Below are positions 1 to 47,063 of a stretch of DNA of 47,063 nucleotides, piece by piece; positions within the stretch are counted from its first letter, which is position 1, and the number at the start of each line of letters is the position of its first letter. Where the stretch lies: assembly GCA_021413845.1 (NCBI GenBank), contig JAIOPP010000055.1, positions 1-47,063 on the forward strand, written 5' to 3'. The notes beneath the pieces are model-generated. The model was not told the origin of the DNA. It saw nothing but the letters and a program-made list of their open reading frames with translations, and made no database searches. This DNA is from Planctomycetia bacterium (GTDB taxonomy: Bacteria; Planctomycetota; Planctomycetia; Pirellulales; PNKZ01). Both the position numbers and the translations under genes were made by a program.

Positions 1-1263
1 GATCGCATGGCCGTGGCCGCCTACGGCGCGACCGCCTTCTGCGACGGCCTGACGCAAGCCATTCGCCGTTCGATCGAACTCGATTGGGCCTTGGGCAAAA
101 CGATCGACGACCTCATCCGCACGCGCCGCGCGGTCACGCAGTTTTATCGCAGCGCGCCGCTCCCCGACCTGTCGGAACGGGAACAACTCGAAACGGTGTT
201 GGCCGAAGTCATCGCGCGGCCGACCGATGCCAACGATTCGCACCCGAGTCCGAAGGATCGTTTCCGTTTGGCCGCGGCGCTGGATCCGCGCACCGCGCCG
301 GTTCCCGAAGAGTTCGTGTCGCGCCTGATCGAAGCCGACGCGAAGATGGCCGCCGAACTCGGCACGTCGCTCGATGAGAAAATCACCGCTCGAGCCAAGG
401 CCGTGCTGCACGAGCTCGATGAAGGGATCACGATGTTGTCGCAGATCATCAATCGCAACGACCATCCCGACGCCCGCTACGAGCGCGCTCGCCTTCTGAT
501 GGACATGGGAGATTACGCGGGAGTAGTGAAGGACTTGGATGTGCTCCTAAAGCTCGCGCCGGATGCCGGCCCAATCCGCTACATGCGTGCGCGAGCTTAC
601 GAAAAGCTCGGCCGCTATGCCGAGGCGATCGCCGATCTGGAGTTGGTGACTAAGTCGCTCGACGAAGAACAGGCGGCGCCGGGAAGTCCCGACGCGTTGG
701 AGACGGAGCAGGTGCGCAATCAGGTGATGCTGAGAACCGCGCAGTGCCTCGCTTCGGCCGAGCGGTTGCCGGAAGCGTCGGCGATGTACGATCGCGTGTT
801 GACGAAGACTCCCAAGTCGCTCGCCGCGCTGATCGGGCGCGGGCGCGTGGCGATCGGCATGAAGGCCGCGGCGAAAGCGTTGGCCGATTTCACCTCGGCC
901 GTCACGCATTGGCCGACCAGCGCCGAAGCTCTGTTGGAGCGGGCCGAACTCTACGCCCGCTGCGGCCGAGCCGAGCAAGCCACGGCCGATCAGCAGGCCG
1001 CGGCGGCGATCGATCGCCGCGTGGCCGAGGAGCGCAAGAAGCAGCAGGCGAAGCCGCAAGCGGCAGCACCGCAGCAGACGGCACCGCAGCCGCAAAAGCC
1101 GGCGACGAACGGGCAGCCCGCCGCGGCGCAGAAGACGGCAGCTCCACAACCGGCGAAGCCGCACATCGGCCCGCCTGCCGTGTCGCAAGCCGGGCCGCAT
1201 CTCGTCACCGCGCCGAAGTCGAAGGATCCCAATCCAAATCCCGCCATCGGCCGGCGCGAGTAA
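1..1263 (+). CDS. TPR-repeat protein, 5' end outside the window
   Basis: The reading frame is open from base 1, and the first ATG (base 7) has no visible ribosome site, so the true start probably lies upstream. The visible 420 or so residues are helical. Tetratricopeptide-like repeats run from about residue 150 to 335, with recognisable units around 'ARYERARLLMDMGDYAGV' and 'IRYMRARAYEKLGRYAEAI'. The last 80 residues are rich in Ala, Gln, Pro and Lys and look disordered. TPRs normally bind other proteins, so a scaffold or co-chaperone role is likely, but the partner cannot be read from the sequence. The N-terminal 130 residues match no family I recognise and could belong to an enzymatic domain cut by the window edge. 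A REP-like repeat follows the stop codon. Confidence 0.75.
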   Translation, partial: DRMAVAAYGATAFCDGLTQAIRRSIELDWALGKTIDDLIRTRRAVTQFYRSAPLPDLSEREQLETVLAEVIARPTDANDSHPSPKDRFRLAAALDPRTAPVPEEFVSRLIEADAKMAAELGTSLDEKITARAKAVLHELDEGITMLSQIINRNDHPDARYERARLLMDMGDYAGVVKDLDVLLKLAPDAGPIRYMRARAYEKLGRYAEAIADLELVTKSLDEEQAAPGSPDALETEQVRNQVMLRTAQCLASAERLPEASAMYDRVLTKTPKSLAALIGRGRVAIGMKAAAKALADFTSAVTHWPTSAEALLERAELYARCGRAEQATADQQAAAAIDRRVAEERKKQQAKPQAAAPQQTAPQPQKPATNGQPAAAQKTAAPQPAKPHIGPPAVSQAGPHLVTAPKSKDPNPNPAIGRRE

Positions 1264-1274
1264 GTCCGTCCTTT

Positions 1275-1305
1275 GAGGCGAGCGGGGAGCCGTCAGGCCC
1301 CCGGT
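1275..1305 (+). repeat. REP-like palindromic repeat, degenerate copy
   Basis: It begins AGGCGAGCGGGG and ends CCCCCGGT, like the two better copies at 1869-1899 and 1941-1971. The inner palindrome (CGGGGAGCC, loop GTCA, GGCCCCCG) has one bulge. It lies 12 bases after the TPR gene stop. Confidence 0.6.
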
Positions 1306-1425
1306 TCCGCGCCTTCGTCCGTCTCGTTTGCGCTCGCAGCGAAAATCCTCGGTTAATCTCCCGCCTCGTGTGCGGTTGGTCGCAGAGACGACCGTCTCCC
1401 TCACACGTTTCGCGAGATTCCGATC

Positions 1426-1899
1426 ATGGGTTTCTTCTCCGCTTCGCAGCCCGCGGCGCGCCCGCAGCCGCACGATGAGTTCTCAGCCGCGATCGAACAG
1501 ATCGAGCGCGAGCTCGACGCCGCGTTCGCCGAACTCGACGGCTGGGCCCGACCCGTGCTCGATCGCAACCGCGGCCGGCTCGGCGAGCTGCGCTCGGCGC
1601 TTGTCGTCGAGGCGGAGCGGATCTGCAAGTTGGACGCGCTGGCAACACAGAATCCGTCGCCGAGCGCCGCCGACGAGCGACGTCGTGCTCGCGGCGACCT
1701 GCTCGGCACGTTCGCCTGGATTCGCGAGCTGGTCTCGATGATCCATTTGGCGAAGCTCGCCGGAGCACCGGCCTCACGCGCCGAAGAGCTCGTGGCCCAG
1801 ATCGCGGCGGCGGTCGAAAGCATTTCGATCGTGGCCGACGCACGTCGCGAGCAACGTGTCGACTCCGAAGGCGAGCGGGGGACGTTAGTCCCCCGGTAA
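1426..1899 (+). CDS. Small helical protein of unknown function
   Basis: This is a 157-residue protein that I do not recognise. It has no signal peptide or membrane segment. It is almost wholly helical and rich in Glu, Arg and Ala, with heptad-like spacing around residues 20-75 (IEQIERELDAAFAELDGW) that suggests a coiled coil. The gene follows the TPR gene by 162 bases in the same direction, so they may be co-transcribed. Its last nine codons and stop lie inside a REP-like palindromic repeat (1869-1899), so the C-terminal tail GERGTLVPR is repeat-encoded. This suggests the repeat inserted at the 3' end and supplied the present stop codon. The protein is probably real because its codon use matches its neighbours, but its function is unknown. 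Confidence 0.6.
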   Translation: MGFFSASQPAARPQPHDEFSAAIEQIERELDAAFAELDGWARPVLDRNRGRLGELRSALVVEAERICKLDALATQNPSPSAADERRRARGDLLGTFAWIRELVSMIHLAKLAGAPASRAEELVAQIAAAVESISIVADARREQRVDSEGERGTLVPR

Positions 1900-1971
1900 G
1901 TTCGCCTCGGCAAGTCGCATCGCGTTAAGCAGCATCGATGTTACCGGGGGACTTACGTCCCCCGCTCGCCT
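1869..1971. repeat. Pair of inverted REP-like palindromes (BIME-like)
   Basis: Two 31-base copies face each other at 1869-1899 and 1941-1971, identical as reverse complements except for one base, with 41 bases between them. Each copy is itself a palindrome: CGGGGGAC, a 4-base loop, GTCCCCCG. The element sits between the convergent ends of the small helical gene and the kinase gene and could act as a bidirectional terminator or mRNA stabiliser. The left copy contains the TAA stop of the upstream gene. Confidence 0.75.
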
Positions 1972-1977
1972 CAGACC

Positions 1978-3723
1978 TCACGCCCTCAGTCGCTTCGTCT
2001 TCCGATAATACTTCAACCCGGGAAAGAAGAAGCAGGCCGCGGAAACGAGGCCGAACAGCGAGATGCCGAACGGCAAGTCATAGCGCGCCAGGAGCGCCAT
2101 CGCCGGCGCGCAGGCATAGAGCGCGAGAGCCTGCACGTAGAACCGGCCGCTGAGCATTCCGGCTTTGATGAGAAACACGCTCCCGCTCGCCAGCCCGAGC
2201 ACGGGACTGAGGCTCAACGTCGGCAGGCCGAGCAGCAGCTCGATCGGGAACAACAGCGCGATCGTCACGATGCTCCCCGCCCAGATGTGCGCGATCTGCC
2301 GTTCGATGAACGTCACCGGTCCGCTTCGCCGGCGCAGCGTCCAAAAGATCAACGCCCAAGCTCCCATCGCCGCGATCCAGAGCGCGGCGTACGGCAGCGG
2401 CGACGTCACTTGCTGCCAGCGCATCGTGTCGGTTGCGAAGCTGATCGCGAGCAGCACCGCGCTGTGCCACATCCACAGCAAGCCCCAGTTCTCCAACACC
2501 ACGGCATGGTGCGTCTCCGAGAGCCACCGCGCTAAGACGTGCCCGAACCGGCCGCTGCGCGCCGTGACCGGCTCGTCGTGCAGGAACGCGCGGAGATCAT
2601 CGGCCAAAGCTTTTGCGCTCGCGTACCGCAAGTCCGGCGGCTTCTGCAGGCAGCGGAGCGTGATCATCTCCAGCACGGCGTCGGCCCGCGGATTGAGCAA
2701 TCGAGGAGGGAGCGGCTCTTGCTCCAAGACCAGCAGTACCGTCTCCATGGCCGTGGCCCCTTGCAGCGGCGGCCGGCCGGTGAGCATCTGGTAGAGAATC
2801 GCGCCGAGGCTGTAGACATCGCTCGCCGGACCGATCCGTCCGCGGCTTCCCGCCGCTTGCTCGGGTGCCATGTAGGTCGGCGTGCCGAGGATCGCGCCGG
2901 TGTGCGTGAGCGAGCTGTCGTCTTCGATCCGCTTCGCAAGACCGAAATCGGTAACGAGCGGCCGGCCGTCTTGATCGATCAAGATGTTCGCCGGCTTGAG
3001 ATCGCGATGTAACACTCCTTGCGCGTGCGCCGCATGCACGGCTTCGCAGATCGGCAATAAGAGAGCAGCCGCTTCGCGCGCCGGCAGCGGACCGGCCGCT
3101 AAGCGCTCGGCAAGCGTGCTGCCGGCGACGTATTGCATCGAGAAGTACGGACGACCTTCCGCCTCGCCCACTTCGTATACCGGCACGACATGCGGATGAT
3201 CGAGCCGCGCGGCCGAGATCGCCTCTTGGCGAAAGCGAACCACTTCCGCCGAATGGAGCGACACGCCGGGACGAAGCATCTTGAGCGCGACGATCCGATC
3301 GAGCCCCCGATGCCGGGCCTGATAGACGATCCCCATGCCGCCCCGACCGAGCTCGGAGAGCAGCTCGTATTCACCGAACAAGCGGGGAAAATCGGTGTCG
3401 TGACCGCGAACAAGTTCTTCGCGACCGCGGCGAGGAATGTCTTCGGCGATCCGATGCTTGGCCTCCGGCGGCGAAGCGGCTTCGCTTGCGACTGCTTCAT
3501 TCGAGACGGCGTCGGCCAAGCGATGCGTGAGCAGCATCGCTCCCCAGAGCGAACGCAGCTCCGCGGCCAGCTCCGGATGTCGGCTTGCGGCTGCTTCCAC
3601 GTCGGGCTCGCCGCCGGTTTGCAAAACCTCGATCAGTTCGTTGACGACGAGCGCGAGTTGCTCGTCGCGGGCCGAAGCGTCGAGCAGCTCCGTCGGCGGC
3701 GGTTCGGGAGGTCGGGCCGTCAT
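1978..3723 (-). CDS. Membrane-bound Hanks-type serine/threonine protein kinase
   Basis: This 581-residue kinase would phosphorylate Ser/Thr of target proteins. An N-terminal cytosolic region (1-115) precedes a complete kinase domain (about 118-385). The visible motifs are the glycine loop GRGGMG (126-131), the ATP lysine K148 in VALKML, the catalytic loop HRDLKPAN (239-246), DFG (259-261) and GTPTYMAPEQ (280-289). All catalytic residues are present, so it should be active. After residue 415 there are about six membrane segments and no extracellular sensor domain. The start ATG overlaps the stop of the sigma-factor gene (ATGA), which implies translational coupling. In planctomycetes, ECF-like sigma factors are often encoded beside such kinases, so the kinase may control that sigma factor by phosphorylation (inference). 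The 3' end abuts a REP-like inverted repeat. Confidence 0.93.
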   Translation of the reverse strand: MTARPPEPPPTELLDASARDEQLALVVNELIEVLQTGGEPDVEAAASRHPELAAELRSLWGAMLLTHRLADAVSNEAVASEAASPPEAKHRIAEDIPRRGREELVRGHDTDFPRLFGEYELLSELGRGGMGIVYQARHRGLDRIVALKMLRPGVSLHSAEVVRFRQEAISAARLDHPHVVPVYEVGEAEGRPYFSMQYVAGSTLAERLAAGPLPAREAAALLLPICEAVHAAHAQGVLHRDLKPANILIDQDGRPLVTDFGLAKRIEDDSSLTHTGAILGTPTYMAPEQAAGSRGRIGPASDVYSLGAILYQMLTGRPPLQGATAMETVLLVLEQEPLPPRLLNPRADAVLEMITLRCLQKPPDLRYASAKALADDLRAFLHDEPVTARSGRFGHVLARWLSETHHAVVLENWGLLWMWHSAVLLAISFATDTMRWQQVTSPLPYAALWIAAMGAWALIFWTLRRRSGPVTFIERQIAHIWAGSIVTIALLFPIELLLGLPTLSLSPVLGLASGSVFLIKAGMLSGRFYVQALALYACAPAMALLARYDLPFGISLFGLVSAACFFFPGLKYYRKTKRLRA

Positions 3724-4364
3724 AGCACGCCCGAGGTCGAAGGATGTTCGTCGAGCAACAGCCGCAACCGGCGCAGAGCGCGGAGGTAGCGCATGCCGGC
3801 CGCCGGTTCGCTGAGCCCGAGCGCGAGGGCCGTGTCGTGGTTCGAGAGCTGCTCGATGTGCCTTAGCTCGAGGATCTCACGATCCGCCGGGTCGACCTGC
3901 GCGAGCGCTTCGCGAAAGCGCGCTTCCAACTCGCGCTGCAACAGCGCCGCGGCGGGGGTCGGTTCGCGACCGTCGCGCAGTTGCGCCGCAAGATCGAACG
4001 CCGATTGATCCGCGTACATCGACCGCGCCGGTGGCGCTTGTTCCCGATCGATGCTGCGCCGCTCGGCGCCCCGATGGCGGCGATGCGCATCGATCATCCG
4101 ATCGCGCGCAATCTGCCGAAGCCACAGATGAAACGGCATCGGAGCCTGGCGCAGATAGTCGGCCAACCGACGATCGGCTTCGAGCAACGCATCTTGCACG
4201 ACGTCGCTCACGTCGACCCGGCCTTGGATCCCGCGATCGAGACGCATCGCCACCAGCCGATGCAGCGCGCCGCGGTGTCGGGTCCAAAGTCGTTCGCGCG
4301 CCTCGGCATCGCCGGCTTGCGCCGCCGAAAGAAGCTGCTGCGTATCGCGCTCGTCGGGCCACAT
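3720..4364 (-). CDS. ECF-type RNA polymerase sigma-70 factor
   Basis: The chosen start (MWPDERDTQQ) gives 214 residues. A longer frame reaches 4400 but its first 12 codons do not look like sigma sequence. Region 2 covers about residues 10-95 (VDVSDVVQDALLEA, then FHLWLRQIARDRMIDAHRRH, the promoter -10 recognition part). Region 4 covers about 145-205, with the helix-turn-helix around LSNHDTALALGLSEPAAGMR. It would direct RNA polymerase to a specific set of promoters. No anti-sigma factor is adjacent. Instead the stop codon overlaps the start of a membrane Ser/Thr kinase gene by four bases, the planctomycete sigma-kinase arrangement, so regulation by phosphorylation is likely (inference). Confidence 0.9.
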   Translation of the reverse strand: MWPDERDTQQLLSAAQAGDAEARERLWTRHRGALHRLVAMRLDRGIQGRVDVSDVVQDALLEADRRLADYLRQAPMPFHLWLRQIARDRMIDAHRRHRGAERRSIDREQAPPARSMYADQSAFDLAAQLRDGREPTPAAALLQRELEARFREALAQVDPADREILELRHIEQLSNHDTALALGLSEPAAGMRYLRALRRLRLLLDEHPSTSGVL

Positions 4365-4474
4365 GCCGTTTATTATGCTCGCGCGCCGCGAATCGCACAA
4401 TTTCCGATTTATTCACGACGGCCGGTTAAGAGCCGCCGCCGGCTGCGGTTGGATCTCCGGAGGGAGACACGATC

Positions 4475-5422
4475 ATGCGCGCAATCATGCCACATAGCGC
4501 GACTCGCAGCCGGCTGAATCGCTTGACGAAAGCGTCGATGATGACGTTCGACACGCTCCGGCTCCCGCTGCTCGGCATCCTCGCGACGGCACTTGTCTAC
4601 CGGCAACTTCCCGCCTGGGGTGCGATGTGCCTCTGGGCCATGACGCTCTTCTACGGTTTCAAATGGATCACCTATCGGAGCGTCGCGAGTGACAAGAAAG
4701 TTTCATGCGGCCGGACGTGGGGTTACTTCTTCGCTTGGCCGGGGCTCGATGCCGAGGCTTTCTTTTCGGATCGCGAGCCGACAAGTCGTCCGACGGGGCG
4801 CGATTATGTCGGCGCGGGAACGACGATGCTTGTGGGAGCACTCACGATCGTCGTCGCAGCGCGGATGCGGCTCACAGTTGACCCAGTTGTTGTCGATCCG
4901 CTCATTGTCGGTTGGGCGGCGATGATCGGCATCGTCACGATGTTGCACTTCGGTTTGTTTCGGCTGGCGGCGCTGGCTTGGCAATCGGCCGGCGTCGCGG
5001 CCGAGCCGATCATGGATCGCCCGCTTGCGGCCGCGTCGGTCGCGGAGTTTTGGGACCGACGCTGGAACAAAGCTTTTCGCGATCTCGCGCATCGCTGGGT
5101 CTTCGAGCCGCTGGTGCGCCGCGTAGGGGTCCAGCCGGCGTTCGTCGCCGGCTTCGCATTCTCAGGCCTCGTTCACGACGCCGTCATCTCGCTGCCGGCC
5201 CGAGCCGGCTACGGACTGCCGACGCTCTACTTCTTGCTCCAAGCCGGCGCGGTGCTTGCGGCCCGCTCGACAGTCGGGCGGCGATGCGAGCTTCAGCACG
5301 GTCTGCGCGCGCGGCTGTTCGCCCTGCTCGCGATCGTCGGCCCACTCGGCCTGTTGTTTCACCAGCCGTTCGTGCGGCTGGTCGTCGTGCCGCTGCTCGA
5401 GGCGTTGCGTCTCGCTCGATAA
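4475..5422 (+). CDS. MBOAT / wax-synthase-like membrane O-acyltransferase
   Basis: This is a 315-residue integral membrane protein with roughly seven hydrophobic segments. A GGAGGG ribosome site precedes the ATG. The MBOAT signature is visible: SVAEFWDRRWNKAFRD (about 188-203) and the membrane-embedded His234 in FSGLVHDAV. These match the wax synthase-like branch, whose members move an acyl chain from acyl-CoA or another carrier to a hydroxyl group. The acceptor cannot be predicted; lipid alcohols, polyols or cell-surface glycans are all possible. A small membrane protein gene follows 39 bases downstream with its own strong ribosome site, so the pair is probably an operon. The gene is divergent from the sigma-factor gene. 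Confidence 0.8.
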   Translation: MRAIMPHSATRSRLNRLTKASMMTFDTLRLPLLGILATALVYRQLPAWGAMCLWAMTLFYGFKWITYRSVASDKKVSCGRTWGYFFAWPGLDAEAFFSDREPTSRPTGRDYVGAGTTMLVGALTIVVAARMRLTVDPVVVDPLIVGWAAMIGIVTMLHFGLFRLAALAWQSAGVAAEPIMDRPLAAASVAEFWDRRWNKAFRDLAHRWVFEPLVRRVGVQPAFVAGFAFSGLVHDAVISLPARAGYGLPTLYFLLQAGAVLAARSTVGRRCELQHGLRARLFALLAIVGPLGLLFHQPFVRLVVVPLLEALRLAR

Positions 5423-5461
5423 TTCCGCTCTCTCATCGGTTCTACTTCAAGGAGCTCGATC

Positions 5462-5884
5462 ATGAACATCAACTCGGCAAACCTGGAGCTTGCCGTTCGC
5501 CTCGGCGGCGTCTTGCAGCTCGGTGTGCTGACGGCCTCGGCCTTGGTGCCGCGCAAGCTGGAATGGCGCCGGCAACTTCGTCCGCTCGATCCTTTATTGC
5601 GGCAGCTGGTGTGGACCTACGGCGCGTTCATCGTGTTGATCATCGCCGCGCTCGGCGCGTTGTCGCTTGGCATGAGCGAGACGCTCGTCGGGGGAACGCC
5701 CTTGGCGCGCTGCGTCACCGGTTTCATCGCCGCGTTTTGGAGCATTCGCTTAACGCTCCAGTTCTTCGTGTTCGATGTGAAACCTTATCTGACGAACCGG
5801 CTCTACGCGCTCGGCTATCACAGCCTCACGGTTGCGTTTCTCTACTTAGCCGTGGTGTTTACCTGGGTCACGATTCGCGGCTGA
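5462..5884 (+). CDS. Small four-helix membrane protein, unknown function
   Basis: This is a 140-residue protein preceded by AAGGAG at good spacing. Hydrophobic segments lie at about residues 13-30, 52-70, 84-104 and 117-137. The loops carry few charged motifs, and FFVFDVKPYLTNR precedes the last helix. I do not recognise a family. Its position directly after the MBOAT-like acyltransferase gene suggests it works with it, for example as an accessory subunit or acceptor-lipid handling protein (inference). Its last 17 bases overlap, tail to tail, the end of the giant gene on the other strand. Confidence 0.75.
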   Translation: MNINSANLELAVRLGGVLQLGVLTASALVPRKLEWRRQLRPLDPLLRQLVWTYGAFIVLIIAALGALSLGMSETLVGGTPLARCVTGFIAAFWSIRLTLQFFVFDVKPYLTNRLYALGYHSLTVAFLYLAVVFTWVTIRG

Positions 5885-8800
5885 ACGAGTACTCGAAGTC
5901 GATGAAGAAGCGGCGAATCAGCAGAATGAAACCGGTCAGCAGCGTGAGCAAGCCTGCGAGCGGAGCGATTTGCGTCGTGATGCTCAACAAGCCGATCGCG
6001 GCGACCACGAGTGCGCCGCGACGGCTTTCGGCGAACCATGCCAAGCGGTTGCGAACGAGCCGCCACAGGACCCACAGCACGATCAACCCGGCGACGACCG
6101 CGGTGAGCCGCGTGAGGTCTTCGATCAGTGAAGCCGAGACCGGGCGCGCCGTGATCCGAGCATCGCCGAGCGGGGTCGTGAAACGGTAAAGCTTCCCCCG
6201 TTTCGGAATCTGCACTTCGAGTCCGGCGAGGCCGGCGAACTCGGCATGCGCTCCGGCGGCCGCTGCTCGCCAACCTCCTTGAACTGCCTTCGCCTCGAGT
6301 TGGTCCTTCGATCCTTCGAAGGTGAATCCGTCGCCGGCCACGAGGCCCTCAACCCCTCGTCCCGGCGTCGGCTGCTTCGCTTGCTCGCTTAACCGCTGTT
6401 GATAGCGCTGCGCCGTCGCTTGTTTTCCGCCGGCCAGACCGCGGCGATCTTCGGCTTGATTCATTTGCACTTGTTCTTGCTGGGCCGCGAGGTCTTTCAG
6501 GAGCGACTCCTTGGCTTTGCCTTGTGCCACCTGCGGCGCGACGGGCTGCGCGTTGGAATAGTTCGATACGCCGCCGAGCACCATCGTGCCCGCGCCGCTC
6601 TTGGTAAACACTCCTTTCGGTTCGCCTGGCTTCCCGGTGCCTGCCGGCCCGCTGTTCGCTACTTCGCCGTTCACTACGCCGTTGTTCGCGAGACTACCGT
6701 TCGCCAAGCCGTTTCTCGCGAGCCATTGAGCATCGAACCGGCTCGTACCGGCCGGGGACGCGGTCGGGGCCGGAGCGTTGATCGGCGACGGTTGCAACTC
6801 TCCTCCGAAGTTGCCTCCGATGGCGCTGACGACGTTCTTCGAGCGCGCATTCGATTGCCCTTCGTAGGTGCTGTTGAGCGTTCCCGAATTGGAGAGAATA
6901 GCCCCCGTGTCGGCATTCGTCGGAGGCAGCGCTTGCGCCGAGTGAGTTTGTTGTTTCCGCTCGGCTTCTTTCCACAGTTCGTTGTTGCGAAGGAGCTCTT
7001 GGCGCAGGTCGCCGTCGGCTGCTTGCGGCTGCGAATAGGAAGGGCTGCTAGAGAGCGCCCCGAGAAACGAACCGACGTCCGACTTGAGCTCGCGCAAGCT
7101 ATTCGAGGCCCGCGCTTTGGCGAACTCGTCGCCCCGTTCCAAGGTCAGCGCAAGCTTCTCGGCGCTCTTGTTGAAGTACGATAAGCTGCCGGCCTGAATC
7201 ACCGACTCTTCTTGCACCGGCTTCATCGTGCCGCCGAAGTCGAACCAATCGAACGACTCCGGCAGATACAGCCGCACTTGGCTGAGCTCGACCTTCACGT
7301 TCACGGTGCGCACGAGCGGGAAGTCGACTTTCGTGAGCGTTTGCAGCGATGCGAGCTTGCCGCCGTAGACGATTTTCAATTCGTAATCGAGATCCCCTTC
7401 GGCCGTCTTAACGAGCGGGATGCGGACTTCGCGCGCCGAGGCAGGCGGAGGCGCAGGGGTCGGCTTCACCGGCTCGCCGGCGACCCAGACGGTCCACAGA
7501 AGCGAACCCTGCGGCAACTCGACGACGAGAAATTGTTCGGACTTATTGTCGACCCGATACGTCTGTACGCCCCGATAGGCCCCGAACTCATCGACGACGA
7601 GCGTCGTCTCGGCGAGCCCGATCCGCGCGCCGACGGTCTCGACCGTCGCCCGGCTGCGCGTCGTGTACGTGAGTTGCGGATCGACGGCCGTCGGTTCGAC
7701 CCGATACGCTTGCGTGGCGCCGCCGCGCAGCAGACCCGCAACCACTTGCCATTGCTGCTGTTGGCGCCCGAGGGGCTCGAGCCCCGTCGTTTTATCGACG
7801 ACCAGCTCATCGCGGCCGAAGCCTTCGAGCGTTACGAAGCGGCCTTCGATACGGCCGGTCTCCGGCAGCGGAATCGGCGCGCTCTGCTCGAGGCTCGTGC
7901 GCAGCCGATCGCTTTCGACGAGCACGCGCAGTTGATCCATCACTTCGTCTTGCAGCAGCAGGCGCACTCGAATCAGCCGGCCGTCGGTGCCGATCGGCTC
8001 GATCTTTTTCTCGCGCAGTTGCGGCACGCCGATCTTCGCGTCGGCCAGCGCCGCGGGGAGCTGAAACGCAACCTCGCGCACCCCGGCATCGCGAATCGTG
8101 AATTCGAGCAAGATCGTTTCTTCGATCGCGCGGTCGGTGACCCGAACGTTCGTGATCGTCTGACAGCGAACGGTCGGTTGCCGTGCCTTGAGGTTGATCG
8201 TGCCGGCGTAGTCGCCCGAGGTGTAGCGCAAGGCGATCCGCGCCGTCGGCCGCTGCGCTTCGCGCAACCAGCCGAACGTTCGATCGAGCAGCTCTTGCTC
8301 GCAGCCGCGCAGTGCCGTCGGCTCGACGTCGAACGCCGGGTCGATCTGCACGACGAGGTGCCCCTCTTGTCGCTCGACATCCAGTACGTCGAGTCTCGGC
8401 AACGGCACCGTGAGCGTCGGACCGGTCTTGCCGAGCAGCCCGGCGAGCAGCAGTTCGACGGTGTCCGAGTGACCGGTGGCGAAGTAGACGGTGAGGAGCG
8501 AGCGACCATCGACCGTCGTCACGGCCCACTCGAAGGTGCCTGGCGCGATCACTTGATCGAGCCGCAGATCGTCGGGCAGAAAGGCGCGGAAGCGATGGAT
8601 CGGCGCACCCGCGACGCGGAGCTTGATCTGCGTTTCGAATCTTCGTTCCCGTTCGGCGATCTTCAAGATCGAGTTGGCCTCGGCGCTCGACTTCGCGACC
8701 AGCGGCACGATCGACAGCTTCCACGAAAACGGAACCGCGACGAAGCGATAGCTCTCGTAGGCCCGCATGCCGAGCGGGCTCACATCGCTCGGGTCGGCCG

Positions 8801-11800
8801 TGGCGGAGTAAAGTTCCGCGCTCTGGATCGCGTCGATGCGCGTCAGGCCTGTGTTGGCGAGGGTGCGGAGATCGAGAATCGAGCTGCGACGGGCTGCGAT
8901 CGTGCCGTTGTGAACGGCTGCTCCTTCGATGCCGACGACCGGGACGACGAACTCCGTCGGCGCGGCGGTGAACTTCAGCCGGCGCGAGAGATAGATCGCG
9001 AACTCTTCACTGTTGCTCGCCGGGCGCAGTAACTCGATGTCGAGCTTCCGCACCCCGTCGACGTCGCGCGGTTCCCAGCCTCGGACGTTGCGGCCGACGA
9101 CGCGCTCGACCAAGTAGTCGGGCGGCACGACGACGGTGAACCGCTCGCGGCGCGTCGCACCGAACTCGAGCGCGGTTCGCCAAGCGAGCCGTACGCCGTC
9201 GTCTTGCACGGCGAACACGACCTCGCTGCGCGCCTTGAGAGATTCGTCGATCTGGGTCTCGTTGATCTTCGCACGCCATTCGATGCGCAGCGCGCCGTCG
9301 GCCCCGAGCGCCGTGGCGATCGTTTCCGCCGGCTTGGTCGTCGTGTAGTTGCGACGATCGGGCACCCCGCCCAAGCGAATATCGGTGTCGGCTTGCGGCA
9401 CGGTAAGCATCAGGCTCGCGGCCGGGGCGACCGGTAGCCGGCCTTCGGCGATGCGCCAGCCGCCGGTCTTTTCGAGCGAAAGCCGAACGGCGAGTTCGAG
9501 CCGATGCCGCCCTTTGCCGCTCGCGACGAGTACGAGCGGCGCCGACGTAGAACTCGGCGCAGGCTTCGCCTGTTGAACGGGCACGCTCGAGCTCGGCTTC
9601 GCTTCGGGCACGGGTGCTTCCGGCGCTTGCGCAAACGTGAGTCGCGCAGGTTTGCCGTCGAGCAAGGCCGACGCGAGCACTCCGCCGGCGAGCGGCAACG
9701 GAATCTGCACGAACTCGTCGGTGAAGAGCTCGTAGTCGATCCAACCTTCGACCAACAGGAACGCATCGCCTGCGAGGGTCGAACGAAACTCCGCTCCGGC
9801 CGCCGAATACGGAGCAGGGGGCGGCGTCGGGCTCCGCTTCTGCGGATAGGCACGATTCCAAAGCTCTTGGTAGCGCTCGTAAGGAACCAGCAGTTGCTCG
9901 GCGCGCGGCGGGCCCGTCTGATCCGTCGGCTGATAGAGCAAGATCGTGGCATCATCCGGCACGGCGACCGGAGGCGCCGGCTCGGCGAGCTGCACCACGA
10001 CGGGAAGGTTCGGAACGCTCGGCTCGGCGGAGCGCTCGACAGCGCGCTCGGCAACAGGCGGCGCACCGATCGCCGTCGTCGTGAACGACGGGGCGAATGA
10101 TGTGGTGAACGACAGCGCGAGCATGCCGAGCGCCGTGCAGGTCGCCGACGATGCGCGGCACGACGACCATTTGCCGCAGCCCCAACGGAGCAGGCGGATG
10201 AAGCCGTAATACGGAATCAGCCAGCAAGCGGCATAGAACGACGGGTTCACCAGCGGAATCCATTCGGGCCGCATCGCGACGAGCGGCAGCAGCGTCGTCG
10301 CAAGGCAGACGCCGGCGATATAGCGAAGCTTGCGCTTGCGCGGGCGGCAGCTCAAGAACGTGCCGTAGAGAAACACGGCCAGCGCCGCGACGAGCGCGAT
10401 CCCGTCGGCGCGACGTTCATCGACGAGCGTGACATCGAGCCGAGGATCGATCCCCAAGCTCTCGAACACCGCGACGTCGTTCGTCGATTGAAGATCGATC
10501 TTCAAGCTGCGCACACCGGCCAGATCGAACTCGGGCCGACGAAGCTTGTTCTGTTTCGCCACGCTCGTCTTCGCAGCGACGGCGGGCTTGTCCATCGGTG
10601 CCGCGTCGTCGAACGGCGTTGGAGCGGCTGGTGCGGGAGCGGCCGACGTGAAAGTGGATCTCGGCGAAGTCGAGGTCGGAAGAGCGACTCGCGGCGGAGC
10701 GGCCGGTGTCGGAGTCGTGGGGCGCGCCAAGGTCGTTGCGGTCTGCGCCGCCGACTCACTCGGCTTTTGCGGTTTCGCTTCCGGCCTCGCGCCCGCCTGG
10801 TCCCCTTTTTCGTTCGTGAGCATGTCGCTGTCGTGTAGGAGGTAGCTGTCCGAGGGCTTGCGATCGGCCTCGCCGGTGGGCAACGCGGAGACACTCGCGC
10901 TCGGGGCCGTGCTCTTGTAAACCTCGGCCCTGCCGAAGCCGCCGGAGAGTCCGAAGAGAAAGTCGACGACGTTCGCCGCGGCCGGCCGTTCGACGCGCGA
11001 CAAGTCTTGATTCGTCAACGTTCCTTGCGAGCGCAGCACGCGATAGTGCGCCGGCAAGTGCAACTCCCAACGAGCATCGGCCATCGGCACTTCTTGCGGC
11101 GCTGCGCCGGGAGTCGCACGTAGGAACAGCACGAGCGCTGGGATTTCGATTCGCCCGAGCACCGCGATCTTCGCCACCTCGGTTTCGTAGGAGACCTTCA
11201 ACGAGCGGAGCTGTTCGCCGGCCGCGGCGGGGAAGCTCAGCAGCAGCCGATCTCCTTCGCGCTGTGGTTGGGCCGTTTGTCCGTCGAGCACGACCGACCA
11301 CAACGTCGACTCGCTCGGCAGTTTAACTTCCAAGTAGCCGGCCTTCGTCCGAATCTGGAACTCGGCGGACGTCTGAGCCCGACCGTTGGCATCGAGCACG
11401 GTGACGTAGCGCGCCGCTTGAACGAGGGCCGGCTGCAAGCCGTAGGCGGGATGGCGCACGACGCTGATCGTCGTCGCGGAGTCGTCGCCGACGAAGCCGA
11501 ACGCTCCCAACAAGCGGCGGCCGGTCTGATACTCGGCCTCGGCCAACTCGCCGACGTCGACCTTGCGCGGATGCTTGACGACCTGCACATCGATCTCGGC
11601 GTTCCCTTCGACCGCGACGACCCCCGATTGATAAGCTACCCCTTGAGCGCGCACGACCGGCAGCGGCAGCTCGCCCGTATTTCCTTTCGACAACGGTTGC
11701 TGAAAGTCGACGGCGAGCCGTACGCGCCCTTGCGCCGCTTCCGAAAGCAAGACGCGCCACAGGCGCCCTTCCGGAACGTCGGTGGCGGAATACTCCTTGA

Positions 11801-13763
11801 GCACGACCCCGTCGAGCCCGCGCAGCGACACGGCGGCCGGCGTAGTGGCGGGAAGCACGAACTCCAAGCGGCGAGTCCGCGCGCGGGCGATGTCGTAGGC
11901 CAGCTCGTAGTGGGCGGTGAGCAGATCGGCATCGATGCGGAAAAAGGAATGCGTCCGCGCGGTGATGCGCGGCGTCGTTCGTTCGACCGCGATCGTTGCG
12001 CGATAGCCGGGCGAGTCGTAGCGGTAAGCCAATTGCACGGCGACATCGACGAGCCCGTACTTCGCTTGCTCCGCTTTGTCGAGCGGCGTGAGGTTCGTCA
12101 GCACGTCGGGCCGAATGGTGAGATCGTCTTTCGCATCGACGGCCACGGCGCCGGTGTCGATCGCTGCGCCGGCGACGGCGAACACCGGGAACTCGACGTT
12201 CGTCGCCGTCCACGCATCGAGCCAGGCGGCGGGAACATGCGCCGCTTGGAAATACACGCTCCCGCTCGCGCCGCCGGCGATCTTCGTCGGCAAGCGGACG
12301 TGGATCCGGGGGGCGTCGGCCGGGCCGTAGCGTTCGAAGGGGACCGTCGTGCCGTTGTCGCGCGTGACTTCGGTGACGTTCCAGCCGGCAGGGACCGTGA
12401 AGTCGAACTCGTGCAGCGCTTCCGCTTCGGGAGCCAGCGCGAAGCCGCCGCGCACTTCAAGCCCCTTCTCGCGCAGCGTCAGCAAAACGTTCGTCGTCAC
12501 CATGACGCGCGCCGGCGGACGAGTGAACTTCGCTTTCAGATCGATCGCGCCGTCGGGCGCGTAATACGCCACGATCGGGCGGACGCGCGGTGAGCCCGCC
12601 TCGGGAGTCAACACGCTCGCGGGCAGGGCTTGCGCGAGCACGTCGTTGTCGACGGGCAACATTCCCTCGGCGGCGAGGTCTTCCGCCTTGAGGCGATCTT
12701 CCAAGAGCAGCCCGACGACGGCCATCTGCCCGACCGTGTCGAGCGGTTCGAGCTTGGGGAACGTCCAAGCCTCGAGGCGGGCAGGGCTGCGCACCGCCGC
12801 GATGTTCAGCACGACGGGCTCGGTCGTCTCTTGGCGGAGCGCGACATCCAGAATCCGCCGGCCTGGTTCGTTCGTCGTCGACCAGCGCGCCAAGAGCGGC
12901 GTCTGCACGTCGGAGATCTCGAAGCCGTCGGGAATCGCGAAGCGGAAGCGGTCGATCGCTTGATGAAGAATCGACAGGCTGACCGTCGCGTGCAGCCGTT
13001 CGTAGGCACTGGTGACTTCATCGATCACGACGCTGCGCGCCACGACGGCCCGCTGTTTGCGCCGCGTGCGGTTGTTCAAGCTCAAGGCCAGCGACATCGA
13101 GCCGTCGACCGGGACGAGCTCGAGTTGCGTTCGGCCGGTCTTGTCGTCGACTGCGCGGCTGATGAGCGCGGCCCCGCCCCGAACTTCGACGTTCCCTTCC
13201 GCCGAGACATGCAGCCGCGACGCCGGCAGCCGGGGCAACTGCACTTGCAACGTCTGCTCCGAGGCGTTCGTTTCCAACAGCGCGACCATTTTCAACGTCA
13301 GCTCGTGCCGTCCGCGGCCTTCGAGAAGCAGCATCAACTCACCCGACTCCGTGCGCCGGAGCGAGGCGGGCTTGCCGTCGAGCAGAGCCTCTTGGATGCC
13401 GACCTGGCCGAAGTGGAAGGTCAGGCCTTGCAAGCCGTCGGCGAGGACTTCGCAACCGAGCTTGGCCGTGATGAACGCCCGCAGGTCTTCGATCTTCACG
13501 TCGTAATCGGCCGAGAGCAGTAGAGCTTGATGGGGAACCGACTCCGCAGGGTTCGTGCGCGCCTTCACCAATAGCGCCTCGTATTCCTCGCGCGACATCA
13601 GCACACGCCGCACCGGGCCTTCGAGCAGTACGTTCAACTCTTCGAACGGAACGTAGATTTCGCGCGCGACGGGGAGCGGAGCCGCCGAGGCTGATGAACA
13701 GCCGAGCAACTGACAGGCCCCGCCGAACAAGACCAACACCGCGAGACGTAAGCGATTATTCAT
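5868..13763 (-). CDS. Giant exported protein, two-unit, 2631 residues
   Basis: The N-terminus is a signal sequence with a possible lipobox (LLGC, Cys22), so it is probably a lipoprotein; cleavage after ASA is the alternative. The protein appears to be two copies of one unit. Unit 1 (about 30-1190) starts with IYVPFEELN, has ALLDGKPASL near 126, a Pro/Ala/Thr-rich stretch (about 988-1068) and membrane segments (about 1113-1190). Unit 2 (about 1280-2631) starts with LLVPYERYQELW, has ALLDGKPARL near 1364, a low-complexity Asn/Gly/Gln region (about 2300-2480) and final membrane segments (about 2545-2625). The rest is predicted to be beta-rich by its alternating pattern. The start has a GGAGG site and overlaps the stop of the related upstream gene by 8 bases. 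Function is unknown; a cell-envelope structural or adhesive role is a guess. The frame is uninterrupted, so it is not a chance fusion of two annotated genes. Confidence 0.85.
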   Translation of the reverse strand: MNNRLRLAVLVLFGGACQLLGCSSASAAPLPVAREIYVPFEELNVLLEGPVRRVLMSREEYEALLVKARTNPAESVPHQALLLSADYDVKIEDLRAFITAKLGCEVLADGLQGLTFHFGQVGIQEALLDGKPASLRRTESGELMLLLEGRGRHELTLKMVALLETNASEQTLQVQLPRLPASRLHVSAEGNVEVRGGAALISRAVDDKTGRTQLELVPVDGSMSLALSLNNRTRRKQRAVVARSVVIDEVTSAYERLHATVSLSILHQAIDRFRFAIPDGFEISDVQTPLLARWSTTNEPGRRILDVALRQETTEPVVLNIAAVRSPARLEAWTFPKLEPLDTVGQMAVVGLLLEDRLKAEDLAAEGMLPVDNDVLAQALPASVLTPEAGSPRVRPIVAYYAPDGAIDLKAKFTRPPARVMVTTNVLLTLREKGLEVRGGFALAPEAEALHEFDFTVPAGWNVTEVTRDNGTTVPFERYGPADAPRIHVRLPTKIAGGASGSVYFQAAHVPAAWLDAWTATNVEFPVFAVAGAAIDTGAVAVDAKDDLTIRPDVLTNLTPLDKAEQAKYGLVDVAVQLAYRYDSPGYRATIAVERTTPRITARTHSFFRIDADLLTAHYELAYDIARARTRRLEFVLPATTPAAVSLRGLDGVVLKEYSATDVPEGRLWRVLLSEAAQGRVRLAVDFQQPLSKGNTGELPLPVVRAQGVAYQSGVVAVEGNAEIDVQVVKHPRKVDVGELAEAEYQTGRRLLGAFGFVGDDSATTISVVRHPAYGLQPALVQAARYVTVLDANGRAQTSAEFQIRTKAGYLEVKLPSESTLWSVVLDGQTAQPQREGDRLLLSFPAAAGEQLRSLKVSYETEVAKIAVLGRIEIPALVLFLRATPGAAPQEVPMADARWELHLPAHYRVLRSQGTLTNQDLSRVERPAAANVVDFLFGLSGGFGRAEVYKSTAPSASVSALPTGEADRKPSDSYLLHDSDMLTNEKGDQAGARPEAKPQKPSESAAQTATTLARPTTPTPAAPPRVALPTSTSPRSTFTSAAPAPAAPTPFDDAAPMDKPAVAAKTSVAKQNKLRRPEFDLAGVRSLKIDLQSTNDVAVFESLGIDPRLDVTLVDERRADGIALVAALAVFLYGTFLSCRPRKRKLRYIAGVCLATTLLPLVAMRPEWIPLVNPSFYAACWLIPYYGFIRLLRWGCGKWSSCRASSATCTALGMLALSFTTSFAPSFTTTAIGAPPVAERAVERSAEPSVPNLPVVVQLAEPAPPVAVPDDATILLYQPTDQTGPPRAEQLLVPYERYQELWNRAYPQKRSPTPPPAPYSAAGAEFRSTLAGDAFLLVEGWIDYELFTDEFVQIPLPLAGGVLASALLDGKPARLTFAQAPEAPVPEAKPSSSVPVQQAKPAPSSTSAPLVLVASGKGRHRLELAVRLSLEKTGGWRIAEGRLPVAPAASLMLTVPQADTDIRLGGVPDRRNYTTTKPAETIATALGADGALRIEWRAKINETQIDESLKARSEVVFAVQDDGVRLAWRTALEFGATRRERFTVVVPPDYLVERVVGRNVRGWEPRDVDGVRKLDIELLRPASNSEEFAIYLSRRLKFTAAPTEFVVPVVGIEGAAVHNGTIAARRSSILDLRTLANTGLTRIDAIQSAELYSATADPSDVSPLGMRAYESYRFVAVPFSWKLSIVPLVAKSSAEANSILKIAERERRFETQIKLRVAGAPIHRFRAFLPDDLRLDQVIAPGTFEWAVTTVDGRSLLTVYFATGHSDTVELLLAGLLGKTGPTLTVPLPRLDVLDVERQEGHLVVQIDPAFDVEPTALRGCEQELLDRTFGWLREAQRPTARIALRYTSGDYAGTINLKARQPTVRCQTITNVRVTDRAIEETILLEFTIRDAGVREVAFQLPAALADAKIGVPQLREKKIEPIGTDGRLIRVRLLLQDEVMDQLRVLVESDRLRTSLEQSAPIPLPETGRIEGRFVTLEGFGRDELVVDKTTGLEPLGRQQQQWQVVAGLLRGGATQAYRVEPTAVDPQLTYTTRSRATVETVGARIGLAETTLVVDEFGAYRGVQTYRVDNKSEQFLVVELPQGSLLWTVWVAGEPVKPTPAPPPASAREVRIPLVKTAEGDLDYELKIVYGGKLASLQTLTKVDFPLVRTVNVKVELSQVRLYLPESFDWFDFGGTMKPVQEESVIQAGSLSYFNKSAEKLALTLERGDEFAKARASNSLRELKSDVGSFLGALSSSPSYSQPQAADGDLRQELLRNNELWKEAERKQQTHSAQALPPTNADTGAILSNSGTLNSTYEGQSNARSKNVVSAIGGNFGGELQPSPINAPAPTASPAGTSRFDAQWLARNGLANGSLANNGVVNGEVANSGPAGTGKPGEPKGVFTKSGAGTMVLGGVSNYSNAQPVAPQVAQGKAKESLLKDLAAQQEQVQMNQAEDRRGLAGGKQATAQRYQQRLSEQAKQPTPGRGVEGLVAGDGFTFEGSKDQLEAKAVQGGWRAAAAGAHAEFAGLAGLEVQIPKRGKLYRFTTPLGDARITARPVSASLIEDLTRLTAVVAGLIVLWVLWRLVRNRLAWFAESRRGALVVAAIGLLSITTQIAPLAGLLTLLTGFILLIRRFFIDFEYSFSRES

Positions 13764-16700
13764 GGCCTTTCCCTCCGGGTGCGGCCCAGTCGGGCGGGTC
13801 GGACTTCCCCGACTCCGGCGCGTTCGGTGGGTTCGGTTCGTCCGGGTCGATGGGAGGGGTGACCGGCGGCGTTACGGGATGAAACTCAACCACCGGCTCT
13901 GCCGCAGGTACCGGGGCAGGGGGAGCGACGTCGCTCGACGCGGGCGCAAGGTTCACGACCGTTTTCGGTTCCGTTTTCGGTTTCGCGGGTGGCGTCGGTC
14001 GCGAGACGGGCACGGCCTGGCCCGACGCGCGTCTCATGATCCAAGCGACGATCCAGATCACGCCGACGATCACGACCGACCAGATGAAGATGCCGTTGAC
14101 CAGTTCATAGATCAGCATCGGTTGAAACACGCGGGCCAAGACTAAGCCGACGATCGCGAGGCCGACCGCTGCGGCTCGGAGCGCCGCGCGACTTCGCACC
14201 AGCAGCAAGCCGCCGCCGATGATGACCAGCAACACAAGTCCGTTGAGCAGCGTCCGATGGATCGTGGCGAGCCGTAACGATCCGGCCGGCGGCGGCTCGG
14301 GATGCAGCACGGAGAAGACGAGCAAGCGTCCATCGTGCTGGAAGTTGTCGAGCGGCTTCCCTTGCATCGCGACGTTCTGCGTGACCCAAGCGACGAGCTC
14401 GCCGTCGGTCTTATTCGGATAAGGGACGAAGCCGCGACCGCCGCTGTAGCGCCAATCGGCCCGACCCCAAACCCAGGAGATCTCATCGGTCCAAGGGCCT
14501 TCGGCTCGCGGCACGGCCCATTCTTCGGGGAGATACGCGCAGAGGTAGACTCGTTGAATCGCGGGGTCTTCGGGAAACGTCGGCAAGTCGAACGTGGTCC
14601 CTTGATCGAGGAGCGTGTAGCGCAACTCCAAGACGATCGGCGTGTCGGGATTCTGCCCGGCGAGCGGGATGAAGTATTCCCCTTGCTTACCGCTTTCGAG
14701 CGTGACGCTCTTGCCGTTGATCCTGAGGGGCTCGGTGTCGAACGTCACGCCGGCAGGAAGCTGCAGCGCGAGGCGTTGGCGCGCGCTGCGGAGTTGATAG
14801 AGGGCTTGCACCGAAGTCTGACGGCTGCGCGTGACGACGGCCCGCACCACGGCCCGTTCGATACTGGTCCGTTTGAGTTCTTCGAGCTTGTAGCGGGTCG
14901 CGGTGACGGCGAGATTCCAATCTTCGTGGAACTCGAAGGCCCGCGCCGCGCCGACGACGGCCGCGCCGGGCATCAGATCGTGTTGCGGATCGATCGGCCG
15001 GAGCGCTCGGGGCTCGCCTGCTTCGCGCAGGTCGATCGCTTCGGCCTTGACCAGCACGATCTGCCCCCACGCCCGATCGACGAGCCGCGGCATCAGATGC
15101 GGGACGACGATCTCGACGCTCGACCCGACATCGAGCTTTTCGACCGGCGTTTCCCAACTGAGCTTAAGGGTGAAGTTGCCGATGAACTCGCTCTCGCCGG
15201 CGAGCGACCACGCGACGTAGCCGGCGGCGAGATCGGCCGGGGGTGGCGTGATTACGCTTTCGCGCACGCCCGGCGTATCGTTATGCACGCTGCCGACGAT
15301 CTTCTCCGGAATGTCGATGCGCAGCGAACGAACGGCACTGTAGAGAATGTCGTAGTGAAACGAAGCTTGGTACTTCACCACGCCGGGCTCGATCTTCGCC
15401 GTCAGAAGTTGGCGCACCGTCACTTGCGGCTTGCGGCGCTCGACGGCGAGCACGAGCTTGGCGGGAGCATCGGCGAAGGAAAACGCCTGCACGGGGCGCG
15501 CATTCGATGGATTCGCCGCGCGCAATTGTTCCATACCCGCGAGCGCTTCTTGAAACGAGACGGAGCGGAGCCCTTTCGCTTCGCCCGGGTTCACGCGCAA
15601 GCTCTCGGGTGCATAGACGACGAGCCGGCCCGAGGTGCGCTCGACGGTGCTCGCCGTGAAGCGCGGCAAGGAGAACTCGAGCGCCGCTTCGCGCCCCAGC
15701 GGCGTCTTCAGCTCGGGATCGTTCAGCGCTTTGCTGAGCTGCACGTTCAGCCCGACCCGACCGATCGCTTTGCGCGTGAGATTGAAGACGACGGAGTTGC
15801 GATCGGCCCCTTCGACGCGGAAGCCGTCGATCGCAAGGGGCTCGACCCCCTCGGCGCGAAAGCCGGTCGCTTCGTTGATCTCGAAGCCGGCGGGAACCTC
15901 GAGCGCGAGTTGGAAGATGCCGGCTTTTTCGATCATGAGCTTCGCTTTGACGTTCAGCGCGAGTTTGTCGGGCTGGAGGTTCGCTTCGACCAAGATCTCG
16001 CTCGTAATGCGCGGCTGCACTTTCTCGATCTTCAGCGCCAGGTCGAACGGCACGGTTGCGTAGCGATAGGAGAAGGCCCAGCGTCCGCGCGCGAGCGAGC
16101 CGGGCAAGTCGGCCGCGTCGAGTTGCAGCAGGCCGGAGCGCTTCTCCGCTTCCGCGCGCAAGCCTTCGGCGACTTGCACGACGACGATCCCTTGTTGCCG
16201 TCCGACGTCGACGGCGGAGATGATCGGAACGACGGAAGTGCGCATGGCCGCCTCTTCCGTGATTTGCTCGAGCTCGACGACGATCGATTGCGTTTGCTTC
16301 GCGGGCTCGAAGAGTTCGACCAAGATGCGCTGCGTAGCGGCGTTGGGCGCAGCGGGCTTCTCGATGCTCCAGCGGCGTACGTTCGCCTCAAACACGTTGG
16401 CGACACGCTGGTTCGCAGGGACGTCGATCCGGAGCTGCGCGAGCGACGCACGGCTGATCGTATAGACGAGCGTGGCCCGCGTGTGGGTCGCCGTTTCGTC
16501 GATCGTGACTTGTTCTTCAGTCTGCACGCCGGCGAGAACATCGAGTCCCGTGGCTCCTTCGGCGCGCGGGGTCCAATCGATCTTCACGGTTTCCGCCGCG
16601 CCGACGAAGGCGAGAATCTCCGAGCGGGGCTGCTTCGGATCGGTCGGCGGAACATCGCTCGCGGCGATCAACGGATGGATGTCGATCTTCACGCCCGGCT

Positions 16701-17463
16701 CGTCGAGACGCACCTGCCAACGGCTCACCGGCGCTTGCGGCGACTCGAACGAGACGGTGTTCGTGCCGGGCAGCTTGAGAAACGTCTTCGCGTATTCCAA
16801 CAACAGCTCGAACTGTTGCGGCCCGTCTTTGGCCCGTTCGACGACCAAGCGATAGCCGGTCTCTTTGTCGAAGAGAATCCGCGCAGGCTTGCCGTCGAGC
16901 TTGGCCGAGGTGATCGCCGCGTCGCGCAGCCGGAGCGAAACGGAATGCCAACCGGTGCCGAGGATCTCGAGCTTGATCTTCGCCGAGACCTTGACGACGT
17001 CGCGCGAGACGACGGCCTCGTTGAGCACTTCGCTGATGAGAGTCGCGACCGGCGGCTTCACGTCGGGGACGACGGGCTGATTCTCCCGCGCGGCCCGCCA
17101 CAACTCTTGAAACTTATCGTAAGGGAGAAAGACGCCGCGCTTCTCCGTTTCGAAGATCTCGCGAAGCTTCGTGTAAGGGATGTAGATCGTTTGTTCTTTG
17201 AGAGTCTGCTCTTTCGGAGCGGGCTCCTTGGGCGGCACTTCCTTGGCCGGCGATTCTTTCGGCAGATCTTTTTTTACGGGATCGGCTTTCGGCGCGTCGG
17301 ACTTCGGCGCGTCGGGCTTCGGTACATCGACTTTCGGCGTGTCGGGCTTCGCCGGCTCTTGAGCATTCGCCGCGGAGAATAAAGCAGCGACTAAGAAAAA
17401 CGGCAGCGCGAGCCGGACGAATGCCGAGGCGCGGGGCAAGCGACGCACGGATGCGGGAGACAT
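13756..17463 (-). CDS. Large exported protein, one-unit relative of the giant protein
   Basis: The chosen start (MSPASVRRLPRA) gives 1235 residues and a clear signal peptide ending SAANAQ. A longer frame exists, but its upstream part does not look like protein. Next comes a Lys/Pro/Asp linker of tandem PKxDA-type pentapeptides (about 37-85), then YIPYTKLREIF and FLPYDKFQELWRAARE (about 90-130), AKLDGKPARI near 186, and a long beta-rich region. Membrane segments lie at about 1071-1145, and the C-terminal tail is proline-rich. The YIP/LPYxxxQELW and LDGKPA motifs recur twice in the downstream giant protein, so the two genes are paralogous. The stop overlaps the next start by 8 bases, so they are co-translated. 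The membrane segments near the C-terminus suggest anchoring with most of the chain exported. Function is unknown. Confidence 0.83.
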   Translation of the reverse strand: MSPASVRRLPRASAFVRLALPFFLVAALFSAANAQEPAKPDTPKVDVPKPDAPKSDAPKADPVKKDLPKESPAKEVPPKEPAPKEQTLKEQTIYIPYTKLREIFETEKRGVFLPYDKFQELWRAARENQPVVPDVKPPVATLISEVLNEAVVSRDVVKVSAKIKLEILGTGWHSVSLRLRDAAITSAKLDGKPARILFDKETGYRLVVERAKDGPQQFELLLEYAKTFLKLPGTNTVSFESPQAPVSRWQVRLDEPGVKIDIHPLIAASDVPPTDPKQPRSEILAFVGAAETVKIDWTPRAEGATGLDVLAGVQTEEQVTIDETATHTRATLVYTISRASLAQLRIDVPANQRVANVFEANVRRWSIEKPAAPNAATQRILVELFEPAKQTQSIVVELEQITEEAAMRTSVVPIISAVDVGRQQGIVVVQVAEGLRAEAEKRSGLLQLDAADLPGSLARGRWAFSYRYATVPFDLALKIEKVQPRITSEILVEANLQPDKLALNVKAKLMIEKAGIFQLALEVPAGFEINEATGFRAEGVEPLAIDGFRVEGADRNSVVFNLTRKAIGRVGLNVQLSKALNDPELKTPLGREAALEFSLPRFTASTVERTSGRLVVYAPESLRVNPGEAKGLRSVSFQEALAGMEQLRAANPSNARPVQAFSFADAPAKLVLAVERRKPQVTVRQLLTAKIEPGVVKYQASFHYDILYSAVRSLRIDIPEKIVGSVHNDTPGVRESVITPPPADLAAGYVAWSLAGESEFIGNFTLKLSWETPVEKLDVGSSVEIVVPHLMPRLVDRAWGQIVLVKAEAIDLREAGEPRALRPIDPQHDLMPGAAVVGAARAFEFHEDWNLAVTATRYKLEELKRTSIERAVVRAVVTRSRQTSVQALYQLRSARQRLALQLPAGVTFDTEPLRINGKSVTLESGKQGEYFIPLAGQNPDTPIVLELRYTLLDQGTTFDLPTFPEDPAIQRVYLCAYLPEEWAVPRAEGPWTDEISWVWGRADWRYSGGRGFVPYPNKTDGELVAWVTQNVAMQGKPLDNFQHDGRLLVFSVLHPEPPPAGSLRLATIHRTLLNGLVLLVIIGGGLLLVRSRAALRAAAVGLAIVGLVLARVFQPMLIYELVNGIFIWSVVIVGVIWIVAWIMRRASGQAVPVSRPTPPAKPKTEPKTVVNLAPASSDVAPPAPVPAAEPVVEFHPVTPPVTPPIDPDEPNPPNAPESGKSDPPDWAAPGGKGHE

Positions 17464-17871
17464 GCTGTAGATCCTGATGAGGGGGCGCAAGACGACCGCG
17501 GCGCGATGTTCCGGCGGTGTTTCGAGCAGAACGGTTTCCTGAATAGGATGCTGCGGAAATGAGCTTCGACCTTCGCCACGCTTGCACCGAGGCGCACGCG
17601 GCATAGCACGGCAACGACGCGCTGCGCAGGTGCTCGCGCAGAGGATCGCGTCAGCGGGTTCGACGTCCGGAGAGCGGAAATAGTTCCCGACGGAGTTCCC
17701 GACAGCGGCGATTCTAATCACGAATCGCGGGAACAAGACACAACTAAACGGGCGAATTACGTCGTGAATTCCCGCGCGACGGGCCTCGCAGCCGGGCTCC
17801 TACGGCCGAGAATCGGCAGGGAAACGATCGGCGGAAAGGGCACAAGCAGAGATCGTAAGACGGAAGCGGAG
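17464..17871. other. Intergenic region upstream of the large exported protein genes
   Basis: No coding potential is convincing here. It holds a 12-base tandem repeat (AGTTCCCGACGG at 17682-17693, nearly repeated at 17694-17705) and a perfect hairpin (GCGATTC, 7-base loop, GAATCGC; 17708-17728). The hairpin could end the message of the minus-strand gene at 17872 or serve as an operator for the genes at 17463. No clear -35/-10 pair was seen. Confidence 0.5.
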
Positions 17872-18414
17872 TTATTCCGTCCGGTCTTGCAAATACCCCA
17901 TGCCGAAGCCCGACTTCGCCCAGAGATCAAGACCTACGGCGCGGAAGCTCCCCTTTTCGGGCGAAGCGATGAAGACCGCGCGTTGCTTCGGCCCGAGCGC
18001 TCCTTCGATCGTCCAGCGAGTGCCGTCGAGGACGAGTTTCGGGTCCGGGTCGCGCATGTTCCAGAAGTCGAGCGCGGCGAGCTTCGTTTGCAGGCCGGTC
18101 CATTCTTCCGAGGTGAGCTTCCGTTCGATTTTTTTGACGCCGGATTTCCCCTGCGAGCCGTAGTAGTCGTGCAGGTGAACTTCGGCCCCCTTCAAGAAAT
18201 AGTCGGGGCCCTTCTTGTAGACGAGCACGACCGTCGACGAGGTGAGCCCGGCGTCGGTCATTACGAAACGATACGCTTCGTCGCCGAGCTTCGCGAGCTC
18301 TTTGCCGGTGGGTTGGCCCGCGACTTGAAGATGCTTTTCGACGGTCCATTCTTTCGGTTCCGCGCCGAGCAAGGAAAGGGAAGCCGCCAAGAGCACTGCC
18401 GATAAGCTGGTCAT
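17872..18414 (-). CDS. Secreted protein of unknown function
   Basis: The chosen start (MTSLSAVLLAASLSLLGAEP) gives 180 residues with a short signal peptide, probably cut near residue 18. A longer frame to 18672 encodes basic, low-quality sequence before this Met. The mature part contains alternating hydrophobic strands (AYRFVMTDAG, STVVLVYKKGPDYFLKG, RWTIEGALGPKQRAVFIASP), as in a compact beta-rich periplasmic domain. There are no cysteines to suggest disulfides and no catalytic motif. The TPR gene lies 106 bases upstream on the same strand, so the two may be expressed together. I do not recognise the family. Confidence 0.7.
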   Translation of the reverse strand: MTSLSAVLLAASLSLLGAEPKEWTVEKHLQVAGQPTGKELAKLGDEAYRFVMTDAGLTSSTVVLVYKKGPDYFLKGAEVHLHDYYGSQGKSGVKKIERKLTSEEWTGLQTKLAALDFWNMRDPDPKLVLDGTRWTIEGALGPKQRAVFIASPEKGSFRAVGLDLWAKSGFGMGYLQDRTE

Positions 18415-18520
18415 AGTTCGTCTCTCGAATGTCGGGGCCTGGTCGTTCGCAGCCTGACGATAAGGGATGCTCGCCGGGAATGCGAAGCGAAACCGGGCCA
18501 CGACGTTCGAGAACGAAAAA

Positions 18521-19450
18521 TTATTTCCACAGCCCCGCGAACTCCCGATGCGGCTTGCCTGCTTCGTAGAGCCTGAGGCGCGTGGTTTGGGCTTGGCGCG
18601 ACGATGTCGGCGCGAGCGCGACGCACTTGCGTTGATACTCGACCGCCTTCTCGAAATCGCCCGACTCGGCATACGCCGCGGCCAGAGTGCCGAGGCGGTT
18701 ATGGGCTTTCCAGCCGCAGAGCTCGCAAGCTAGGGTGGCGTCTTTCACGGCTTGCGCTCCGTTGCGATAGGTCTCGGTGGGGCACGTCGCCAGCAGCCAA
18801 GCGCGGTCGTTGTTCAGCGCGCCGTCGTTGGGGTAGAGCCGTGCAGCGACGTTGTAGTCGGAGATCGCTTCGCCGTATTTCTTCATCTCGATGTAGACTC
18901 CGGCGCGCAGCCGGTAGGCTTGATGATCGAGTGGGTCTAAGCGAAGCACTTCGGCGTAGTCGGCCAAGGCTCCTTCGTAGTCGCGCTTGCGGGTGCGCAC
19001 TGCGGCGCGGGCCGCGAAGTTCGCCGTCTTCGTCGGAGCGGCGGCGATGGCCGCGGTGTAGTCGTCGAGGGCGCTGTCCCATTTCTCTTGCGCCTGCCAG
19101 GCGCGACCTCGGCCGTAGAGGGCTTCGGCGTCGGTCGGGTTCTCTTGGAGCCGTGCGGAGAAGTGCTTCACTGCGCCGGCGAGCGGCACGACATCGGCCT
19201 TGTCGATCCAACCGGCGGCGAGGCAATTGACCCAGAGCTTGTCTTTCTCGATCCCCCCGACGACGACCGTGTTGCCGACGTCGATGGTCGCCACGACACG
19301 CTCGCCCGAGACGAGGTCGACCTGATGCGTGACGGCAACGACGTCGCCGATCTTCTGGGCTTGGACCTGCGGCGAAGGGAATGTGGAAAAAAACAAAGCG
19401 GCCGCGAGGGCCCCTAAGCAGCGGCCGATTGTGCGGGTTGTTAGGTGCAT
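18521..19450 (-). CDS. Exported TPR protein with SH3-like N-terminal domain
   Basis: The start MHLTTRTIGR has an AAGGAAG ribosome site and a signal peptide ending QVQAQ, giving 309 residues. Residues about 32-88 (IGDVVAVTHQVDL ... LWVNCLAAGWIDKADVVPL) resemble a bacterial SH3-like domain. TPR units follow, with clear ones at ALYGRGRAWQAQEKWDSAL, RLDPLDHQAYRLRAGVYIEM and LAAAYAESGDFEKAVEYQ (the last near 270). Two cysteines in CELCGWK lie near the C-terminal repeats. Such secreted TPR proteins are common in planctomycetes and bind unknown envelope partners. The gene is divergent from the barrel protein gene across a 302-base gap. Confidence 0.85.
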   Translation of the reverse strand: MHLTTRTIGRCLGALAAALFFSTFPSPQVQAQKIGDVVAVTHQVDLVSGERVVATIDVGNTVVVGGIEKDKLWVNCLAAGWIDKADVVPLAGAVKHFSARLQENPTDAEALYGRGRAWQAQEKWDSALDDYTAAIAAAPTKTANFAARAAVRTRKRDYEGALADYAEVLRLDPLDHQAYRLRAGVYIEMKKYGEAISDYNVAARLYPNDGALNNDRAWLLATCPTETYRNGAQAVKDATLACELCGWKAHNRLGTLAAAYAESGDFEKAVEYQRKCVALAPTSSRQAQTTRLRLYEAGKPHREFAGLWK

Positions 19451-19752
19451 AGTGAATCTTCCTTGTGTGCGGAAACTGTGTGGATCGGGGTGGGAAAACA
19501 TCTCCGTGCGTATCGAATTTGCCGACGACCGGCTGCGTACGGTTGCGCACGCAAAGGGTCGTGCGGCGTGCTTAAAACAACGCTTATCACGTTCGTTCCG
19601 GTTTTTTCAGCCCACACGTTCGTGGTACAGCAGTCGTTCGGCTTGCTCCGAAGAAAAGCTAAGCGACGGCTATACGGAGAGGCCGCTTCGCTCCGAACAT
19701 TCTTCGAGTAACGGTCTTGTTCACGAAGCCTAGTAACGGCAAGGAAGCTTTC
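19451..19752. other. Divergent intergenic region
   Basis: This gap of 302 bases separates the TPR gene (minus) from the barrel protein gene (plus) and must hold both promoters. Visible details are AAGGAA ribosome sites at both ends and a direct repeat AGTAACGG 24 bases apart just before the barrel gene. I could not pick out a convincing -35/-10 pair. No other gene is evident. Confidence 0.45.
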
Positions 19753-21036
19753 ATGCGATCTTTTTGGAAACTGACGTTGGCGACGTTGGTGACTCTGGTT
19801 CCCGTCGCTCCCACGTGGGGCGACGTGTTGGGAGAAGAGCTCATTCCCCGCTCCGGCGTCGAATACGCCCAGTCGGAAGAAATCGAGATGAAGCTCTTCT
19901 CCGACGAAGCGCTGCGCGAGTCGCTCGACGCTTCGCTCGTGCCGAGCGAAATCAACGACGAGCCCTCGCCGTTTCAACTCGTGCAACGGGAAGAGCCGTT
20001 TGCCGGGACGACGCCGGAAGAGCAAGTCTTGCGGCAACGGGTGCGCCAAGCCGAGCAACAACAAGGAAGCGCTTACACACCGCGCGCCTACTCCTACAAC
20101 CAGCCCGGCTACACCGGCTCGAACAGCTTGCTGCCCGGCTACGGCGGCTATAGCTACGGCGGCTTCTCGACCGGCTACAACAGCCGCAAGCGGTTGAACG
20201 TCTCGGTTTCGCAGACCGCCGACTACGTGACGAACCTGTCGCTGCCGTTGGCGTTGACGCCGTTCAACGTGCCGGTTCGCAAGAACGACGCCCAGTTCCA
20301 AAGCAACGTCTTCGCGCAATATCGGGTCTATAGCGACGACGTGCAAAGCATCACGACCGGCTTTAACTTCTACCAGAGCTTGCATTCGAGCGTCGAACAG
20401 TTGGACCTGACGGCCTACACGTCGCTCACGCAGTACACGCGGAAATTGACCGATCGGCTGACCGCTTACTCGTACTACAACTACACGTATTACTTGCTCG
20501 ACCACGACAAGTTCCTCAGCGCGAACAACTACGGCGGCGGGTTTGCCTTTCAGAAGAACCGGTGTGTGAACTGGATCTTCAACATGAACTTGGCGAACAA
20601 CGGCTACTACATCGCTCCGGCTCAAGACTCCGATACCACGGTCGCTCAGTTGCAGCGTTATAAATACTTCGGGCGCGATCTCACGCAGTATTGGTTCGGT
20701 GGTTACGCCTATGGGTACAACAACGCCGTGTACAACGGTTTTAGCTATAGCCTGCACAACTTCTTCCTCGGTGCAGGCAAGAGCTTCGGCTGCAACCTCC
20801 GCAATCAGGCCCTCGTCTACGGTTCCTACGGTTACTATGGCTTCAAAGGCCCCGACTTCCAAACCGGCACCATTCGCCAGGACAGCATCTACACGCTGAC
20901 TACCCGCTTGGCGCGCAACATCGGTCCTCACTCCACGCTCTTCGCTCAATACACCTTCTTCAGCAGCGACTCGAACGTGGCTCGTCAGAACTTCGATAGC
21001 CATTTGGTTTCGGTGGGCGGTCTACTTTATTGGTAG
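19753..21036 (+). CDS. Predicted outer-membrane beta-barrel protein
   Basis: The start MRSFWKLTLATLVTL has an AAGGAA site and gives 427 residues with a signal peptide ending near PTWGD. Residues 20-90 are acidic and precede a coil with QRVRQAEQQQG. A Tyr/Gly-rich linker follows (YSYNQPGYTGSNSLLPGYGG, about 113-135). From about 145 to the C-terminus, short amphipathic strands rich in Tyr, Asn, Phe and Gln alternate, ending in LVSVGGLLYW, a terminal aromatic strand typical of barrels inserted by the BAM machinery. It could be a porin-like or structural barrel; no TonB box or plug is visible. It converges on the PDZ/glycine-rich gene and shares a hairpin with it at the 3' end. Confidence 0.78.
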   Translation: MRSFWKLTLATLVTLVPVAPTWGDVLGEELIPRSGVEYAQSEEIEMKLFSDEALRESLDASLVPSEINDEPSPFQLVQREEPFAGTTPEEQVLRQRVRQAEQQQGSAYTPRAYSYNQPGYTGSNSLLPGYGGYSYGGFSTGYNSRKRLNVSVSQTADYVTNLSLPLALTPFNVPVRKNDAQFQSNVFAQYRVYSDDVQSITTGFNFYQSLHSSVEQLDLTAYTSLTQYTRKLTDRLTAYSYYNYTYYLLDHDKFLSANNYGGGFAFQKNRCVNWIFNMNLANNGYYIAPAQDSDTTVAQLQRYKYFGRDLTQYWFGGYAYGYNNAVYNGFSYSLHNFFLGAGKSFGCNLRNQALVYGSYGYYGFKGPDFQTGTIRQDSIYTLTTRLARNIGPHSTLFAQYTFFSSDSNVARQNFDSHLVSVGGLLYW

Positions 21037-21054
21037 CCCTCACGCAGTCTCGTG

Positions 21055-21094
21055 AAAGTTCGGCGGCCCGTTATTGGGCGGGCTGCCGAACTTT
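21055..21094. terminator. Bidirectional terminator-like hairpin between convergent genes
   Basis: Arms of 16 bases (21055-21070 and 21079-21094) pair with a single G-T mismatch around an 8-base loop. The hairpin lies 18 bases after the barrel gene stop. Its right arm is also the last codons of the facing PDZ gene, whose TAA stop falls in the loop. Confidence 0.75.
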
Positions 21095-24000
21095 CCACAA
21101 GATGCTCCGTGCATCGCCGTCGCGCGTGGCGACGAGATGCACTTGATCGGACGCCGGTGCGGTGCCGCTCAGCACGCGAGCGGCGTCCGTGAGGGAGTCG
21201 AGCTTCTTACCGTTGAGGTAGGAAACCTTGTCACCCGCACGAAGACCCGCCGCATACGCTTCGCTCCCGCGATCGACGCGAGCCACTTCGAGCCCCTTGC
21301 CGAGCACGACGATCGGTCGTGCTTGAGCTATCTGGTGCAAGCCGGCCGACGGCGAGATTTGGCCGAAGTGCCAGATGATCGTCGCTTGTCGACCGTCGCG
21401 ATCGACGATCGCCGTGACTTCATCGCCGATCTTCATTCCCTTGGCGAACGTGGTCAGCGCCGCACGGTCGGCGAACGTCTTCCCGTTCAGCGAACGAAGC
21501 TTGTCTTCGCGTCGCAGGCCGGCCGCGAAGGCCGCATCGGTCGGGCAGACGTGAATGAGCTTCATCTCTTGCCCGGCGATGAAGCCGAGCGACTCTTGCG
21601 CTGCGAGATCGGCATCGCTGAAATCTTTGATCGACTCCGAGAAGATTCCATCGACATCGACGCCGTAGACGACGTCCTTCGAGAGGAGCCCGCCGAGTTC
21701 GACGGCCAAGCTCACCGGTTCGTCCTTACGCATCACCGTCATCTGCACGAGCTCAAGCGGAGTGCGCTGGCCCATGTAGGCCAAGAACTCTTCGTGGTTG
21801 GCGAACTGCTGTTGGTCGATCGCGAGGATCTTATCTCCCTTGAGCACGCCGGCGACTTCCGCCGGCCCATGCTCGCAAACATGCGCGATCAAGAGCGTGT
21901 CGTCCTCGAACATCACCCCTAAGAACGCCGGACCTTGTTCGCCGTAGAGGCCGAGCGAAGCGGCGTAGAAGCCGGGATATCCGGCGCCGAAGCCTTGAGC
22001 TCCGCTCGTGAACGCGCCCCCCGAGCTGCCGAGCGAACCGCCGGACCCACCGGAGCCGCCCGGGTTCGTCGTGCCTGGCGTCGTCGGGTTCGTCGGATTG
22101 GTTGGTGTCGTCGGCGTGGTCGGAGTCGTCGTGACCGTCGGAACGACGATCCCGCCGGTTCCGCCGCCGTTGGGTGTGGTCCCGCCGCCGCCGATCACGA
22201 CCGGTGTCCCTGGCGTGCCACCGTTGCCGCCGCCGGGAATGACGATCCCGCCCGCGCCGGTGCCGGTCGGGTTGCCGCCGGTGCCGCCGATCGTGGTGTT
22301 ACCGCCCCCCGTGTTTCCACCGGTGCCGTTACCGCCGTTTGCATTCGTGCCGGGCAACACGATGCCGCCCGCTCCGTTGCCGCCAGGGCCGGTGCTCGGC
22401 GTGCCGCCGGTTCCGCCGATCAGCGTGTTGCCGCCGCCGGTGTTCCCATTGCCGCCGGTGTTACCACCGGTGCCGCCTCCCGTGCCGCTTCCGTTACCGC
22501 TGTTCGGGCCTGGGATCGCGATGCCGCCGGCGCCGTTCCCGCCCGTGTTTCCGCCGGTTCCGCCGATCAAAGTGTTCGGGCTCGTCGTCGGGTCGCCGGT
22601 CGGAGTTCCGCCGGTGCCGTTGCCGGGAGTCGAGCCTGGGCCGGTGCCCGTGCCCGTGCCGCCGCCGGTTCCGCTGCCGCCCGGGATCGAGATGCCGCCG
22701 TTGCCGCTGCTGGCCGAGTTGCCGCCGCCGCCACCGACGGTCGACGTTCCGCCACCCGTGTTGCCGCTTCCGCCTGGAACCACGACTCCGCCGCCACCGT
22801 AGTTGCCGCCGCCGCCGAGCGTCGTCGCTCCGTCACGGCTCGGGCTGGTCCCGCCGTTCGATCCGCCGCCGTATCCGCTACCGCCCCCTCCGGCCACGAC
22901 ACCGGCCGGATTGCTCCCTTGGCCGAGCGCGAGTTGCACGGCCGGAGTCGGCTCGACGCCGAAGTTGCCGATCGGTGTGTTGGCTCCCGTGAGGAGCACT
23001 CCGCCCCCGGCATCGGCAGTCGTGCCGATGAGGCTTCCGCCGCCGAGAATGTTGCCGCTGGTAAACCCACCAAGGAGCAAGCCCGCCCCGACTCCGGTAC
23101 GCGCGTTGATATCGCCGAGCGGCGAGTTATTGAGTCCGACTCCGGTGCCATCGCCCAGGCCGACGGCCGGCGTCAACGGCGAACCGTTGCCCGAGAATCC
23201 GCCGAGCAAGGCCCCGACGCCGAGGCCTGTCCCTGCGTCGACATTGCCGACCGGTGTGTTATTCAGTACCGCACCCACTCCGCCGCCGGTGCCGACACCG
23301 GTCAGCTTCGCGCTGTTTCCACCCGGGGTTCCGAGCCCGCCTAGTAAGGCTCCCGCTCCGGCACCGCCGCCGAGGCCGAGATCGCCGACCGGTGTGCTCT
23401 TATCCAACGCACCACCGCCCGCACCCGTGCCCAAAGCCAAGCCGCCCCCTGGGCGGGTCGCGGTCGGCACGTTGCCGAGCAACGCGCCTGCGCCTGCTCC
23501 GAGGCCGGTGCTGGCGTTGCCGAGCTTCTGGTTATCGAGTGCCGCGCCTAAGCCGCCGCCGGTGCCGAGCGCCGTGATGTTGTCTGCGGTGCCGAGCGTG
23601 CGCAGATCGGTTTGCAACAAGCCTGCGCCGAGTCCGGTTCCCGCTGCGGCATTGCCGACGGGCGTATTGTTCAAGACCGTGCCGAGTCCGCCGCCTGCTC
23701 CGGCCGCGGAGTTGTCGTTTGATTTGTTGCCCGGCAAGCCGCCGAGCAAGGCTCCGACGCCGACGCCGCTTCCGGCACCGCCGTCGCCGACAGGCGTGTT
23801 GTTCAACAAAGCACCGACCCCGCCCCCGGTTCCCAATGCCGCGGCGTTGTTATCGGTGCCGGGAAACTTTCCGATCACGGTTCCCAAGCCTGCGCCGGGA
23901 GCCGCACCCACGTCGCCAACCACGGCATTGTGCAGGCCCGTGCCGCCGTTCACGCCGGCCGCGCCGACGATCGCATTCGGCACATTCGTCGGCTGCATCA

Positions 24001-25009
24001 CCACGTTCGTCGGGTTGCCCCCGCGGAGCACGGTGAAGTCGAGCGGCTTGCCGAGTTGCAACGCGGCCAAGGCCGTGGCGAGGGCGTCTTTCGAAGCGAC
24101 CGCGAGGCCGCCGACGGAAAGAATGATATCGCCGGCTTGCAGCCCGGCACCGGCCGCGGCACCCGTCGGATCGACGCCGTCGATCTCGAGGCCGTTCAAC
24201 ACCGTCAGGCCGGCGAGCACCTTCAACACGGAGTCGGCCGGCGAAATCACAAGCGCCGGATCGACTAAGTTGCCCGGGCTCAGCGTGCTCGGCGATGTGG
24301 CCGAAGCGAGCGTGTTGCCTAAGCGAACCAGCACGTCGCGCGTCGTGCCGGCGCGAGTGAGCGTTACGAGCACATCTTCATTCGGGCTCCGTGTGGCGAG
24401 CGCCTTCACGATATCGGCCCGGGTGAGAATTCGTTGACCGTCGATCGCGCTGACGACATCGCCGACGCGGAAGCCCGGCAGCAGGCCGACGCCCCGAGCG
24501 GAGCGGAGCACTTGGAGCGACGGGCCGAGATTCAAGCCGAGATCGGCTCGCTCTCGTACTAGCGCACCGGCGCGAACTACCAAGCGTCCATCCGGCCCGC
24601 GACCGATGATATTCGCCCCGCCGAAGCCGACTCCGGCCGAGTTGATCCCAATCCCGCCGACGCCGCCGATTCCTCCCGGAGTGATCCCGATCCCGCCGGG
24701 CCCGACCCCGACTCCGATGCCGCCGCCGATTCCTCCGATGTTCCCGATTCCGGCCCCGATCCCACCGCCGCCGATACCGACTCCGATCCCACCTGGGCCG
24801 CCGATGCCGGCTCCGATCCCACCGCCGCCGATTCCTACGCCGATGCCGCTAGGCCCGCCGACGCCGACCCCGATGCCTCCGCCCCCGGCGCCGATGCTGA
24901 TGCCGCCGATGGCGATCTGCGCCTGAGCCCAACTGGGAAACAGAAATATCAACGCCAGAGAAGCGACGGTCGTGGCGCGGAGGAGACGCGCAGATTTAAA
25001 GGAGCACAT
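21071..25009 (-). CDS. Secreted glycine-rich protein with five PDZ-like domains
   Basis: The start MCSFKSARLL gives 1312 residues with a signal peptide ending AQA. Residues 32-140 are nearly pure Gly/Ile/Val repeats (GIGVGIGGGGIGAGIGG). Two PDZ-like domains follow at about 160-225 (GFRVGDVVSAIDGQ) and 260-330 (GLQAGDIILSVGG). A long repeat zone (about 340-1000) comes next: first units of about 35-45 residues such as GVGAVLNNTPVGN plus GVGALLGG, then Gly/Thr/Asn/Pro-rich sequence. Three more PDZ-like domains lie at about 1020-1110 (GVLKGDKILAIDQQ), 1125-1205 (GLRREDKLRSLNGK) and 1220-1312 (GLRAGDKVSYLNGK). No protease domain is present, so this is not an HtrA protein. PDZ domains bind peptide tails, which suggests an extracellular or periplasmic scaffold. 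The start at 25009 is favoured over 25090 because the signal peptide begins there. Confidence 0.85.
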   Translation of the reverse strand: MCSFKSARLLRATTVASLALIFLFPSWAQAQIAIGGISIGAGGGGIGVGVGGPSGIGVGIGGGGIGAGIGGPGGIGVGIGGGGIGAGIGNIGGIGGGIGVGVGPGGIGITPGGIGGVGGIGINSAGVGFGGANIIGRGPDGRLVVRAGALVRERADLGLNLGPSLQVLRSARGVGLLPGFRVGDVVSAIDGQRILTRADIVKALATRSPNEDVLVTLTRAGTTRDVLVRLGNTLASATSPSTLSPGNLVDPALVISPADSVLKVLAGLTVLNGLEIDGVDPTGAAAGAGLQAGDIILSVGGLAVASKDALATALAALQLGKPLDFTVLRGGNPTNVVMQPTNVPNAIVGAAGVNGGTGLHNAVVGDVGAAPGAGLGTVIGKFPGTDNNAAALGTGGGVGALLNNTPVGDGGAGSGVGVGALLGGLPGNKSNDNSAAGAGGGLGTVLNNTPVGNAAAGTGLGAGLLQTDLRTLGTADNITALGTGGGLGAALDNQKLGNASTGLGAGAGALLGNVPTATRPGGGLALGTGAGGGALDKSTPVGDLGLGGGAGAGALLGGLGTPGGNSAKLTGVGTGGGVGAVLNNTPVGNVDAGTGLGVGALLGGFSGNGSPLTPAVGLGDGTGVGLNNSPLGDINARTGVGAGLLLGGFTSGNILGGGSLIGTTADAGGGVLLTGANTPIGNFGVEPTPAVQLALGQGSNPAGVVAGGGGSGYGGGSNGGTSPSRDGATTLGGGGNYGGGGVVVPGGSGNTGGGTSTVGGGGGNSASSGNGGISIPGGSGTGGGTGTGTGPGSTPGNGTGGTPTGDPTTSPNTLIGGTGGNTGGNGAGGIAIPGPNSGNGSGTGGGTGGNTGGNGNTGGGNTLIGGTGGTPSTGPGGNGAGGIVLPGTNANGGNGTGGNTGGGNTTIGGTGGNPTGTGAGGIVIPGGGNGGTPGTPVVIGGGGTTPNGGGTGGIVVPTVTTTPTTPTTPTNPTNPTTPGTTNPGGSGGSGGSLGSSGGAFTSGAQGFGAGYPGFYAASLGLYGEQGPAFLGVMFEDDTLLIAHVCEHGPAEVAGVLKGDKILAIDQQQFANHEEFLAYMGQRTPLELVQMTVMRKDEPVSLAVELGGLLSKDVVYGVDVDGIFSESIKDFSDADLAAQESLGFIAGQEMKLIHVCPTDAAFAAGLRREDKLRSLNGKTFADRAALTTFAKGMKIGDEVTAIVDRDGRQATIIWHFGQISPSAGLHQIAQARPIVVLGKGLEVARVDRGSEAYAAGLRAGDKVSYLNGKKLDSLTDAARVLSGTAPASDQVHLVATRDGDARSILWKVRQPAQ
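22010..23960 (-). repeat. Coding repeat zone of the PDZ protein
   Basis: Imperfect in-frame repeats fill this stretch. From about 22900 to 23960 the unit is a NNTPVGD-type turn followed by GAGVGALLGG, with spacing of roughly 35-45 codons. From about 22010 to 22870 it is Gly-Gly-Thr/Asn-rich. This is protein-level repetition, not a CRISPR or transposon array. Confidence 0.7.
24600..24915 (-). repeat. Short-period Gly/Ile coding repeat
   Basis: DNA units of about 9-24 bases encode alternating GIGVGIGG, GGGIGAGIGG and GPGGIG peptides directly after the signal peptide. Such repeats can change length by slippage. Confidence 0.7.
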
Positions 25010-25409
25010 AGAGAGACCTTTCAAACGCCGGGAGAAGGGAGTGGCGCACGAGATGGGGAGTAGGGCTCGGTTCGATAGACTGCTTTGCAACGATTAATTG
25101 CAAGGTGCATACCATTCCGAAAATACCACTCTTTTCCCGTCAGACGGGAAGCCGTAATTCATTCCCGGACATCCATGCGAGCGGGTTTTGAGGACGCCGA
25201 AGCCGGCGAAGATGATGCCAGGCGCCAACCGCTTTTTGGGCGATGTTCAGACGCTTTGGTTGGCGAATGCCCAAACCGGCCCGCTGTGTGAAAATGATTT
25301 ACTCACACCCTGGACGTTGCAATACGGCCCGAGCGGCGGCATCATATCGGGGAGTTCGATCCGTGTATCGCTCCATAAATCCGCCATCTAAGGCAGGGAC
25401 CAAGATTTT
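25010..25409. other. Divergent intergenic region with two palindromes
   Basis: This 400-base gap lies between the PDZ gene (minus) and the membrane protein gene (plus). It contains TTGCAA-N7-TTGCAA (25085-25103) and the perfect palindrome TTCCCGTC-A-GACGGGAA (25134-25150), plus a spaced inverted repeat TTTGGGC/GCCCAAA (25235-25275). Both short palindromes have operator-like size. No gene is seen. Confidence 0.5.
25134..25150. promoter_or_regulatory. Operator-like perfect palindrome
   Basis: TTCCCGTC and GACGGGAA flank a single A. A second palindrome (TTGCAA-N7-TTGCAA) lies about 30 bases away, nearer the PDZ gene. The size and position fit a dimeric regulator site, but no regulator is identified. 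Confidence 0.35.
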
Positions 25410-26195
25410 ATGCGTTACCAAGTACAGAAGCTCGGCATCGGCGGCATTCTCGACCAAGCGATCCACGTCTTCAAAGACAATTTCGTCCTGCTGTTCAGCA
25501 TTTACGCGGTCACGCTGCTTCCCATTACACTCATCGTAGGTTTCGTACAACTCTCGCTCGGGCTCGATGTCCAAGCACTTCAGAAACTCCCGCCGGAGGA
25601 GCAACTCGGCATTTTGACGACGTTGTTTTTGCCGCTACTGGTGTCGATTCCCTTATATCTGCTCGCGTATCCTCTTTGGAACGCGGCGACGGTTCACGGC
25701 ATCGCCTCGATGTATGTTTCCCGGCCGACGACGCTCGGCGAGTGTATTAAGTCGGGCCTAAAGCGCTGGTTTCCCCTGGTCGGAACTCTCTTCCTGACGG
25801 GCCTCGCCGTCGCGCTCGGCATCCTGTTGCTCGTCATTCCCGGGCTCATCTTCTCCTTCTGGTTTGCGCTCGCGCAACCGGTCGCCATCCTCGAGGGAAC
25901 CAGCGGCGGCACCGCCATGGGCCGCAGCAAGCAACTCATGAAAGGAAACATCCTTAAGCTATTCATCGTGTTCCTCGTCGTCGGGGTGATTAATCTCGGA
26001 GTCGGCATGATCGGGGGATTGGTCACGCAGCCGTTCGTCAGCCTGATCGTGCAAGCGGTCCTCTCCGGCGTGACGCAAATTTTAGGCGCGGCGGTGCTTG
26101 TCGTGTTCTACTTCTCCGCGCGCTGCGAGCATGAAAACTTCGATCTGCAAATGCTGGCCGCTTCGGTCGACGACGAGGCCCCGGCCGGTCGCTAA
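25410..26195 (+). CDS. Integral membrane protein, DUF975/GlpQ-membrane-like
   Basis: This is a 261-residue protein with about six membrane segments. The opening 'GIGGILDQAIHVFKDNF' followed by hydrophobic helices is typical of the large group of six-helix proteins related to the membrane domain of glycerophosphodiester phosphodiesterases and to DUF975. A loop with ILEGTSGGTAMGRSKQLMKGN (around 165-187) carries the conserved 'A..RS..L.KGN' pattern of that group. It has no catalytic domain. It stands first in a cluster with DUF4129, DUF4350, MoxR and DUF58 genes, though a strong hairpin separates it from them. The role is unknown; such proteins often accompany membrane-remodelling clusters. Confidence 0.75.
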   Translation: MRYQVQKLGIGGILDQAIHVFKDNFVLLFSIYAVTLLPITLIVGFVQLSLGLDVQALQKLPPEEQLGILTTLFLPLLVSIPLYLLAYPLWNAATVHGIASMYVSRPTTLGECIKSGLKRWFPLVGTLFLTGLAVALGILLLVIPGLIFSFWFALAQPVAILEGTSGGTAMGRSKQLMKGNILKLFIVFLVVGVINLGVGMIGGLVTQPFVSLIVQAVLSGVTQILGAAVLVVFYFSARCEHENFDLQMLAASVDDEAPAGR

Positions 26196-26218
26196 CTCCG
26201 AGCAGCTCGCCACTTTCG

Positions 26219-26244
26219 CCGCCCGACGGTTTCGCGTCGGGCGG
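26219..26244 (+). terminator. Strong hairpin after the first cluster gene
   Basis: A perfect 10-bp stem (CCGCCCGACG/CGTCGGGCGG) with a 6-base loop begins 24 bases after the stop codon. No good T-run follows, so it may act as a partial terminator or attenuator before the DUF4129 gene at 26298. Confidence 0.65.
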
Positions 26245-26297
26245 CGGTTTCCTCGTCGTTCCTCTCCGCAGCACTTCGCAAGATCGGGCAACACTCC

Positions 26298-26966
26298 GTG
26301 GAACGATTCGCCCTAGCGGCGCATGCTCCGAGCGAAGTCCGCGCGAAGGCGGCGGAGATCGTCGCTCGCGACGAATACAAGCTCGAAGCGGTGAAGGGGG
26401 ATGCGACGTGGCACCTCGACATCCTGAGCGAGCTCATCTATTGGATCCTCAAGCCGTTTCGCTGGATCTTCAGCCTCACCGAAGGGCTGCCCGAGGCGCT
26501 GCGCTGGGTCATCGTCATCGTGCTCGGCGTGCTGCTGCTGCTGATCACATCGCATATCGTCTATTCGATCTTCCAATCGCTCGACAACCGCAAGCGCGTC
26601 GCGAGCCTCACGGATAAAAATGCGCATCGCCGCCTCGACCCGCGCAAGCTCGAAGGGCTCGCCGACGAAGCGGCCGCGCAGCGCGACTTCATCACCGCCG
26701 TTCGGCTGTTGTTCCGAGCCGGCGTGTTGCGCCTCGAGCAGCAGGAGAACAAGCCCCATCGCCCTGGCACGACGAACCGCGAGCTGTTGCGACGTTATCA
26801 GAAGCAACCTGCGCTCGGAGACCTGCTCCGGCTGTTCGTCGACATGATCGATCGGAAATGGTACGGCGATGAAGTCTGCACCGACGGCGACTACGCCGCT
26901 TGCCGCTCTGCGCACGACGATCTCTGCCGCCTGACCCGAAGGAAGCCCGATGTTCACGGTGCGTAG
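26298..26966 (+). CDS. DUF4129 membrane protein
   Basis: It starts at GTG and has 222 residues. One strong membrane segment (about 74-95, WVIVIVLGVLLLLITSHIVYS) is followed by a cytosolic domain (about 100-222). The domain has the family's helical pattern, AAAQRDFITAVRLLFRAGVLRLEQ then TNRELLRRYQ, and an aromatic MIDRKWYGD stretch near the end. DUF4129 proteins usually sit with MoxR ATPases, DUF58 proteins and DUF4350 proteins, and occur fused to transglutaminase-like domains elsewhere. Here the stop lies 17 bases inside the next gene, so translation is coupled. It is probably a membrane partner of the MoxR system. Confidence 0.75.
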   Translation: MERFALAAHAPSEVRAKAAEIVARDEYKLEAVKGDATWHLDILSELIYWILKPFRWIFSLTEGLPEALRWVIVIVLGVLLLLITSHIVYSIFQSLDNRKRVASLTDKNAHRRLDPRKLEGLADEAAAQRDFITAVRLLFRAGVLRLEQQENKPHRPGTTNRELLRRYQKQPALGDLLRLFVDMIDRKWYGDEVCTDGDYAACRSAHDDLCRLTRRKPDVHGA

Positions 26967-28311
26967 TGCCATCGTCGCGTCCGTCGTCGTGCTCGTCACG
27001 TCGTTGGTGCTCGGCATCGTGTCGCTCTCCCGGCCTCCCGATTCCGATGGCCTCTCCACCGACACCTACGGCACGCGCTGGCACGGGCTGCGCGCTACCT
27101 ACGAGCTGCTCGCCGAGCTCGGTGTGCCGCTCGATCGGCGCGTCGCGCCGCCCCCTGCCGACCTGCCGCTGCCGACCACGCTGGTTTTGTGGCTACCGAA
27201 CGACGAGCTCGTCTCGGCGGAGCCGGCCTATCTCGAACGTCTTCTGCCGTGGGTCGAGCAGGGAGGTCGCATCGTCGTCGCTCCGGCTCCGAGCGACCAA
27301 CCCACGGTCAAAATCTTAGCGGCGAAGAAGTCCACCGACGTTCTCACGCTGCTCGGGCTCGGCGGCGTGCAACTCGCCGGCCGCAGCGCGCTGGAAATCG
27401 CCGGCCTCGCCGCCACGGACGGAATCGACGAGCAAGATGAATCGGAGCAAGCGTCGGGCAGGCGCACGCGCATCCGTCGCGGCGCGGAGCAAGCTTGGAA
27501 AGACGTGCAAAACCCGCGCTCGATTCCGTTCGATACCGTCGCCGTGAAAGGGACGGGAAACTTGAAGGAGACGTTGGCTGGCGTTGAGCGGATCGTGTTG
27601 CCGCACGAATCGACGAGCGATCTCGCCTTCAACGACTCGCTCGAATCCGCCGCCGGGCTCCTCCGCTACACCGCCGCCGACAAGACCGAGCGCATTCTCG
27701 CAGCGTCGTTTCAGCGCGGCCGGGGCGAGATCGTCGTCGTCGCCGAGTCGTCGCTCGCGATGAACGTGAAGCTCGCGGAGAGCGACAACGCCGTCTTCGC
27801 CTACGCCCTGCTCACCGACGGCGGCAAGCGGGGCGTCGTGTTCGACGAGTTCTATCACGGGCTCTCCGTGCGCGGGAATCCGTTGTGGTTGCTCACGCAA
27901 AGCCGCTACGCCGTCTTCTCGCTGGTCGGCAGCGCGTTGATCGGGCTCGTCATCCTGCGGCGCGGGATGCTGCTCGGTCCGCCGTTGGAAACCTTGCCGA
28001 AGTCGCGCCGCACGCTCGGCGAATACGTGGAAGCGATGTCGCGATTCCTGCATCGCGGCCGGGCGAGCACCCCGTTTCTGCTGGCCGAAGTGCGCGGCGG
28101 TGTCTTACGCCTGCTCGCCGAACGCTATAATCTCGGCGCCGGCGAACCGACGCCCGAAGCGGTCGCCGGTGCGATCGGTCGGCGCGCGCCTGCCGAAGCC
28201 GAGCGCTTTCGCGCAGCCCTCGGCTCGCTCGACGCCGCGCAAGCTCGCGGCAAATCTTGTTCTCAATCCGAAGCCCTGCGTGCGATACAAGGAATAAGCC
28301 GTTGTCTTTAG
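26950..28311 (+). CDS. DUF4350 domain protein
   Basis: This 453-residue protein has an AAGGAAG ribosome site inside the end of the previous gene. A membrane anchor lies at about 8-26. Residues about 35-235 form the DUF4350 domain, related to the glutamine-amidotransferase-like fold, recognisable by GTRWHGLRATYELLAELGV and LERLLPWVEQGGRIVVAPAP. A second membrane segment lies near 318-336 (FSLVGSALIGLVILRRG), and a helical C-terminal domain follows. The exported part probably senses or binds something at the envelope. It is always found next to DUF4129, MoxR and DUF58 genes, as here. Its last ten bases overlap the proposed TTG start of the MoxR gene. Confidence 0.82.
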   Translation: MFTVRSAIVASVVVLVTSLVLGIVSLSRPPDSDGLSTDTYGTRWHGLRATYELLAELGVPLDRRVAPPPADLPLPTTLVLWLPNDELVSAEPAYLERLLPWVEQGGRIVVAPAPSDQPTVKILAAKKSTDVLTLLGLGGVQLAGRSALEIAGLAATDGIDEQDESEQASGRRTRIRRGAEQAWKDVQNPRSIPFDTVAVKGTGNLKETLAGVERIVLPHESTSDLAFNDSLESAAGLLRYTAADKTERILAASFQRGRGEIVVVAESSLAMNVKLAESDNAVFAYALLTDGGKRGVVFDEFYHGLSVRGNPLWLLTQSRYAVFSLVGSALIGLVILRRGMLLGPPLETLPKSRRTLGEYVEAMSRFLHRGRASTPFLLAEVRGGVLRLLAERYNLGAGEPTPEAVAGAIGRRAPAEAERFRAALGSLDAAQARGKSCSQSEALRAIQGISRCL

Positions 28312-29249
28312 ATCAGTTTTATCAAGCCGTTCGTTCCCAAATCGCGAAGGTGGTTTTCGGGCAAGATGAAGTCGTCGATTTCGCCCTGGCGGCCCTCTTC
28401 AGCGGCGGCCATGTCTTGCTCGAAGGGCCGCCGGGAGTCGCTAAGACGCTCCTTGTGCGCACGATCGCCGCGTCGTTGGATTTGAACTACCGCCGCGTGC
28501 AGATGACCCCCGACTTGCTGCCGAACGACATCACCGGCTCGTCGATCTTTCGCCAAGACGCGCACCAATTCGAGTTCCGTCAGGGCCCGATCTTCGCCAA
28601 CTTCGTCTTGGCGGATGAAGTGAATCGCGCCTCGGCGCGCACGCAGTCGGCGTTGCTCGAAGCCATGCAAGAGCTCTCCGTCACGCACGACGGCACGACC
28701 CACAAGCTGCCCGATCCGTTCATCGTCTTCGCGACGCAGAACCCGATCGAGCAAGAAGGAACCTATCCGCTGCCGCTCGCGCAGCTCGATCGGTTCATGT
28801 TCAAGGTGCTGGTCGGTTACCCGTCGGACGAAGAAGAGCGCCGCGTGTTGAACGAGCATCATGCCGGCGGCGGCTTGTCCGACCCGAAGCGGATCGGCGT
28901 CCTGCCGGTGATGGGAGCCGATCAGATTCTCGCGGCTCGTCAAACGATTCGCGAAACGCATGTCCGGCCCGAGGTCACGGCCTATGTGCAACAGTTGCTC
29001 GCCGCGACCCGTCGCGACGATGCGTTCGCCGTCGGCGCGAGCCCTCGTTCCGGGTTGATGTTGCTGATGGGTGCGAAAAGTTTGGCCCGCTTCGCCGGCC
29101 GCGACTTCATCACCCCCGACGATATTCAAACGGCCTTCGTTCCCGCGCTGCGCCACCGCGTGGTCCTCGACCCGACGGCCGAGCTAGACGGCACGACGAC
29201 CGACGAAGTGCTCGGGCAGCTGATGGAAACCGTGGAAGTCCCCCGATGA
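28302..29249 (+). CDS. MoxR-family AAA+ ATPase
   Basis: This is a 315-residue ATPase. I place the start at TTG 28302 because AAGGA lies 8 bases before it and the protein then begins with the usual SLDQFYQAVRSQIAK. The upstream extension to 28257 lacks homology-like sequence. Walker A is GPPGVAKT (43-49), Walker B and the MoxR signature are LADEVNRA (103-110), and sensor and lid residues are in TQNPIEQEGTYPLPLAQLDRF. MoxR ATPases act as chaperones that assemble or activate partner proteins, often with VWA or DUF58 proteins. Its stop overlaps the DUF58 start (ATGA), so the pair is tightly coupled. Confidence 0.93.
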   Translation: MSLDQFYQAVRSQIAKVVFGQDEVVDFALAALFSGGHVLLEGPPGVAKTLLVRTIAASLDLNYRRVQMTPDLLPNDITGSSIFRQDAHQFEFRQGPIFANFVLADEVNRASARTQSALLEAMQELSVTHDGTTHKLPDPFIVFATQNPIEQEGTYPLPLAQLDRFMFKVLVGYPSDEEERRVLNEHHAGGGLSDPKRIGVLPVMGADQILAARQTIRETHVRPEVTAYVQQLLAATRRDDAFAVGASPRSGLMLLMGAKSLARFAGRDFITPDDIQTAFVPALRHRVVLDPTAELDGTTTDEVLGQLMETVEVPR

Positions 29250-30694
29250 TGTCGAGTAGCACGCCAAGCCGTCGCCCGCCGAACGTGCGGCCGGTGCGCG
29301 CGAAGCGCGGAGCCGCGCTCGGACCCCTCGCGCCGCCGAAGTGGGTTGCCGCTCGCCCGTGGGTCGGCATCCGGCCGGGAGTGAATCTCGTCCGCGCGGC
29401 GATCGGGCTCGGCGGTCTTGCGAGCGTCTATTTGTTGTTCCCGTTGCCGCCGCTGTTTTGGTCGATCGTCGCGTCGGCCGTGGCGCTCGTCGTCGCCGCG
29501 TTCCTCGAAATTCGCCGGGTGTTGTCGCGGTTCCGGAGTCTGCGCGTCGAGCGGGCGCTGCCGAACGTGATCGGCAGAAATCTCCCGTTCGTGGTCGCGT
29601 GGCGCTTGGCGAACGACGGCCTCGAGCCGATCCACGGCGAGCTGCGCGACGTCGCTCCCGCGCACGCCGAGCCCCGGTTCATGGTCCCGCCGTTTCGCTT
29701 GGAGCCGCAAGCGGGCGAGTCGCAAATCGCGCAAAGCTTCCGCATCCCGATCCGGGGTCGGCACACGTTCGGCCCCCTCTGGATTCGCTTGCACGGCGAC
29801 CTCGGCCTGATCGAGATTCAGCGCGAGATCGATTCCGGCAACGTCATCAAAGTCTTGCCGGAGAAGTTCGCCTCGCGCGAGGAGCTGATGAAGGATGAAG
29901 GAGCCGCGCAAATGCTGCTCGATAAAAACGTCCGGACCCGGAGCTTCGGCGTCGGGACGGAGTTCGAGTCGCTCGTCGAGTTTCGCGAGGGAGACGATCC
30001 GCGCCGCATCGATTGGCGCACCACCGCCCGCTTGCGACATCCCGTCGTGCGGCGCTTTCAGATCGAACGGCATCGCGATGTGATGGTCGTCGTCGATTGC
30101 GGACGCTTGATGGGAGCCGAAACAGATCGGGGAACGAAACTCGATTGCGCGATCGACGCCGGCTTGATCCTCGCGCGCACGGCCTTGCAAAGCGGCGATC
30201 GTTGCGGCTTCGCTCTTTACGACGACGAGCTTCGCGGCTACCTGCCGCCGGTGTCGGGCGTGCCGTCGTTGCAGGCCCTCGCCGAAACGGTGTACGCCGC
30301 GAAGTCGGAATTTCGCGAGTCGGATTTCGGGCCGATCTTCTCGGCCTTGCAACTGCGGCAGGCGAAGCGATCGTTGTTGATCGTCATTTCCGATATCGTC
30401 GACGTCGAGACCTCGGCGCAGTTTCGCGCTTCGTTGGCCCAGCTGAGCAAACGGCATGTCGTGTTGCTCGCCGCGCTGCGTACGCCGATGCTCGACCGCA
30501 TCGTGCGCGAGCCGGTCGAGACGATGCTCGACGGCGCGAAGAAGGCCGTGACGTTTCGGATCGTGCGCGAGCGGGCCCTCGTCATGCAATCGCTCCGGCA
30601 CGCGGGCGTCTTCGTGCTCGATATCGAACCGAGCAAGCTCACCGTGCCGCTGGTAAACCGCTTCGTCGAGCTGAGAGCGAAGAACTTGCTGTAG
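29246..30694 (+). CDS. DUF58 domain protein, MoxR partner
   Basis: This 482-residue protein has two N-terminal membrane segments (about 48-85), an immunoglobulin-like region, and a DUF58 core with the diagnostic EFREGDDPRRIDWRTTARL (around 247-265) directly before a VWA-like part (VMVVVDCGRLMG, then LIVISDIVD). The VWA-like metal-site pattern is altered (DCGRLMG instead of DxSxS), so metal binding is doubtful. DUF58 proteins work with MoxR ATPases, and this gene overlaps the MoxR gene by four bases. Its 3' end overlaps the SpoIIM gene on the opposite strand by 56 bases. Confidence 0.9.
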   Translation: MMSSSTPSRRPPNVRPVRAKRGAALGPLAPPKWVAARPWVGIRPGVNLVRAAIGLGGLASVYLLFPLPPLFWSIVASAVALVVAAFLEIRRVLSRFRSLRVERALPNVIGRNLPFVVAWRLANDGLEPIHGELRDVAPAHAEPRFMVPPFRLEPQAGESQIAQSFRIPIRGRHTFGPLWIRLHGDLGLIEIQREIDSGNVIKVLPEKFASREELMKDEGAAQMLLDKNVRTRSFGVGTEFESLVEFREGDDPRRIDWRTTARLRHPVVRRFQIERHRDVMVVVDCGRLMGAETDRGTKLDCAIDAGLILARTALQSGDRCGFALYDDELRGYLPPVSGVPSLQALAETVYAAKSEFRESDFGPIFSALQLRQAKRSLLIVISDIVDVETSAQFRASLAQLSKRHVVLLAALRTPMLDRIVREPVETMLDGAKKAVTFRIVRERALVMQSLRHAGVFVLDIEPSKLTVPLVNRFVELRAKNLL

Positions 30695-31718
30695 CGTCGG
30701 CCGTGTCGAGCAGCAGCGCGATTTGTTGCGGCGAGAGTTGCTTTGCCGCTCGTTCGCGCAGTAAACCGTGCCAGATGAACAGCGCCCAGAAGACCGCGGA
30801 ACCGCCGGCGAACCAAAGCCGCGCGGCCGTCGAAAGGTGGCTCTGCCGCAAGAAGCTTTCGATGATCGCCGCGGCGAACAACATGCAAAGCGCGCCCATC
30901 GCGGTCGTGCCGGCTTCTCCGCCGGCGACGCGCAGCGCTTCCGCGCGGGTCTGCAAGCCCGGCGCGAGCACCGCCCTGCCGAGAATGAAACCGGTGCCGC
31001 CGCAAAGGATGATCGCGCCGAGCTCCGTCACGCCGTGCGGCAAGATCCAAGCCCACATTTCGAGATCGATTCCCGCGCGCACGTGAATCGCGACGAACAC
31101 GCCGAGCACCATGCCGTTGTAGATCATCAAGAGCGCCGTCGGCACTCCGACGAGCACGCCCGAGGCCATCGCCAAGATGCCGACCTTGAGATTGTGCGTA
31201 AACAAAAACGAGGCGAAGAGGAACTTCCGGCCTCCCCCTTGGTCGCGCCCGTCGCGCAGTCCTTCCAAAAGTTGTTCATGGGTCGAGCCGGGTTGACGAG
31301 GATCGGCTTGCGGCCAAAGCGCGTAGGCTGCGAGCGGATCGGTCATCGAAGCGAAGTAGGCCAGCCAAGCGCCGCCGATCATCAACACGGCCGAGAGGAC
31401 ATGGCACCGCCAGTTGCGCGCGATCGAGCGCGCGATGCCGTCGAGCAAGAGCGTAGCCAGTCCGGTCAGCATCGAACGTCGCGGCGGCAGATAGATCAGG
31501 CTATGCGCCGAAGCCGTGAGGCTGTTGAGGTAGGTGATCAAGCGGGTGTCGGTGCTGCGCGTCGAGGCTTGCGCGAGGTGGATCGTCGTCCGACGGTAGA
31601 GCACGTCCAACCGGCTGAGCTCTTCGACCGACATCGAACGGAGCGACTTGCGCCCTTTTCGCACGAGCGCTTCGAGTTCGTTCCACGTCGGCTTGTTCCG
31701 CGCGAGAAAACCGCTCAT
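30639..31718 (-). CDS. SpoIIM-family (stage II sporulation M-like) membrane protein
   Basis: This is a 359-residue protein with a GAGGGATC ribosome site. A cytosolic N-terminus (1-80) is followed by six or so membrane segments. The family pattern is clear: FTHNLKVGILAMASGVLVGVPT, then LMIYNGMVLGVF and WAWILPHGVTELGAIILCGGTG (HGVTEL near 230). The name comes from B. subtilis SpoIIM, but outside spore formers these proteins occur with RDD proteins and MoxR/DUF58 clusters. It is divergent from the RDD gene over a 51-base gap, and its last 56 bases overlap the end of the DUF58 gene tail to tail. Confidence 0.88.
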   Translation of the reverse strand: MSGFLARNKPTWNELEALVRKGRKSLRSMSVEELSRLDVLYRRTTIHLAQASTRSTDTRLITYLNSLTASAHSLIYLPPRRSMLTGLATLLLDGIARSIARNWRCHVLSAVLMIGGAWLAYFASMTDPLAAYALWPQADPRQPGSTHEQLLEGLRDGRDQGGGRKFLFASFLFTHNLKVGILAMASGVLVGVPTALLMIYNGMVLGVFVAIHVRAGIDLEMWAWILPHGVTELGAIILCGGTGFILGRAVLAPGLQTRAEALRVAGGEAGTTAMGALCMLFAAAIIESFLRQSHLSTAARLWFAGGSAVFWALFIWHGLLRERAAKQLSPQQIALLLDTADATASSSLSARRSGLPAAR

Positions 31719-31769
31719 ACTCGATCCCTCACCGCAAAAAGTCTCGACCCGAACATCAGAGTCCGTCGC

Positions 31770-32594
31770 ATGGCGCCGCAGGTCGAATACGAAACTCCGG
31801 AAAACGTCCGGCTCTCTTACAAGCCGGCCGGTTTGGGAACCCGCTTCACGGCTTGGTTCTTAGACACGATCATACTGCATGTCGGACTGTTTTTCTTCAT
31901 GATCGCGTTGGTGTTCGTCGCCGCGTCGCTCGACGGCATCCTCCGCGACTGGTTTCGCGACCTCGATCGGTATTTCAAAACCGAAGGGAAAAGCGATCCC
32001 CAAACGGTCGGGCTCATCATCATCGGCATCGCGATGTTGTTTTGGGGCTTCGGCAGTTTCGTTTACTTCGGCTTTAGCGAACTTTTGTTGCGCGGGCAAA
32101 CCATCGGGAAGAAAGCCGCGAAGATTCGGGTCGTCAAGCTCGAAGGCTTCGCGCTGGATGCCGTGAGTATTTTCGTGCGAAACATTTTTCGCGTCGTCGA
32201 TCATTTTCCGTTGCTCTGGATCGTGCCGCTGCTGTCGTCGCGCTCGCAGCGGTTCGGCGATATGGCCTCGGGCACGATCGTCGTCAGCGACGAGCCGCAA
32301 GAACTGAGCGAGATCCGCACCCGGCTCGCGAGCCTGACGACCGCCGAGGCTCGCTACCGTTTCGATCACGCGAAGCTCGGACGTTTGAAGCCCGGCGACA
32401 TCGACGCGGTCGAGCGGATCTTGGAACGGTGGACGACCATGAGCGCCGCCCAGCGGCAACAGATCGGCGAAGGGATGGTCGGCGCGCTCTGCCGGAAGAT
32501 GCAAGTCGACGAGCCGCCGCCGGAAGATCGACGCGTCTTTCTGGAAGACCTGCTGGCCGCGGAATTTCGCCGCCAGGATCGCCAGTTGCGATAA
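31770..32594 (+). CDS. RDD-family membrane protein
   Basis: The chosen start at 31770 gives 274 residues; the frame is open far upstream but only overlaps the SpoIIM gene antisense there. The RDD core (about 18-160) shows GLGTRFTAWFLDTIILH, with Arg and Asp, and GQTIGKKAAKIRVVKLEG and RFGDMASGTIVV. There are about four membrane segments. The C-terminal 100 residues are soluble and helical. RDD proteins have been linked to ion exchange or transport in some bacteria, but the substrate here is unknown. RDD plus SpoIIM next to MoxR/DUF58 is a recurrent arrangement, so they probably act together at the membrane. Confidence 0.87.
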   Translation: MAPQVEYETPENVRLSYKPAGLGTRFTAWFLDTIILHVGLFFFMIALVFVAASLDGILRDWFRDLDRYFKTEGKSDPQTVGLIIIGIAMLFWGFGSFVYFGFSELLLRGQTIGKKAAKIRVVKLEGFALDAVSIFVRNIFRVVDHFPLLWIVPLLSSRSQRFGDMASGTIVVSDEPQELSEIRTRLASLTTAEARYRFDHAKLGRLKPGDIDAVERILERWTTMSAAQRQQIGEGMVGALCRKMQVDEPPPEDRRVFLEDLLAAEFRRQDRQLR

Positions 32595-32622
32595 GCCGGA
32601 CGTCGCCGTCGGGCTACTTTTG
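32594..32622 (+). terminator. Hairpin with T-run between convergent genes
   Basis: AGCCGGACG (32594-32602) pairs with CGTCGGGCT (32607-32615) with one central mismatch, followed by ACTTTTG. It serves the RDD gene and overlaps the stop codon of the facing cyclase gene. Confidence 0.6.
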
Positions 32623-34386
32623 CTTGAGCGTGATCACGCCGTCCCAGCCGCGCGGCGGTTCGGCATGGTGTTCCAACAAGTAAGCGATCAGAAACTCTCT
32701 GACTCGGTCGTGCGTCGGAAGCTCGTAGAGAATCTTCAGCGCGTCCGACCAATTCCCTTCGACGACGGCATCGGCGGCGCTTTCGAATAAGCCGATCTGC
32801 TCGTTGCTCACGGCTCCTTCTTGGTTCGCCGCCGGCAACAGCTCGGCGATCCACAACGGATCGTCCATGCCCGCCGGCCTGACCTTCGCCACTCGCCGCA
32901 CGCGCGCTTCCTCTGGCGGCATCGTCCGGCGCACGTAATCGGCCGTCGCTTCATCGATGAGAATGTTGGCTCGTAAATGTTTCGTCATCGTTTCCAAACG
33001 ACCGCCGAGATTGACCGCGGGTCCGAAGACGCCGACCTTCGCTTGTTGCTGCGGTCCGATTCGTCCGGCGATGGCGCGACCGTGGGCGATGCCGATGCCG
33101 ACGCGAAAATCGGTCAGCACGTGGTTCGAGTCGCGGGCCGCGGCCATGAACTCCGCCGCGATCTCGAGCGCCGTGCGGCAGGCGGCCGCGGGATCATCGC
33201 TCGAGCCGGTGGGCCAGCCCCAGAAGCCGAGCGCAGCGTCACCTTGGAAATCGGCGATGATCCCTTCGTGCCGCACGATCGCATCGGCCATGACTCCGAG
33301 CGCCGTGCCGATCCGTTGGAGCAAGTCGTGCAATTCGCGGCGGGCTCGCTCGGCGCGGCGCGAGAAGCCGCGCACGTCGCAAAACAGGACCGTCACGTCG
33401 GCTTCGCGCGGCGCGAGCACGTCGTCGCTGTGCTGGTTGCGCAGCGCTTCGACGACGATCGGCGAGAAATATTGCGACATCGCTCCTTCTCGCCGTCGGA
33501 GTTGCTGCGATTCGCGGATCGAACCGAGAAACTCCGAGAGCAACTCGGCGAACTTCACGTCCCCCTTCAAGTCGGCCGCCTCGCGCGGACCGCGACCGAG
33601 CAGGTTGGAATCGAACGCGCCGCTCACATACAGACACCAACCCTCGCTCCCCGGATTCGACACCGGAACGCAGAACGCCCAGTCGAGGCTCGTCGACAGC
33701 GTGACGCTCGGGTCGGCCGCGTTGTTGAAGATGTGCAAAATGCTGCAATGCCCTTGCAGCGCCGAGCGGAGCAAGGTGCGGCTCGGCAGCGTGCGCACAT
33801 CGGCTGCGCGGCTCGCACTTCTTAAGAAGACCGGGCGATCGTAGTCGCGCCGCGCGGGATCGGCCCCGACGTTCACCACCACCGCGATCGAAGCCGAGCG
33901 AATCGTCGAGAGCAAGAACTCGGCCAGCTTTTCGGCCGAGGCTTCGGAAGTCATGCCCGAGGCGATCAGGTCGGGAAGTTTCGCCAACTGCTCTAGGCGG
34001 CGCTCGGCGTCGACGAACGCGAGTTGATGTAGCTCCGAGCGCGAGAACGTAAACTCGCAGACGCTCGACAGGCCCGCGACCGATTCTTCGTCGGGCTGAA
34101 TGGTGAACTTCGTCGAGCCGATCGTGAACTCTTCGCCCGGCGATAACGTCAGCTCGCGCACCTTCCGCCCGAAGTACAGTAGCGGGTTGCGAGCCGAATC
34201 GAGACAGCGCACCCGCAGCTCGCGACTATTCCACACCACCTCGGCATGCTCGCGCGAGATGTGGGCATCCCAGGGGATCGCCCAGCCGTTGCGCGGCGCG
34301 CGGCCGATGCAGACCGGTTGCTCGAGCGGCAACGTCTCGCGCAAGAAATGATGAGCATCTAAGCCGCAGATCGTAAGCGTAGCCAT
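32614..34386 (-). CDS. FHA-GAF class III nucleotidyl cyclase
   Basis: The chosen start (MATLTICGLD) gives 590 residues. An FHA domain (about 22-95, IGRAPRNGWAIPWDAHISREHAEVVW) would bind phosphothreonine. A GAF-like sensor region covers about 130-290. The class III cyclase domain (about 325-515) has both metal aspartates (D337 in LFCDVRGF, D383 in FQGDAALGFWG), the transition-state Asn459 and Arg463 (AVNLGGRLE). The residues that usually choose adenine are changed: the Lys position is D379 and the second Asp position is P456. It should therefore make a cyclic nucleotide but its substrate is uncertain. It is the last of six co-directional genes, 44 bases after a decaheme cytochrome gene, and two genes earlier than that set's middle lies a protein with two cyclic-nucleotide-binding domains. 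Confidence 0.87.
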   Translation of the reverse strand: MATLTICGLDAHHFLRETLPLEQPVCIGRAPRNGWAIPWDAHISREHAEVVWNSRELRVRCLDSARNPLLYFGRKVRELTLSPGEEFTIGSTKFTIQPDEESVAGLSSVCEFTFSRSELHQLAFVDAERRLEQLAKLPDLIASGMTSEASAEKLAEFLLSTIRSASIAVVVNVGADPARRDYDRPVFLRSASRAADVRTLPSRTLLRSALQGHCSILHIFNNAADPSVTLSTSLDWAFCVPVSNPGSEGWCLYVSGAFDSNLLGRGPREAADLKGDVKFAELLSEFLGSIRESQQLRRREGAMSQYFSPIVVEALRNQHSDDVLAPREADVTVLFCDVRGFSRRAERARRELHDLLQRIGTALGVMADAIVRHEGIIADFQGDAALGFWGWPTGSSDDPAAACRTALEIAAEFMAAARDSNHVLTDFRVGIGIAHGRAIAGRIGPQQQAKVGVFGPAVNLGGRLETMTKHLRANILIDEATADYVRRTMPPEEARVRRVAKVRPAGMDDPLWIAELLPAANQEGAVSNEQIGLFESAADAVVEGNWSDALKILYELPTHDRVREFLIAYLLEHHAEPPRGWDGVITLKQK

Positions 34387-34430
34387 GAAAGATAATCGTC
34401 GAATTGCGGCGGAACGCGAGTCGCGTCGAA

Positions 34431-35990
34431 CTACTTCTGCTCTATGTCTTTTTCTATGCCTTGCTTTGGGCCCTGCTCTAAATTCTTCTTCTCGAGGAGA
34501 TGCATCAGACTCCAGTCGTTGCGGGCGTCGAGCGGTTGAAACGCGCGATCGAAATACCCGCGCGGTTTGTCGCTCCCGTGGTAGCGGTGGCAAGCGACGC
34601 AATCGGATCGAGCGCCGACGGCACCTCCGGCGACATGCGGCGTGTGGCACTTCGCGCAACTCGCGTAGCCGTCGATCATCACTTGGTCATGGTCGAGCGT
34701 CGGCGTGCCCGGCTTCCACGCCGCGCCGGCCGCGGCATGGCAACCGACGCACGCTACCGATCGGTGCGCGCGATGGTCGAAGCTCGCGTTCTTCAACCAC
34801 ACCGAGGGAACTTCGGTGCGCATCGGCGACGACTTCAGCGGCGAGGCCGCGGCGTCTTGCGGAAACTCGTGGCATTGCACGCACCGATCGCGCAGCATTT
34901 GCTCGGCGCGCGGCAAATGCTTTTGAATCCACGCGGCCGTCTCGGCGGTTTCTTCCTTCGGGCGCTTGCCCGGAAAGCCGAAGCCGGTTTCGTCGTTCGC
35001 ATCCGGCGACTTCGCCTTCACGGCGAGAAAGCGATCGACGATCGCCCCCTTCACGGCCCGTTCCATTTGCTCGGGCCCGAGGCCGTGCGGCATGAGCTCC
35101 AGCTTCGCGTCGACTTCGGCGACCGGCGCATAGGTTTGCGCATGACACGCGGCGCAATGCCGCTCGAAGTTGACGGGCTGCATGTAGTCGCCGTCGTTGG
35201 GCAACTGTGCGCCGGTCGAGACGGATTCGTGGCACGACGCGCATTCGAGCTTTAAGATCCCGGCCGCGCCGACGGCATACGCCGCGTAGTCGGCCCGATG
35301 TTGCTCCGGTAGATCGCTTAGTTTCTTGGGCAACTCGCGATCGTTTTCCAACAGCTTCTGCCCGAGCGCCATGTGGCGCGCGTGAGAGAATTTCAAATGA
35401 CCCGGATCGGGCCCCGCCAACGCCTTGAACTCCGGATGCCCGACGGCGAACGAGTCGATCGCACCGGCGGCGAACGGCGCAGCGCGGTCGACGAGTCGGA
35501 TGTCGCGTGCATGCGCGTCGACATCGCGATGGCAGTTGGTGCAGTTGCCGTCGGCGACGAGCGTTAGTTTCGCGTCGAGCCCGCGGTGCTCTCGATGGCA
35601 CGCGGAGCAAGCTTGCTCTTCGGTCTTGAGGTTCGTGTGGTGTGCGCCGCCGCTGTGGCACTGTTGACATTGAATCACGCCGTGCCGACTCGGACCGCCG
35701 AAGAGCGCAAATGATTCGCCGCTCGTCGGCTCGAACGGCTTGTGGCACGCCGCGCATTGCTTGTCCCACATGGCATGTACGGACGCGACGGGCCCGGGCG
35801 AATGCTGCTTGGAATCGGCGACGAGCCCGAAGGCGGCCCAACCTCCGAACAGCAGCACGGCGACGACGGTCAGGATGAGCTTGATGCGATCGACCGGGTC
35901 GGCGCGGCGATAGTAGGTGAGCGGAATGCGCTCGACGCGCATCTTGCTCGCATACTTCGACGGGTTGTCTTCGGCCGGATTCTGTGCCAT
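34431..35990 (-). CDS. Membrane-anchored decaheme cytochrome c
   Basis: This 519-residue protein has one N-terminal membrane anchor (about 36-57) and ten CxxCH heme c sites in the exported part, starting with CAACH at 79-83 and ending with CVACH near 475. Many His residues between sites (for example GGAHHTNL and FDHRAHRS) can supply the second axial ligand, as in low-spin multiheme cytochromes. The paired spacing of several sites resembles the cytochrome c7/c3-like class. It would carry electrons along a heme chain on the outer face of the membrane. It lies 36 bases after a di-heme b cytochrome gene, its likely electron partner, and upstream of the cyclase gene. Confidence 0.9.
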   Translation of the reverse strand: MAQNPAEDNPSKYASKMRVERIPLTYYRRADPVDRIKLILTVVAVLLFGGWAAFGLVADSKQHSPGPVASVHAMWDKQCAACHKPFEPTSGESFALFGGPSRHGVIQCQQCHSGGAHHTNLKTEEQACSACHREHRGLDAKLTLVADGNCTNCHRDVDAHARDIRLVDRAAPFAAGAIDSFAVGHPEFKALAGPDPGHLKFSHARHMALGQKLLENDRELPKKLSDLPEQHRADYAAYAVGAAGILKLECASCHESVSTGAQLPNDGDYMQPVNFERHCAACHAQTYAPVAEVDAKLELMPHGLGPEQMERAVKGAIVDRFLAVKAKSPDANDETGFGFPGKRPKEETAETAAWIQKHLPRAEQMLRDRCVQCHEFPQDAAASPLKSSPMRTEVPSVWLKNASFDHRAHRSVACVGCHAAAGAAWKPGTPTLDHDQVMIDGYASCAKCHTPHVAGGAVGARSDCVACHRYHGSDKPRGYFDRAFQPLDARNDWSLMHLLEKKNLEQGPKQGIEKDIEQK

Positions 35991-36026
35991 GCGTCGGTTG
36001 CTTGATCGCCCTCGAAAAGATTCGCC

Positions 36027-37130
36027 CTAGAGATACTTTAACGCCACGAAGATATGCACCGCCAGCAAAACGAACAGCGCCGCCGACAACGGCAGATGCA
36101 GCCAGAGCCAACTATGCAGCCGAAAGAACCATTTCGATTGCAGATCGAACTGGCGGCGCTGACGGCAAAGGTCTTCGAGCGAGTCGACCGCGATTTTCGC
36201 TTCCGGCTCGACGGCCGCTTGCAGGTCGGCGAAAAAGCGCGCGGAATAGGTTTGATCGGCCAATCGCGACCGGCTCTTGCGACCCTTCAATAGGTAGTCG
36301 ACGATCACGTCGTAGAACGTGTCGCGCAGCAAGCGTCCGTCGTTCAACACACCGATGGCGCGACGCGTCTCCAGCACGACGCCGCGCACCGCGCCGACGC
36401 GGCGCATCTTGCTCACCACGGCGCCGTCGTTCCCACGATTGCGCCGATTCGGAAACACGAACCGCGAACGATTCTGCGGATCGGGCCCGCAGAGCGCGAG
36501 GATCATGTCTTCGGCGTCCCAAGCGTGGCGCTCGGAGACGTGACCGATTTGCGAATGGATGGTTTCGGCGGGAACCTCGTCGAGCAGAATCTTGGGAATG
36601 ATCTGCTGCGCCACGACTCCATACACACCGCTGACGATGACGATGGAGAAGACGACGACGAGCGTGCTCGTGAGCGGCCCGCCCAAGACGAAGCCGGTAT
36701 GCAAGACGGCGAACGGCACGCAGAGCAGGCCGAGCCAAATGTGCGCGCGCAGCCAAGCCTGAGCGCTGCCGATGCGCCAAGCGCGCACCTTCTTGCGCGG
36801 CCACAGCAGCATCTCGAAGACGATGATCAGTGCGCCGACCGTGCCGTAGATCAAGCCGATCGGGCTGCCGCCGCCGGGGAGCTCGACCGCTTGCGAAGCC
36901 GCGCGGACATAGAATCCGACCGCCGTCAGAGTCGCGACGACGACGAAGATGATCCAGTTACGGTGGCGAGCGAAGTCGCGATAGATGAGCAAGGTGCCGG
37001 TTTCTCGAACAGGACGGCGAACCAACTTCGTCGATGCCGACCACGAGCGATGCCCGCCGCCGGATCGACACGCTGCGAACAGGCGCGGCTCGATTCGAAA
37101 GCCGGCTCGCAGCCAGTATCGACCATGCAT
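36027..37130 (-). CDS. Di-heme b-type membrane cytochrome (ferric-reductase/cytochrome b-like)
   Basis: This is a 367-residue protein with five clear membrane segments. The third contains HIWLGLLCVPFAVLH and the last HLPLSAALFVLLAVH, each with two histidines exactly 13 residues apart (H-x13-H). That pattern binds two stacked b hemes in the cytochrome b and ferric reductase/NOX superfamilies. A soluble insert of about 120 residues, rich in Arg and Asp, separates segments four and five. No FAD/NADPH domain is fused. It would pass electrons across the membrane between the iron-sulfur protein or quinone and the decaheme cytochromes encoded on either side. The start is uncertain: the first 45 residues are basic and poor in pattern, and a TTG at 36992 (LLIYRDFARH) is a possible alternative. 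Confidence 0.78.
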   Translation of the reverse strand: MHGRYWLRAGFRIEPRLFAACRSGGGHRSWSASTKLVRRPVRETGTLLIYRDFARHRNWIIFVVVATLTAVGFYVRAASQAVELPGGGSPIGLIYGTVGALIIVFEMLLWPRKKVRAWRIGSAQAWLRAHIWLGLLCVPFAVLHTGFVLGGPLTSTLVVVFSIVIVSGVYGVVAQQIIPKILLDEVPAETIHSQIGHVSERHAWDAEDMILALCGPDPQNRSRFVFPNRRNRGNDGAVVSKMRRVGAVRGVVLETRRAIGVLNDGRLLRDTFYDVIVDYLLKGRKSRSRLADQTYSARFFADLQAAVEPEAKIAVDSLEDLCRQRRQFDLQSKWFFRLHSWLWLHLPLSAALFVLLAVHIFVALKYL

Positions 37131-37176
37131 AGGGGCTATGTCAAATACGCGGCTCGGTTCGCGCTGCCTCGCGCGG

Positions 37177-40100
37177 TTAGCGCTCCGGCAGACCTGCTTC
37201 TCGTCGCCGGTTCGAAGTCGGGCCCGCGTTCGGGTTCGGCGGCAGGGCTTCGAAATTCAGATAGTCGTAGTGGCGCGGATCGAACGGATCGTCGCTCACG
37301 CTCCAGAGCCGGTTGCGATGCAAGTACATCCGGTGCTGATCGACGGCGCTGAGCGGACCCGCGCCGACCCGACCGAACACCGAGATCTGATTTCCCGACT
37401 CATCAACGGCCCGATCGCGGTCGACCCCTTTGGAGATCGCCAAGGCGCGGCCGCCGCGCGGCAGGCAATACGTCGCGATCAGCTCCGGCGTCGGCCGTGG
37501 GCTGAAGCCGTCGTTGCCCGGCGTCTCGGGCGAGGTCAGCTGCACGATGCGCATCCCGTTGTGGCCGTCGGCGAGATAGGCGAACTCGCTCACGTAGGTG
37601 ATGCCGAGCTTCACGTCGTTGAGGTCGTTGATGCAGCCGCCGGCATCGAACACCTGATCGATGAACGCCGCTTCGGGGTTCGTAATATCGACGATCACCA
37701 AGCCCTGCGCACCGGCCGCGATGTAGGCGTAGGTGCGCGCGAGGTAGATGTTGCGCGCGTCGCGCAGCGGGAGCATCGCGCGCGGAACCGGATGGGCGAG
37801 GTCCGTCATGTCGAGCACCGTGATGCCGCGCCGATCGCAAACGAAGCCGTAGCGAAACTGAGCCTGCATCGCGCGCGGCTCATCGAACACGGCCGAGCCG
37901 AGCACGGTTTCGATCTGCGGACACTTCGGATCGGCAAGCGATACGACCACAAGGCCCGCATCGCAGCAGAGGTAGGCATATGTGCCGACGATCGTGATGC
38001 TGCGGGCGCCGTTGAGGATGCCGTGGGGGTTGAACGTAGCTTCGCGCTTCACGAAGTTGTTCAGCGGGTTGCCGTCGAGCAATGTTCCCGCGCCGACGAC
38101 GATGAGCCCTTCGTAGCGATCCGCGACGTATATGTTCGCATACAGTCCGTGAACTTTCGGCTCGCGATTGGCGGGATCTTGATTGCGCGTCGGGTCGGGT
38201 GCGATGGTCGTCGGTGCAGCGACGGCCGTAGCGAACTTCGTGTTGACGAAGAACCGCTGGCCGACCGGAGAAACCGGCGCCGAGGAGACCCGTTGCGAGA
38301 AGCCCTTATCGTCGACGAACGCGATGTCGAAGATCCGGAGCCCTCCTTCGCCGCACGCGGCGTAGAGATACTCGCCGCGAGCTTGCAGGTTCAAGACTTC
38401 TTCTTGCCTGAGCGGATGCAGCAGCGTGTCGGAGACATCGCGCGCGGAATGGCGATGCCCGTGTTCGAGCAACTTGCCGCGGGCTTGATGTTGTTGGAAT
38501 CGCTCGGGGAAAGCCAAGCTTTGCAGATGGCTGCCGAGCACGGCTTGCGGCTCGTCATTCTCCGTCGCAACGACGCCGTGGAACCCTTCTTCGCCGGCCG
38601 CGACCCAACAGTAGCGTCCGATGAAGTTGACGTAGTTCGTTCCTTGCATCAGCAATTGCGCCATGATGGCGTTGTTGTCGTTCTTGTTCGAGACGTGGCA
38701 ATCGCTGCACATCTTCGTTTCGTTGGTGCCGGGCTTATAGTTCGCCAGCCACTCGGCCAAGGCCGCGGGATCTTTCGGCGGCGTGTTGCCGCCGCGTACC
38801 GTATGCGGCACGTTGGTGCTGAAGGCGATCCCGCTCATGCCGTCGGACGAGATCGTTTGTTGCTGAACGTAGATCGACTCGCGGTTGTTGTTGTACGAGC
38901 CGACATGCACGGCGCACGACGAACGAACCGGCCCGATGCGGTTGCCGGTCACGTCGCCGTCGTGAGCGAGCATGAACACGTCGTCGCGCAAGGTTTGGAA
39001 GTTGTACGAGACGATGTTGCGCGAAACGTCTCCCTCGTTGTGCAAGCTCGGGAGTTTCTTATTGGCCTTCTGCGGCAAGTGGCAGCCGAAGCAGCTCGTA
39101 TTCCACGACGAGTGGCAAGCGATGCAGCTCATCTTCTTGCTCTGATGCGCACATTGATTCTCGCGCGGCATGCCGCCCCACTTGATCTTCGCGTCTCCCT
39201 CGGCCGCGTCGGGTGCGGAATCGTCGAACGTGCGCACCGTCTTGGCGTGGTGCGAGCGCGGGTTGTAGTGTTCGCTTTTCGTATCGATCGTGTCGATCGT
39301 CTGCACGATCTCCCAACGGAGGTTCGTCTCGACCATCGAATTCTGGAAGACTTTGTTTCCTTCGCGCTCGAAACGCTTCCGGCCGTTCGGAGTTCGCATC
39401 AGCTCCAAGTTGCGGCCTCCTTCGACCGACGAAGTGTCCGAAGCCGGGCCCGACGTGCGGAGGAACGAGTCGACGAGCTTGTCTCCTTCGAGCTTCTGAA
39501 ACGGCCGGCGATCCATCGTGCCGTGGCAATCTTCGCATTGAATCTCGACCGCCGCTCGGACCTCTCCGTAGAGTTTCGTATTGCCGTGCGAGTCTTGCTC
39601 GAAGTGGCAATCGACGCAGTGCATCCCTTTTTCCAAATGGATGTCGAGCAAGTGGACGGGAATGTTATCGCGTTGCGGCGGCGGAGCTTTCGTTTCGTCG
39701 ATCGCGTATTGCTTCCGCGACAGCTCGGGCACGGCGATCGCCGCGCGCAGCATTTCGTTCGTCGGCTCGGGCAACACTTCGCCCCGATGATCGAGTATGC
39801 GCCCACTGCGATCTTTCTTAAACACCGCGCGGAAGACCCAGCCGTGGCCGTGATAATCTGCGAACTGCGTGTGGCGCGTTTGCGTGTTCAGATCGGTGAC
39901 GTTTGCTAAGAAGTCCGGATTCGACCATAAGCCGCGCGCCGCGGCTTCATCCGGGTTCGACATCTGCGACTCCGAAAGCTGCTGACTCGTGAGCTGCTTA
40001 CCGACCTTCGGATACATCAACTCCCCGTCGGTTTCTTCGTCCCACCATTGATAACCGGTGAAGCTGTTCAACACCGTCGTGCCGGGATGGATGTGGCAGA

Positions 40101-41349
40101 CGATACACTGGCTCGTCGGAATGGAGTTGCCGGGCGCGAAGCGGTGCATGATCGGATGGCCCGACTCGCTCGGCGAGATCGTCGGATCGGGAGTCGCCGT
40201 GCGACCCATGTTGCCGAACATCGCATAAGGGCCCGAGTTCACCGGCGAGCGATCGTTGGCATAAGGCACGTGGCACGCCGAGCAACCGCTCGAACGGAAG
40301 TCGCCGGGATGATCGTTCGTGCCGAGGAAGTTGAGCGTCGGGTCGAGCAGCCGCGTTTTTTGCAGACCGAGGAATGTCGGATCGGTTCGGTTCTCGGTTC
40401 CTAAGCCGCGGTTGCTGAGCCGCGCTCGAGGCTTGCCGGGAACTTCCAACGGTTCGGGAATGCCCGTGTCTAACCGAAATCTGCCGCCGCGCTCGAAGAT
40501 GCGCAGCACGTTGCCCGGCTGCGAGATCTCGAACCTCGGCAGCGGTTCCAGATACGGCAACACTCCCTTCTTCTCGATCTCTTCTTGCGTCGGCGGCGGA
40601 ACGGTTTGCAGGCGCTGAGGCGACCCGCACATGCTGTAGCTTTCGCCGTAGACGGCGCGCTTGTTGGGAACGGCACCGTTGTTGTAAAGCGCAGCGCCCC
40701 AGAGCATGCAGCCGTGCGTCATCATGCTCTTGCGAACGGCGAGCACTTCCTGCGCATGGCAAGCGCCGCAACTGATGTGGGCGACGCGCAGATCGCCGGG
40801 ATTGACGAAGCGAATGAACTCCGGCGACTCATGGTTGAGCAGCGCATAGGAGCGGACGGGATTTCCCGCCGTCGGCCACGCTTCGGGAAATCGCGCGCCG
40901 ACATGACCTCGTTCCTTGGTCGTCGCCGAGGCATCGCCGCCGTGGCAATCGGTGCAGCCGAGATGCACGGTCGCCTTGGCATGCATATCGCCGACGCCGT
41001 GATGACACTGGATGCAGCCCATCGATTTGTCGGCCGCTTTTTCCACCGTCTGCTTGACGAGCTCTTCCGCGGAGAAGCCCGGCGGAAAAGGAAACGGATC
41101 GGTCTCGGCCACCGGCGGAACCGTTTCCGCAGGGACTTCGGCCGGTGCTTTGAAGCTCGGCAGCGCGCCGAAGAGCGTCGGGCGCGCGGGAACCGCAGGA
41201 GGCTCCGCGCCGTTGCCCGAGCCGGAGCGAAAGATCAACGTCCCGACGACCGACATGCAGACGACGAACAGCAACGCCAAGCGGATGACGAGCGAGCGCG
41301 ACGTCGAGGAGTCGAACGTATCGTTCGCTGACGAAAACCGATTGCGCAT
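37177..41349 (-). CDS. Large decaheme cytochrome c with LVIVD repeat domain
   Basis: The chosen ATG (MRNRFSSAND) has an AAGGATGG ribosome site and gives 1390 residues; a TTG seven codons upstream is less likely. A membrane anchor lies at about 20-39. Ten CxxCH sites follow, from CIQCH (112-116) to CSDCH (near 880). The C-terminal third (about 960-1300) has LVIVD-type beta-propeller repeats, such as YAYIAAGAQGLVIVDITNP and YAYLCCDAGLVVVSLADP. Cytochromes with this fold combination occur in planctomycetes and other bacteria with multiheme respiration, but their acceptors are mostly unknown. The propeller may dock a partner protein or cell surface structure. It is encoded 163 bases after the iron-sulfur/cNMP gene and 46 before the b cytochrome gene. 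Confidence 0.88.
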   Translation of the reverse strand: MRNRFSSANDTFDSSTSRSLVIRLALLFVVCMSVVGTLIFRSGSGNGAEPPAVPARPTLFGALPSFKAPAEVPAETVPPVAETDPFPFPPGFSAEELVKQTVEKAADKSMGCIQCHHGVGDMHAKATVHLGCTDCHGGDASATTKERGHVGARFPEAWPTAGNPVRSYALLNHESPEFIRFVNPGDLRVAHISCGACHAQEVLAVRKSMMTHGCMLWGAALYNNGAVPNKRAVYGESYSMCGSPQRLQTVPPPTQEEIEKKGVLPYLEPLPRFEISQPGNVLRIFERGGRFRLDTGIPEPLEVPGKPRARLSNRGLGTENRTDPTFLGLQKTRLLDPTLNFLGTNDHPGDFRSSGCSACHVPYANDRSPVNSGPYAMFGNMGRTATPDPTISPSESGHPIMHRFAPGNSIPTSQCIVCHIHPGTTVLNSFTGYQWWDEETDGELMYPKVGKQLTSQQLSESQMSNPDEAAARGLWSNPDFLANVTDLNTQTRHTQFADYHGHGWVFRAVFKKDRSGRILDHRGEVLPEPTNEMLRAAIAVPELSRKQYAIDETKAPPPQRDNIPVHLLDIHLEKGMHCVDCHFEQDSHGNTKLYGEVRAAVEIQCEDCHGTMDRRPFQKLEGDKLVDSFLRTSGPASDTSSVEGGRNLELMRTPNGRKRFEREGNKVFQNSMVETNLRWEIVQTIDTIDTKSEHYNPRSHHAKTVRTFDDSAPDAAEGDAKIKWGGMPRENQCAHQSKKMSCIACHSSWNTSCFGCHLPQKANKKLPSLHNEGDVSRNIVSYNFQTLRDDVFMLAHDGDVTGNRIGPVRSSCAVHVGSYNNNRESIYVQQQTISSDGMSGIAFSTNVPHTVRGGNTPPKDPAALAEWLANYKPGTNETKMCSDCHVSNKNDNNAIMAQLLMQGTNYVNFIGRYCWVAAGEEGFHGVVATENDEPQAVLGSHLQSLAFPERFQQHQARGKLLEHGHRHSARDVSDTLLHPLRQEEVLNLQARGEYLYAACGEGGLRIFDIAFVDDKGFSQRVSSAPVSPVGQRFFVNTKFATAVAAPTTIAPDPTRNQDPANREPKVHGLYANIYVADRYEGLIVVGAGTLLDGNPLNNFVKREATFNPHGILNGARSITIVGTYAYLCCDAGLVVVSLADPKCPQIETVLGSAVFDEPRAMQAQFRYGFVCDRRGITVLDMTDLAHPVPRAMLPLRDARNIYLARTYAYIAAGAQGLVIVDITNPEAAFIDQVFDAGGCINDLNDVKLGITYVSEFAYLADGHNGMRIVQLTSPETPGNDGFSPRPTPELIATYCLPRGGRALAISKGVDRDRAVDESGNQISVFGRVGAGPLSAVDQHRMYLHRNRLWSVSDDPFDPRHYDYLNFEALPPNPNAGPTSNRRREAGLPER

Positions 41350-41512
41350 GCTCCATCCTTGTCGCGGCAAATCGCTCGTACGGGGACCGGCGAATGGAGC
41401 TTGTAGTCGATCCCCCGAAATGCGTCAATCTCATGCACTGAAGCCGCGCCATTGCCGGCAACGCCGCCGCGCGCGAAGCACCGCCGGCATTCGCAGCTTC
41501 GAGCGCGGAAGA

Positions 41513-43966
41513 TCAGCCGCGCGAAACGGCCGTCGGGCTGACGAGCTGCAACAGCTCTTGCCCGCTCATGCGAAATGCCGCGTTGTGCGGACAGGCGTAG
41601 ACGCAGCTCGTCGCTTGGCTTGCCGGCACCACGTCGCGACACAGATCGCACGTCGTCGCTTTCTGCGCCTTGATCGACGAGCCGTTCTCGAGCGGGTGCA
41701 TGTTGATGTTGCCGTACGGACAGTTGCTCGCGCACAGACCGCAGCCGATGCAATGGTCTTCGATCACGATCTCGAGCGAGAGATCGGAGTTGTCGCGCGG
41801 TCGACGATGGATCGCATCCACAGGGCAGCCGACTAGACAATACGGATCCAAACAAGACCGACACGAACTCGCGACCAAGAACTTATCGAAGCGTAGCCCT
41901 TCGCGAATCAGCCGCGTTACCCCTTCGTGCGTGTCCGAGCAAGCGCGCGTGCATTCGTCGCAACGGGTGCAGCTTTCCAAGTCGAGCACCAGCAGCTTGT
42001 TCGCGTTGAACAAGCCTTGCGACAAGAACTGGTCGAGCGGTTGTTCGATCTTCGTGCGCGCGGCTTCGTCTTGAGCCAGCATGCGCACGGCGCTCTCGAC
42101 GAGCAACTCCGCGGCTTGCGGAGAAGTCTGAATCAGTTGCCGAAAGTGCTCGCCCCGAATGCGCACGAGCTCGACGTCGTCCAATGCCGAGCAAGTCGCG
42201 GTGCGCACGCCCGACGTAAAGCCCGCCGGGAAATGCTCCGACGCGATCGCCTTCACGCTCGACAACAGGCCGATCTCGCCGAAGCTTTTGCCTGGGCCGA
42301 GGTAATCGACCACGCGCGTCTGTCCGCGCACGGTCTGCGTTACTTTGACGAAGCCCAAGCGCACGAGATAGAAATGGTCGGCCGGTTCCCCTTGATGAAA
42401 AATCTCTTGGCCCGGATCGACATGCACGAGCTCGACGTTCTTGCGCAACAGCTCGATGCACCGATTGCGGGTCACGTCGTCGAACTGCTTGAACATCGGG
42501 ACGCGCCGCAGCTGATCGGCCAACGCGTTGCGGCGATAAGCGCGATCGAGCAAGTTGCGCGCAGTCCGATCGCGCTGCAAGTAGAACAAGATGTTGCGAT
42601 TGATCTCGAGCACTTCGCCGACGGTCTTCGCTTGCACGGTCGCCGAGCGCGGGTAGTGGCTCATGCACGTCATCTCGCCGACGATCAGATCGTCGCTCGT
42701 CGCGATCGCGACGACCTTGTCTTCATCTTCCGACTCGCGCTTGGCGCGCGTCGTCAGCTTGCCGAAGAAGCGGCCGAGGCCCGACGTCGGTTGCTTCTCC
42801 AACCTCGACGACGGCCGGACGCGAATCTCGAACTCGCCGTTGATGATGATGAACGCCGTGTTCCCGGGATTTCCTTGACGACATAAAACTTCGCCGGGCC
42901 GAACGCGTCGTCGTTGCACGGCGCCTGTGTTCCATTGCAGAAACTTGAACGGCACGCTCGAGAACAACTCGTACTTCTTGATCTCTTCGGCTTGCAAGAT
43001 CTCGCAAGCCGTGTCGCCGTCGGCCGGTTCCTCTTCGTCCGCAGAAGGCGCGGGCCGCTGCTTGAACGTGAGCGCGTCGGTCGGACAACTCACCATGCAT
43101 TCGCCGCACGACACGCAATTCGACGAGCCCATCGGGTCGTTGAGGTCGAAGCCGATGTGCGTCGAATAGCCTTTGCCGGCTCGGCCGATGATGTCGTTGT
43201 GTTTGACTTCCGTGCAAGCGCGCACGCACCGGTCGCACAAGATGCAGGCCGCGTGGTCGACGGCGATGAACGCCGAGGAGTCGTCTTGCTTTCGTTCCAG
43301 CACGCGCGAAGGAAACCGCGGCTCGCCGATCCCGAGCTTACGGGCGAGCGACATCAGTTCGTTGCCGTGATCGAGCGTCGAATCGCCGGACGTTGCGAGC
43401 GCTTTCCGCTGCACCGATTCGATTTGCGGCTTCGTCAAATGGTCGGCCACGAGCAACTCGGTCAACGTCGCGACGGACGAACGAATCCGTTCGCGCGCTT
43501 CTTCATTCGGAGAGTTCAACGTGTGAACTTCCATCGTCTCTTCCACGCGATGCTGACAAGCGGGGAGCAGCTTCCGCTCGCGTTGCACTTTGCCGCGCTT
43601 CACCTTCCAGATCTCGACCGAACAGAGCCGGCAGACCGCGACCGGATCGAGATGGTCTTGATGACAAAGAATCGGAATCGGGTTCTTATCGCCTAGCTTC
43701 TGCACGTAGAGCTTGCTCGTCGCATCGTAGATCGTCGTGGCGCGAGGAATCGGCCGACCTTGCGCATCGCGGCGGATATTGCCTTGCGCATCGGTCGCGG
43801 GCACGGCTTTCGGAACCGTTACCTCGCGCGAATCGATGACGATCGTGATCGACTTCTGCAAGTCGTCGGCCACGACTTGATCGAGGCGCACGAGTTGGCC
43901 GTCGATGTCGCGCGCGAAGAGGCTTTCTTCTTCGATGACGGTGACTTCGCGATTCCCGTCGCTCAT
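41513..43966 (-). CDS. Iron-sulfur protein with two cyclic-nucleotide-binding domains
   Basis: This 817-residue cytosolic protein has an AAGGTGGAAG ribosome site. In order it contains a NuoG-like [2Fe-2S] domain (C101, C112, C115, C137), two [4Fe-4S] sites (C241/244/247/251 and C284/287/290/294), two cNMP-binding domains (about 338-465 and 488-630), and a DmsB-like four-cluster ferredoxin domain (16 Cys from C666 to C792). Seven clusters are expected. Both cNMP domains keep the phosphate-cassette Glu and Arg (E431/R440 and E564/R588), so binding is plausible. It would take electrons from the NuoE-NuoF fusion encoded 50 bases upstream and pass them on toward the cytochromes. The sensor domains sit between the input and output clusters, which suggests gating by a cyclic nucleotide (inference). 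Confidence 0.9.
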   Translation of the reverse strand: MSDGNREVTVIEEESLFARDIDGQLVRLDQVVADDLQKSITIVIDSREVTVPKAVPATDAQGNIRRDAQGRPIPRATTIYDATSKLYVQKLGDKNPIPILCHQDHLDPVAVCRLCSVEIWKVKRGKVQRERKLLPACQHRVEETMEVHTLNSPNEEARERIRSSVATLTELLVADHLTKPQIESVQRKALATSGDSTLDHGNELMSLARKLGIGEPRFPSRVLERKQDDSSAFIAVDHAACILCDRCVRACTEVKHNDIIGRAGKGYSTHIGFDLNDPMGSSNCVSCGECMVSCPTDALTFKQRPAPSADEEEPADGDTACEILQAEEIKKYELFSSVPFKFLQWNTGAVQRRRVRPGEVLCRQGNPGNTAFIIINGEFEIRVRPSSRLEKQPTSGLGRFFGKLTTRAKRESEDEDKVVAIATSDDLIVGEMTCMSHYPRSATVQAKTVGEVLEINRNILFYLQRDRTARNLLDRAYRRNALADQLRRVPMFKQFDDVTRNRCIELLRKNVELVHVDPGQEIFHQGEPADHFYLVRLGFVKVTQTVRGQTRVVDYLGPGKSFGEIGLLSSVKAIASEHFPAGFTSGVRTATCSALDDVELVRIRGEHFRQLIQTSPQAAELLVESAVRMLAQDEAARTKIEQPLDQFLSQGLFNANKLLVLDLESCTRCDECTRACSDTHEGVTRLIREGLRFDKFLVASSCRSCLDPYCLVGCPVDAIHRRPRDNSDLSLEIVIEDHCIGCGLCASNCPYGNINMHPLENGSSIKAQKATTCDLCRDVVPASQATSCVYACPHNAAFRMSGQELLQLVSPTAVSRG

Positions 43967-44016
43967 AAAACTTCCACCTTTTCAATATCTCGCCGACGAC
44001 CGGATCTCGAACCTAA

Positions 44017-45753
44017 CTAGCTGCGAGCGAACGACGCGACATCTTCCGGGAAATACTTCAAAACCGACGTCAGCGGCTTCGGTGCGACGACGCCGAGGCC
44101 GCAGATGCTCGTCAGCTCCATGGCTTGCGCCAAGTCGGCAATGACCGGCTCCCACGATGCGGGCTTCGCGCGCGACGCGGCTTGGTTGCGAAACGAGGCC
44201 GCGATCTCGACCATCTTCTGCGTCCCGATCCGGCACGGCACGCACTTGCCGCACGACTCGTTCCGAAAAAACTCCAAACAGTTCAGCGCATGATCCAACA
44301 TGTTCGAGCCCTCGGCATACACCATCATGCCGGCTCCGAGCATCAGGCCCATGTCGCGCGAGCATTGCAGGTCGAGGGGGAAGTCGCGAATGTCGTAAGT
44401 CGGGAGCTTTGTCGCCAGCGTCTTCTCGACGAACGATTTCGGCAGCTTCTCTTGCCAGCCGCGCGAAAGCTCGGCGAGCGGCAACGTGGCAGGCACGAAG
44501 CCGCCGGAAGGGCCCGACAGCGCGACCGCTTTGAGCTTCCCCGCCATGCCGCCGGCGAAATCGTCGATCAGCTCCCCGAGCGTGATGCCGCACGGCACTT
44601 CATACGCGCCGGGCTTGCGCACGTCGCCGCAGATCGAAAAGAAGCGGGCTCCGCGACAGCCGGGCCTACCGAGATCGCGATACCATGCGCCGCCGTGGAT
44701 CGCGATCGATGGCACCCAAGCGAACGTCTCGACGTTGCTCACCAAGGTCGGCTTGTCGTAGAGTCCGTTCGTTTCGAGTTGCGGCGGTTTGTTGCGCGGT
44801 TGCGCACGGCGATCTTCCATCGCTTCGATCAGCGCGCTCTGTTCGCCGCAGATGTATCCGCCCGGACTCTCGAACACTTCCAGAAAGAACGGCCGACCGG
44901 AGTTGAAGACGTTGGCTCCGCAGGCGCCGAGCGCTTCGGCCCGATCGATCTCGTGCTGCACGGCTTCGATCTGTTCGTGGTACTCATGGCGAACGTAGAC
45001 GTAGCCGCGCGTAGCGCCGGTGAAGAGTCCGGCCAAGATCATTCCTTCGACGATCAGATGCGGCGTGCGCAACAACAGCTCGCGATCCTTGAACGTGGTC
45101 GGTTCGCTTTCGTCGGCATTACAGACGATGAACTTTTGATCTCCGGCCGTGTTGCGCACGTCGGTCCACTTTTGATGGGCGGGAACTCCGGCACCACCCA
45201 TGCCGCGCAGGTCCGAGTCCTTCAGCTGCGCGGCGAAACCATCGGCATCGGCGTTCGCCAAGAAGGCGCGCGCGGCACGATACTCCGGCTTGCCTTGGTA
45301 CACATCGCAGAGCCAAGGTTGCGGCGCATGCCGAGCCTGGGAGTCGTCACGATCGTGAGCGGGTTTCGTTCCCGCGGCGATCGCCTTCGCCGTGTCGGCT
45401 AGGCGAGCCGCATCGCAGTTCACGTACAGCCGACCGTTCACCGTCGCCGCGACCGCACGATCGCACCGACCCAAACAGGAGACGGGCCGCACCGCGACGT
45501 CGCGCGAGCCTTCCGGAAATTGTCGTTGGAGTTCCTCGCGCATCAACTCGCCGCCGCGCAGATGGCAAGCCATGTCGTGGCACACGAGCACCTCGACCTT
45601 CGGGCCGGGCTCGAGGCGGAAGTGGGGGAAGAAGCTCGCGACTTCGTTCAGCCGGTAGAGCGGAGTGCCGAGGCGATGCGAGAGCTCGTGGAGTTCGTCT
45701 TTCGGCAAGAAGCCGTGTCGTTGCTGAATTTTATGCAACTCTTGGACGATCAT
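44017..45753 (-). CDS. NuoE-NuoF fusion, NAD(P)H-oxidising flavoprotein
   Basis: The chosen ATG (MIVQELHKIQ) gives 578 residues. A GTG at 45798 lies between the promoter -10 and the likely transcript start, so it is rejected. Residues 1-120 are NuoE-like with [2Fe-2S] ligands C58, C63, C93 and C97. Residues about 150-578 are NuoF-like: the FMN/NADH pocket RGMGGAGVPAHQKW (from 183), CNADESEPTTFKDR (211-224), ESPGGYICGEQSALIEAMED, and the [4Fe-4S] site SCGKCVPCR (from 500) with C551 in ICGLG. The protein would oxidise NAD(P)H and feed the iron-sulfur protein encoded next. There is no Nuo, hydrogenase or formate dehydrogenase gene nearby, so the electron partner is unusual. A good promoter precedes it. 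Confidence 0.93.
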   Translation of the reverse strand: MIVQELHKIQQRHGFLPKDELHELSHRLGTPLYRLNEVASFFPHFRLEPGPKVEVLVCHDMACHLRGGELMREELQRQFPEGSRDVAVRPVSCLGRCDRAVAATVNGRLYVNCDAARLADTAKAIAAGTKPAHDRDDSQARHAPQPWLCDVYQGKPEYRAARAFLANADADGFAAQLKDSDLRGMGGAGVPAHQKWTDVRNTAGDQKFIVCNADESEPTTFKDRELLLRTPHLIVEGMILAGLFTGATRGYVYVRHEYHEQIEAVQHEIDRAEALGACGANVFNSGRPFFLEVFESPGGYICGEQSALIEAMEDRRAQPRNKPPQLETNGLYDKPTLVSNVETFAWVPSIAIHGGAWYRDLGRPGCRGARFFSICGDVRKPGAYEVPCGITLGELIDDFAGGMAGKLKAVALSGPSGGFVPATLPLAELSRGWQEKLPKSFVEKTLATKLPTYDIRDFPLDLQCSRDMGLMLGAGMMVYAEGSNMLDHALNCLEFFRNESCGKCVPCRIGTQKMVEIAASFRNQAASRAKPASWEPVIADLAQAMELTSICGLGVVAPKPLTSVLKYFPEDVASFARS

Positions 45754-45800
45754 CCGCGGTTCCGCGCATCGGTGACGTAAGACTAGACCTGAGCGCACAC

Positions 45801-45829
45801 ATCCTAAAGGCGGTTGAAGCCTTGGTCAA
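45801..45829 (-). promoter_or_regulatory. Sigma70-like promoter of the redox operon
   Basis: On the minus strand TTGACC (45824-45829) is followed after exactly 17 bases by TAGGAT (45801-45806). The predicted transcript would begin near 45794, about 40 bases before the ATG of the NuoE-NuoF fusion gene. Confidence 0.6.
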
Positions 45830-45902
45830 TCAAAGGTCGTTTCAGGTGTAATACGCACTTGGAAAGCATAAGCGGTTAAGGGCTTCATTAGCGATCGAAG
45901 CA

Positions 45903-46382
45903 CTATAGGCGTACGTCGATGGCTCTTAGAAAATCGAGCGGCGAAAGCCACTGCACGTTCAATGCAGTACAGGCGTCCGGCATCTTCGGCGGTCGAGTGC
46001 TTTTCGGTGGATTACTAGCCTTCCTTTCGTCCGTCACCAATACCGCCTTTTCGGCCTTGGCGCGTGCGATCACCCACGGATCGCTTGCGTTCGGCGCACC
46101 ACCGGAGGCGGCGAAGTTTGGAAACCGAGACATGACCTCTTGCATTTGCCAAATCACGGTCTCATCAGGCGGTACGAACCATCGCTTTCGCGCCTTTGCC
46201 CAGCGATATAGTTCATCCTGCTGCATCGTTAACTCGTCGAGTACTTCCGCGCATGAGAACACTTCATTTGTTCCCATGAGAGTTTCCAGTTTAGTCCAGA
46301 TGGCAGGAAACACATCTGGAGCATAATGACGATGCCAACCATTGATGAAGAAGCTTGTATCAAGGCAAAACAACTGAGCCAC
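45903..46382 (-). CDS. DUF4411 PIN-type toxin, predicted ribonuclease
   Basis: It starts at GTG with AAGGG before it and has 159 residues. The opening LFCLDTSFFING supplies the first PIN-domain Asp, FSCAEVLDEL a conserved acidic position, DPWVIARAKAEKAVLVTDE a second acidic cluster, and the end returns to a strand (LNVQWLSPLDFLRAIDVRL). This matches the DUF4411 family, related to PIN RNases that cleave RNA and act as toxins. The gene is five bases after an ImmA/IrrE-like gene, the known antitoxin partner in this pair. Its GC is clearly lower than the surrounding backbone, which suggests horizontal transfer. Confidence 0.85.
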   Translation of the reverse strand: MAQLFCLDTSFFINGWHRHYAPDVFPAIWTKLETLMGTNEVFSCAEVLDELTMQQDELYRWAKARKRWFVPPDETVIWQMQEVMSRFPNFAASGGAPNASDPWVIARAKAEKAVLVTDERKASNPPKSTRPPKMPDACTALNVQWLSPLDFLRAIDVRL

Positions 46383-46387
46383 GTTCG

Positions 46388-46954
46388 CTACCCTTGCTTT
46401 CGCGGATGCACCATTGTCGGATACAATTTGCCAAGCAGTTTCGGAACGTGCTTAAGCGTTAACCCAATAAGGCCTGTCAATTGGCCACCATGGATTTCGC
46501 CTGTAGTGTACGCGGAGAGGACTGTTTTACAAAACGATTGCCCGTAGCGAGATAACGCGAATTCGTGACGCGGTATTGCTCCGCCCGATTTCTTTTGCGA
46601 TTTGATTTTCAACAGTTTCCATGTCTTTCGCAACCAGTCGCGATCTGCGAAACCACATTCTACCAATCGAATTGCAATAACCTGTCGGCTGACCTTGTAT
46701 CTAGTTGCTAACTCTCCAAGAAATATTATGCCTCGACTTTGCCAATTACTTGGAACATATTGAACGAAATCGTCGCAAGGAACGATTATCTCGGCGGCAA
46801 CCGTGTTGCAAAACTTCTCGATACGATTCTTAGCCGATCTAACTACTCCTTCTTTTCCGCCTGCGTCGATCGTTGAAATGCCGAGCGCTAAGTGAACTAG
46901 TTCGTGCAAGAGCGTGAATGTTCTAGAAGCAGTTACAAAACTTCGTGTTGCTAG
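46388..46954 (-). pseudogene. ImmA/IrrE-family metallopeptidase, 5'-truncated
   Basis: The frame encodes the zinc motif HELVH in TFTLLHELVHLALG, then RIEKFCNTVAAEIIVPCDDF, typical of ImmA/IrrE peptidases of the Xre-ImmA antitoxin type. An in-frame TAG (46955-46957) lies only about a dozen codons before the motif, and there is no ATG. The usual helix-turn-helix and first part of the peptidase domain are missing. A TTG at 46909 could only start inside the zinc motif. It is therefore most likely a remnant, cut near 46950-46980 by the GC-rich sequence to the right. If the antitoxin is lost, the toxin gene at 45903 should be silent, tolerated or also damaged. Confidence 0.7.
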
Positions 46955-46982
46955 CTAAACGCTCTTCGATCGGGCTTCGTAT

Positions 46983-47035
46983 CAGTGGAAAAGGAGTCCG
47001 CTGATGCCGAATCGATCCCGCTGTGATGCGGGGTC
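46983..47035 (+). other. Two adjacent hairpins at the right edge
   Basis: CAGTGGA/TCCGCTG (46983-46989 with 46997-47003) encloses the GGAG ribosome-site-like sequence, and GATCCCGC/GCGGGGTC (47014-47021 with 47028-47035) follows. Each has one G-T pair. They may be the 5' end of a structured RNA or of a mobile element. Confidence 0.4.
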
Positions 47036-47063
47036 CAGGATGGAACCCGAGAGTTGTCCGACG
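47004..47063 (+). CDS. Possible gene start running off the window
   Basis: ATG with GGAG at a spacing of 7 bases opens a frame that stays open to the window end (MPNRSRCDAGSRMEPESCPT). Nothing in these 20 residues identifies a family. A structured non-coding element is the alternative. Confidence 0.3.
   Translation, partial: MPNRSRCDAGSRMEPESCPT

Follow-up and report, generated by a model that had tools for sequence, protein, structure and literature searches.

A planctomycete gene set for a putative NADH-fed multiheme electron conduit with cyclic nucleotide-binding domains

We analysed a 47,063-nucleotide stretch of DNA from a Planctomycetia bacterium (assembly GCA_021413845.1, contig JAIOPP010000055.1), hereafter the window. 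As originally predicted, it carries six genes, named here A to F, in that order on the minus strand, with gaps of 36–163 bases. With the starts adopted, including the ATG at codon 92 of the listed ORF for F, the A–B, B–C, C–D, D–E and E–F gaps are 50, 163, 46, 36 and 44 bases. Position 45829, proposed as the boundary of the set, is not a gene end: A begins near 45753, and at 45829 a promoter-like hexamer match starts, of a kind found at near-chance frequency in our search (3 seen vs 1.8 expected). The term operon, applied to these genes, denotes a predicted single transcript. The features are as follows:

45801..45829, minus strand: sigma-70-like promoter match upstream of A (weak, near chance)
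44017..45753, minus strand: gene A, NuoE-NuoF fusion, an NADH/FMN module with one 2Fe-2S and one 4Fe-4S cluster (Pfam, PDB relatives, conserved Cys)
41513..43966, minus strand: gene B, iron-sulfur protein with two cNMP-binding domains and seven predicted clusters (Pfam, NCBIfam, alignment)
43058..43681, minus strand: B residues 96-303, NuoG/HoxU-like part with a 2Fe-2S and two 4Fe-4S clusters (profile and PDB relatives)
42533..42931, minus strand: B cNMP domain 1, residues 346-478, with invariant Cys362 and Cys434 (alignment)
42638..42679, minus strand: putative phosphate-binding cassette of cNMP domain 1 (GEMTCMSHYPRSAT), with G430, E431, R440 and A442 (conservation)
42089..42448, minus strand: B cNMP domain 2, residues 507-626, cassette GE...RTAT (alignment)
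41579..42001, minus strand: B residues 656-796, DmsB-type four-cluster ferredoxin part (Pfam/NCBIfam)
37177..41349, minus strand: gene C, decaheme c-type cytochrome with C-terminal LVIVD repeats (Pfam, CxxCH motifs)
36027..37130, minus strand: gene D, di-heme b-type membrane protein (conserved His pairs, helical model)
34431..35990, minus strand: gene E, decaheme c-type cytochrome (10 CxxCH, Cytochrome_C7)
32614..34386, minus strand: gene F, FHA and class III nucleotidyl cyclase (Pfam, catalytic residues)
34117..34311, minus strand: FHA domain of F (Pfam)
32929..33411, minus strand: cyclase catalytic domain (Guanylate_cyc) of F (Pfam and residues)

Gene A combines the Pfam domains 2Fe-2S_thioredx, Complex1_51K, SLBB and NADH_4Fe-4S. 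Its PDB relatives are the NADH-oxidising chains HydB, NuoF and HoxF, whose FMN/NADH motifs and cysteines it retains: the four N3-type cysteines are present in 76 of 76 rows and the four NuoE cysteines in every ungapped row (67–68). Its score against the complex I NuoF equivalog TIGR01959 lies below the cut-off (350.7 vs 558.65 bits). The seven clusters predicted for B are borne out by 28 cysteine ligands, each kept in 80–84 of 84 rows. Its NuoG/HoxU-like part, which short relatives lack, falls below the curated scores of HoxU (101.2 vs 333 bits) and NuoG (56 vs 470.05 bits), and we did not find in B the cysteines of the His-Cys3 4Fe-4S cluster, a mark of both families. At the other end of the protein, each of the 16 cysteines of the DmsB-type part is conserved in 15 of 15 short rows. 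PF00027 matches B in two stretches (117.2 bits vs a gathering cut-off of 27.5), followed by the C-terminal 4Fe-4S repeats. By this score and its conserved pocket residues, B is a predicted cyclic nucleotide binder. No catalytic domain was recognised in it.

The assignment of D as a di-heme b cytochrome agrees with the conservation of its histidines (H130 and H144 in 57 of 58 rows, H345 and H359 in 58 of 58), and its model is helical (mean pLDDT 82.9). Matches to Ferric_reduct and PepSY_TM are below cut-off (PF01794, 17.8 vs 28 bits), no PDB sequence matched the window's D at E<=0.1, and Foldseek retrieved no PDB fold for its model at E<=0.001. STEAP and NOX chains match the model (VIA) at Z 5.0–6.9, the same level as unrelated helical bundles; therefore, we claim no fold relation for D. 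Gene E has a hydrophobic N-terminal stretch, and each of its 10 CxxCH motifs is kept in 55–58 of 58 rows. Gene F has the sequence features of a class III cyclase (PF00211, 40.4 vs 21.9 bits), including an Asp pair and an Asn and Arg, which we take to serve metal binding and the transition state, respectively. The GAF domain also attributed to F was not found by Pfam at E<=0.1; some of the other near-system cyclases do carry GAF. The base-specifying position holds Asp in F, and 14 Asp and 8 Lys in the 22 near-system rows. Lys at this position is described as adenylyl and Glu as guanylyl, the E488K variant of Cya2 (E488) being adenylyl (PMC5995499).

Among the 84 stretches examined, the six-gene order was found in the window only and was absent from the 83 others. 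We therefore reject this order as a conserved unit. Nevertheless, 9 other stretches hold relatives of all six families inside a span of at most ~22 kb, which is above chance, and the six genes are part of a larger system in Planctomycetota and Acidobacteriota. Two cassettes recur, namely A–B (NuoEF and the iron-sulfur/cNMP protein) and D–E (b cytochrome and decaheme), and A, B, D and E are present in records of cultured species, titled Rhodopirellula sallentina, Roseiconus, Rubripirellula, Neorhodopirellula and Tautonia. Long B is absent from the three genomes of the same genus as the window. A GH63-like gene was noted among the neighbours of the system.

Gene C, correctly recognised as a cytochrome from the window alone, has a partner that is not visible there. 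Its product has a hydrophobic N-terminal stretch (signal or anchor), an LVIVD match of 59.7 bits (cut-off 20.2) and 10 CxxCH motifs, all of them kept in 32 of 32 rows. Among 392 genomes of the phylum, C and P9, a protein modelled as an 18-strand barrel, occupy an identical set of 38 (presence at E<=1e-60 for C and E<=1e-40 for P9). P9 is encoded on another, 7.2-kb contig of the same genome, with no join to the window, and C and P9 are neighbours in many genomes; an HbpS-like protein is a frequent neighbour of P9. The best PDB match of the P9 model is AlgE (mean pLDDT 57.7, barrel part mostly 70–90), and the C-terminal residue is F, Y or W in 33 of 34 P9 proteins. By their co-occurrence and this model, P9 and C qualify as a porin-cytochrome pair, that is, a barrel protein tied to a multiheme cytochrome, with P9 probably located in the outer membrane. 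Of the 24 genomes that have B in its long or short form, 22 also have C, compared to 16 of the 368 that lack B (Fisher, 1e-23); conversely, 16 of the 38 genomes with C and P9 had no B at the cut-off, and 2 of 24 had B without C. Among 50 B genomes with no C in the fetched stretch, 46 carry it elsewhere, sometimes just outside the stretch, and 4 show none. A relative of C (L178) matched no PDB sequence at E<=0.1. Membership of C in the ExtM family was rejected, given a score of 79.3 bits against a cut-off of 800 for the selenite/tellurite-operon cytochrome profile NF040943 and 10 hemes compared to the 12 described for ExtM (PMC5877670).

We consider the chance about even that these genes, together with P9, form a trans-envelope electron conduit that takes its electrons from NADH and is controlled by a cyclic nucleotide. 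The six genes would supply its inner-membrane and periplasmic part. NADH would reduce the FMN of A; the electrons would then travel along the clusters of A and B, reach the b hemes of D and cross the inner membrane to an anchored decaheme, E. Further heme proteins would carry them from E to C, which would work with the putative outer-membrane barrel P9 encoded elsewhere in the genome. Along the B chain, the two cNMP domains separate the clusters on the NADH side from those of ferredoxin type, which would face D. A cyclic nucleotide from a neighbouring cyclase, such as F, would most likely open or close this joint, thereby setting the flow.

It is unlikely that the redox chain is real but escapes cyclic-nucleotide control, with the cNMP folds acting as linkers or binding another ligand and the nearby cyclases being incidental or having other targets. 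The cyclase of the window fits such a view: in the tree, F groups with 26 cyclases labelled as not near the system, apart from the near-system ones, so its role as a conserved orthologous partner is unsupported. Furthermore, 4 of 50 B genomes show no cyclase at E<=1e-8, and among 20 stretches fetched around C or B, short forms included, a labelled cyclase was found in L190 only, which, judged by contig number and length, is the same place as L054. However, class III cyclases occur near B in 19 of 69 loci compared to 0.66 expected, they belong to several lineages, and the metal-binding Asp pair and transition-state Asn/Arg are intact in all 22 near-system rows. Around C, 45 genomes together show at least six cyclases at a distance of up to 10 kb, where 0.63 would be expected; two of these also figure in the count near B. 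The nucleotide pockets also argue against a mere linker. The Gly-Glu ... Arg-x-Ala pattern, presumably the phosphate cassette, is kept in domain 1 in 84 of 84 long rows (G430, E431, R440 and A442), and its G, E, P and R in 15 of 15 short rows, some of them just 26–29% identical. In domain 2, E564 and A590 are kept in 84 of 84 rows and R588 in 81, and the domain is degenerate in distant short relatives. The original reading of regulated electron flow is partly supported, namely by the NADH input via A, the route through B and D to exported multihemes, the conserved pockets and the cyclase enrichment; the six-gene order, the grouping of F in the tree and its GAF domain lend it no support.

The direction of flow and the role of C admit other readings. 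In an inward chain, an outside donor would be oxidised at C and electrons would reduce NAD+, as in a lithotrophic or electron-uptake system. The same heme order would serve both directions, NuoEF-type modules are reversible, and the NADH module is optional across loci of the system, so that nothing binds the core to NADH. At a normal membrane potential, however, electrons move downhill outward from NADH and uphill inward to NAD+, and domain and profile searches recognised no pumping subunit among the six genes, which leaves this direction quite unlikely. Another reading, unlikely in our assessment, is that C is itself a surface terminal reductase for a soluble oxyanion or organic acceptor, with no wire to a solid, as suggested for the Geobacter Ext cluster. 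The sub-threshold ExtM match points this way, and so does the pairing of a barrel with multihemes described for Ext, where selenite and tellurite are reduced less once the barrel ExtI is lost (PMC5877670). Against it, the ExtM cut-off is far from reached, and no active-site signature was recognised in C by domain and profile searches.

The outward conduit would be of a known kind, the multiheme electron conduit. As in the porin-cytochrome conduits (Mtr, Pcc and Verrucomicrobia clusters), the barrel is always accompanied by a multiheme cytochrome in the genomes examined, alongside inner-membrane and periplasmic heme proteins. The differences lie in C, a 10-heme/LVIVD fusion, in the 18-strand AlgE-like model of P9, MtrB-type barrels being larger, and in the input, which would be NADH via NuoEF here and is a quinol oxidase in Mtr and Pcc. 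The Verrucomicrobia clusters are described as combining an octaheme with a porin of at least 20 predicted transmembrane motifs (PMC5615132). Geobacter extHIJKLMNOPQS shares a barrel, several multihemes and a b cytochrome with the present system, and C weakly resembles ExtM; the Ext gene list in PMC5877670 has a Rieske protein and includes neither NuoEF nor cNMP domains. A and the N-terminal part of B match the diaphorase modules of NuoEFG, HoxFU, HydBA and NAD-linked formate dehydrogenase. Unlike these, B lacks the His-Cys3 cysteines, contains no domain recognised as catalytic, and carries two fused cNMP domains as well as a DmsB-type ferredoxin. Its use of the cNMP fold outside transcription factors and kinases is shared with acetyltransferase Pat and family 2B encapsulin, sub-cut-off NCBIfam matches of this region, neither of which is, to our knowledge, an electron-transfer protein. 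In line with the original remark that no described respiratory complex is known to have this combination, none of the open-licence PMC papers listed by our searches describes it.

We tentatively suggest that cAMP or cGMP binding to the two CRP-like domains of the seven-cluster protein may switch the flow from NADH to the exterior, and that class III cyclases, differing in lineage and in sensor (FHA, GAF, CHASE2), may have been enlisted several times in planctomycetes and acidobacteria to drive this switch. To place a cyclic-nucleotide sensor inside an iron-sulfur protein midway along the route would be an unusual means of controlling respiration. If this is true, a diffusible signal would act directly on the electron path and adjust respiration quickly, without transcription. 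Planctomycetes and acidobacteria, common but poorly understood bacteria of soil and water, would also gain a defined candidate for outward electron transfer, the modules of which can be searched for and tested in cultured species.

The six genes lie on one strand in the predicted order, as minus-strand ORFs separated by gaps of 50, 163, 46, 36 and 44 bases:

32614-45753, minus strand: ORFs A to F in that order, A at the high-coordinate end (A, NuoE-NuoF fusion; B, iron-sulfur protein with two cNMP-binding domains; C, decaheme-LVIVD cytochrome; D, di-heme b-type membrane protein; E, second decaheme cytochrome; F, FHA and class III nucleotidyl cyclase)

The Pfam scan recovered every domain claimed in the original prediction except GAF in F. 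The end of the locus had been placed at 45829, a base that opens a promoter-like match (near chance) and is not a gene end. The start codon of A is the ATG at 45753, a position shared exactly or closely by the A proteins of L002, L003 and L112 (MIVQ). Ten CxxCH motifs are present in each of C and E, accompanied in C by LVIVD repeats. Next to the operon, at 45903-46909, the genes for a PIN/DUF4411 protein and for one of M78 type (ImmA/IrrE-like) possibly form a toxin-antitoxin pair. Elsewhere, the window contains a cluster of ordinary look with DUF4350, DUF58 and SpoIIM genes (26950-31718), a 1339-aa protein (21071-25090) that carries several PDZ domains and lies where G+C climbs to 71%, and two large minus-strand ORFs (13756-17736 and 19441-21003) for which Pfam gave nothing at E <= 0.01.

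Using B as the query, we retrieved 80 loci from genome contigs (best 80 of 135), titled mostly Planctomycetota and Acidobacteriota, with one Actinobacteria and one Methylomirabilota; the nucleotide pocket was not among the pattern peptides of this search. Adding the window itself and stretches from three relatives gives a set of 84, in which one protein is counted twice in row totals, as L114 and L115 are overlapping pieces of one contig. A directly precedes B in 76 of the 84 stretches and D adjoins E in 57; 21 contain C and 20 contain an F-like cyclase, absences being soft because many contigs are short. All six families occur together in ten stretches, window included, in several different orders; the order of the window's six genes is unique to it among the 84. 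Long B, the form with the NuoG-like part, was found in 6 of 57 relatives' genomes (own genome counted) and is missing from the three of the same genus; the locus therefore looks like an accessory trait.

Residues of both predicted nucleotide pockets are kept in long B. G430, E431, R440 and A442 of cNMP domain 1 are kept in 84/84 rows, as are E564 and A590 of domain 2, with R588 in 81/84. The short relatives of B, with ORFs of 498-764 aa, retain the cNMP and four-cluster parts and lack the NuoG-like part. In 15 such rows (26-45% identity to B), G, E, P and R of domain 1 are invariant and A is kept in 14; in domain 2, E is kept in 10 and R in 11. Two cysteines of domain 1, C362 and C434 (window 42665-42883), are outside every recognised cluster motif and invariant in 84/84 long rows (10/15 and 11/15 short rows, respectively); they could act as a redox switch on the nucleotide pocket.

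In several loci short B is accompanied by D plus E or by C plus P9 (a predicted barrel protein and putative partner of C), and no A is labelled. The core is thus cNMP-ferredoxin, b cytochrome and decaheme, not bound to the NADH module, and NADH is one possible source. A further cNMP-ferredoxin variant of 717-729 aa, without labelled D or E adjoining, occurs in two genomes (L118 in G019, L119 in G028). The NuoG-like part of B has no second match at E <= 0.001 in its own genome; many relatives have one.

Gene maps showed recurring companions: P9 (~690 aa), the HbpS-like H6 (PF03928), a tetraheme C554-type protein, a pentaheme protein and a GH63-like protein. The C-terminal residue of P9 is aromatic in 33/34 cases, and its predicted model has 18 strands of >=10 residues (pLDDT 57.7 on average, mostly 70-90 in the barrel part), with AlgE as the top structural match (E 1.4e-15). 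C (E <= 1e-60) and P9 (E <= 1e-40) were detected in an identical 38 of 392 phylum genomes, and B (E <= 1e-60, long and short forms pooled) in 24. Both C and P9 are present in 22 of the 24 B genomes (exceptions G169 and G201) versus 16 of the 368 without B (Fisher p = 1e-23, kinship ignored). Of 50 B genomes whose fetched stretch lacks C, 46 carry it in another place (E <= 1e-40), in some cases only a little beyond the stretch. In the window's own genome, P9 and H6 lie side by side and divergent on a 7.2-kb contig (C33, L127; 1374-3500 and 3550-5745). Its contig C90 codes for a tetraheme and a pentaheme protein akin to those of the system, and a third cyclase of this genome lies next to them (L202; 7590-13085).

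The cyclase count covered the genomes behind 69 of the 80 loci, 19 picked for a nearby cyclase and 50 others; the remaining 11 loci had no labelled cyclase in them. Of 237 cyclase places at E <= 1e-8, 19 fell inside the fetched stretches versus 0.66 expected from flank lengths; the Poisson value of 1e-21 overstates certainty because related genomes are treated as independent. At least six lie within 10 kb of C in 45 C-bearing genomes (0.63 expected), four of them new relative to the count near B. Against this, 20 stretches fetched around C or B had a labelled cyclase in L190 only, which contig number and length show to be the same place as L054. Arrangements vary widely, from same-strand D-E-F (L025, L027, L028, L054 and the window) to divergent or convergent. 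On a tree built from 66 catalytic domains, of which 22 are near system genes and 44 far, the near label required 12 changes, at least seven by well-supported branches, compared to 18.6 for shuffled labels; near cyclases are therefore clustered but not of single origin. The far rows were mostly chosen as best matches, which favours the subfamily of F, some long branches are unsure, and L125 and L146 are labelled far yet stand beside system genes (the tetraheme gene on C90 for L125, C at ~1.4 kb for L146). Sensors of ten near cyclases comprised FHA-GAF (one), GAF or GAF_3 (three, some weak), CHASE2 (two) and none recognised (four). F carries Asp at the base-specifying position, and the near rows carry Asp (14/22) or Lys (8/22). 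Cya2 is reported to be a guanylate cyclase in its wild-type form and to make cAMP as the E488K variant (PMC5995499).

NADH oxidation by A is a well-founded prediction, since its NuoF/HydB-type motifs for FMN and NADH are kept, as are its cluster Cys. In D, the members of each His pair (H130/H144, H345/H359) are 14 positions apart, on two modelled helices; with H56 and H339 in addition, there would be ligands for two b hemes and perhaps three. Electrons may pass from NADH through A, B, D and E to C/P9. Multiheme trans-envelope conduits as such are already known; the candidate described here differs by its NADH input, C, the barrel and, above all, the cNMP pair. Among the papers listed in searches of the open-licence literature, none gives this combination, and a cNMP-gated electron-transfer protein is not known to us from other systems. 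As the pair sits in the chain of B with NuoG-like clusters on one side and ferredoxin-type clusters on the other, a nucleotide-driven change in it could shift the distance between the two cluster groups.
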